Source: Terriglobales bacterium (GTDB lineage Bacteria; Acidobacteriota; Terriglobia; Terriglobales; Acidobacteriaceae). From it: a stretch of 41,329 nt of DNA. The notes beneath the pieces are model-generated. The model ran no database searches. It was not told where the DNA came from and saw only the letters and a program-made list of their open reading frames with translations. The position numbers and the translations under genes are program-made. Positions 1 through 41,329 of this stretch are shown here, in pieces. The stretch is from contig JAATFM010000309.1 of NCBI GenBank assembly GCA_015655195.1, forward strand, positions 1 through 41,329, in the 5' to 3' direction. Each line of letters begins with the position of its first letter. Position 1 is the first letter of the stretch.

Positions 1-1
1 G

Positions 2-1213
2 AGCCTGCCGATTTACATGGACAACCACGCCACCACGCCGCTGGACCCGCGCGTGCTGGAGGCGATGATGCCGTACCTCACCGGAAAGTTCGGCAACGCG
101 GCCAGCCGCAACCACTCCTTTGGGTGGGAGGCCGAGCAGGCCGTTGAGATCGCGCGCGAGCAGATTGCGAAGCTCATCGGCGCAACGTCGAAGGAGATTA
201 TCTTTACCTCGGGCGCGACCGAGAGCGACAACCTGGCCATCAAGGGCATCGCGGAGATGTACCGCGAGCGTGGCAACCATATCATTACGCAGGTCACGGA
301 GCACAAGGCCATTCTCGACACCTGCAAGCGCCTCGAAAAGTACGGCTACCGCGTGACGTACCTGCCGGTGAAGGCCGACGGGCTCATCGATCTCGAAGAC
401 CTCAAGCGCGCCATCGACGACAAGACGATTCTGGTGTCGATCATGGCCGCGAACAACGAGATCGGTGTCTTGCAGCCCATCCGCGAGATTGGAAAGATCT
501 GCCACGAAAAGAGCGTGATCTTCCACTGCGACGCAGTGCAGATCGTGGGCAAGGTTCCCTTCAACGTCATCGAGGATAACGTCGATGTGGCATCGCTCTC
601 CGGCCACAAGATTTACGGTCCCAAGGGCGTGGGCGCTCTCTATGTGCGGCGGCGCAACCCGCGCGTGCAGATTGCGGCGCAGATTGACGGCGGCGGCCAC
701 GAGCGCGGAATGCGTTCGGGCACGCTGAATGTGCCGGGCATCGTCGGCATGGGCAAGGCCTGTGCGATTGCGCAGGAGGAGATGGATTCCGAAGCTGCGT
801 ACCTGCGGAACCTGCGCGACCGGCTCAAGGATAAGTTCGAGTCGGCGCTCGACTACATTCATGTCAATGGCTCCTGGGAGCATCGTCTGCCCGGCAATCT
901 GAATATGAGCTTTGTCTATGTGGAAGGTGAGTCGCTGTTGATGGGCATTAACGATGTGGCGGTTTCGTCGGGCTCGGCTTGCACCTCGGCTACGCTCGAA
1001 CCGAGCTACGTGCTGAAGGCTCTGGGACTCGGCGACGATGTGGCGCATAGCTCGATTCGTTTTGGACTTGGCCGCTTCAACACCGAGGCCGAAGTCGATT
1101 ACGTGGCCGCGAAGGTGATTGACATTGTGCAGAAGCTGCGCGAGCTTTCGCCGCTCTACGAGATGGTGAAGGAAGGCATCGACCTGACCAAGATCGAGTG
1201 GCAGGCGCACTAA
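2..1213 (+). CDS. iscS: Cysteine desulfurase IscS (5' end truncated by window edge)
   Basis: Reading frame is open to the window edge ([16 protein letters not shown]...), PLP-enzyme motifs ([15 protein letters not shown]), active-site Cys loop [17 protein letters not shown]; followed by iscU. Confidence 0.95.
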
Positions 1214-1220
1214 GAAATGC

Positions 1221-1308
1221 AGCTTTTAGCCGTTAGCTTTTAGCTCTTAGCTGCTGTCTCGTGCATCCAATGAACGTGCGATGAGCTAATGGCTAAGAGC
1301 TAAAAGCT
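1221..1308. repeat. Intergenic inverted repeat between iscS and iscU
   Basis: agcttttagctcttagct (1235-1252) pairs with ggctaagagctaaaagct (1291-1308), 17/18; left arm also begins with a 14-nt tandem partial copy (agcttttagccgtt). Confidence 0.8.
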
Positions 1309-1353
1309 CAAACAGTACGAACGCGGCTTCCCCCGCGGGAGGAGAAGGACAAC

Positions 1354-1779
1354 ATGGCATACAGCGACAAGGTAGTGGACCACTACAACAATCCTCGCAA
1401 CGTGGGCACGCTGGACAAGGGCTCGGCTGAAGTTGGCACGGGACTTGTCGGCGCTCCCGAGTGCGGCGACGTGATGCGCCTGCAGATTCGCGTCAATCCT
1501 GAAACGCAGGTCATCGAAGAGGCGAAGTTCAAGACCTTCGGCTGCGGTTCGGCGATTGCAAGCTCTTCGCTTGCCACCGAGTGGATCAAGGGCCGCAAGG
1601 TCGAGGAAGCCCTCGCCATCAAGAACACCGACATCGTGAAGGAGCTTTCGCTTCCTCCGGTGAAGATTCACTGCTCGGTGCTGGCTGAGGACGCCATCCG
1701 CGCCGCGATTGGCGACTGGAAGAAGAAGAACGGCGTGGCTGAGACGGCCGAAGCCGTTGCCGTAACGGCCGCGCACTAA
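1354..1779 (+). CDS. iscU: Fe-S cluster assembly scaffold IscU
   Basis: YSDKVVDHYNNPRNVG, GAPECGDVMRLQI, FGCGSAIASSS, KIHCSVLAEDAI with three conserved Cys. Confidence 0.97.
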   Translation: MAYSDKVVDHYNNPRNVGTLDKGSAEVGTGLVGAPECGDVMRLQIRVNPETQVIEEAKFKTFGCGSAIASSSLATEWIKGRKVEEALAIKNTDIVKELSLPPVKIHCSVLAEDAIRAAIGDWKKKNGVAETAEAVAVTAAH

Positions 1780-1795
1780 GCAACCGGCATCCGTG

Positions 1796-1832
1796 CCCCA
1801 TCCTTTTCGCGCCCTATGCGAAAAGGATGGGG
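1796..1832. repeat. Perfect 15-bp hairpin between iscU and iscA
   Basis: ccccatccttttcgc - gccctat - gcgaaaaggatgggg; no U-tract follows. Confidence 0.85.
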
Positions 1833-1870
1833 GGCTATGCCGATTTTAGGATTTGCACAGAAGGCATCGT

Positions 1871-2290
1871 ATGTCGAACTTTGTCAGCATCGAGAGCAAG
1901 CCCGCAGAAGGAATGATCGCCGCACTGCCGAAGCCTGCTGCGCCGCAGGCGCCCGTGCAGGGCCTGCAGGTTACGCCCAAGGCTGTCGCGCGCATCCGTA
2001 GCGCGATGGCGAAGGAAGGCATCTCGCCGGAAGAGGGCGGTCTACGTCTCGGCGTGCTGGGCGGCGGCTGCTCGGGGCTTTCCTACTCGATTAAATTCGA
2101 CACGCGGCCCCGCGAGCGCGACCGCATTTACGAGTTCGACGGCGTGCGCGTCTTCGTCGATCCCAAGTCGTTCCTCTATCTGCATGGAATGACGCTCGAC
2201 TACGAAGAGACGCTGATGCGGCAGGGCTTCAACTTCATCAACCCGAACTCTTCGCGCTCCTGCGGCTGCGGGTCTTCCTTTTCGTCCTGA
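1871..2290 (+). CDS. iscA: Iron-sulfur cluster assembly accessory protein IscA (HesB/IscA family)
   Basis: GGCSGLSYSIKFD and C-terminal SCGCGSSFS; start ATG at 1871 (MSNFVS) preferred over 1853. Confidence 0.93.
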   Translation: MSNFVSIESKPAEGMIAALPKPAAPQAPVQGLQVTPKAVARIRSAMAKEGISPEEGGLRLGVLGGGCSGLSYSIKFDTRPRERDRIYEFDGVRVFVDPKSFLYLHGMTLDYEETLMRQGFNFINPNSSRSCGCGSSFSS

Positions 2291-2316
2291 TTGTGGTGCG
2301 CAGGTAAGGTTGAGCT

Positions 2317-3045
2317 ATGTTGAATGCGCAGGAATCCACCATTACTACAGCCGCTTCCGCAGCTTGTTGGGCCTGTTCGGCACAGCTTGAGGCCGCGGCG
2401 CTTTTTTGTGCGCAGTGTGGAAAGATTCAGCCGCCCTCCGGCGGCAATTTTTTCGCTGTCTTTGAACTGGTTCCGAGGTTGAATCTCGATCTTGGAATGC
2501 TGGAGCACCAGTTCCACAGGCTGAGCCGCAAGCTGCATCCGGACCGCTTTGCGCGAGCCAGCGCCGAGGAGAAGGAATGGAGCCTCGCGCAGTCCTCGCT
2601 GCTCAATGACGCCTATCGCACGTTGAAAGACCCGCTCGCGCGTACCTACTATCTACTGAAGCTCAATGGAGCGGAGATAGGCGAGGAGTTCGCGGGCAGG
2701 AATCGCCCTGAAAATGAGATGGGAACCTCGCGCGTGCCCGCCGATCTGCTCGAAGAGGTCTTTGAGTTGAATATGCAACTCGAAGAGATGCGGATGGGCC
2801 GCAAGATGGGTGAGGTTGACGAGCAGTTGCAATCCGATCTGAAGCAGGCGGAGAAGAAGTTTCTCGGTTTAGAAGACGAAGTAGACGAAAAGCTCCACGC
2901 CGAGTGGACGAATTGGGACGAGGCCGCCGAAAGCGGCGATGAGACTGCCCGCGATGCCGCGCAGAAAAGCATGATCGCGCTGCTCGATCGCAGACGCTAT
3001 CTCAGCAATCTGGTCCGCGATGTGACGGAAACATTGGGAGAGTAG
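2317..3045 (+). CDS. hscB: Fe-S assembly co-chaperone HscB with N-terminal CxxC...CxxC motif
   Basis: J-domain with HPD ([14 protein letters not shown]), [24 protein letters not shown]-terminal [18 protein letters not shown]; precedes hscA. Confidence 0.93.
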
Positions 3046-3078
3046 AGATCTCCTTGTCTCGGCGGAATGGGTTGAAGG

Positions 3079-3098
3079 GTACGGGTTTCAGCCCGTAC
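3079..3098. repeat. Short hairpin between hscB and hscA
   Basis: gtacggg-tttcag-cccgtac, 7-bp perfect stem. Confidence 0.6.
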
Positions 3099-3142
3099 AT
3101 TACGAATGCGAAATTGAGAGGGCTTCGAGCCACCGAGGAAAC

Positions 3143-5095
3143 ATGGCAGCAGAGAATACAAAAAACCGCGTAGTCGGCATCGATCTCGGGACGACGAACT
3201 CCCTCGTCGCATACATGGAAGGCTCGACGCCGGTGGTGATTCCCGGCGTGGACGGGTCGAATCTTGTCCCATCTGTTGTCGCGCTAGACTCTGCGTCCGC
3301 CGAGGGCGGCAGGCCCACGGTGACGGTTGGCAACAGCGCGCGCAAAGTGCTGATCGAAACGCCGGAGCGGGTGATTTATTCCGTCAAGCGGCTGATGGGC
3401 CGCGGCGTGAGCGAAGTGCAGAGCGAGCTTAAGTTCTTCCCGTTCCGTTTAGCAAAAGATGTGGAAGAGGGTGAAGTTCCGCGCGTGCAGCTTGGCGAGC
3501 TGAGCTTTACGCCGCCTGAAATCTCCGCCTACGTGCTGCGGCAGTTGAAGCGCAACGCTGAGCGGTTCTTCGGCGCTCCGGTTACGCAGGCTGTCATTAC
3601 CGTGCCGGCGTACTTTAACGACGCGCAGCGGCAGGCCACGAAGGACGCGGGCCGCATGGCGGGCCTCGACGTGCTGCGGCTGGTGAATGAGCCGACGGCG
3701 GCGGCGCTGGCTTACGGCCTGGACCGTGCCAAAGAGGGCACGATTGCGGTTTACGACCTCGGCGGTGGCACCTTTGATATTTCCATCCTGAAGCTGAAGG
3801 ATGGAATCTTCGAGGTGCAATCGACGAACGGCGACACGCATCTGGGCGGCGACGACATTGACAACCTGCTGCTGGCGATTGCGCTCGACGAGATTCATTC
3901 CGAGCACGGCGTGAATCTGCGCCAGCAGCCGGGCGCGGTGCAGGCGCTGCGCAAGGCCGCGATTGACGCGAAGATTCAGCTTTCGAGCGCGCCGGTGGCA
4001 CACTTCGACATCGAACTACCCAACGGCGACCGCTACCAGCGCGAGATTCCGCGCGAGGTCTTCGAGGATGTGATCGAGCCGATTTTGCAGCGCACTGCCG
4101 CGCCGTGCAAGCAGGCAATGCTGGATGCGGGCGTGATTCCGGAGCAGATTGACGAGGTGGTTCTCGTCGGCGGCTCCACGCGGATTCCCGTGGTGCGCCA
4201 GCTTGTGGACGATCTTTTCCACCTCGGCGCGCGCGGCAAGAAGCCACACATCGAGTTGAATCCCGATGAAGTTGTCGCGCTGGGCGCTGCGGTGCAGGCG
4301 GACATTTTGGCCGGCGCTTCCAAGGCGACAGAGGAACTGCTGCTGCTTGACGTGACGCCGCTTTCGCTCGGCATCGAGGCGCTGGGCGGGACCGTTGCAA
4401 AAATCATTCAGCGCAACTCAACGATTCCCGCATCGGCGACGGAGCATTTCACCACCGGCGTCGAGGGGCAGACCAACGTCGCGATTCACGTGGTGCAGGG
4501 CGAGCGCGAGCTTGCGGCGGATTGCCGGTCCCTGGCCCGTTTCGACCTGAAAGGCATTCCGCCGATGTCTGCGGGGTTGCCGCGCATCGAGGTGAAGTTC
4601 CTGATCGACGCCGACGGCATTCTGCAAGTTTCAGCCCGCGAGCAGCGCAGCGGCAAGCAGGCGCAGATCGAGGTGAAGCCGACCTACGGGCTGACGGACG
4701 AGCAGGTGGAAGGCATGATTCTCGACTCCTTCGACCACGCCGAGGAGGATTTCGCCAAGCGGCTGCTGATCGAAGCGCGGAACGAGGCGGAGACGATTCT
4801 CGCGGCAGTGGAGAAAGCGCCAGAGAGCCCGGCATGGGCGCAGTTGACGGCTGATGAGAAGGAAAAGATCGAAGCGGCGCGGAAGCATCTCGTCGCTATC
4901 AAATCCGGAGAAGATCAGCAGGCAATTCGGCAAGCGACAGTCGCGCTGGACCAGGCCACGCGGCGCTTTGCCGAGTTGATGATGGAGGCCGCGGTGACGA
5001 CGGCGATTCGCGGCAAGACGATGGAGGCTGCGGGGGATGAGATGGGCGACAACATTGCCGCGCCGCACCCCATGGCTCCTGCGGAGTTCAAGTAA
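3143..5095 (+). CDS. hscA: Hsp70-family Fe-S chaperone HscA
   Basis: [43 protein letters not shown]; genomic context hscB-hscA-fdx. Confidence 0.95.
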
Positions 5096-5149
5096 AGCAG
5101 ACCGGGACTTGCCAGAGGACATAATTGAATGTGCTTTGTAACAGGGCAC

Positions 5150-5222
5150 GGCTGGTAGGCCGGGGATTTATCCCGGGCAAAATAAGTCCAGCAGAATAAT
5201 TGGGGCTTTAGCTCCCGAGGGA
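5150..5222. repeat. Degenerate palindromic intergenic sequence between hscA and fdx
   Basis: ccgggga-ttta.tcccggg imperfect stem and ggggctttagctccc imperfect stem in a non-coding gap. Confidence 0.4.
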
Positions 5223-5244
5223 AAGCTGTTAGAAAGGCATCAGG

Positions 5245-5661
5245 ATGAGTGGAGCGAATACAACAAACATTCCGGCGGAGAAATTGGTGCAGGTGACTTT
5301 CGAGCCGGAGGGCAAGACGGTAAAGTTCGAATACGGCACCATGCCTTACGACCACCACGGCAAGCCGATGTCGTTTCTGGACGTGGCGGAGAACTTCGAT
5401 ATTTTTCTCGACCACGCCTGCGGCGGCTCCTGCGCGTGCACCACATGCCACATCTGGGTGAAGGAAGGCGACTCGGGGATTAGCGTGGCCGACGACGACG
5501 AGCTGGACCGGCTCGACATGGCCGCCGACCAGCAGTTGAACTCGCGGCTGGGCTGCCAGGCAGTGATTACGAAGCCCGGTAATTATGTCGTCGAGATTCC
5601 CAAGTGGAATCGCAACTACACCTCCGAGGGCAAGCCGCTGACGCTGGCGGAAGGCAAGTAA
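5245..5661 (+). CDS. fdx: ISC-type 2Fe-2S ferredoxin
   Basis: CGGSCACTTCHIWV ... LGCQAV ligand pattern; position in isc operon. N-terminus slightly extended relative to classical Fdx. Confidence 0.94.
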   Translation: MSGANTTNIPAEKLVQVTFEPEGKTVKFEYGTMPYDHHGKPMSFLDVAENFDIFLDHACGGSCACTTCHIWVKEGDSGISVADDDELDRLDMAADQQLNSRLGCQAVITKPGNYVVEIPKWNRNYTSEGKPLTLAEGK

Positions 5662-5669
5662 ACGGATTT

Positions 5670-5709
5670 CCCACCCTAGCCGGAAAAACAAAGACCCGGC
5701 GAGGGTGGG
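5670..5709. repeat. Hairpin repeat between fdx and iscX (copy B of a dispersed family)
   Basis: cccaccctagccgg - aaaaacaaagac - ccggcgagggtggg (13/14 pairing), followed by ggcacccgaa. Confidence 0.8.
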
Positions 5710-5742
5710 GCACCCGAACTTTCGATCAAGAACGAGGACAGA

Positions 5743-5961
5743 ATGCCGCGCGAAATCTACTGGACGGACGCCGAAGAGATCGGGATTCAGTTGCAGGAGA
5801 AGTTCCCTGACCTCGATCCGCTGACGGTGCGGTTTACAGACCTGCACAAGCACGTGACGGAACTCGAAGGCTTCGCCGACGACCCGGCAAAGTCGAACGA
5901 GTCGAGGCTGGAGGCGATCCAGATGGCATGGCACGAGGAGCACGAGGACGCGAAAGGCTGA
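5743..5961 (+). CDS. iscX: Fe-S cluster assembly protein IscX
   Basis: IYWTDAEEIGIQLQEKFPDLDPLTVRFTDLHKHVTELEGFADDPAKSNESRLEAIQMAWHEE matches IscX pattern. Confidence 0.95.
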   Translation: MPREIYWTDAEEIGIQLQEKFPDLDPLTVRFTDLHKHVTELEGFADDPAKSNESRLEAIQMAWHEEHEDAKG

Positions 5962-5968
5962 CAGGCCG

Positions 5969-6403
5969 TTACAGAAACTCCACCGCAAAGCCAGCCAGCC
6001 GTGCAGCTTCGGCTAACCGCTGGTCTGCTGTGAGGAATCGGTAACCCTGCGGCGCATGTTCGCAAGCTTCTAACGCTGCGGCTAATTGCATCGCATCCGC
6101 GGCACGCAGCGGATGCTGTTCCAGCAGCGTGCAGGCGTGCTGCACAATCTGTTGTGACCAAAGCACAGGCGTCCAATCTGCTGCGAGTTGTTCTGCCTGC
6201 TGTTTGGCGTGGGAATAGCCATGTGCGGTAATGTGCGACATCCGTAATAGACGGGTTAGCGCGCTGACAATCTCCACTGGCGTTGCACACCAAACCACCA
6301 TGTCGTATCGATGAAAAAGCTGAAGGGCAGCCCTGCTGGCATTCTGTGTCGTGCAAAGCGGAACAATGACGCTTGTATCCCAGAACGCGGATTCTCTGCT
6401 CAC
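5969..6403 (-). CDS. PIN-domain toxin (VapC-like)
   Basis: AFWDTSVIVPLC start, LRAADAMQLAAALE and FLTADQRLAEAA C-terminal PIN acidic motifs; 4-nt overlap with upstream antitoxin. Confidence 0.88.
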   Translation of the reverse strand: MSRESAFWDTSVIVPLCTTQNASRAALQLFHRYDMVVWCATPVEIVSALTRLLRMSHITAHGYSHAKQQAEQLAADWTPVLWSQQIVQHACTLLEQHPLRAADAMQLAAALEACEHAPQGYRFLTADQRLAEAARLAGFAVEFL

Positions 6404-6693
6404 CTGTCAGCCCGCTCCTCTTCCCACACGCTGTCCATTACCTCGCGGGAAATCATCTTGCCCTTTGCGGGCTCCGGCTGGAAGCGCTTGCCGGTCTGGT
6501 TCTTCGGCGGCGCCAACACGCCTTTGGCAATCAGACGCCGCGTGCGTTCGCTGAGATCATCGTCCGGCGCGGCAGGCACAAGACGTGCCACAGGCGTGTT
6601 TCTGTCCAGAATCAGCACCTCTTCGCCACGCTTTACATACGCGATGTGCGCGCTGAGTTTTGCTTTGAGCTCGCTGATCTTTGCGGTTCGCAT
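6400..6693 (-). CDS. Phd/YefM-type antitoxin
   Basis: ISELKAKLSAHIAYVKRGEEVLILDRNTPVARLVP, typical Phd/YefM N-terminus; directly upstream of the PIN gene. Confidence 0.88.
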   Translation of the reverse strand: MRTAKISELKAKLSAHIAYVKRGEEVLILDRNTPVARLVPAAPDDDLSERTRRLIAKGVLAPPKNQTGKRFQPEPAKGKMISREVMDSVWEEERADR

Positions 6694-6709
6694 GAGTCGA
6701 TTCTAGCAG

Positions 6710-6730
6710 ACATGACCTACTTGGTCATGT
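6710..6730. promoter_or_regulatory. Palindromic putative operator upstream of the antitoxin gene
   Basis: acatgacc-tactt-ggtcatgt perfect 8-bp inverted repeat about 16 nt upstream of the antitoxin start (minus strand). Confidence 0.55.
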
Positions 6731-6768
6731 TCTCTGATTCCACCACTTGGGCGTAATGCGCTGCCTTT

Positions 6769-7257
6769 TTAGTAGCGGTCAAACCGCTCCTGCCAGCCAA
6801 AGGAATCCTGGAAGTGGTGGATTTGTGGCTCCTTGCCCGGAAGCAGATAAACGCTGATTACATCGAATCGGACTTGCGGCGGCACGGTTTGCGGCAGCTG
6901 GCGGAGATAGGCGCGGGCCAGGCGGCGCAGAACGTTGCGCTTGTGGGAATCGACGGCATGTTCGGCTGGTGTCATGTCGCGTGCGGTGCGGGCTTTCACT
7001 TCAAAGAAGCAGAGCAGCTCGCCCTGCCATGCGATAAGGTCTATGTCGCCGGGCACGTTGCCGGCAGCCCAGCGTCGCGCGACAACGGTATAGCCGGAGC
7101 GGAGCACATGGAAGAAGGCGGCGTCTTCGCCGCGCACTCCGGTGGCAAGGTGTTTGGGCTGGCTTTCACGGCGGCGTAGGCGGGCGAGTGCGTCAAGCGC
7201 GGAGATGGATCGCTCGATGGCGGCGGCGTGCAGGCGTGAGGGAAACATTGCTCCCAT
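6769..7257 (-). CDS. UPF0102/YraN-family putative endonuclease
   Basis: GVRGEDAAFFHVLRSGYTVVARRWAAGNVPGDIDLIAWQGELLCFFEVKAR matches the YraN family; internal start (MGAMFPSRLH) chosen, track start at 7401 runs through a repeat-like sequence. Confidence 0.85.
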   Translation of the reverse strand: MGAMFPSRLHAAAIERSISALDALARLRRRESQPKHLATGVRGEDAAFFHVLRSGYTVVARRWAAGNVPGDIDLIAWQGELLCFFEVKARTARDMTPAEHAVDSHKRNVLRRLARAYLRQLPQTVPPQVRFDVISVYLLPGKEPQIHHFQDSFGWQERFDRY

Positions 7258-7310
7258 TGTGAGGGGAGGCGGGCCGCGACGCAAGCGCAAATGAGTAATC
7301 TCACCCTGGT

Positions 7311-7400
7311 TCGTGCTATCCCACCCTTCCCCACCCCAGCGCACAAAAATCGCGCGCCGGGGACCCCGGTGTGGCAGAAAGAAGCCGCAAGGATGGGGCA
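7311..7400. repeat. Degenerate dispersed intergenic repeat (copy C)
   Basis: tcgtgctatcccacc shared with the repeat at 9176; reverse complement carries cgtgccccatcctt shared with 1793-1804; internal ccggggaccccgg palindrome. Confidence 0.5.
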
Positions 7401-7441
7401 CGGGGCAGAGTAGCCACGGAAGAAATGTTGAGGCAGGGAAG

Positions 7442-7777
7442 TTAGTCGGTCAGATCGACGACTTCGGCGCCGGCGGCGTCAGCCTTGACGACGGCAATGC
7501 CGTGGTCGCGCGACTCTTCGCTCTTGTAGCCCTGGCTGACGCCGATGATCTCGTGATTGGCCGCCTTGAGATGGAAGCGGAAGTGGCCGGCCTTGTCGGT
7601 GAGCGATTCGTAGTGCGCGTCGACCCCGGCATTCTTCTTGATGGATTCAATGCCGTGCACTGCCGAGGCCTTGGCCTTGTACATCTCGCTGGAGAGGATG
7701 ATTTCGCCGTTGCCGGCTTTGAGGTGGAAGTAGAACTCGTTGTCTTTAGCTTTCTTGATCTCGAACTTTGCGGACAT
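7442..7777 (-). CDS. YegP/DUF1508 family protein (two tandem repeats)
   Basis: KFEIKKAKDNEFYFHLKAGNGEIILSSEMYKAKASAVHGIESIKKNA and a second copy YESLTDKAGHFRFHLKAANHEIIGVSQGYKSEESRDHGIAVVKADA. Confidence 0.88.
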   Translation of the reverse strand: MSAKFEIKKAKDNEFYFHLKAGNGEIILSSEMYKAKASAVHGIESIKKNAGVDAHYESLTDKAGHFRFHLKAANHEIIGVSQGYKSEESRDHGIAVVKADAAGAEVVDLTD

Positions 7778-7934
7778 TTCTTACCTCGTGAATGGAAGGG
7801 TGGAAGGAAGCTGCAGGAGCAGTAACTGCCTCACGGGCGTCATGACCCTGCAGGTGGCATGAGTGGTGCGGCACCCCCTCGATTGCGGAAACTGGATTGT
7901 GGGAGTTGGATTGCCGCATGACGCAGGGCTGCGA

Positions 7935-8372
7935 TTAGAGAAGTTTGCCGAGGACGGACGAAAGCAACGAGCCTGTATCCGGCGCGGGAGTGTCGCCCGG
8001 CTGGCCGTCTGCGGTTACGTGGCCGTTTGAGATGCCGTGATTGATAAGCATCGGCAGGACGCTGCCGAGGCCGGACTTGATCTGGTCTGCGGAGAGACCG
8101 GTCCTGGCCGCTACGCCGTCGAGCACGCCGGAGCCGGCGAGCAGCGACTCGACCTGGTTGGGGTCGATGGCCGAGGTGTTGCCGCTGGCAATGTCCTGAA
8201 TGATGCCGCCGCCGCCGTTCTGCTGGAAGGTCTGGATGAGGCTGCCTAAGCCGGCGCTGCCGCCGATGTGATCGAGAAGTCCGCTTGCGACTGCGGACTG
8301 ATCTGCGCTGCTGCTATCGCCGCCGCCGGTAAATTCAGAGGCCAATTTCGTTACCGCGTCAAAGATACTCAT
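7935..8372 (-). CDS. DUF937/YidB-like protein
   Basis: Gly-rich N-terminus, VASGLLDHIGG..GLGSLIQTFQQNGGGGIIQDIASG and ARTGLSADQIKSGLGSVLPMLINH. Confidence 0.82.
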   Translation of the reverse strand: MSIFDAVTKLASEFTGGGDSSSADQSAVASGLLDHIGGSAGLGSLIQTFQQNGGGGIIQDIASGNTSAIDPNQVESLLAGSGVLDGVAARTGLSADQIKSGLGSVLPMLINHGISNGHVTADGQPGDTPAPDTGSLLSSVLGKLL

Positions 8373-8585
8373 GTGTCTCCCCTTGCGACACTTCGCTCGA
8401 ATCGCCGCAGGTGCAATATACCGTCAGATGGTTGGCGTCAAGACGAAGGTTGCACAGAATCCCCTGTATTTCTTTTGGCATACAGCACACGGGAATAATC
8501 GCGCATCAGAACGTGACAGTGTGGTACGATTCGGGCGCGGGCCGCGCGTGCAGGGCCTGCCCCCATTGAGGAAGGACAGGATTCA

Positions 8586-9104
8586 ATGAAAGGCAAATTG
8601 TTTCTGGCAGCGGCTCTCGGCATGGCCGTGACCCCGTGCGTGATGTTGGCGCAGGCTCCGGCAGGCGCAACAGGCAAGTGTAAGGATGGCACCTATACGA
8701 CGGCGGCAAGCAAGTCGGGCGCGTGCAGGGGCCACAAGGGCGTTGACACGTGGAACGGACCGACGGCAGCGGCGAAGAGCGCGACATCGAGCGCAATGAC
8801 GCCAGCGGCACCGGCCAAGCCGACAACGACTACAGCGGCTCCAGCTCCGGCCCCGGCAGCAAAGCCCGCTACTTCAGCTCCTGCGGCCAGCTCCGCGCCG
8901 AGCAAGTCCACGACATCTAAGACCACCAAGACGGCCGCTCCCGGCGGCGGTCCCGGCATGGTATGGGTCAACACCTCCACCAAGGTCTATCACTGCTACG
9001 GTACTGCGGACTACGGCACAACGAAGCAGGGCAAGTACCTGTCCGAAGCGGATGCGAAGGCGGCTGGCGCCCGCGCGGCGAAGGGGCAGGCCTGCTCGAA
9101 GTAA
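8586..9104 (+). CDS. Exported Ala/Pro-rich protein with DUF3761-like motif
   Basis: Signal peptide MKGKLFLAAALGMAVTPCVMLAQA, CKDGTYTTAASKSGACRGHKGVDTW, low-complexity linker, MVWVNTSTKVYHCYGTADYGTTKQGKYLSEADAKAAG. Confidence 0.78.
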   Translation: MKGKLFLAAALGMAVTPCVMLAQAPAGATGKCKDGTYTTAASKSGACRGHKGVDTWNGPTAAAKSATSSAMTPAAPAKPTTTTAAPAPAPAAKPATSAPAASSAPSKSTTSKTTKTAAPGGGPGMVWVNTSTKVYHCYGTADYGTTKQGKYLSEADAKAAGARAAKGQACSK

Positions 9105-9128
9105 ATTTCTCCCTGTAAGTGCACGAAC

Positions 9129-9166
9129 GACGACGGGCCGGAGCGATGATGCTCCGGCCCGTCGTC
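9129..9166. terminator. Strong hairpin, likely terminator
   Basis: gacgacgggccggagc-gatgat-gctccggcccgtcgtc, perfect 16-bp stem followed by attt, 24 nt after the stop at 9104. Confidence 0.7.
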
Positions 9167-9175
9167 ATTTGTGGC

Positions 9176-9233
9176 TCGTGCTATCCCACTCAAGGCGCCA
9201 AAACAAAGACGCGCCGTGGGTGGGGTACCCGAA
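9176..9233. repeat. Dispersed hairpin repeat (copy D)
   Basis: cccactcaaggcgc - caaaacaaagac - gcgccgtgggtggg followed by gtacccgaa; same loop and 3' flank as copy B. Confidence 0.75.
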
Positions 9234-9246
9234 GTGTATGGGGCAG

Positions 9247-10641
9247 CTATGCTCCAGCGGCGGTGAGTTCGCCCATGTGCGCGTGTTGCTTTTCAACCTC
9301 GGCGAGCGCCTCTTCCAGAATGTCGAGGGCGACGGTCGCTTCCTCTTCTTTCAGGATGAGCGGCGGGCAGAGGCGGATGGAGGTTTCTCCGCAGCCGAGG
9401 ATGAGAAGGCCGCGCTCGAAGGCCAGCTCTTCGATGCGGTTGCGGAGCGCGGTGACGGGCTCGCGGGTTGCTTTGTCTTTCACCAGCTCGATGCCGATCA
9501 TCAGGCCGCGGCCGCGAATATCGCCGACGAGCGGATGTGTCTCTTTCCAGCCTTCGAGGCGGGCCAGCATCTGCGCGCCGACCTTCGCGGCGTTGGCAAT
9601 GCCTTCGCGGTTGAGAATCTCAATAGTGGCGAGCGCGGCGGCAATGGAAACAGGGTTGCCGCCGAAGGTGGAGGCGTGCGAGCCGGGGAGCCAGTCCATG
9701 ATCTCGGCCTTCGACATGCAGATGCCGAGCGGCATTCCGCTGGCAATGCCCTTGGCGATGCAGACGATGTCAGGCTCGACGCCGGATTCCTCGATGGCCC
9801 ACCACTTGCCGGTCCTGCCTGCTCCGGACTGAACCTCGTCCGCGACGAGCAGAATGCCGTGGCGGTCGCAGATGGCGCGCAACTCGTGGAGGAAGTTGGC
9901 CGGTGCGGGAACGTAGCCGCCCTCACCCTGGATGGGTTCGACGAAGATGGCGGCGACCTCTTCGGGCGCGAGCGTGGTCTTGAAGAGCTTGTCCTCGATG
10001 TAGCGGGCGCAATTCAGAGCCCACTGCTCCTGCGCGGTTGGGTCGGCTGGTCCGTTGCGATAAACGTAAGGGTAAGGAATGTGCGTTACGCCAGGGACGA
10101 GCGGGGCGAAGCGGCGCTTCTGCTGCGGCTTGGACGCGGTGAGCGAGAGCGCGCCCATGGTGCGGCCGTGGAAGGCTCCGTAGAAGGCGATGACCTGCTG
10201 GCGCTTGGTATGGTAGCGGGCCAGCTTGAGCGCGCACTCGACGGCCTCGGCGCCGGAGTTGCCATAGAAGAACTTGTGCGGGCCGGGCATGGGAGCTACG
10301 GCGGTAAGCTTGGCGGCGAGATTGGTGAGGTTTTCGTCGTAAAAGTCGGTGCCGGAGATGTGAATCAGCTCGGCGGCCTGTTTCTGGATGGCGGCGACAA
10401 CTTCGGGATGACAATGGCCGGTCGAGTTGACGGCGATGCCGGCGGCGAAGTCGAGGAACTCGTTGCCGTCGGAGTCCGTGACGCGGATGCCGCGTCCGCT
10501 CTTGGCTACGAGCGGGTAGGAGCGGGTGTAGCTGGGCGAAATGAGGCGGGAGTCTGCCTCAACGGCGGCGCGAGCCTTTGGGCCGGGGAGCGTTGTGACG
10601 AGCTTTGGGCCGAATTGCGAGTGGAGTTCCTGCTTTGTCAT
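9247..10641 (-). CDS. Acetylornithine/4-aminobutyrate-type class III aminotransferase
   Basis: FFYGNSGAEAVECALKLAR, FHGRTMGALSLTASK, LLVADEVQSGAGRTGKWWAIE, GIASGMPLG, STFGGNPVSIAAALATI. Confidence 0.92.
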   Translation of the reverse strand: MTKQELHSQFGPKLVTTLPGPKARAAVEADSRLISPSYTRSYPLVAKSGRGIRVTDSDGNEFLDFAAGIAVNSTGHCHPEVVAAIQKQAAELIHISGTDFYDENLTNLAAKLTAVAPMPGPHKFFYGNSGAEAVECALKLARYHTKRQQVIAFYGAFHGRTMGALSLTASKPQQKRRFAPLVPGVTHIPYPYVYRNGPADPTAQEQWALNCARYIEDKLFKTTLAPEEVAAIFVEPIQGEGGYVPAPANFLHELRAICDRHGILLVADEVQSGAGRTGKWWAIEESGVEPDIVCIAKGIASGMPLGICMSKAEIMDWLPGSHASTFGGNPVSIAAALATIEILNREGIANAAKVGAQMLARLEGWKETHPLVGDIRGRGLMIGIELVKDKATREPVTALRNRIEELAFERGLLILGCGETSIRLCPPLILKEEEATVALDILEEALAEVEKQHAHMGELTAAGA

Positions 10642-10982
10642 CTTCTTTTGTCCTCTCTCGTGGGCGGGACCGGCGCTGCTCTTAATTGGATGGGGCAGCG
10701 CTGCCCCGGCGGATGCGGGATGGATTCGGCGCGGCTCTTGGGTGAGACGCGAATCCGTAGACGCAGACGAGGATCTTCGGCGGACCCTGAAGCTTAATCG
10801 CCGCCGAAGAGGCTAGGTCGGGTACGGGTGGGAAGCACGCGGAGATGACGGCGCGGTCGCACAGGCTCGCCGGCCCCGGATGTAGCGGCGGGGATGAACG
10901 GCAGAGCGGCAATGGCGCGATTGCTCATGGTTCCTGTTGGGGGAAGGATAACACGAGACAGAGACCCGATGCGGCTTGTGGG

Positions 10983-11525
10983 CTAGAAGGGAAAGAGCGA
11001 TTCGGATTCCGGGCGGACGCGGAGGATGCGGGCGCGTGGACGCGGGGCACGCGTGTCCGGCACTGGCTCCGGACTGGCGAGCATGGTGAGAATCTCGCGC
11101 AGCTCGGCGCGGGCGCGGCCGATGGCGGCGGTGACGGCCTGATCTGTTCCGGCTTGGCCGGAACCGGCATGATTGACGCCGGACTGTTGCATGGTCGCAA
11201 CAGGAGCAGGTGCGGGAACCGGCGCGATGCGGGAGGGCTGTGGGCGCGGGCCGGATTCCAGCACCTGTTTGGCGCCGGCGATGGTGTAGCCCTCGCGATG
11301 GACGAGGCGCTTGATTTCGAGTGCCAGCTCGACCTCACGGCGGCGATAGAGACGCTGACCGGTGCCGCCCTTGTTGGGCTTGAGCTGCGGAAACTGCGTC
11401 TCCCAGAAGCGCAGGACGTAGGTTTCCACGCCGCAGATGCGGGCCACGTCGCCGATCTTGAAGTAGAGGCGGTCGGGGATGACGGGAGCTTCGGGGGCGG
11501 CGAGTTTTTTTAATGCTTGAGCCAT
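10983..11525 (-). CDS. MerR-family transcriptional regulator
   Basis: YFKIGDVARICGVETYVLRFWETQFPQLKPNKGGTGQRLYRRREVELALEIKRLVHREGYTIAGAKQVL. Confidence 0.9.
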   Translation of the reverse strand: MAQALKKLAAPEAPVIPDRLYFKIGDVARICGVETYVLRFWETQFPQLKPNKGGTGQRLYRRREVELALEIKRLVHREGYTIAGAKQVLESGPRPQPSRIAPVPAPAPVATMQQSGVNHAGSGQAGTDQAVTAAIGRARAELREILTMLASPEPVPDTRAPRPRARILRVRPESESLFPF

Positions 11526-11687
11526 CTATAAATCGCGCGTTGTTCGAGACGCTGCGCTGGTTTCAGTGTAGGACAGGGCTTGCGTGAGGATGGAAGCTGT
11601 TTTCCCGAAAAGGAACCAAGTTAGAGACTAGGGGCGAAGGACTAGGGACGAACGCTGGGTGCGCGGCCCGGCCTCTACAATAGAAGA

Positions 11688-12605
11688 GTGATGGATGCGG
11701 GCATGAGTCTGGTGCAGATTGAGCCGGCGCGGAAGACTCCGGCGCCCAAGCCGGAGTGGCTGAAGGCGCGTGCGCCGCTGGGCGAAAACTTTCATAGCCT
11801 CAAGCGGCTGGCGCGGTCGTTGAACCTGCACACGGTCTGCGAGAGCGCGCAGTGCCCGAACATCGGCGAGTGCTGGAACCACAAGACAGCAACTTTTATG
11901 ATGCTCGGCAACCTGTGCACACGGCGCTGCGGCTTCTGCGCGGTGCCGAAGGGAAGGCCGGAGCCGATCGATTTTGACGAGCCGAGGCGAGTGGCCGAGG
12001 CCGTGGCGGCGTTGGGACTTCAGTTTGCCGTGATTACCAGCGTGAATCGAGACGACGATCTCGTCGGCGGTGCGCGTGCCTTTGCGATGGTGATCGAGGA
12101 GATTCGCCGACAGGCTCCGGGCTGCGGCGTCGAGGTGTTGATTCCCGACTTTCAGGGCAACCGGGAGGCGATTCGCGCGGTGGTGGAGGCGAAGCCCGAG
12201 ATTCTCGACCATAATACGGAGTCCGTGCCGCGGCTCTACCGCGTGGTGCGCTCCGGTGCGCGCTACGAGCGCACGCTGGAGCTGCTGCGCTATGCGAAGG
12301 AGCTGAGGCCCGATGGGCTTACGAAATCCGGCGTGATGGTGGGCATCGGCGAGGAGACGCACGAGCTACTAGATGTCTTCCGCGATCTCGCAAGTGTGAG
12401 CTGCGACATTCTCACCATCGGGCAGTACCTGCGCCCTTCGCGGAACCACTTGCCGATGGCGCGCCTCTACACGCCGCGCGAGTTTGCCGAACTGAAGACC
12501 GAAGCCCTCAAGATGGGCTTCCGGCACGTGGAGAGCGGCCCGCTTGTCCGCAGCAGCTACCACGCGCACGAGCAGGCGGAGTCGAGCGGGTTTGTCAGAG
12601 TTTAG
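11688..12605 (+). CDS. lipA: Lipoyl synthase (start may be GTG 11688, ATG 11691 or ATG 11703)
   Basis: CESAQCPNIGECWN, CTRRCGFCAVPKGRP (radical SAM CxxxCxxC), VITSVNRDDDLVGGA, GPLVRSSYHAHEQ. Confidence 0.96.
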   Translation: MMDAGMSLVQIEPARKTPAPKPEWLKARAPLGENFHSLKRLARSLNLHTVCESAQCPNIGECWNHKTATFMMLGNLCTRRCGFCAVPKGRPEPIDFDEPRRVAEAVAALGLQFAVITSVNRDDDLVGGARAFAMVIEEIRRQAPGCGVEVLIPDFQGNREAIRAVVEAKPEILDHNTESVPRLYRVVRSGARYERTLELLRYAKELRPDGLTKSGVMVGIGEETHELLDVFRDLASVSCDILTIGQYLRPSRNHLPMARLYTPREFAELKTEALKMGFRHVESGPLVRSSYHAHEQAESSGFVRV

Positions 12606-12842
12606 AAATTAACGAGAAACATCAATAATTAATTTTGGGATCATCTCCCAGTAGTGCCGGCTCCGAGCCGTCACCCACCTGCCTGCGCGCCCCCGCGCAA
12701 ATTGTCACAAATGCAAAAGAGATAAGGTACGTTCGCGCTATGGCCCGATATGCGGTCTGCCATAGGCGCAATCGTCTTTGTGAAATGACGGTTACTTTGC
12801 TTGAGATAAGAATTTTGCCTGCGTATATGAAGATGAAGCCCC

Positions 12843-15710
12843 ATGCGCCTGATCCGATCCAACAACGCGTCGCGCGAAAGCGAATCCCTGACTCCAGCCA
12901 GTCTCTTCGAGGCGAAGTACGACTGGCTGATGCGCTGGGCCATGCACTTTGCGCAGAACGACCGTGCTGCCGCGGAGGATCTGGTACAGGATGCCTTTGT
13001 GCGGTTGATGAACTCCTGGCCCCGCATTAAAGACAGCATTCTCGAATCCGAACCGGTTCTGTATTCGTATCTCCGGTACGCCTATCTGACCGAGATACGG
13101 CGTGGCCGCCGGTTCAAAATCGAGCAGCTCGCCCTCATTGAATTCGATGACGTGCGCCTGAGCCTCAAAGAAGAGAGAACCAGCGATCCCATCGAAGTGC
13201 AGGATGACCTGCGCCGCATCGTGGCCTACCTGTGCTGGCGCAAGCGATCGGCGAAGTCCGCCAGCATCTTGCTGCTGCGCTTCTTTCACGGATATTTCGT
13301 GGAGGAGATTACGCGGATTGCGGTGAGCAGGCGCGGTGTTGTGGATGAGCTGCTGCGAACTGCCCGCGAAGAAGTGAAAGCCTATCTTGCCGATCCCTCC
13401 CGCGTGGAGATCATGCGTTTAGGCAAGCCGCCGGAAGTGATGCCGCGCCAGGTTGCCGTGCCCGAGGAACGCTTTGCCGAGGAGCTGCGGCACACCATCT
13501 TCGAGGCGCGTACCGGGCTTTGCCTGGACCGCAATCTGTGGATGCGGCATTACGGGGTGAGTGAGCCGAAACCGGTTCCATGTGAGCTGTTGGCGCATAT
13601 TGTGAGTTGCGAGCGTTGTCTGGAAGCAGTGCATTCCGGCAACGGCCTGCCGCCGCTGGCGCAGCGTTCGCAGGATGGAATCTTTGGCGTCAAGCGCCGC
13701 GCGCATCGTGCATCTGGCCCTATCGCTCCTGCCACAAAGGAAGAGATCCGCCGCTCCATCGCCGGCGGCATGGAACGCTTTCGCCAGCTCTACGAGCACC
13801 ATCCCCGCGGCTTGATGGTCGTGGTCAATGGCGATGTGCTGGCGATGCGCGATGTGAATTCCGCAACGAGTGAGCTGAAGGTCCAGGTCGGCTCGGAAAA
13901 GACGCTGGATATTGTCGAAGTGGTGAGCGAACAGAACATTCCGCTCCTCACTCTGTATGTTGCCTCGGTGCCGCTCGAAGCTTCGCCCGAACAGTGCCAG
14001 GAAGTCGCCCTGAGCGATGACCGCAAGCTGGAGCTGCGGCTGCGGTATACCGGCGAAGGCGCGGTGATCGAGGTCCACTATAACGATCCCACATTTCTGC
14101 TGGCGGCTGGCGGGGCAACGGCAATGGATTCCGGGCCGGAGGACGCTGAGGCTTTTACTGATAGTACCGTCGCAGTCGATGTACGGCCGCGCCGCCGTTC
14201 CTGGTGGAGGCGGTTCCTGGACCGTGCGACTTCGATGGAACTGCCCGAGATGAATCCCATGCTGGCGACGGCCATGCTCTGTGCGATGGCCGCAGTTGTT
14301 TTCCTCATCCTGTCCCTTCGTACTTCTTCGGTAATGAAGGCCGACGAACTGTTGCGGCGTGCCGCCACCTCGGAGAATGCGCTGGCGCAATCCGGCGCGA
14401 ATGGCGTCGTCGTACAGGGCGTCCGCATTCAGACACCGCGGCTCAAGGTGGAACGCACACTCTACCGCGACGTGCAGGGCAAACGTCGCCTGAAGGACAG
14501 AAAGCTGAGCCAGGAGGATGCTTCGCTCCGTGCAGAGCTGGAAGCTCTCGGTATTTCCTGGAATGATCCGCTATCGGCAGACTCCTTCCGCGACTGGTAC
14601 GACCATGCCAGCGTGTTGCGGGACGTGGTAAGGCGCCCCGAAAAAGGGCTGCTGACTCTGATCGCGACGATGGCCGAGGGCAGCATCGCGAAGGAGTCGT
14701 TGACCGTGCGTGAAGCCGATTTCCATCCGGTAGAGAGAACGGTTGAGCTGCGCAATGCGGGGACGGTCGAGATTGCGGAGCTGAACTACAGCGTCCTGCC
14801 CTGGAGCTCCGTCAATCCCGATCTGTTCGAGGCTGTTTCCGATGTGGGGCCAGTGTCTGGAAAGAACCTTCATGCCTCGGTTCTTCCGCATCTCCCGCGT
14901 CTGCTCAGCCCTGTCGAGATCGATGAAGCGGAGCTGGGCGCACGGCTTGTACTCAATCGTTTGCATCTGGACGCCAATGACCGCCTTGAAGTGGTCCGCC
15001 AGCCTGGGGGCGTGCGTGTGCAGGGAGTTGTGGAGAACAGCGAGGAGAAGCATCAGCTTCAGGCGCAGCTCTACATGGTGTCCAATGTGTCGGCTTCTAT
15101 TCAGACTATTCAGGAGATGGCTGCGCGGCCAGCCGCGGCGTCGGATGTCACTTCCATCCGGCAAAGTTCCGCTGCTGCGGTGCCGGAGCTATCCGCTCTT
15201 GAGCAATACTTTGCGCAGCGCGGCATGGACCGGACAGCCGCGGGCGTATCGGTGCAGGAATTTGTCCTGAGCTCGTTCACGGTGAAGCGTCAGAGCGAGC
15301 AGATTGCCGAATTGATGAACCGCTTTTCGTCCAGCGTGACTCTTTCCGATGAGGCTCGGACGGAATTGAGCGAGCTGCTGATTCAGCACAAGGCTGCATT
15401 GCTGGATGCGCTCGGGCGAGAGGATCGCCAGCTCACAGCCTTGCAGTTGATTCCGCACTCAGTCACTGCAGCAAGGGAAAACCTTCCCGGCAATGCGGAG
15501 ATGCTGCACGGAATCGCGGAGCATAACGTTGCCCTTTGTGCGGAGTTGATTTCCGAGGGCAATCCTTCTCCCCGCTCCGCACAGGAAATTGCGCCTCAGC
15601 TTGCGGACTCCATCGCGCAATTGCGCGCGGTAGTGCTTCAAATTTCAGCCGCGGCTCAGCTTTATACGCCTTCATCCGGCAGCCCTGCAACCACAAACCA
15701 GAACAAATAG
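12843..15710 (+). CDS. ECF-type sigma-70 domain fused to ZAS-like HxxxCxxC motif, one TM helix and a large C-terminal domain
   Basis: Sigma region 2-like WAMHFAQNDRAAAEDLVQDAFVRLMNSWP, region 4-like segment, LLAHIVSCERCLEAV, TM MLATAMLCAMAAVVFLILSL, then about 460 aa C-terminal region. Confidence 0.75.
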   Translation: MRLIRSNNASRESESLTPASLFEAKYDWLMRWAMHFAQNDRAAAEDLVQDAFVRLMNSWPRIKDSILESEPVLYSYLRYAYLTEIRRGRRFKIEQLALIEFDDVRLSLKEERTSDPIEVQDDLRRIVAYLCWRKRSAKSASILLLRFFHGYFVEEITRIAVSRRGVVDELLRTAREEVKAYLADPSRVEIMRLGKPPEVMPRQVAVPEERFAEELRHTIFEARTGLCLDRNLWMRHYGVSEPKPVPCELLAHIVSCERCLEAVHSGNGLPPLAQRSQDGIFGVKRRAHRASGPIAPATKEEIRRSIAGGMERFRQLYEHHPRGLMVVVNGDVLAMRDVNSATSELKVQVGSEKTLDIVEVVSEQNIPLLTLYVASVPLEASPEQCQEVALSDDRKLELRLRYTGEGAVIEVHYNDPTFLLAAGGATAMDSGPEDAEAFTDSTVAVDVRPRRRSWWRRFLDRATSMELPEMNPMLATAMLCAMAAVVFLILSLRTSSVMKADELLRRAATSENALAQSGANGVVVQGVRIQTPRLKVERTLYRDVQGKRRLKDRKLSQEDASLRAELEALGISWNDPLSADSFRDWYDHASVLRDVVRRPEKGLLTLIATMAEGSIAKESLTVREADFHPVERTVELRNAGTVEIAELNYSVLPWSSVNPDLFEAVSDVGPVSGKNLHASVLPHLPRLLSPVEIDEAELGARLVLNRLHLDANDRLEVVRQPGGVRVQGVVENSEEKHQLQAQLYMVSNVSASIQTIQEMAARPAAASDVTSIRQSSAAAVPELSALEQYFAQRGMDRTAAGVSVQEFVLSSFTVKRQSEQIAELMNRFSSSVTLSDEARTELSELLIQHKAALLDALGREDRQLTALQLIPHSVTAARENLPGNAEMLHGIAEHNVALCAELISEGNPSPRSAQEIAPQLADSIAQLRAVVLQISAAAQLYTPSSGSPATTNQNK

Positions 15711-15723
15711 GAAGCCACACTAC

Positions 15724-18700
15724 ATGTACCGATTGATGTTGCGATTCCTGGCCTGTGTCGTCCTTATCACTTCCGCAATCTCCGCCTATGGACAGACGGC
15801 GCGCTTTTCCGGTCAGGTGACGGATCAGCAAAATGCCGCCATTCCTAATGCCGAGGTGCATGTCTTCAACCTCGATACCTCCGCGCGAACAGACGCGAAA
15901 ACCGATGGCAGCGGCAACTATGTGGTCTCGTATCTGAGTGCCGGACGCTACCGCGTTGAAGTCAGAGCCGCCGGTTTCAATACCGTTGTCAGCGACAATC
16001 TTGTACTGTCGGCAGGCGAGGCGCACATCCTGAATATCCAGCTCGGCGTCGCGGCTGCGCAGTCTACCGTGAACGTGAATGCCAACAATGAAGTAACGCA
16101 GGTCAATACGCAGAATGCGGAAGTGAGCGGCACGGTGACGCAGAAAGAAGTTACCGGGCTGCAACTTAATGGACGCAACTTTACGCAGTTGATTGCGCTT
16201 ACTCCCGGCGTCAGCAATCAGACGCAGCAGGACGAGGCCAGGGTCGGCGTGCTGGGAAGTGTGTCGTACTCCGTGAATGGCGGCCGCACCGAGTACAACA
16301 GCTTCAATGTGGACGGCTCGGAGACCTTGAATGTCGGCATCAACAAGGATCACACGGCGCTGATTGTTACGCCGAGTGTCGATGCCATTCAGGAAATCAA
16401 GGTGCTGACATCGAACTATGGCTCGCAATATCCGAGCACCGGTAACGGCACCACGATTGTTACGACCAGATCAGGCACGGATGAGTATCACGGCAATCTG
16501 TACGAGTTCGTGCGAAATGAGCTGTTTAATTCCAAAGGGTATTTTGATGTGACGAACGGCGCGCCGCTCTATCGCAGGAACGATTTCGGAGGAACGATTG
16601 GCGGGCCGCTTTCCATTCCGCATCTGTACGACGCGAGAGGGAGAACGCACTTCTTCTTCTCCGAGGAAATGCGCCTGGAGAAAGACCCATATGCCTATCG
16701 GCAGGCTGTGCCATCGCTGGCGGAGAGAAACGGCGACTTCAGCGATGTATGCGCTACGGATGTTGCCGGTGGACAGACTGCCGCGAATACGCAGGACTGT
16801 CCTTCGGTGGAAGGAGTCTTCTACATCGGCACTCAGGAATTCAGGGATCTGGCGCCGAATATCGGTCCAATCTCGCCTTACGCCCGCGCAATCCTCAACA
16901 CCGGCATTCTGCCCGCGCCGAATTCTTATACCGGATGCAATGCCGGTCCATACCCTACCGGCTCGTGCTACCTGACAGATGTTTCGCTGCCCACGTACTA
17001 CCGCGAGGAGTTGTTTCACATCGACCATGCGTTCAGCCAGAAGACGCATGCCAGCTTTCGTTACATCCACGATGAATGGGATACGACCACCGCGATTCCG
17101 CAATTCACCTCGACGACAAACAGCTTTCCTACAATTCAGAATCGCTTCTATGGGCCGGGCCTGAGCCTGGTCGGCCGTGTGGCAACTGCCTTCAGTCCGA
17201 CCTTTGTCAACGAGTTTGTTGTGGGCTATACGGACTCCCATATCACGCTCGCGGATATGCCCGCGCCGTATGTTTCTCTTGAGCGTCCGAAAATTCTGGA
17301 TGATCCTCCATGCAGCACCGGCGGCGACGGTTGCGGCATGGGCTCGATCTTCCCCAACAGCAACAATGCTGGCGTCAATGGAGTTCCGAAGATGCCGGGA
17401 ATTGTTTTCGGCGGCAACAACGCCGAGTATGGCGGTTACGGCTTTACTCTCGACACCAGCTACGAGCCGTGGGAGCACAGCAACCCCATCTACAGCTTTG
17501 CGGACAATATCTCCAAGGCAATTGGGAAGCACAATCTCACCTTCGGCGCGCAGTGGGTCATCTTTCAGCGGAGCCAGGTCAACGGGCCGAGCGGAGCCGC
17601 TACCGGCAATGTGCAGGGACTGCTGACTTACAGCAACGAGCAGTCGGTGAACACAACGGGCAATGCCTTTGCCGATTTTCTTATCGCTTCCGGTGCGGCA
17701 AATACTGGGTTGGTAACCAGCGGAGGTTTTCCCGCCAGCTTTCAGCAGGACAGCGGGCAGGCAAAGTATTACCAGCGCTATCAGATTGCGGAGCCGTATT
17801 TTCAGGACGACTGGAAGGTTACTTCGCGCCTGACAATCAACGCGGGCTTGCGAGTCAGTCTCTTCGGAACGTATCACGAGAAGAATCACAGCGCCTATAA
17901 CTGGGTTCCGAACAACTTTGATCTGAGCCTTGCGAGAACGGTGAAGGTTGCCAACTCCGGTGAGTTGCTATCCGCTTCTACCGGGATAGCGGAGCCGATC
18001 TACGAGATGGATCGCAGCGTGAATCCCGCTGTGATAAACGGGCTGGTGCAGTGCGGCATGAATGGCGTTCCCGATGGCTGCATGAGCGGGCATATGTGGA
18101 ATCCCGCTCCGCGGGTCGGCTTTGCATGGGACCCATTTGGGAACGGCAAGAATTCGATTCGCGCCGGTTATGGCATCTTTTTCGAACACGGTACTTCGGA
18201 CGAGGCCAATACCGGCTCGCTGGAAGGCAGCGCGCCGATCATTCTGACCATGTCGCAGCTCAATCCGCTGGGCGTGGGCTGCATCGGAAATGCCGCAACG
18301 GGCTGTCCCGGGGCGGGACCGGGCGCGTATCCGCTGAACGTTACTTCCATTCCGACAAAGGCGGTCTGGTCGAACGTGCAGCAGTGGAGCTTGAGCGTGG
18401 AGCATGAATTGCCTCGCAATGTGCTCGCCAGCTTCGCGTATGTGGGCAGCAAAGGCACGCACCTGACGGCGGAGAGCGAGGCCAACCAGCTCAACCCGGT
18501 TCCTGCGGGAACCACTCCATTCGCGCCGCACGAGCCGCTGCTGGGCTCTACCTGCATGAGCGGGTGGGATGGCTACTCCTACCATCTGCCGAGCGGGACT
18601 GTGGTTGGCCCGTCCAGTCCGGGCTTCATCAATATGGAGGCAGCCTGCTTCGGGTATGGAGGAAAAATCGGAGGAGGCACAGTCGATCCTGCGGCGCTGC

Positions 18701-19680
18701 GCGAATATGCGCCGGGCATAGGACAGATTTATTCGCTGCAAAACATTGCCAATTCCGCGTACAACGCATTTCAGGCTTCTTTGCGAGAGGTTTCAGGACC
18801 GTTCACTTTCGGCGTGGCCTATACCTACAGCCATTCCATCGACGATGCCTCCGACCGCTCGGACGCTACCTTCGTCAACTCTTTCGACATCAAAGGGAAT
18901 CGCGCCAGCTCCACCTTCGACCAGCGGCACCTGCTGCACATCAGCTATCTCTACAATCTGCCGCTGCGCCAGGCGATCCAGCACTTCCTGGGAAACATCA
19001 ACAGTAACCCGGACCCGGAGGCTCATGCCGCCAATCGTTCTTCCTCCAGCTATTTGACTTCGCGTGTTTTCGGTGCGCTTCTCGATAATTGGCAACTCTC
19101 AGGCATCACGCTCTTCGAGTCCGGCATTCCGTTCACAGTTGTGAACGGCGGCAGCGGGACCGGGCCAAACGGCGTCTCGACGCTTGACAACGCCGGCGTT
19201 TACAACGGGCTGGGATCAGGCTCTTATCCCGATCGGGTTACCGGTGTATCGCTGCACGGCAATATCCCGAAGGTTGCAGGCACCGGGTCGAGTGTTGGTC
19301 CGCTGCTTCTCAATCCCGCAGCATTCGCCGCGCCGCAGGGATTGACCTTTGGCAATGCCGGACGCAACTCGCTGAACAATCCTCACCGGCTGAACTTCGA
19401 TACGGCACTGCAAAAGAACTTTTCCGTTACGGAGCGCGCTCATTTCGAATTTCGCGCGGAAGCCTTCAACGTCTTCAACGTTACGCAGTTCCGCATTTAT
19501 GACCCGACGCTGGGAAACCAGCCGGAGAACACCGCAAGTTGCTACTCCGCTTCGGAGACGAGCGGATACTCCGCGGCGGGTGATGAAACCACGAATTGTT
19601 TGAGTGGCGCATCCTTCCTGCACCCGGTGGACGCGCACCGCCCACGCACGATTCAGTTCGGTTTGAAGCTTGCCTTCTGA
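15724..19680 (+). CDS. TonB-dependent receptor-like outer-membrane protein with N-terminal carboxypeptidase-regulatory-like domain
   Basis: Signal peptide, ARFSGQVTDQQNAAIPNAEVHVFN, plug-like LNGRNFTQLIALTPGVSNQ.., GTNEYHG-like GTDEYHGNLYEFVRNELFNSKGYFD, barrel repeats, C-terminus RTIQFGLKLAF ending in aromatic. Confidence 0.88.
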   Translation: MYRLMLRFLACVVLITSAISAYGQTARFSGQVTDQQNAAIPNAEVHVFNLDTSARTDAKTDGSGNYVVSYLSAGRYRVEVRAAGFNTVVSDNLVLSAGEAHILNIQLGVAAAQSTVNVNANNEVTQVNTQNAEVSGTVTQKEVTGLQLNGRNFTQLIALTPGVSNQTQQDEARVGVLGSVSYSVNGGRTEYNSFNVDGSETLNVGINKDHTALIVTPSVDAIQEIKVLTSNYGSQYPSTGNGTTIVTTRSGTDEYHGNLYEFVRNELFNSKGYFDVTNGAPLYRRNDFGGTIGGPLSIPHLYDARGRTHFFFSEEMRLEKDPYAYRQAVPSLAERNGDFSDVCATDVAGGQTAANTQDCPSVEGVFYIGTQEFRDLAPNIGPISPYARAILNTGILPAPNSYTGCNAGPYPTGSCYLTDVSLPTYYREELFHIDHAFSQKTHASFRYIHDEWDTTTAIPQFTSTTNSFPTIQNRFYGPGLSLVGRVATAFSPTFVNEFVVGYTDSHITLADMPAPYVSLERPKILDDPPCSTGGDGCGMGSIFPNSNNAGVNGVPKMPGIVFGGNNAEYGGYGFTLDTSYEPWEHSNPIYSFADNISKAIGKHNLTFGAQWVIFQRSQVNGPSGAATGNVQGLLTYSNEQSVNTTGNAFADFLIASGAANTGLVTSGGFPASFQQDSGQAKYYQRYQIAEPYFQDDWKVTSRLTINAGLRVSLFGTYHEKNHSAYNWVPNNFDLSLARTVKVANSGELLSASTGIAEPIYEMDRSVNPAVINGLVQCGMNGVPDGCMSGHMWNPAPRVGFAWDPFGNGKNSIRAGYGIFFEHGTSDEANTGSLEGSAPIILTMSQLNPLGVGCIGNAATGCPGAGPGAYPLNVTSIPTKAVWSNVQQWSLSVEHELPRNVLASFAYVGSKGTHLTAESEANQLNPVPAGTTPFAPHEPLLGSTCMSGWDGYSYHLPSGTVVGPSSPGFINMEAACFGYGGKIGGGTVDPAALREYAPGIGQIYSLQNIANSAYNAFQASLREVSGPFTFGVAYTYSHSIDDASDRSDATFVNSFDIKGNRASSTFDQRHLLHISYLYNLPLRQAIQHFLGNINSNPDPEAHAANRSSSSYLTSRVFGALLDNWQLSGITLFESGIPFTVVNGGSGTGPNGVSTLDNAGVYNGLGSGSYPDRVTGVSLHGNIPKVAGTGSSVGPLLLNPAAFAAPQGLTFGNAGRNSLNNPHRLNFDTALQKNFSVTERAHFEFRAEAFNVFNVTQFRIYDPTLGNQPENTASCYSASETSGYSAAGDETTNCLSGASFLHPVDAHRPRTIQFGLKLAF

Positions 19681-19717
19681 TCCGGACCGGAACTCAGGCC
19701 AGGAAACGAGATTTGAG

Positions 19718-21178
19718 ATGAGAGAAGAGACGATGCAACGAGTAGCGCAGAGAGCGACGAATCAACTTCCCCTGATCGGGATGCTGTTGTTGGCCTTCAC
19801 CACAGGTTGTGCTGGCGGTGGCAACTCAGGCGGCAACACGGCGGTCCCGCCCGCGGGAACGCAGAACACGAAGTCCTATATCTACGCGGGCACGCAGAGC
19901 GCAGACGGCTACGATAACTTCCCCTATGGCCTGCGCTTCGGTTATGGCGGCGCATGGACTTCGAGCCAGGATGATACGAGCAGTTACTTCACCTATCAGA
20001 ACGACGGCCACGACGGCTACCAGGGAGCGAGTGCAATCCTTACCGGGCCGAACAGCGAAGTGATTCTGCCCTACGACGATCCTGTTACCGGGAGTTATGC
20101 GGGCAGCGGGTTTTTCACGCTGACTCCCGTTGTTGCCGGAGCGCCTCCGGGGAGTGGCGGCTATGCCGTGGAGCTGCCGGGCGAGGGCCAGTTGCTGCGT
20201 CCGGATACCGAGACCCCTATCGGCGGCGAATCAGGCGAGGATGCGCTGAATCCAAGCTCCCCGATGGTGGGTCCGGTGATTTCGGCGTCGAGCGCGGTGT
20301 GCCCCAGTCTGAAGGGAAACGTAACTTTTCAGTTCATTGCGCTTGGCTCGCAGTTCGCGCAGGACCTGATCGAGCATGTGGTCTACGGCAGTGTGCAGAT
20401 CAGCGGCTCGGGCACGAACTTCACCTTCTCCAACCTGAACATGTACGGATTTGCGGAAGACTCGCTCTCGCCTGACCCGTGGCCGGCAGGGGCCTGCGGC
20501 ACCACCCAGGCAGGCTACGTCATCAGCAGCAACGCGACGGAACAGATATACGCGGAAGGGAACTTTGCAGAAAGCGGTCCCTCTACTGGCGTCTACCCGC
20601 TCACCACCGCGATCAGCCCCTCCGGCCTCTTTGTGATGGATCAAGGCCAGGGGTCGCCATATTTCGCCAATGATCTGCCCGGTGCGACCAGCATGTTGGG
20701 TTTGGTGGGAGTGCAACAACCGGCCAGCGCGCTCGACACCGGCAACGTGGTCGGCGCGAAGTATCTCGGCTTTGAATATGACGCGCTGGATGTTGGTTTA
20801 GCCCACAATGCTTCCAATCCTGTCTCGTTCAGCCAGGGATCGGGAACGACGATGACCGGCGGAGGCTACGCGAACGACGATGTGACGCAGACGCCGGCAA
20901 CTAACATCTCCATCGACCTTGGCCAGCAGGACTCATCCAACAACGGTTTGTACAAAAACGTAACGGTGATAGTGCCGGATACCTACCAGGGCTGCATCAA
21001 TGAACCTTTTGGCGGCACGGATGCAAACGGCAACCCGACCTGCACTTTTTCCGGTGTTGCCGTGGCGGGAAACGTGGCGGGGAAGTTTGTGCTCTTTGTT
21101 TCCGTCAACGATTTAAGCCAGGTAATCAGCCATTATTCGCCATATGCGACTCTTCAGTTTTTCCTGTATCAGCAGTAA
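19718..21178 (+). CDS. Putative exported lipoprotein of unknown function (start could also be 19733)
   Basis: Hydrophobic N-terminus ending LLLAFTTGCAGGGNSGG; no family recognised; co-directional after the receptor gene. Confidence 0.7.
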   Translation: MREETMQRVAQRATNQLPLIGMLLLAFTTGCAGGGNSGGNTAVPPAGTQNTKSYIYAGTQSADGYDNFPYGLRFGYGGAWTSSQDDTSSYFTYQNDGHDGYQGASAILTGPNSEVILPYDDPVTGSYAGSGFFTLTPVVAGAPPGSGGYAVELPGEGQLLRPDTETPIGGESGEDALNPSSPMVGPVISASSAVCPSLKGNVTFQFIALGSQFAQDLIEHVVYGSVQISGSGTNFTFSNLNMYGFAEDSLSPDPWPAGACGTTQAGYVISSNATEQIYAEGNFAESGPSTGVYPLTTAISPSGLFVMDQGQGSPYFANDLPGATSMLGLVGVQQPASALDTGNVVGAKYLGFEYDALDVGLAHNASNPVSFSQGSGTTMTGGGYANDDVTQTPATNISIDLGQQDSSNNGLYKNVTVIVPDTYQGCINEPFGGTDANGNPTCTFSGVAVAGNVAGKFVLFVSVNDLSQVISHYSPYATLQFFLYQQ

Positions 21179-21260
21179 TTCTCACGCGATGCGCTGCCCA
21201 TGGGCGGCAGGCGGGGTAAGAACGACGATGTATCTGTTTTCTGAATTTGAGAGGGGCTTT

Positions 21261-24200
21261 ATGTCGCAACAAGGTGGTTCGATTCGCGCTTCGTGGAATC
21301 GGGTGGTTCTCTTAATTCTGACTGTCTTTGCGCTTGCGGGATTTGCGGACGCGCAGAACCTTGCGTTCCAGCCCGGCGTATCTTCCGCGTATGCGGGCGA
21401 TCCAACGCAAACAAACGCCACAAGCGTCTCCGGCGCCTCTTTTACGGGAGTGCCTACCAGTCTCGTGCTGGGACGGCAGCCAGGCTCGGTGGCCTTTGAC
21501 GCGGCCGGGAACTTCTACATCATGGATGCGGGAAATAGTATCGTGCGCGTAGTGGCGGCGAGCAATAACCCTATTCCAACGTTGCCCGGAGTTACAGTGC
21601 AGGCGGGGCACGTCTATACCGTCGCCGGCACCACGAATCAACCGGGCACCAGCCCTCCGTGCAGCGCCACCGGCGCGGATGTCTATGGCAATGGCTGCCC
21701 CGCCACCGTGGCCAGTGTTTCCGGACCCTTCCTCGCCGTCGATGGGAACAGCAATGTCTATGTCGCGGCGAACTATGGGAGCCAGGTGCGCGTCGTTTAC
21801 GGAGGAAAGGGCACACTGCAAGGGATCAGCAACCCGCAGCAGGGGTATATCTATGCGCTGACGAACGCATCCAATTCGGATTCGCAGACTGACGGCACAA
21901 GCGGCCCCGCTGTGAATGCCGTCACGCCCAATATCACTGCAATGACGACCGACACCTATGGCAATGTCTACATCTTTGACGGCGGCTCATACGAGCTTCT
22001 GCTGGTTTATCAAGGTGGAAACCTGCCACCGGGCTTTTTCAATGGAGCTACACCGGTTCCGGGCAACATTTACCTGTTGACCGATGATGAACATTCCTGC
22101 ACCGACACGACGAATCTCTGTAATGGACAACCGATTGCGCAGGTTTACTACAACGGTATTGGCATGATGTCGACGGATGCTTCCGGCAATCTCTATATCG
22201 ATGACAATGAAGACAGCGAGATACGCGCGGTCTACGTGGCGGGTACGCTAAATGGCGTGACCGATCCGGTTCCGGGCAATATCTATGCGGTCGCGGGCAA
22301 TGGAAGCAATGGGCCTCCCGTCAATGGCAGCCAGGCGACTGCTTCGTCCCTGAGTCTGCCCTATCAGGGCGGCGGAATCGCCGTTGACAGCATCGGGGAA
22401 TTGTACTTCACGGGCAGCCTGTCCGGGGGCTCGGAAGGCATCTATAAGGTCGATACTTCGGGAGTGTTGACGACCGTGTTTGGTGGAAGTGCTCCCTGCA
22501 CCACGGCCACGGATCCGCTGAACGATGGTTGCATCGCAACTGCTGTAAATACCGCCGCATTTTATGGCCTCGTCGTTGATAGCACAGGCAATCTTTACGG
22601 ATCGGACTATAACTTTGGCCCGAGTGTGATCCTCAAGTCCACGGTGTCGACGACAACGATCGATTATTCCGGCACCATTGGCCTTTCCTCTCAGAGCCAG
22701 ACGATAGCGGTCGCGAATACGGGAACTCAAGCTCTCCAATTCAGCAATCTTGCCTTTACCGGACCGTTCAACCAGGTGTTGACGGGATCGAACGATTGCT
22801 CCAACTCCACGTCTCTGGCCAGCGGAGAAAGCTGCCAGATCGGCGTCAGCTTTCTGCCGACAGCGGCGGGAACGGTTGCCGGAACCATCACCATATCCAG
22901 CAATGCGCTCGATGCGACCAACGGCTCGAACGTCGTTGTCCTGAACGGAGTAGCCGCGCAGGCAAGCAGCACAACGTATCTTGCCATATCTCCCAGCGCT
23001 CCGGCAGTTGCCAATGTGGGCCAGCAGGTGACCTTCAGCGCGACCGTGGAGCCGCTGATTGGCGATTCGCTGATTCCCAGCGGCACCGTTGCCTTTATGA
23101 ACGGGGCAACACAACTGGGGACAGGAACCATTACGAATGGCGTGGCTACCTTTACTACTAGCAGCCTTGCGGCGGGCACATACCCGGTCACCGCGGTTTA
23201 CAGCGGCGACGCCAACTTTCTTACCAGCACGTCCACTCCCGTCGGTCTGACTGTTTCCACCACTCCGGCTGCGATCATCACCCTCACCTCATCGGCCACC
23301 ACGGCGAATAGCGGCCAGAGCGTTACGTTGACTGCGACCGCTGCCGCATTCTCCGGAACAGGCGTGCCAACCGGCACGATCACCTTTCAGGATGGCGGAA
23401 ATCTGCTGCCCAACAGCACTGTAACGTTGAGCGGAGGCACGGCGGTTCTGAACACGACCGCGCTGCCCCCTGGAAACAACGAGCTGATCGCGGTCTATAA
23501 CGGCGACAGCAACTTTGCCGCAAATGCGTCTGCCGACCTACTGGTGAATGTGACTGCTTCCGGGCAGTTGCAGTTCACTCCCGGAGTAATCTCGCTGGTT
23601 ACGGGAAGCTACTTTACTCCGACGAATACCTCCGGCGGTGTCATTGCCACTGACAGCTATGACAACGTCTATTTCATTGCCACCAATGGGGCGCTCGCCT
23701 ACAATGGGCAGCTCGATGTGATTGCTTCGGGCAACGGAGCGATTCCCGGCGTGACCAATCCGGTAAGTGGGACTCTGTATACGATTGGGACAGGCACGGC
23801 TTGCCCTGGCACTCCGGCCGCACCCTGCGGAGACGGCGGCCCGGTGGCCCAGGCGTCCTTTGCCAGCTTAAGCTACCTGGCGGTGGATGCGCTCAACAAC
23901 ATCTATGTTGTCGATAAAGGTGTCATCCGCAAGATCTCCGCGGCAACGGGAACGATCAACACCGTAGCCGGAGTGTGGGGCACCACCGCCTATCCGGATA
24001 CGGGCTATAGCGGAGACAACGGACCCGCAACCAGCGCTCAGATTAGTGTCGCCGGTCTCTTTGTGGACCAGAACGGCAATATTTATTTTGCTGACAATGC
24101 CGATGTGCTCGTCCGCAGAGTGGATGGGCAGTCCGGCATCATCACGACAGTCGCCGGAACCACCGCTGGGGCGGGAACTTCGACAAATCGGGGGCCTGCC

Positions 24201-27200
24201 AATGAGTGCGTGGCTGTGCCATGCGGCGATGGGGGATTGGCGACTTCCGCAACATTTACAGAGCCTATAGGCGTCTTCGTCGATCCGGCGAATAACATCT
24301 ACATTGTCGACAGCGGATTCATCGATCAAAGCGACATCGTGGGCAATATCAATGTCGTGCGCCGGGTTGACGCGAAGACCGGCGTGATCTCTCTCTTTGC
24401 CGGCCAGTATGAAACGCAAGGCCCATACGGGCTGGCGCCTCCGACATGCAGCCCCGCCGCTGGTCCCTGCGGCGATGGCGGGCCAGCCACGAGCGCAGTC
24501 TTTGATGCCCTCACCAGCATCAGCGGCGACCATGCGGGAAATATCTACGTCACGGACAGCAATGTCGTGCGCGAGATCAACATCCAGACGGGGATCATCA
24601 ATACTGTCATCGGCAATGCCGCCAACGAAGGGGCTGGTGCGAGCGGTCAATGCGCCACTGCTCCCTGCGGCGACGGCGGACCCGCGACCAGCGCGTTCCT
24701 GAAAACTCCCAGGCAGATAGTTCTCGATGCCCAGGGAAACATGTACGTGAGCGATACCGGCACGGATGTCATCCGCGAGGTTACGGTTGCGCAGGGAGCA
24801 CTTTCCTACGGCAGCGAGAACCTCGGTACAACCAACCCGCAGACACTTACGCTCACGAATATCGGCACGCTGCCGTTGACCTTCAACGCTCTGTCGATTC
24901 CCGAGCCGAACTACGAGCAGCAGCCAAGCGGCGGCACGGATTGCACGGCTTCCACGGTCCTTGCGCCGGGCACGACCTGCCAGCTTGACATTGCATTCTT
25001 TCCGACGGCAACCGGATCGTTGCCCGGCAATGCAACCATCGCCAGCGACTCCACGAATGCCACCAGTGGCCTGAATACAGTTACGCTGACCGGCACGGGC
25101 GTTTCGCTCGGAGGAAGCACGGCGCAGGCCATTACCTTCCAGCCGATTCCCGCAGGCTTGAGCTATGGCTCGCAGGCAATTCTGTTAAGCGCTACGTCCG
25201 ACTCTGGCCTGCCGATCACCTATGAGGCAACCGGACCGGCAATAGTTTCAGGTTCAACGCTGACCATTACCGGAGCGGGTGCCGTGACTGTGACGGCCTA
25301 CCAGTTCGGCAACTCGGGATATGCGCCAGCCACGCCGGTATCGCAGAGCTTTACCGTGGCTCCGGCAACGCTGACTGTAGCCGCCACGAACGTTTCCCTC
25401 ACTGCCGGCACAGCGTTGCCTGCGCCTGCTTACACCATCAGCGGTTTCGTCAATAACGATACTCAGACAACAACCACAACCGGCGCGCCGTCGCTCACCG
25501 TGGTGGATTCTTCTGGAAAGACCTGGTCGGTAGGGTCAACGCTGCTCAACGGAACGTATACCATCACGGTTCAACAGGGGAATCTGGTGTTGAATGCGGC
25601 AGCGGCGGCGAACTACAAGTTCGTCCTTGAGAACGGCACGCTGACTGTCACCGGTACAACCGCCCAGACCATCACCTTCGCGCCCTTGAACGAGGTGACT
25701 TATGGAGCATCCGCTATCCAGTTGGCGGCGACAGCCAGCTCGGGGCTGCCCATCAGTTACACCGTGCAGGGACCGGCGACGGTGCTTGCCAACCTGCTTA
25801 CCATCACTGGAGCGGGACCAGTTGCAGTCACAGCCTCGCAAAGCGGTGATTCGCAGTACACCGCCGCCACGCCGGTCACGCAGGCATTCAACGTCGATAA
25901 GGCAGCTCTGAATGTTGTTGCCGTCAGCGCCAGCGTAGCGCAGGGCGCGCCGCTGCCTGCGCTTACTTACACGATTACCGGATTCGTGAACGGCGATTCG
26001 CAGGCAGTCGTCTCCGGCAATCCGATACTGACGACGACGGCGACCAGCGGCTCGCCCGTCGGGCAGTATCCCATCACGGTTTCCGTGGGAACGCTGACCG
26101 CGGCGAACTATACCTTTAATCCTGTTGTGGGTGGCACGCTCAACATCGTGACGCCGCAGACACAAACGATCAGCTTCCCCGCCATTGCCAATGCAACCTA
26201 CGGCGCGGCTCCGATCACGCTTACGGCAACGTCCAGCTCAGGGCTTGCGGTGTCGTATGCGGTGACCGGACCGGCAATGCTCTCCGGCAATATCCTCACG
26301 ATCACCGGCATAGGCCCAGTCGCAGTGACCGCGAGCCAGGCGGGCAACAGCGTCTATGGACCGGCTTCCTCCGTGACGCAGAGCTTCAGCGTCATTCCGG
26401 CAGTGCTGACGGTGACGGCCAACAACGCTACCAGGGCCGATAACCTTCCCAATCCGGCGTTCACTTACACGATCATCGGCTTCGTCAATGGCGATACGCA
26501 GCAGGTGGCAATCAGCGGCACTCCCGCGCTCACGACAACAGCAACCCTGACTTCCCCCGTCGGCCAATATCCCATTACGCCGGCCATCGGCGGTCTCAAC
26601 TCGCCCAACTACACCTTCGCGTTTGTTTCCGGAATACTGACTGTTACCGCGGGCGGTCCGGTGCCGGACTTCTCCCTCACCGCGTCTCCGCAGACGCTTT
26701 TGGTAGCCCAGGGGCAGATCGCGCAGACAACCATCACCATGGTTCCGGTGAACAACTATCAGGGGCTGGTAAGCCTGAGCTGCGGCACGCTGCCGGCGAA
26801 TGTGACCTGCACATTTACTCCCACGTCTCTCTCGTCGAATGGAATGAACGCTCCCGTGACCACCACTCTCACGGTCAACACGAACAGCGCCTCGCCTGTG
26901 GTTGGGCAGATACAGCCCAGAGGCAAAACGCCGGTTGTTGAGGCGGCTTTGTGGTGGCTTCCTGCAGGCGTCATGGGATTGTTCCTGGCCTTCCGCCGGA
27001 AGCGGTTCTCGAAATACTTGAGAATGCAACAGTGGCTGATGCTCTTGACGTTGCTTGTTGGAGCCGCGGGGCTTACGGCCTGCGGTGGAGGAACCAGCAC
27101 GTCCGGCGGCACAGTTGCGAGTCCGGGCAACAGCACCTTCACCGTGACCGCGACAGACTCAAGCAGCAGCTCAACGCACGCGATCAATATCAGTCTCACC

Positions 27201-27209
27201 GTTCAATAA
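21261..27209 (+). CDS. Giant exported repeat protein: NHL-type beta-propeller blades, HYDIN-like and Ig-like domains, MBG-like domains, C-terminal membrane hairpin
   Basis: Start ATG at 21261 (MSQQGG..., signal peptide LILTVFALAGFADAQ); repeated CGDGGPATSA motifs; Ig-like FMNGATQLGTGTITNGVATFTTSSLAAGTYPVTAVYSGDANF; three MBG-like units. Confidence 0.85.
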   Translation: MSQQGGSIRASWNRVVLLILTVFALAGFADAQNLAFQPGVSSAYAGDPTQTNATSVSGASFTGVPTSLVLGRQPGSVAFDAAGNFYIMDAGNSIVRVVAASNNPIPTLPGVTVQAGHVYTVAGTTNQPGTSPPCSATGADVYGNGCPATVASVSGPFLAVDGNSNVYVAANYGSQVRVVYGGKGTLQGISNPQQGYIYALTNASNSDSQTDGTSGPAVNAVTPNITAMTTDTYGNVYIFDGGSYELLLVYQGGNLPPGFFNGATPVPGNIYLLTDDEHSCTDTTNLCNGQPIAQVYYNGIGMMSTDASGNLYIDDNEDSEIRAVYVAGTLNGVTDPVPGNIYAVAGNGSNGPPVNGSQATASSLSLPYQGGGIAVDSIGELYFTGSLSGGSEGIYKVDTSGVLTTVFGGSAPCTTATDPLNDGCIATAVNTAAFYGLVVDSTGNLYGSDYNFGPSVILKSTVSTTTIDYSGTIGLSSQSQTIAVANTGTQALQFSNLAFTGPFNQVLTGSNDCSNSTSLASGESCQIGVSFLPTAAGTVAGTITISSNALDATNGSNVVVLNGVAAQASSTTYLAISPSAPAVANVGQQVTFSATVEPLIGDSLIPSGTVAFMNGATQLGTGTITNGVATFTTSSLAAGTYPVTAVYSGDANFLTSTSTPVGLTVSTTPAAIITLTSSATTANSGQSVTLTATAAAFSGTGVPTGTITFQDGGNLLPNSTVTLSGGTAVLNTTALPPGNNELIAVYNGDSNFAANASADLLVNVTASGQLQFTPGVISLVTGSYFTPTNTSGGVIATDSYDNVYFIATNGALAYNGQLDVIASGNGAIPGVTNPVSGTLYTIGTGTACPGTPAAPCGDGGPVAQASFASLSYLAVDALNNIYVVDKGVIRKISAATGTINTVAGVWGTTAYPDTGYSGDNGPATSAQISVAGLFVDQNGNIYFADNADVLVRRVDGQSGIITTVAGTTAGAGTSTNRGPANECVAVPCGDGGLATSATFTEPIGVFVDPANNIYIVDSGFIDQSDIVGNINVVRRVDAKTGVISLFAGQYETQGPYGLAPPTCSPAAGPCGDGGPATSAVFDALTSISGDHAGNIYVTDSNVVREINIQTGIINTVIGNAANEGAGASGQCATAPCGDGGPATSAFLKTPRQIVLDAQGNMYVSDTGTDVIREVTVAQGALSYGSENLGTTNPQTLTLTNIGTLPLTFNALSIPEPNYEQQPSGGTDCTASTVLAPGTTCQLDIAFFPTATGSLPGNATIASDSTNATSGLNTVTLTGTGVSLGGSTAQAITFQPIPAGLSYGSQAILLSATSDSGLPITYEATGPAIVSGSTLTITGAGAVTVTAYQFGNSGYAPATPVSQSFTVAPATLTVAATNVSLTAGTALPAPAYTISGFVNNDTQTTTTTGAPSLTVVDSSGKTWSVGSTLLNGTYTITVQQGNLVLNAAAAANYKFVLENGTLTVTGTTAQTITFAPLNEVTYGASAIQLAATASSGLPISYTVQGPATVLANLLTITGAGPVAVTASQSGDSQYTAATPVTQAFNVDKAALNVVAVSASVAQGAPLPALTYTITGFVNGDSQAVVSGNPILTTTATSGSPVGQYPITVSVGTLTAANYTFNPVVGGTLNIVTPQTQTISFPAIANATYGAAPITLTATSSSGLAVSYAVTGPAMLSGNILTITGIGPVAVTASQAGNSVYGPASSVTQSFSVIPAVLTVTANNATRADNLPNPAFTYTIIGFVNGDTQQVAISGTPALTTTATLTSPVGQYPITPAIGGLNSPNYTFAFVSGILTVTAGGPVPDFSLTASPQTLLVAQGQIAQTTITMVPVNNYQGLVSLSCGTLPANVTCTFTPTSLSSNGMNAPVTTTLTVNTNSASPVVGQIQPRGKTPVVEAALWWLPAGVMGLFLAFRRKRFSKYLRMQQWLMLLTLLVGAAGLTACGGGTSTSGGTVASPGNSTFTVTATDSSSSSTHAINISLTVQ
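25123..26652 (+). repeat. Three tandem about 165-180-aa MBG-like units inside the giant protein
   Basis: Units begin AQAITFQPIP.., AQTITFAPLN.., TQTISFPAIA.. and share LPITY/LPISY..GPA..LTITG.G.VAVTA..G.S.Y..A and Y.I.GFVNGD.Q. Confidence 0.8.
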
Positions 27210-27392
27210 CCGGAGACTGGCATCACGAAATGATTTCGTGAATGGCAGAGAAGGCGCAGACGCACAGGGTGGAAGGATGTCACAGCCACCCAAAGACCCG
27301 AATCGTCTGCACCTTCTCGTTTCCACATGGAGTTTCCCTCCGCAGAAGGGGAAAACGCACGCTTGATCCGTGCGTGCATGGCTGCCTCCGCT

Positions 27393-27421
27393 GGGCACTG
27401 GGTTCTCAGTGCCCGATTTTT
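27393..27421 (+). terminator. Rho-independent-like terminator
   Basis: gggcactg-ggttct-cagtgccc followed by gattttt. Confidence 0.6.
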
Positions 27422-27540
27422 GGCAGATGTTACCTCCGGGCGTCGTGCATAGCTGGCTCTCTGCGCGGCGCCTTCTTTTTGACACGCAATTTCAGAAGCG
27501 CGTTCTCCCGAATTCCCGTTTTACAAATGACGCTGAGCCT

Positions 27541-28011
27541 ATGCAGAGAGCAAACCTCAATCCAATCTCATCCAATTTTCCGCCAGCCTGCCATCGGCCT
27601 GCCGCAAGCTTCGCAGAGCCGCAAACCGCTCTCAGTGCTCCCCGAAAGAGAACAAGGGTAAGCCGGCAACTTACGCCCGCCAAGATTGGCGTGGCATGGG
27701 AAAAGGTGCGGCGCGTCGTGCGCGACCTATGCCGCCAGCGCGGCCCGGAGTGCCTGCTTTGCCGCCTCTATGGAAGCCGGATTGAATTTCAGCTCACGGC
27801 AGATTATTCTCCCATCACTCTCGATCTTGAGGACGACCGGATCCTTGCGAGAATCGCCGGGAAGCGGCGGACCATCCGCATTGTGCGCATCAAGAGCGGC
27901 GGCTCAGGTTACGAATTTCGCAGGATGATCCGCTCCGCAACCTTCCTGCTCATCGAGCTGGTGCGCGAGGCAAGCAGAAAACAGCCTGTTGCAGATTGGT
28001 CAGGAGAATGA
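27541..28011 (+). CDS. Hypothetical protein (track start 27370 overlaps the terminator hairpin, internal ATG preferred)
   Basis: ORF with coding-like C-terminal part (IGVAWEKVRRVVRDLCRQRGPECLLCRLYGSRIEFQL); no family recognised. Confidence 0.45.
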   Translation: MQRANLNPISSNFPPACHRPAASFAEPQTALSAPRKRTRVSRQLTPAKIGVAWEKVRRVVRDLCRQRGPECLLCRLYGSRIEFQLTADYSPITLDLEDDRILARIAGKRRTIRIVRIKSGGSGYEFRRMIRSATFLLIELVREASRKQPVADWSGE

Positions 28012-28059
28012 CATTTTCCGCGGCATCGTCTCATCATCGGCAAAGCTATTACTGAACGC

Positions 28060-31000
28060 CTACGGAATGGTGGCGGAATTTGCCGGGAGAGAATGGGCTT
28101 CCGCGCGCGCCTGCAGGAGCAGGGGATTGCCCGCATCGGCGCGGCTCCATAGCTTGAGGAAATCGGCATAGGTGGTTTTGGCTTTTGCCAGCATGGCCGG
28201 GTCCGATGCGGTGCGCGAGTGTGGGAAACGAGCCGGGCCGGCTTCCAAGCGATAGGCGCGGGCCAGCCCCAGCCGCGCAAGGCTGCCGAGCGGATAATTT
28301 GCAAGCAGGCCGCTCTGCTGAATGAGCCGGCGGAACTCCGCTTCTGCCTCGGCTCCACGGCCGGCCTCCAGATACGCCTCGGCGCGCAGGTAGATGGGAT
28401 AGCCGGCGACGTTGGTGGGAGACTTCGGCACTCCCATCTCATAGGGCGCCGTGGCGCGCAGCACGCGGATGGCCTTCTCCGGATCGTGGCTTGAGGTGGC
28501 GATGGCAGCCTCAATGCAGGGCAGCCAGTAGAAATTAAGCAGCGTGTCGTCAGGGTATTGCTGATGCAACTCCCGCGCAAGGGCCTGCGCTTGTTGCGTA
28601 TCGCCTATCTCGGCCAGGGCCAGCGCGGCATAGGTTTTCACGACCTGGCCGGAGGGTTTCCTGAGAAGCGGCTCCGCCAGTTCACGTGCCTGCTGCCGAT
28701 TGCCGAACTCCGCCTCGCGCAACGCGGCAACGGACATGTAGCCCTGGGCGATGTCTTCGCCGTCGTATTTGCGCGCGGAGCGCACGGCCTGCGCCGTGTA
28801 TTTTCTGGCCTCGCCGAGCCGGCCCTGGTACGCATCGGTGTCGGCCTGTATGGCGAGCAGCCATCCCTCCACCCACGGATGCCCCATTGCGCCATTCACC
28901 TGTTGGCGCATCCCGGCCTCATCGCCGCGCAGGAAGTCGAGCACGTAGAGGATTCCGTCAAAGAAGGAATAGTTGATCTTGCGCGCCTGCGCCTCGGCGA
29001 TCATGCGCTGGCAGTTGTCGAGCTGGCCGACGGTGCAGTATTCGCTGGCGATATTGGTGTAGAGGATTGCAGCGGTGGGTTCAAGGCGCAGCGCCTGGTG
29101 CGCCTGCAGCAGGCTCTCCTGGTGGTGGCCAAGGTAGGCGGAGACGACGCCGAGGTTGGCGAAGGGAGCCGGATCGCTGGGATAGATATGCTCCCACAGC
29201 TTCAGCGTGACAACGGCTTTGTCCTGGTCGCCGGTGATGTAGCTGTAATATTGCGTGTCGATGTAGAAGCGCTCGCGGTCGCTGATACGGTCGCGCAGAT
29301 CGTAGGCGTGTTTGAGGAGCGCGGCGCCATGGTCCGGTGAATTGAGGCCCATGTACGCGACGCCGAGCTTGGCGTAAGCCATGGCAAACTGCGGATCGAT
29401 CTTGATGGCTTTCTCGTAGTAGGGAACGGCGGCGTTTGGGCCCTCGGTGTAAGCCGAGTGCAGTCCTAGCGAATAGGTTTGCAGGGCTTCGAGTGAAGGC
29501 GTTGTGGCCTGTTCGATGGGCTTGTCGTAAGCCTGAATGCTGGCCATCGATTCGCCGAGCCTGGAGCGCAGGCGCGTTGCAATGGTATCGAGTCCGCGCA
29601 GAACGGTCTCGCGGCTGCCGACCTCGATCTGTTCCGTTCCGAGCGGCTCTTCATTCTGGCAGCCGGTGGCGGAGATGCGAAGGACAAAGTTGCCGCCGAT
29701 GCGTGCAATGGAGCCGCTGATCGTGGCCTGGCTGCCGGTGCGCAGGCACAACTGCCGCGCAAGGTCGCTGGTGAGCAGGGTTCCGACAGGGCGCTCCATG
29801 AATCCCAGCTCGCGATTGAGGCGCGAGTCGGTGAGGACATTGAGAAACGGCGACTGCTCCAACTGCACGCGCAGGGACTCGCGCAGCGTGCCGTCGAAGA
29901 TGGGGTCGCCGGTGGCATTGGCAAAGTCGCCGAGAATGACCGCGTGTTCTCCCGAGCCGGTCATCTCGGGCCGATGATGGAAATAGTTGTAGGCCACGGC
30001 GGAGAGTGCCAGCAGAATCGCCGCGCACGCCGCAAATGCCGCGAAGCGGCTGCGCGTGACGAGCTGGGCGCGCATCGAGTCCATGTGCCGCGCTGACTGC
30101 AGGCGGGTGAGATCCCGATTCAGCTCGGCAGCGGTGGAGTAGCGCGCTACGCTATCTTTGGCGAGTGCCCTTGCAATGATCCGGTCCAGTTCGTGTGGAA
30201 GCTGATGGCGCAGGCTGGAAGGCGGAGCCGGAGTTTTGTGCAGGATGTTGTCGAGCGTGGCGTAAGCGGTGCTGCCGCGAAAGGGCGACACGCCGGTCAT
30301 CATCTCATAGAGCACGGTGCCGAGCGAGAAGATGTCGCTCGATACGTCGGGGCCCTGGCCGTGCGCCTGTTCGGGAGCCATGTAGGCGGTTGTGCCGGCC
30401 ATGGTTCTGGCGCGGCTCAGATCGTTGTCTCCCGTCGCGCTGCCGTCCTGTTGCGCGGTGCGGGCAGCGAGGCCGAAGTCGAGAATCTTTGCTTCACCGC
30501 GATCGGTGATAAAGATATTGGCGGGCTTGATGTCGCGGTGAATGACGCCCGCGGTGTGGGCCGCGTCAATGGCCGAGGTGATTTGTACGGCAATGTCTAG
30601 CGATTCATCGGAAGAGAGCTGGTCGGCGTCGATGCGCTGCTTGAGCGACATGCCGGAGAGTAGCTGCATGGCGATGAACGGTACGCCGCCGTACTGGCCC
30701 ACCTCATAGATGGTGCAGATATTGGGATGGTCCAGCGCGGAGGCGGCTCGCGCTTCCCAATAGGAAGCCGAAAGATCGACGCCGGTCGCGCCATTCCCTT
30801 CGTCAAGGCCCGTCAATTGCGCGGACCACAGGCGCAGCAGAAACTTGAGCGCGACCGTGCGTTGCAAATGAACGTCGAAGGCCTTGTAGACGACGCCCAT
30901 GCCTCCTTCGCCCAGCTTTTCCTGAATGTGATAATGCGAGACGGTCTTGCCGGTCAGCTCCTCCAACTCGGCTTTGGAGAAGCCTTCCATCACTTCCTGG

Positions 31001-31209
31001 TAGCTGGCCAGCTTGCGAAAGGCGGAGCGGGAGAGGGAATCGATAATGTCTGGCGCGATGTTTTCGTAAGCCAGCAGTGACTCGACTTCTTCGCGCAGGT
31101 TTTCATCGTTGCCGCATTCGCTGGCTAGAAAGTCGCGGCGTTGAGGCTCTTCCAGTTCGAGCGTGCCTAGAACAATATCCTGAACGCGGGACCAGTGCTC
31201 ACTTCGCAT
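28060..31209 (-). CDS. Ser/Thr protein kinase with TM helix and TPR-rich C-terminal region
   Basis: LGEGGMGVVYKAFD, VALKFL, HRDIKPANIFI, ILDFGLAAR, APEQAHG, TM FAAFAACAAILLALSAVAYNYF, TPR-like repeats. Start ATG at 31209 (MRSEHW) overlaps the sigma gene end. Confidence 0.93.
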   Translation of the reverse strand: MRSEHWSRVQDIVLGTLELEEPQRRDFLASECGNDENLREEVESLLAYENIAPDIIDSLSRSAFRKLASYQEVMEGFSKAELEELTGKTVSHYHIQEKLGEGGMGVVYKAFDVHLQRTVALKFLLRLWSAQLTGLDEGNGATGVDLSASYWEARAASALDHPNICTIYEVGQYGGVPFIAMQLLSGMSLKQRIDADQLSSDESLDIAVQITSAIDAAHTAGVIHRDIKPANIFITDRGEAKILDFGLAARTAQQDGSATGDNDLSRARTMAGTTAYMAPEQAHGQGPDVSSDIFSLGTVLYEMMTGVSPFRGSTAYATLDNILHKTPAPPSSLRHQLPHELDRIIARALAKDSVARYSTAAELNRDLTRLQSARHMDSMRAQLVTRSRFAAFAACAAILLALSAVAYNYFHHRPEMTGSGEHAVILGDFANATGDPIFDGTLRESLRVQLEQSPFLNVLTDSRLNRELGFMERPVGTLLTSDLARQLCLRTGSQATISGSIARIGGNFVLRISATGCQNEEPLGTEQIEVGSRETVLRGLDTIATRLRSRLGESMASIQAYDKPIEQATTPSLEALQTYSLGLHSAYTEGPNAAVPYYEKAIKIDPQFAMAYAKLGVAYMGLNSPDHGAALLKHAYDLRDRISDRERFYIDTQYYSYITGDQDKAVVTLKLWEHIYPSDPAPFANLGVVSAYLGHHQESLLQAHQALRLEPTAAILYTNIASEYCTVGQLDNCQRMIAEAQARKINYSFFDGILYVLDFLRGDEAGMRQQVNGAMGHPWVEGWLLAIQADTDAYQGRLGEARKYTAQAVRSARKYDGEDIAQGYMSVAALREAEFGNRQQARELAEPLLRKPSGQVVKTYAALALAEIGDTQQAQALARELHQQYPDDTLLNFYWLPCIEAAIATSSHDPEKAIRVLRATAPYEMGVPKSPTNVAGYPIYLRAEAYLEAGRGAEAEAEFRRLIQQSGLLANYPLGSLARLGLARAYRLEAGPARFPHSRTASDPAMLAKAKTTYADFLKLWSRADAGNPLLLQARAEAHSLPANSATIP

Positions 31210-31783
31210 TCGCTTTTTTCCCGTCGAGTTGGCGCAGCAGCCAGAGCTTGGCAAACTGGCAGTCCCGTGTGACGGTGTCCTCGGAGACCTTCAGAATCTC
31301 TGCAGTCTCTTTCACGCTGAAGCCACCGAAGATGCGCAGTTCGAGAACCTGGCTCTTGCGGAGATCGAACGAGGCAAGGTCGCGCAGGGCAAGATCGACG
31401 ACCAGAAACTCATCCAGATCGTCGATGGCTGCAAGCTCGCCATCGAGGGGAACGCTCTGCAGGTTGCCGCCGCGCTTCAGAGATTGCTGTGCGCGGGCGC
31501 TGTCAATCAGGATCAGGCGCATCATCTGCGCGCAGACGGCATAGAAGTGGCTGCGGTTCTGCCAGCCGACTTTTTCCATGTGCAGCAGGCGCAGATAAAC
31601 TTCATTGACAAGATCGCCGCTCTGCAGAACATGATTGGGACGCTGATGCGCCATGTGCCGGCGCGCCGTGCGGCGCAGCTCGCGGTAGACCAGGGGCATT
31701 AATTGGTCCAGCGCGAAGCTGTCGCCTGTGGTCCAGGCGTGCAGTAGACACGTGATTCCGCTGGCGTCGGCTGTTGCCATCAC
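31199..31783 (-). CDS. ECF sigma factor, TIGR02999-like
   Basis: LMPLVYRELRRTARRHMAHQRPNHVLQSGDLVNEVYLRLL, RSHFYAVCAQMMRLILIDSARAQQSLKRGG, LELRIFGGFSVKETAEILKVSEDTVTRDCQFAKLWL. Confidence 0.92.
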   Translation of the reverse strand: MMATADASGITCLLHAWTTGDSFALDQLMPLVYRELRRTARRHMAHQRPNHVLQSGDLVNEVYLRLLHMEKVGWQNRSHFYAVCAQMMRLILIDSARAQQSLKRGGNLQSVPLDGELAAIDDLDEFLVVDLALRDLASFDLRKSQVLELRIFGGFSVKETAEILKVSEDTVTRDCQFAKLWLLRQLDGKKANAK

Positions 31784-32046
31784 ATTTTCAAAACAAGTGA
31801 GACGTAGTGTACCACAGGCGGAAAATTCTGCGCTTTAAGACACATTTCTTTCTGTGCAGGAAAAAATTAAAAAAAGATTGCGGGTTTTGCGAGATGCTTC
31901 TCGTTTTAGTAAGTAAGGATGATGAAGGGTCCCGTCCCCCTGCCCTTTCTATATTCCTCAAGGCACATCCATCTTGCGCAAGCAAACCTGCGCCGGCAAG
32001 TGGCCTTCGCCACGCTTCGATGCACGATTTGTAGGAGAGTTCCGAC
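31784..32046. promoter_or_regulatory. Divergent intergenic region between sigma-kinase genes and the FG-GAP protein
   Basis: 263-nt non-coding gap between divergently oriented genes, with a markedly A-rich core (ggaaaaaattaaaaaaagattg near 31860). Confidence 0.5.
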
Positions 32047-35000
32047 ATGCAGAAACACTATGGCCGCTTCTCGCGCCATCGACTGGGATTTTTGTGCCTT
32101 CTGGCAGGCGCGCTGCTGGCAGTTAGCTCGGCTCAGAGCGGCAGGCAGACCGCGACTGCACCTCAGGCCGCGTCTTCTCCGCAAACCGTTCAAAAGCCTG
32201 TCTCTCAGATCGTTCCCGCCGGTGGGTGGCTGCCGCAGCATTCGCGGATTCTGCCTTCGCATGCGCAACGCGTAAAGCAGGCACTTGACGCCATGCGCCA
32301 GCGCAACGCCATTCACGGCCAGGCGGCGGGTGTGCGTCCCGTGCCATTCGACAGCACCGCTCCCACGCCGTCACCGAACTTCGGCGGCTTCATTGGCGGC
32401 GTCTCCAGCTTTCCCGTGGCGCACCCCGTTAACTCCGATGACTCCAGTGGCTCTCCTGAGATCGTTTACGACGTTTCCGACGTGATTTCGGGCGACTTCA
32501 ACGGCGACGGCAAACTGGATGCGGCCGTGATTCAGGTCGATGGCTCCGTCGAAACGCTGCTCGGCGACGGCAAGGGCGGCTTTTCTGCTCCGGTCGTTAC
32601 TGCGGGCACGGACCAATTCTCTTTCGAAGGCAATTCCGCTGTTGCTGTGGATCTGAACGGCGATGGCAAGCAGGACATTGTGGCCTATGACGGCTACGAC
32701 ATTCTTGTCTGGCTTTCCAACGGTGACGGCAGCTTTGCCGCGCCGGTGTTTCCTTCTTATCAGTTCCTGAGCTATGCCAGCAATGCGGCCTTCGCGGTTG
32801 CGGACGTGAATGGCGACGGTTATCCGGACATCCTGATAGCTGGCAACGCGTCAAGCTCAGGCGCGGTTGCAATTCAAGCCCTGCTGAACACCGGCAGCGG
32901 AACCTTTGGCACGACGAACATTCCTACCACAACCTATACGGTTCCCTCCGGATTCACGGTTGACGTTCTGAACAACACGGCCAAGGTCGCGCAGATCAAC
33001 GGAAAGACGACGCTGATTTTTGCCGCGCAAGAGGCCGGCGAGTATGGCCCGCCGAACACCGTGGAGATATTTCAGGCCGCTTCCAATGGAGACGGAACGT
33101 TTACCTTCGCGCCCGCGCCGCTGGACATTCCCTCGATTCAGGGAACGGGCCTCGACTTCGGTTTCGGAATCAATACATCTCTGCTGATCGCCGATCTGAA
33201 CGGCGATGGCGCGCCCGACATATTGGTCGCACCGGGCGACGGCTCTATCTACACTGCGCTCGGTGAGGGCGGCAACGGATTTTCCACGCCGACGCTGGCC
33301 ATCAGCGGTTATTACTTCAGCGGCCCGACCCTGATTACGACCGACCTCGATGACGATGGTATCCCGGACCTTGTCGATGCCGAGTTCGAAGATGTAGCAA
33401 CCTTCCGCGGCAACGGCGACGGAACCTTTACGCCGGTTAATGCAGCTTTTGCCGGTGCCACCGGCAACTCCTCCGGATATACCAACTACCTGACGGCGAC
33501 GGCCTACGGCGACTTTAACGGCGACGGCCGGCTGGATTACGTCTCCGTGGACACCAACTACGGCGCTGGCGGCTTTTATGCCGGCCTTGGCGGCTTCAAC
33601 TTTTGCGCCGCAGCGCGGCTGGTCGATACCGGGGCAAACGATCAGGCCCCGGCATCGCCGTTTCAGTTGCTTGTCGAGTCCGCGCTTGATCTGAACGGCG
33701 ACGGAAAGACCGATCTCGTTGCCTTCAACGAGAGCGTCGGGCCCGGCGGCTATTCCCTCAAGGCTATCTCCGGCATAAACCAGGGTGGCGGCCAGTTCAA
33801 CTGGATTAATGCCCCCTCGCTTCTTAACCTGCCTATCAGCTCTTTCGGCGTCAGCCAGCAAGCCGCCGATTTCAACCACGACGGCAAGCAGGATTTGCTC
33901 CTTTACGGTGCCGACGGCGAATCTGTCGAGGGTATCGGCATCTGCCTTAACTGGTATGTCTACGTCGCAATATCGAACGGAGACGGAACCTTCCAGCAGC
34001 CCGTGCAATTGCAGCTTCCCAACCAGCCGGAATGTCCGAACTCTCTGGAGGGCTTCACCGTGGCGGATGTCAACGGCGACGGCAATCCCGACATTGTCTT
34101 CACTTACGGCAACCCAGGCTACTCTTCAATGTTCACGGGCGGTCCGCCCAGCGGTTATTACGTGGCGCTCGGCGACGGCACAGGCAACTTCCCGACAGTC
34201 AACTTCACGCCCTATGGCAACAGCATTGACTTGGCCGTTCTGGCGGATTTCGATGGCGACGGCTTCCCTGATCTCGTGCTCACGAACTTTCCGGACGGAA
34301 CCCATCCCGCGGTGAGCATTCTGCTCAATGACGGCACGGGAAACTTCGCCAACTTGCCGGCTAAGCCGATCAGCTATACGGAATACCCGGTCTATATGCT
34401 TGCCGGGGATGTGAACCAGGACGGCAAGCAGGACCTGCTGATAGCGACCGGCGGCAATTACGATGTCAGCACGCAGACACTCGATTCCACCGCATCTGGC
34501 ATCCTGATCTATCCCGGCAACGGAGACGGCACGGTGGGGACTTCCACGCTGCTCGATCAGGGCGAAGGCCCGGCGATTGCGCTGGAGGATTTCAATGGCG
34601 ACGGACTGCCGGATATTCTCGCGGGCCTATCCTATGACTTCAACACCACGCTGCCATCCGTCAGCGATCCGTACTACGGCGCTTCGCTGCTGCTGAACAA
34701 GGGCGGCGGAAACTTCGCTCCGCCGGTCAACACCCTTGTGCCGTATGGCGTGAGCTTTGTGACCGCAGGCAACTTCTACGGAGACGGCGTTGCCGACGCG
34801 CTGGAAGTGGACGGTGACGGCGCCACTCTGCTCATCAACCAGGGAGGCTCGGCTGTCGTGCTGAGCGCCTCCGATGCGGCCGTGGAACAGGGCGATTCCG
34901 TTGCGCTGACAGCCAGGGTGATTCCGAATCTGCCGGCGCGGCCTCTGCCGACAGGTCAGATCACCTTCTACGACGGAATGACGGCGCTTGGCACAGGCAA

Positions 35001-35652
35001 TATCGATGGCACCGGTGCGGCGAACCTTACCACGACGCAGCTTTCCGTAGGCACGCATACCATCACAGCGACCTACGCTGGCGACGCCAACTTCAACCCG
35101 GTTGCGCAATCTTCCGCGACAGTTGCGGTTGTGGTGAATGCGTTGCCGCCGGCCTTCACTCTTGCTGCCAGCTCCAGCACGCTCTCCATCAACCAGAGTG
35201 GCTCCAGCACGCTGACGCTCACGCTCACTCCCAACGAAACCTTCACCGGCAGCGTTTCGCTGGCCGCAAGCGGGCTGCCTGCTGGAGTCACGGCGCAGTT
35301 TTCGCCTGCCACCGCGCAGCTTACGGCGGGTCAGCCGGCAACGGTGACTCTGACAATCGGCGAGGGGTCGGCAAGCAGTCAAAGCGCAAGCACAGGCAAA
35401 TGGATGAAGGCGGGCGCGGGAATCAGCGTTGCCGGTCTGCTGCTCTTTGCTCTGCCTCGGCGTCGGCGCGCACTGCGCGGAATGCTGTTTCTGGCAGCGT
35501 TGGGACTGGCTCTAACCGTGATGCCGCTGATGGGATGCGGCGGCGGATCGGGTTCGGTAAAGACAGGGCAAACCCAAATCACGATCACGGCGACGCCATC
35601 GGTTTCCGGCCCCGCCGTGCAGGCGACGACGGTGACCTTGCAGGTTCAATAG
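32047..35652 (+). CDS. Exported FG-GAP/VCBS repeat protein with Ig-like domain and C-terminal membrane hairpin
   Basis: About twelve DxNGDGxxD-type motifs (DFNGDGKLD, DLNGDGKQD, DVNGDGYPD, DLNGDGAPD...), Ig-like ITFYDGMTALGTGNIDGTGAANLTTTQLSVGTHTITATYAGDANF. Confidence 0.9.
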   Translation: MQKHYGRFSRHRLGFLCLLAGALLAVSSAQSGRQTATAPQAASSPQTVQKPVSQIVPAGGWLPQHSRILPSHAQRVKQALDAMRQRNAIHGQAAGVRPVPFDSTAPTPSPNFGGFIGGVSSFPVAHPVNSDDSSGSPEIVYDVSDVISGDFNGDGKLDAAVIQVDGSVETLLGDGKGGFSAPVVTAGTDQFSFEGNSAVAVDLNGDGKQDIVAYDGYDILVWLSNGDGSFAAPVFPSYQFLSYASNAAFAVADVNGDGYPDILIAGNASSSGAVAIQALLNTGSGTFGTTNIPTTTYTVPSGFTVDVLNNTAKVAQINGKTTLIFAAQEAGEYGPPNTVEIFQAASNGDGTFTFAPAPLDIPSIQGTGLDFGFGINTSLLIADLNGDGAPDILVAPGDGSIYTALGEGGNGFSTPTLAISGYYFSGPTLITTDLDDDGIPDLVDAEFEDVATFRGNGDGTFTPVNAAFAGATGNSSGYTNYLTATAYGDFNGDGRLDYVSVDTNYGAGGFYAGLGGFNFCAAARLVDTGANDQAPASPFQLLVESALDLNGDGKTDLVAFNESVGPGGYSLKAISGINQGGGQFNWINAPSLLNLPISSFGVSQQAADFNHDGKQDLLLYGADGESVEGIGICLNWYVYVAISNGDGTFQQPVQLQLPNQPECPNSLEGFTVADVNGDGNPDIVFTYGNPGYSSMFTGGPPSGYYVALGDGTGNFPTVNFTPYGNSIDLAVLADFDGDGFPDLVLTNFPDGTHPAVSILLNDGTGNFANLPAKPISYTEYPVYMLAGDVNQDGKQDLLIATGGNYDVSTQTLDSTASGILIYPGNGDGTVGTSTLLDQGEGPAIALEDFNGDGLPDILAGLSYDFNTTLPSVSDPYYGASLLLNKGGGNFAPPVNTLVPYGVSFVTAGNFYGDGVADALEVDGDGATLLINQGGSAVVLSASDAAVEQGDSVALTARVIPNLPARPLPTGQITFYDGMTALGTGNIDGTGAANLTTTQLSVGTHTITATYAGDANFNPVAQSSATVAVVVNALPPAFTLAASSSTLSINQSGSSTLTLTLTPNETFTGSVSLAASGLPAGVTAQFSPATAQLTAGQPATVTLTIGEGSASSQSASTGKWMKAGAGISVAGLLLFALPRRRRALRGMLFLAALGLALTVMPLMGCGGGSGSVKTGQTQITITATPSVSGPAVQATTVTLQVQ

Positions 35653-35814
35653 TGATGCGGGCGCATGGGGCAGCGAGCCGGCAGGAATTTCTGCTATGCG
35701 AGCCGCACCCACGGAATGCAACTGGATGCGCGGGGTAAGGTTCTCGCTTCCACTGGCCCGCTGCCGGAGAGACGACGGAAAGCGGAAGAAAAATCTTTCG
35801 AGAGAGATACGGGA

Positions 35815-38800
35815 ATGAAGATGCAATTCACTGCGATGCGAAGAATCCATACGGCGCCATTCCTCATCGTGTTGCTGGCATTCGCGCTTATTGCGCCGGC
35901 GTCTTTGAGGGCACAGTTCGGCGCCGCTCCAGCTCCTCGGCTGACCGCGCCCATCGATGAGACGCGGCTCGTCCCGCTCAAAGGCAGCGTGCTGCCGGCG
36001 ATCCGCTCCCAGCAGTCCAGCGAGGCGGCTCCGGACGGCTTCAAGCTGGATAGGATGATGCTGCAACTCAAGCGCAGCGACGCGCAGCAGGCGAACCTGA
36101 AGCAGTGGCTCGACGACCAGCAGAATCCCAAGTCTCCGCGCTTCCACCAGTGGCTCTCGCCGCAGGAATACGGCTCCCGCTTCGGCGCCGCGCCGGAAGA
36201 CATCGCGACGATTACCGAGTGGCTGCAATCGCATGGCTTTACCGTCGATGCGGTCTCGAACGCCCGCAACATCCTTACCTTTTCCGGCACGCAGGCATCG
36301 TTGCGCAACGCCTTCCATACCGAGATGCGCGGCTACACCATCCGCAACGAGCATCACTGGGCCAACGCCTCCGAGGTGAAGATTCCCGCGGCGCTTGCTC
36401 CCGTGGTGGGCGGAATCGTTTCGCTCAACGATGTGCGCCGCCACGCCAATCATCGCGACCCGGTGCTGCTCAAAAAGAACGAATTGGGCAGCAAGTGGAC
36501 GCAGGTTGGCCAGTGGAGCCCGCAGGTAGTTGCGGCCAGCGGTAATCGCCCCGCGCCGCAGTTCACCGCTTACAGCGGCAATACGCAGGTTTACCTGCTG
36601 GCGCCATACGATTTCGCTACCGTCTACAACCTTCAGCCGCTTTGGAACGCTGGCCTGGATGGTACCGGACAGACGATTGCGATTACCGCGCGCTCGAATG
36701 TGAATCCGGCTGACATCGCCGCATTCCGTGCCGAATACGGCCTTCCCGCAACGAAGCTGAATGTGATCTTTCCCACTGGCGTCGATCCGCAAACAGGCGC
36801 GACGACCGGCGACTATAACGACGAGTCCGAGACCGACCTCGATGTGGAATGGTCGGGAGCCGTAGCTAAGGGCGCAACGATTGACCTGGTTGCGACGCCA
36901 AGCACAAGCACGACCGACGGCACTGATATTTCCGACGAGTACATTGTGGACGAAGATCTGGCGTCCGTGATGAGCGTCAGCTACGGCACTTGCGAGTTTG
37001 ACCTGCAACAGTCCGGTAACCTGTTCTTCTATGAGATCTGGCAGCAGGCCGCGGCTGAGGGAATCACCGTTACCGTTGCCACTGGCGATTACGGCCCAGC
37101 CACATGCGACGAGGATTTTGCGGCCGAAGGCGATACGGTAGCGATTGCGGGAGACACGGTGAACGGCATTGCCTCCACGCCGTATAACGTGGCAGTCGGC
37201 GGCACCGACTTCAAGACGTACAACACCGTGCCGGGCGAGTTCTGGAGCCCGACCAACGACCCGACAACGTTGGCCTCCGTGCAGGCTTACGTGCCGGAGT
37301 CGCCCTGGGATGACAGTTGCCAAAACCCGGAGCTTTTGGCCTGGCTGAACGCCAATGGCGGCGGCTATGCGAACACAGCGGCGGTCTGCGGGCTGGGCCC
37401 CACTATATATCAGAACTTTGAGGGCGGCGGCGGAGGCGCGAGCAATTGCATCAATGCCACCAGCCCCTATGAGCAGACCGAGTGCACGCAGGGCTATCCC
37501 AAGCCGTCCTGGCAGAGCGCGATTCCGGGCGTTCCATCGGACAATGCCCGCGACATTCCCGATGTCTCCCTCTTTGCCGCCAACGGGAATTTCAATAGCC
37601 TTTTGCCGTATTGCCAATCGGATGCGTTGGCAACGGGATCCACCTGCGCGACGAGCATTGAAGGAGCCGGTGGGACATCGTTCGCCTCGCCCGCGTTTGC
37701 CGGCATCATGGCAATCGTTAACCAGCAGATGCAGGGACCGCAGGGAGTGGCGAATTACTCGCTCTATAAGCTGGGAACGAAGCAGTTCAATGACAGTTCA
37801 CTGGCCTCCTGCACCACCTCGACCGTAGCCTCCGGCAATGCCTGCTACTTCTACGACCTGGCCGAGGGCAGTGACGCTGTTCCATGTAGTGGGGGCAGTT
37901 CCGGCAGCACGGGCTGCGTGAATCAGGTGCTGGGATGGAATGCCGGCGTGGGCTATGACCTTGCCAGCGGCATCGGCTCCGTCAACGCCTATAACCTTGT
38001 GACCGCATGGCCCTCCGCGGCTAGCAACCTGCTCACCAGCGCGACAAGCCTGACGGTCGCCCCGACAACGATATATGGCACCTCGCTGACCGCCAGCATC
38101 TCCGTCGCTCCCGCTTCCGCCGGCAGCAGCACTCCTTCCGGTCCGGTCGTGATTCAGGTAGACGGGCAAGTCTATAGCCTGGGAGCGGAACTCAGCAACG
38201 GCAGCACCACGGTTTCGATTCCCGCCATTCCGGTAGGCACACACCAGGTAACGGCGGCCTATGGCGGCGACGCGGTCTTTGCAGAGAGTGACTCGGCAGT
38301 ATCCACGCTCGTCGTCAGCAAGGCCACTCCGGCAGTGGCTCTCGCAGCCACGCGCGGTTCCGTGGCGCAAGGCCAGAACATCACTCTATCGGCCGCGCTG
38401 CAAGTCGTCACGGACGGAAATCCGCCGGGTGGCTCTGTGACATTTACCGACAACACGACTTACAAGGTGCTTGGCACAAGCCCGGTCGTTACCGCCACCG
38501 ATCCCGTCACAGGCCAGTCGGCCAGTGCGGCCACGCTTATCGTGGGGTCCGATGTGCTCGGCAGCGGGGCGAACGTGATCGCTGCCAGCTACTCCGGCGA
38601 CATCAGCTACAACCCCATCATCTCGAACACAGTCACCGCCACCTACGCGCAGCCGTTCACCGCCAGCATCACGCCCGGCAGCCTGCAGATGAGCGCCGCT
38701 GCCGTCGCCTCAGGCAGCGTCACGATCAACCTGACGCCCGCGGCGGGAAGCACGCTCCAGGCCTCGGCCTTTGGCTTCAATTGCGGCGGCTCTCTGCCTC

Positions 38801-39465
38801 CGGGCGTAAGCTGCTCCTTCAGCCCCGCGACCCTGGGCTCTTCCGGCGCGGTTACCTCCACGCTTACGGTGCAGGTCAACACCGCGCAGATTCCCACCGG
38901 AGCGCCGGAGGACCGGCACAGCGGACGCCTCGACATGATTGCGCTCAGCGGCCTTGCCGGCTTCCTGCTCACATTTGCCTTGGGCAAACGCAGCCGCAAC
39001 CAGCTCCGCCTGCTCGCGGCGCTTGTGGTTGGCGTAACGGCATCCTGTGTCGTGCTCGGCTGCGGCCACTCAGGCGCGCCGGCGCCCATTACTTCCGGAC
39101 CGGGCTCAACCGTCACGACGCTGGCGGCCTCCAGCCAGGCACCGGCCTATGGCAGCGCCGTAACGCTCTCGGCAAAGATTACGCCGGGCGCAAGCGGCGG
39201 CACTCCCACCGGCAGCGTCACCTTCCTCGATGGCGGCACGGCTCTCGGCACAGTCACGCTGGCCAACAGTACGGCCAGCTTCACAGACAACTCCCTGGCT
39301 CTTGGCGTTCATTCGATCACCGCCAAATACAGCGGCGATACCGGCGATCAGCCCTCCGTCTCCGCGGCTGACAGTGTGGATGTTACTTACTCCACCAACT
39401 TAACCATCAACGTGACCGGCAGCGACGGCTCTACTTCGGTAAGCCTGCCTGTCGCGGTGCAGTAA
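35815..39465 (+). CDS. S53 (sedolisin/kumamolisin-type) serine-carboxyl protease with pro-domain, Ig-like domains and C-terminal membrane hairpin
   Basis: Pro-domain LKQWLDDQQNPKSPRFHQWLSPQEYGSRFGAAPEDIATITEWLQSHGF; catalytic ESETDLDVEW, SVSYGTCE, GGTSFASPAFAGIMAIVNQ; start ATG 35815 preferred to 35665. Confidence 0.92.
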   Translation: MKMQFTAMRRIHTAPFLIVLLAFALIAPASLRAQFGAAPAPRLTAPIDETRLVPLKGSVLPAIRSQQSSEAAPDGFKLDRMMLQLKRSDAQQANLKQWLDDQQNPKSPRFHQWLSPQEYGSRFGAAPEDIATITEWLQSHGFTVDAVSNARNILTFSGTQASLRNAFHTEMRGYTIRNEHHWANASEVKIPAALAPVVGGIVSLNDVRRHANHRDPVLLKKNELGSKWTQVGQWSPQVVAASGNRPAPQFTAYSGNTQVYLLAPYDFATVYNLQPLWNAGLDGTGQTIAITARSNVNPADIAAFRAEYGLPATKLNVIFPTGVDPQTGATTGDYNDESETDLDVEWSGAVAKGATIDLVATPSTSTTDGTDISDEYIVDEDLASVMSVSYGTCEFDLQQSGNLFFYEIWQQAAAEGITVTVATGDYGPATCDEDFAAEGDTVAIAGDTVNGIASTPYNVAVGGTDFKTYNTVPGEFWSPTNDPTTLASVQAYVPESPWDDSCQNPELLAWLNANGGGYANTAAVCGLGPTIYQNFEGGGGGASNCINATSPYEQTECTQGYPKPSWQSAIPGVPSDNARDIPDVSLFAANGNFNSLLPYCQSDALATGSTCATSIEGAGGTSFASPAFAGIMAIVNQQMQGPQGVANYSLYKLGTKQFNDSSLASCTTSTVASGNACYFYDLAEGSDAVPCSGGSSGSTGCVNQVLGWNAGVGYDLASGIGSVNAYNLVTAWPSAASNLLTSATSLTVAPTTIYGTSLTASISVAPASAGSSTPSGPVVIQVDGQVYSLGAELSNGSTTVSIPAIPVGTHQVTAAYGGDAVFAESDSAVSTLVVSKATPAVALAATRGSVAQGQNITLSAALQVVTDGNPPGGSVTFTDNTTYKVLGTSPVVTATDPVTGQSASAATLIVGSDVLGSGANVIAASYSGDISYNPIISNTVTATYAQPFTASITPGSLQMSAAAVASGSVTINLTPAAGSTLQASAFGFNCGGSLPPGVSCSFSPATLGSSGAVTSTLTVQVNTAQIPTGAPEDRHSGRLDMIALSGLAGFLLTFALGKRSRNQLRLLAALVVGVTASCVVLGCGHSGAPAPITSGPGSTVTTLAASSQAPAYGSAVTLSAKITPGASGGTPTGSVTFLDGGTALGTVTLANSTASFTDNSLALGVHSITAKYSGDTGDQPSVSAADSVDVTYSTNLTINVTGSDGSTSVSLPVAVQ

Positions 39466-39488
39466 CTGGTGCAGTAGCCGCAGGAATG

Positions 39489-39510
39489 CGGCGGCGTGAG
39501 AGCGCCGCCG
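39489..39510. terminator. GC-rich hairpin downstream of the protease gene
   Basis: cggcggcg-tgagag-cgccgccg, 8-bp perfect stem, 24 nt after the stop; no clear T-tract. Confidence 0.45.
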
Positions 39511-39565
39511 TCGACGTGCCGCGGGAAAGCAACAATTCCGGAAGTTCTCATGCGAGGGGTTAGTG

Positions 39566-41329
39566 ATGATGCAGCGATTTCTGCTTGTTCTCAGTGTATT
39601 TTTTGGCGCGATGACGATGAACCTTCCCGCGCAATCGCGCCCGCTGCCGGTGTCTGCTTCCGGCCCGGCGGTTCATGCCAAGCCTGCGGTTACGCTGCCT
39701 GCACAGGCAAGTGTTCTTTATAACTTCGGTGCCTCGGCAACCGACGGCAGTACCCCGCAAGCCTCTCTGATACAGGCCAGCGACGGCAATTTCTATGGCG
39801 TCACTCAGGGCGGCGGCGTGCCTTTTGAGGGGTACTCCAACGGGGCAATTTTTCAGTTGACGCCATCCGGGCAGGAGACGCTGGTGTACAGCTTCATGGG
39901 TACAACGGATGGTTACTCTCCAACCACTACCCCAGTGGAAGCCAGCGACGGAAACCTCTATGGCACCACGCAAGGAGGCGGTAACTCGGACAGTTCCGGG
40001 GACGGCACCATCTGGCAATACAACCTGAAGACCGGCGTTTTGACCACGCTATATGTCTTTGAGAGCGGGGGCGATCTCCTCGGAGGACTCATTGACGACG
40101 GAAACGGTACACTGTATGGCACCACAGCTTACGGCCCTAATAACAATGGCACCATATTTTCTTTCAACTACAAAACGAATACTTTTACTAACCTGTACGA
40201 CTTTACGAACGGTAGCGATGGCAGTGCATCGATACAGAAACTGGTTCTGGGCGCCGATGGCAATCTCTACGGCACAGCATTGGGAGGAGCAGACAGTGCA
40301 GGTGTTGCTTTCATGCTGGGAACCGATGGAAGCAACTTCCAGGTCATCCACACATTTACTGGCGGTTCCGATGGCAGCTTCCCAGTGAGTCTGGTGCAGT
40401 ATTCGGACGGCAACTTTTATGGAGCTACCAGCGCTGGCGGGGCAGGCAGCGGCGGTACTTTCTTCCAGATCGTACCCAATGGCGCGAACTCCACCTTCAA
40501 TACTCTCTATAGCTTCATGCCCGCCAGCGATGGTTATGATTTCACCTCTTACGGCTCGAATTCCGGTGCGCTCTCCATTGGCGGCGATGGAAAATTTTAC
40601 GCCACCACTTTTCAAGGGGGCGCAAACAGCCTGGGCCAGATAGTCCAGTTGGACTCGCTTGGTCACAAGACAGATGTGTTCGATTTCACCGCCACTCTCA
40701 ACAGCCCATCCGGAGTGTCGCTGCTTGAATCCACGGATGGCAACCTTTATGGCACCACACAATACACTGGCACCTATGGAGAAGGAGGCGGAAGCATCTA
40801 CAAACTGACCATAGGGCTGCCTCCGGTCATTCAGCTATCGCCCAGCGTGAATGCCGTGGAACCGGGCAGCTCCTTCACGTTGACATGGGCAGTGACGAAT
40901 GCCTTCTCGAAGGACGCGCAGATCTGCCTTGCCAACAGCTCGGATGGCTCATGGACCGGCGTTGTGCCTCCCAGCGGCAACGCTACGATCACGCCCACGG
41001 CAGCCTCGGGAATCGTCACTTACGCGTTCACCTGCGGCGGCGTGGAAACGGCCACGGCAGCAGTCTCGGTCGGCAACGGGCTTACAGTAACCACCACCGC
41101 GCTGCCCAACGGCGCGGTAGGAGCGTCATACTCGCAGGCGCTCGGCGCCAGCGGCGGCACGTCTCCGTACACATGGAGTATCTCCTCGGGCAGCCTGCCG
41201 CAGGGACTTTCGCTCGCCGCCGGCAGCAATCTCATCTCCGGCACGCCCACGCAGAACGGCACGGAGAATTTCGCAGTCGAGGTGAAAGACTCCACGGGCG
41301 CAACCGCCAGCGCATCTTTCGCCATCACC
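39566..41329 (+). CDS. Exported GloVer-type tandem-repeat protein with Ig-like domains (3' end cut by window edge; absent as such from the ORF track)
   Basis: Frame from ATG 39566 read open to the window end: MMQRFLLVLSVFFGAMTMNLPAQS..., repeats (A/E)SDGN(F/L)YG(V/T)TQGGG..GTI(F/W)Q; C-terminal putative Ig region ALPNGAVGASYSQALGASGGTSPYTWSISSGSLPQGLSLAAGSNLISGTPTQNG. Confidence 0.85.
   Translation, partial: MMQRFLLVLSVFFGAMTMNLPAQSRPLPVSASGPAVHAKPAVTLPAQASVLYNFGASATDGSTPQASLIQASDGNFYGVTQGGGVPFEGYSNGAIFQLTPSGQETLVYSFMGTTDGYSPTTTPVEASDGNLYGTTQGGGNSDSSGDGTIWQYNLKTGVLTTLYVFESGGDLLGGLIDDGNGTLYGTTAYGPNNNGTIFSFNYKTNTFTNLYDFTNGSDGSASIQKLVLGADGNLYGTALGGADSAGVAFMLGTDGSNFQVIHTFTGGSDGSFPVSLVQYSDGNFYGATSAGGAGSGGTFFQIVPNGANSTFNTLYSFMPASDGYDFTSYGSNSGALSIGGDGKFYATTFQGGANSLGQIVQLDSLGHKTDVFDFTATLNSPSGVSLLESTDGNLYGTTQYTGTYGEGGGSIYKLTIGLPPVIQLSPSVNAVEPGSSFTLTWAVTNAFSKDAQICLANSSDGSWTGVVPPSGNATITPTAASGIVTYAFTCGGVETATAAVSVGNGLTVTTTALPNGAVGASYSQALGASGGTSPYTWSISSGSLPQGLSLAAGSNLISGTPTQNGTENFAVEVKDSTGATASASFAIT

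Follow-up and report, generated by a model that had tools for sequence, protein, structure and literature searches.

Domain layout of the fused reading frame

The window, the whole 41,329-nt stretch of DNA analyzed here, derives from a soil bacterium of the Acidobacteriota, a phylum to which its protein complement, with many CarboxypepD_reg/OMP receptors and giant Ig/NHL proteins, also points. On its forward strand, which carries all window features described below, lies an ORF at 12843–15710 that starts with ATG, is free of internal stops and encodes a protein of 955 aa in which sigma, anti-sigma, transmembrane (TM) and sensor parts follow one another in a single chain. In total, 48 homologous fusion ORFs were gathered, most of them encoding proteins of 923–1027 aa.

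The N terminus was assigned to an extracytoplasmic function (ECF) sigma factor, in agreement with the original prediction. Sigma region 2 (aa 18–90, 12894–13112) was matched by the Pfam model Sigma70_r2 (PF04542) at aa 21–90 with an E value of 3e-8, above the Pfam cut-off, and the NCBIfam model TIGR02937 (sigma70-ECF) covered aa 20–181 with a score just under its own cut-off (E 1e-10, 41.2 versus 42.9 bits). Region 4 (aa 116–183, 13188–13391) is divergent. A Pfam search with the window protein alone gave no match to sigma-70 region 4, and the assignment draws on the TIGR02937 match, which reaches aa 181, on predicted helices and on the relatives, 5 of 20 of which matched PF08281; region 2 was matched in 18 of the same 20. 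An AlphaFold2 model of aa 1–427, built with 20 relatives (mean pLDDT 83.6, pTM 0.82), contained sigma-2 helices at 18–87, sigma-4 helices at 116–183, anti-sigma helices at 208–280 and eight strands at 323–414. Using this cytoplasmic model, Foldseek retrieved ECF sigma factors, some of them in RNA polymerase or anti-sigma complexes (best E 0.03).

The divergence of sigma-4 and the missing Pfam region-4 match could also mean that the sigma part is inactive and that the protein serves as an anti-sigma factor or decoy for other ECF sigmas. The region 2 and region 4 matches among the relatives argue against this, as do the conservation of sigma residues across large divergence in the alignment of relatives and the retention of sigma and anti-sigma as a pair in the split locus L172 (see below), and we regard an inactive sigma as highly unlikely.

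The sigma part is followed by a putative ZAS-type anti-sigma domain (aa 208–280, 13464–13682) with a full Cys/His ligand set, consisting of C227, H252, C256 and C259. The HxxxCxxC signature lies exactly where it had been predicted (HIVSCERC, aa 252–259, 13596–13619) and is present once per protein in 48 of 48 fusion proteins, compared to a chance expectation of ~0.002 per protein. When seven relatives were aligned, 36 columns were invariant, and these include the H and both C residues of the signature. The fourth ligand, C227, is located 25 residues upstream of the signature (C227-x24-HxxxCxxC), and the complete tetrad is invariant in a 26-sequence alignment. The Pfam model zf-HC2 (PF13490) was not matched by the window protein or by any of 20 fusion relatives; it was matched above cut-off by the split homologues L014, L079 and L088. 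Both the zf-HC2 and the region-4 assignments of the window protein are therefore made because its relatives carry those matches, and since the protein itself falls below both Pfam models, promoter recognition by its sigma-4 domain may be unusual.

The beta-rich cytoplasmic region of the original prediction corresponds to a small eight-stranded beta domain of no known family, here termed MID (aa 305–420, 13755–14102), with the modeled strands spanning aa 323–414. No sequence relative of MID was found in Pfam or the PDB, and a PDB sequence search with ZAS and MID together was empty. At 7678–8067 of locus L109 (G078), a stand-alone ORF carries the MID beta-domain only and is probably a fusion remnant.

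The window protein has a single TM helix (aa 471–493, 14253–14321; Kyte–Doolittle 2.55), with a counterpart at the equivalent position in 43 of 45 relatives. It is the only strong hydrophobic segment of the chain, with a start near aa 474, and is followed by 462 aa, matching the single helix and ~460 aa outside that had been predicted. The AlphaFold2 model of aa 494–955 (pLDDT 87) has three parts, an alpha/beta domain followed by an alpha-beta-beta-alpha-beta domain and then a helical bundle, the placement of which relative to one another is uncertain given a pTM of 0.57. The first of these (aa 500–652, 14340–14798; mean pLDDT 87) is LolA/RseB-like, as Foldseek matched the sensor model to LolA (8cgm, E 6e-6; 4mxt, E 4e-5) and, at lower significance, to MucB (6in9, E 0.03). 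The Foldseek output came without a query range, and the LolA match was placed on this domain by size and topology; TM-scores of ~0.4–0.55, normalized to the best LolA targets, justify the term LolA-like fold but not a LolA function. The second domain (aa 690–755, 14910–15107) is BON-like, judging from its AlphaFold2 secondary structure, weak matches of the Bon-like Pfam model in two relatives and the presence of the BON proteins OsmY and DolP among the Foldseek matches of the sensor model. The C-terminal helical bundle of the AlphaFold2 model extends over aa 785–939 (15195–15659). Searched by sequence against the PDB, the sensor returned low-significance matches only, mostly to helical chains, and Pfam FecR was not matched by the window protein or by 32 sensors.

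Distribution of the fusion and its split relatives

Among the 398 genomes of the window's family, 31 carry the fusion, representing 14 of its 79 genera, and two further members belong to other families of the phylum (G914 and G977). In a phylum-wide sample, the module of ZAS and beta-domain was matched in 10 of 347 genomes, one of the matches being marginal, which points to a patchy distribution. The window genome is a 327-contig assembly, and the original prediction had allowed that a frameshift or an assembly artefact might have joined two genes. All 48 fusions, however, share one domain order, and several of them are encoded in single-contig genomes such as G173, G324 and G390. We therefore reject a sequencing or assembly artefact, the probability of which is negligible. 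Neither of the two outcomes that the original prediction had named as counting against it, a failure of the sigma region 2 and 4 profiles to match and an artefactual fusion, was observed. The window's own genome holds further members, followed by receptor genes resembling that of the window, and several different cassettes can be found in one genome. A search for plasmid matches returned none. In locus L104 (G420, 3412–9435), the cassette is decaying, with the fusion gene and the receptor gene each broken into several ORFs, and the two look as if they were lost together.

Two natural splits indicate how the chain is composed. In locus L172 of G1011, a genome from another family, a 458-aa protein has the ZAS domain at its N terminus, followed by the beta-domain and a hydrophobic, TM-like stretch; it was aligned to the fusion profile with an hhalign probability of 98.9%. 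The next gene, 29 nt after this one, encodes a sigma factor of the same subgroup (195 aa, E 1e-35). In the window's own genome, locus L014 (8235–10765) carries a separate ECF sigma gene and then an anti-sigma gene of the zf-HC2/TM/sensor type, the 588-aa product of which has one TM segment and shares 36% identity with the window protein across 483 aa of TM and sensor. Split relatives of the L014 type thus have a TM and sensor homologous to those of the fusion, and many of their loci have the same kind of receptor downstream, but their sigma and anti-sigma are separate genes and the MID beta-domain is absent. On this comparative sequence basis, L172 and L014 strengthen the ZAS reading and indicate that the window protein is a fused sigma/anti-sigma pair, so that the original prediction is supported in its overall interpretation. 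In L172 (9752–12727), the place of the receptor after the split pair is taken by a large protein that was assigned by eye as a TPR protein with a CHAT-like C terminus.

The sensor was found in 61 of 399 genomes of the class, mostly in ORFs of ~500–750 aa. A tree of 62 sensors required four changes between the fused and split states, three of which are forced by well-supported branches. Sensors therefore moved between fused and split proteins, or fusions came apart, on more than one occasion. Since the sigma factor and its inhibitor are fused in some species and separately encoded in others, the family offers a natural experiment on both sigma/anti-sigma fusion and the exchange of sensors. At five split loci (L014, L079, L081, L083 and L084), the sensor is followed by a secreted Ig/NHL-type protein of ~1310–1320 aa in the place of the receptor. 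More broadly, six split cassettes (L014 at 10783–14748, L079 and L081–L084) encode a homologous large secreted protein of ~1310–1390 aa near the anti-sigma gene.

Receptor genes and other cassette neighbors

The gene that begins 13 nt downstream of the fusion ORF (15724–19680) encodes an outer-membrane receptor of 1318 aa with CarboxypepD_reg and an OMP_b-brl_4 barrel and without an STN domain. The synteny of sigma fusion and TonB-type receptor that the original prediction had proposed to look for was universal wherever it could be checked: each locus that extends beyond the fusion gene continues directly, and in the same orientation, with a gene for a CarboxypepD_reg/OMP_b-brl_4 receptor, usually at a distance of −4 to 70 nt. 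The receptor was found automatically in 43 of the 48 loci. In L144 and L146, the receptor start was merely over-extended; in L018, L104 and L140, the fusion gene is broken or shortened and receptor sequence lies behind it. Locus L167, the sequence of which ends 24 nt downstream, was left out of the receptor count, and two further loci (L173 and L174) also have a receptor downstream. With 81 matches to the OMP_b-brl_4 barrel family in the 4.76-Mb window genome (G000), a receptor neighbor would be expected by chance at ~1–2 percent per gene, a figure to be read with the loci being related and not independent trials. At least five receptors of this genome sit behind such switches. An STN domain was absent from the eleven receptors scanned, comprising the window receptor and ten other cassette receptors, and none was found above cut-off in the window genome. 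A receptor-to-sensor contact of the Pseudomonas type can therefore not be assumed.

What the sensor responds to may be read in two ways. RseB/MucB, which has a LolA-like fold, controls anti-sigma factor proteolysis, and the LolA, LolB and MucB folds are the best structural matches of the sensor. These likenesses, together with receptors that have no signaling domain and with the five split loci that pair the sensor with a secreted Ig/NHL-type protein and not with a receptor, are consistent with a one-chain version of Sigma-E/RseA/RseB, in which the LolA/RseB-like and BON domains would sense envelope or lipoprotein stress directly and the receptor would merely be a regulated output. Each fusion adjoins its own receptor, however, and several different cassettes per genome fit receptor-specific input better than one general stress, which makes direct stress sensing rather doubtful in our view. 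The other reading is a one-polypeptide, trans-envelope switch that reads an STN-less CarboxypepD_reg receptor, is distinct from FecA/FecR and is reused within a genome. We put this forward tentatively, with less than even confidence; if true, it would represent a cell-surface signaling route distinct from FecA/FecR and used repeatedly per genome for different receptors.

The third cassette gene in this subtype is a lipoprotein-like ORF of 502 aa (19670–21178), which has homologues in 11 other cassette loci by phmmer and matches no Pfam family. The region after the window receptor (19670–27209) contains this gene and one for a 2021-aa Ig/MBG/NHL protein. Further downstream (32047–39465) are two large Big_3_5 ORFs, one with FG-GAP and dockerin-like matches and the other a sedolisin-like protease carrying a pro-kumamolisin activation domain.

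Known systems and a proposed switch

ECF factors with C-terminal extensions and a TM helix are known elsewhere, as the original prediction stated, and two precedents make the fused architecture an already known kind. In Pseudomonas putida, IutY is a sigma/anti-sigma hybrid that works with a receptor and from which the sigma is released by Prc and RseP (PMC5411451). IutY (PP2192, ECF243; TonB-dependent transducer IutA) and the window protein share a layout, with an N-terminal sigma, one TM helix and a periplasmic anti-sigma/sensor part in one chain adjoining a TonB-type receptor. IutY, however, has 374 aa and a CSS-type (FecR-like) periplasmic part, whereas the window protein has 955 aa, a ZAS domain, an extra beta-domain, a sensor composed of LolA/RseB-like, BON and helical parts, and STN-less receptors. 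Actinobacterial ECF48, ECF52 (SCO4117) and ECF53 also combine sigma, zinc-finger anti-sigma, TM and extracytoplasmic part in one chain (PMC8999054). As proteins of Actinobacteria they have no such outer-membrane receptor partner, their sensor domains are different and their reported extensions reach ~400 residues compared to ~770 in the window protein.

In Sigma-E/RseA/RseB (AlgU/MucA/MucB), an ECF sigma is likewise combined with a membrane-spanning anti-sigma and a periplasmic regulator of LolA-like fold. Three genes encode these parts there, whereas the window protein is one polypeptide, with ZAS Cys/His ligands and, in addition, a BON-like domain and the C-terminal helical bundle. Where RseB has a C-terminal small domain, the LolA-like domain of the window protein is followed by these two additional parts. 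An adjacent receptor gene, as in FecI/FecR/FecA, was found at all assessable loci; membership in FecI/FecR/FecA signaling was nevertheless rejected, as the receptors lack STN and the sensor is LolA/BON-like with no FecR match. The STN–STN contact shown for FoxA/FoxR (PMC11637429) contrasts with the STN-less receptors of the window family.

A literature search found no description of this architecture for Acidobacteriota; the main ECF reclassification (NAR 2021) was outside its scope, and a numbered ECF group may exist. What is new here is a fusion built on a ZAS domain and paired with an outer-membrane receptor, with a LolA/RseB-like and BON sensor on the same chain, as well as the uncharacterized beta-domain, the several copies per genome and the STN-less receptors. 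The LolA/RseB-like and BON-like sensor, the split relatives and the IutY and ECF48/52/53 precedents go beyond the original prediction. As the RseB-like sensor is part of the anti-sigma chain here, sensing can be tested with a single protein.

We consider it probable that the ECF sigma, translated in one chain with a membrane-bound ZAS anti-sigma and sensor, is autoinhibited, proteolytically released, receptor-linked and self-activating. All four properties, namely autoinhibition, proteolytic release, the receptor as signal source and autoregulation, are ones that we infer. At rest, the ZAS domain, with MID, would fold back on the sigma and, together with the TM anchor, bar it from RNA polymerase. 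Upon signal, a change in the LolA/RseB-like and BON region would expose a site to a periplasmic protease; this change would most likely be coupled to the state of the outer-membrane receptor whose gene lies just downstream. An RseP-type site-2 protease would then cut in the membrane and free the cytoplasmic sigma fragment. Such release by regulated intramembrane proteolysis is likely. The genome encodes an RseP-type M50 protease (E 3e-62) and S41 proteases, the presence of which adds little weight as their homologues were near-universal in controls. The sigma could instead work tethered and uncleaved, with a ligand-driven rearrangement of ZAS and MID freeing sigma-2 and sigma-4. The linkers that flank the ZAS domain and precede the TM helix, long and variable in alignments of relatives, would be compatible with tethered action; the proteolytic release of IutY, a characterized hybrid (PMC5411451), argues for cleavage, and we judge the tethered alternative distinctly unlikely.

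In the proteolytic model, the freed sigma would transcribe its own cassette and yield more receptor in a positive feedback. A promoter-like element, GAAA-N18-AGATA, is located at 12782–12808, 34 nt before the start codon of the fusion gene. The generalized form GAAW-N18-AGATW was found upstream of 7 of the 48 fusion genes, window included, compared to 0.29 expected from Markov shuffles; as the motif was seen before being tested, this post hoc count is suggestive only, and we denote the element a candidate autoregulated ECF promoter. In these seven cassettes, the element sits 19–41 nt before the start codon. A spacing of 18 gave seven loci, compared to 0–3 for the other spacings from 10 to 25.

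Follow-up and report, generated by a model that had tools for sequence, protein, structure and literature searches.

A split Ig-like fold with a membrane hairpin, a lipoprotein-type cysteine and an inserted Ig-like domain in the C-terminal tail of an S53 protease from Terriglobales

Introduction

The 41,329-nucleotide stretch of Terriglobales bacterium DNA analysed here (contig JAATFM010000309.1, hereafter the window) encodes an S53 protease whose C-terminal tail poses an architectural question: a membrane hairpin and a Cys are followed by an entire Ig-like domain, and the chain nevertheless ends in a short pair of strands. Which sandwich do these last strands close, that of the inserted domain or one begun ahead of the membrane? 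The original prediction had assigned the tail elements to the S53 protease, with a complete Ig-like domain after the Cys, and had proposed that the closing strands were kept at the very C-terminus and served a role of their own. The results presented below indicate that the tail is one Ig-like fold, interrupted by a membrane hairpin and a lipoprotein-type Cys, with a second Ig-like domain (the guest) inside it.

Layout of the S53 protease and its tail

The forward-strand frame at 35665-39465 is open over 1266 codons and encodes an S53 (kumamolisin-type) protease, with a pro-kumamolisin domain and a catalytic domain bearing the conserved Glu/Asp and GGTS Ser motifs (E339, D343 and the Ser motif at G619-S622, all invariant in alignment A1). 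A relative with 97% coverage, on a Granulicella tundricola plasmid, is annotated merely as 'Ig-like domain repeat protein' and suggests an acidobacterial origin of the window; no relatives were found in the viral contigs searched. All tail elements named in the original prediction are present, with the Cys at the position given there (Table 1). The pre-hairpin part begins with FTASITPGSLQMS at 38656 and ends with TLTVQVNT at 38883. The domain after the Cys is indeed complete: with the tail alone as query, aa 1154-1241 match Pfam PF16640 (Big_3_5) over its full length (E 2.3e-20, 73.4 bits against a cut-off of 35.5), and the terminal NLTINV...PVAVQ (aa 1245-1266) falls outside this match.

Table 1. 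Features of the S53 protease gene, its tail and the neighbouring tail in the window. Positions given for the class refer to the 99-position profile of hairpin-less repeats.
Feature	Coordinates	Strand	Basis or remark
Guest-less lipo-invert tail of the upstream FG-GAP protein (ORF 32047-35652)	35140..35649	+	structural comparison
S53 (pro-kumamolisin) protease gene carrying the tail	35815..39465	+	frame open from 35665; Met51 as probable start
Probable Sec signal peptide MKMQFTAMRRIHTAPFLIVLLAFALIAPASLRAQ	35815..35916	+	read from sequence
Pro-kumamolisin activation domain PF09286	36043..36432	+	E 1.9e-27
Two upstream Ig-like repeats (Big_3_5 type) preceding the tail	38032..38652	+	3 Big_3_5 stretches in the protein
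First two thirds of the split Ig-like repeat, ahead of the hairpin	38656..38883	+	positions 1-69 of 99 for the class
Transmembrane helix 1 (TM1) of the hairpin, IALSGLAGFLLTFAL	38938..38982	+	sequence; helix in model
Positive loop GKRSRNQLR	38983..39009	+	charge pattern of the class
Transmembrane helix 2 (TM2) / lipoprotein-signal-like h-region LLAALVVGVTASCVVLG, ending VVLG	39010..39060	+	sequence, class alignment
Cys (aa 1133, TGC), putative lipidation site	39061..39063	+	invariant, 22/22 rows of A2
Guest: complete Big_3_5 between Cys and closing strands	39124..39387	+	profile 2-88 of 88
Closing segment NLTINVTGSDGSTSVSLPVAVQ, forming the final strand pair of the split repeat	39397..39462	+	positions 74-99 for the class

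Two further features of these tails were observed. Ahead of the hairpin, the sandwich of guest-bearing tails has a pair of almost invariant Cys residues ten positions apart (FxC...VSC; C55 and C65 of window:38620-39462, at 38782-38784 and 38812-38814), which may form a disulfide, and the last residue of the tail (39460-39462 and its counterparts in relatives) is mostly Gln or Asn, the chain ending in VQ in 36, IQ in 14 and VN in 10 of 117 tails. Regarding gene neighbourhood, an FG-GAP gene with a guest-less tail (32047-35652) lies directly upstream of the S53 frame; a tail-bearing gene occupies the same upstream position at approximately 14 of 25 S53 genes of this genome, and in Granulicella tundricola an FG-GAP gene adjoins the S53 gene too, but on its downstream side.

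A catalogued but almost undescribed tail family

This type of tail is catalogued as NCBIfam NF058595 (invert_tail, 'lipo-invert putative C-terminal anchoring domain'; release 20.0, June 2026), and a literature search for it yielded no paper naming the tail. With approximately 70 convincing copies in the genome of the window, 48 of them above the cut-off, it represents a very common surface-anchor candidate there; it was detected in all 60 searched genomes of the genus and, at E 1e-6, in none of 14 control genomes. The S53 tail of the window reaches 23.9 bits when searched as a tail and 26.2 bits in the genome scan, short of the curated cut-off of 37. The match extends over no more than positions 2-91 of 113, owing to the domain that precedes the last strands. 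All parts of the model nevertheless occur in order, namely Ig strands, a transmembrane helix, a basic loop, a second transmembrane helix, the Cys and the C-terminal closing strands. A guest-less S53 protein of the same genome (L118) matches the model over its full length (2-113 of 113, 48.9 bits), and the upstream FG-GAP protein scores 29 bits, below the cut-off. The guest-bearing tail is a variant of lipo-invert and, equally, of an Ig repeat into which a membrane hairpin has been inserted. Guest-bearing tails constitute a class missed by the current NCBIfam model.

Guest-bearing tails as a recurrent class

Among 117 hairpin tails from the genome of the window and from relatives, a sample drawn from one class and including partial contigs, the length of the chain after the Cys has two peaks, 33-57 aa in 75 cases and 123-147 aa in 39; the outlying lengths are 257 aa in one tail and intermediates of 66 and 70 aa, of which the former is truncated by a contig end. 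The 77 near-complete S53 proteins comprise 40 with a guest, 20 with a plain tail and 17 with no tail. Each of the 40 carries one Big_3_5 domain between the Cys and the closing segment, and about 15 of them are paralogues in the genome of the window, where guest-bearing and guest-less S53 proteins (e.g., L118, L161 and L162) exist side by side. The idea that the insert is unique to the window gene was thus rejected, and the sharing of one arrangement by 40 S53 proteins argues that the insertion is not due to chance. When S53 homologues with and without the extra domain were compared, the closing strands were present in both.

It is conceivable that the guest is a functionless spare Ig repeat acquired by neutral accretion, given that these proteins hold many Big_3_5 repeats further upstream. 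However, in 38 of 39 proteins the guest is closer to other guests than to the repeats that precede it in its own chain and has therefore been inherited rather than freshly duplicated, which led to rejection of the guest as a recent copy of those repeats. The guest is also clustered on a tree of the S53 catalytic domain (a quick search), where it needs 6 changes, of which at least three are forced by well-supported branches; shuffles need 25.9. Together, the mutual likeness and the clustering indicate long retention of the guest, in more than one family, so neutral accretion appears unlikely, albeit with some residual weight.

The guest is not an S53-only trait, a candidate view rejected on the basis of non-S53 cargo in four proteins: L201, L207 and L210 carry Big_3_5 guests without a detected S53 domain, and L190 has a different domain, with no family assigned, at the guest site. 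In another family of the class (L150, L213 and L215), two ASH/choice-of-anchor-D domains occupy the loop after an ACGG/ACGS motif, and the chains still end in closing strands (e.g., TPPGTYSVNV...VQLSVTMQ), implying that the closing segment is independent of Big_3_5. A separate S53 protein, L208:4897-8439 (-), has a tail that lacks the usual closing strands and ends instead in the latter half of a Big_3-like domain (VAYSGDTNYAASTGSTSVSVQ); it is possibly a collapsed guest-bearing tail.

Membrane topology and the cysteine

The hairpin loops have a net charge of approximately +3.7 to +4.5 and the flanks approximately +0.1 to +0.5; for the class of the window tail, the values are +3.7 and approximately +0.1 to +0.4. 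This pattern puts the loop on the inner side of the membrane and the two flanks on the outer side. The Cys is preceded by Gly or Ala and followed by Gly or Ser in essentially all tails, a frequency biased upwards by a tail finder that demanded Cys. In the window, VVLGC fits a loose lipobox pattern and not [LVIM][ASTVI][GAS]C. The stricter pattern fits 17 of 40 guest-bearing tails versus 64 of 77 plain tails (p 1.4e-5, for related and hence non-independent sequences); relative to plain S53 tails (14 of 22), the guest-bearing class is not different (p 0.18). In L212, which has two ASH guests, Tyr replaces the lipobox Cys (VWVAYGGGG), and the tail lies near the C-terminus. Based on the orientation of TM2 and a motif typical of type II signals, the Cys is probably lipidated by Lgt, though perhaps not in every member.

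A further step has to be weighed, in which LspA cuts before the lipidated Cys to leave two pieces held by the split sandwich, with the guest on the lipidated piece. TM2 has the topology of a type II signal together with a positive n-region and the Cys, LspA is encoded in the genome, and a split sandwich would keep the pieces together; on the other hand, guest-bearing tails follow the lipobox less strictly and TM2 is not N-terminal, so full processing is a tentative minority reading. In its boldest form, the tail would contain an internal lipoprotein signal within an Ig fold, lipidated and cut by LspA, whose two pieces are joined solely by beta-strand complementation, while the loop after the Cys acts as a lipid-tethered docking site for repeated guests; this version is speculative and doubtful as a whole. 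If an internal lipobox were processed, the lipoprotein pathway would be acting midway in a folded domain. Conversely, the tail may be a plain two-helix anchor lacking a lipid, its Cys and Gly-rich stretch merely forming a structural turn. Such a view accommodates the relaxed lipobox and the Cys-to-Tyr relative with the same architecture, but it sits poorly with the near-constant Cys and its small neighbours, even allowing for the bias of the finder, and with the many plain tails that fit the strict lipobox, and is accordingly rather improbable. The preferred reading is an anchor consisting of the hairpin with a probably lipidated Cys.

Which sandwich the last strands close

Some S53 relatives also have the repeat of the split sandwich in a hairpin-less form, either as a tandem copy immediately ahead of the split one (L170) or as its replacement (L158), and eight such copies were combined into a 99-position reference profile for hhalign. 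The plain repeat matched no Pfam family above the cut-off in a Pfam search, and the few PDB sequence matches of its profile (RecA fusions, titin and Lmo2119) were implausible or marginal and were set aside. In 39 guest-bearing S53 tails, the pre-hairpin part aligns to repeat positions 1-69 (E 1.6e-16) and the last 26 residues align to positions 74-99 (P 1.2e-4, probability 55%); the last 30 residues of plain tails align to positions 70-99 (6.2e-8), and the guest domain gives no alignment to this profile (0.8%). The closing strands are therefore part of the split sandwich rather than of the guest. Scored by HMMER against their own shuffles, closing segments exceed them by a median of 2.1 bits in guest-bearing S53 tails (Wilcoxon 1.5e-7) and by 8.4 bits in plain S53 tails. 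On a 96-position model, the window tail matches 11-73 (21.9 bits) and 73-90 (5.0 bits), the latter being weak by itself compared to about 2.7 bits for shuffles, so that the assignment of this particular segment leans on the class.

Structural modelling points in the same direction. For the guest-less FG-GAP tail (35140-35649; input of two window rows), AlphaFold gave a mean pLDDT of 73, with strands within 6-75 and 143-169 mostly at 83-94 and a low-scoring hairpin between them; the closing strands are confident (83-89) and lie beside the pre-hairpin strands. In a Foldseek search, the entire model aligned to individual Ig/PapD-like domains of known structure, including 2r39 (TM 0.75 by target) and the PapD-like domain of HYDIN, 2e6j (0.69). 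In this modelled neighbour, the sandwich would thus be completed by strands from beyond the hairpin. For the S53 tail itself, the model made from its single sequence (pLDDT 46) is uninformative.

The terminal strands are thus kept whether a tail has no guest, a single Big_3_5 or two ASH domains, in line with the original prediction that they persist despite the insert. The role of their own that it ascribed to the terminal segment is supported as a structural one: the segment supplies the final strand pair of the split sandwich, corresponding to the portion (74-99) missing after the pre-hairpin part. The opposite view, that they are extra strands of the guest and the pre-hairpin sandwich is complete alone, is compatible with the low-scoring S53 model and with L208 ending in a Big_3-like half, but it is largely refuted and very improbable in light of a Big_3_5 that is complete without them, their occurrence with no guest or with different guests, an alignment that matches them, and not the guest, to the plain-repeat portion absent from the pre-hairpin segment, and the closed model of the guest-less tail.

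Proposed mechanism

The best explanation, held with good confidence, is that the envelope-anchor tail is an Ig repeat split by a hairpin, with the guest in the outer loop and the closing strands completing the original sandwich. In this scheme, the N-terminal protease would be exported via its own Sec signal, and the tail would serve as a cell-envelope anchor in which an Ig-like beta-sandwich repeat is interrupted just ahead of its last two strands by TM1, a cytoplasmic positive loop, TM2 and, at the outer surface of the inner membrane, a lipobox-like Cys. TM1 would stop translocation and TM2 would restart it, so that both halves of the sandwich would come to lie outside and close on each other. 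In the S53 lineage, a complete Big_3_5 would have entered the outer loop, after the Cys and ahead of the final strand pair, where it may act as a spacer or display module, and lipidation of the Cys would anchor the protease by the hairpin plus a lipid. The split-sandwich architecture is shown by homology and is predicted by modelling for the guest-less neighbour. Against this explanation stand the uninformative model of the S53 tail, the weak closing-segment match of single sequences, the relaxed lipobox of guest-bearing tails together with the Tyr of L212, and the half Big_3-like ending of L208_4897_8439.

The loop after the Cys evidently tolerates whole domains, and guest-bearing S53 proteins represent a natural insertion experiment that reveals which strands belong to the split fold.

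Comparison with known systems

The S53 tail shares partial Ig strands, the hairpin, the Cys and the closing strands with NF058595 and differs in the domain inserted before the last strands. As a member of Big_3_5 (PF16640), the guest is ordinary and complete, and only its position inside another domain is unusual. The region around the Cys resembles a type II lipoprotein signal of the Lgt/LspA pathway in its positive n-region, hydrophobic h-region, [GA]C and topology, whereas the version in the tail is internal, lying approximately 130 residues ahead of the C-terminus, in a protein with an N-terminal signal peptide of its own. Among C-terminal sorting signals, PEP-CTERM, GlyGly-CTERM and MYXO-CTERM consist of a C-terminal transmembrane helix followed by basic residues, with an invariant Cys in MYXO-CTERM (PMC11980579). 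The lipo-invert tail has the same succession of helix and basic residues and, like MYXO-CTERM, a Cys. However, the CTERM signals end in the cytoplasm after a single helix and have the Cys ahead of it, whereas in the lipo-invert tail a second helix returns to the outside, the Cys follows TM2 and folded sequence continues to the C-terminus.
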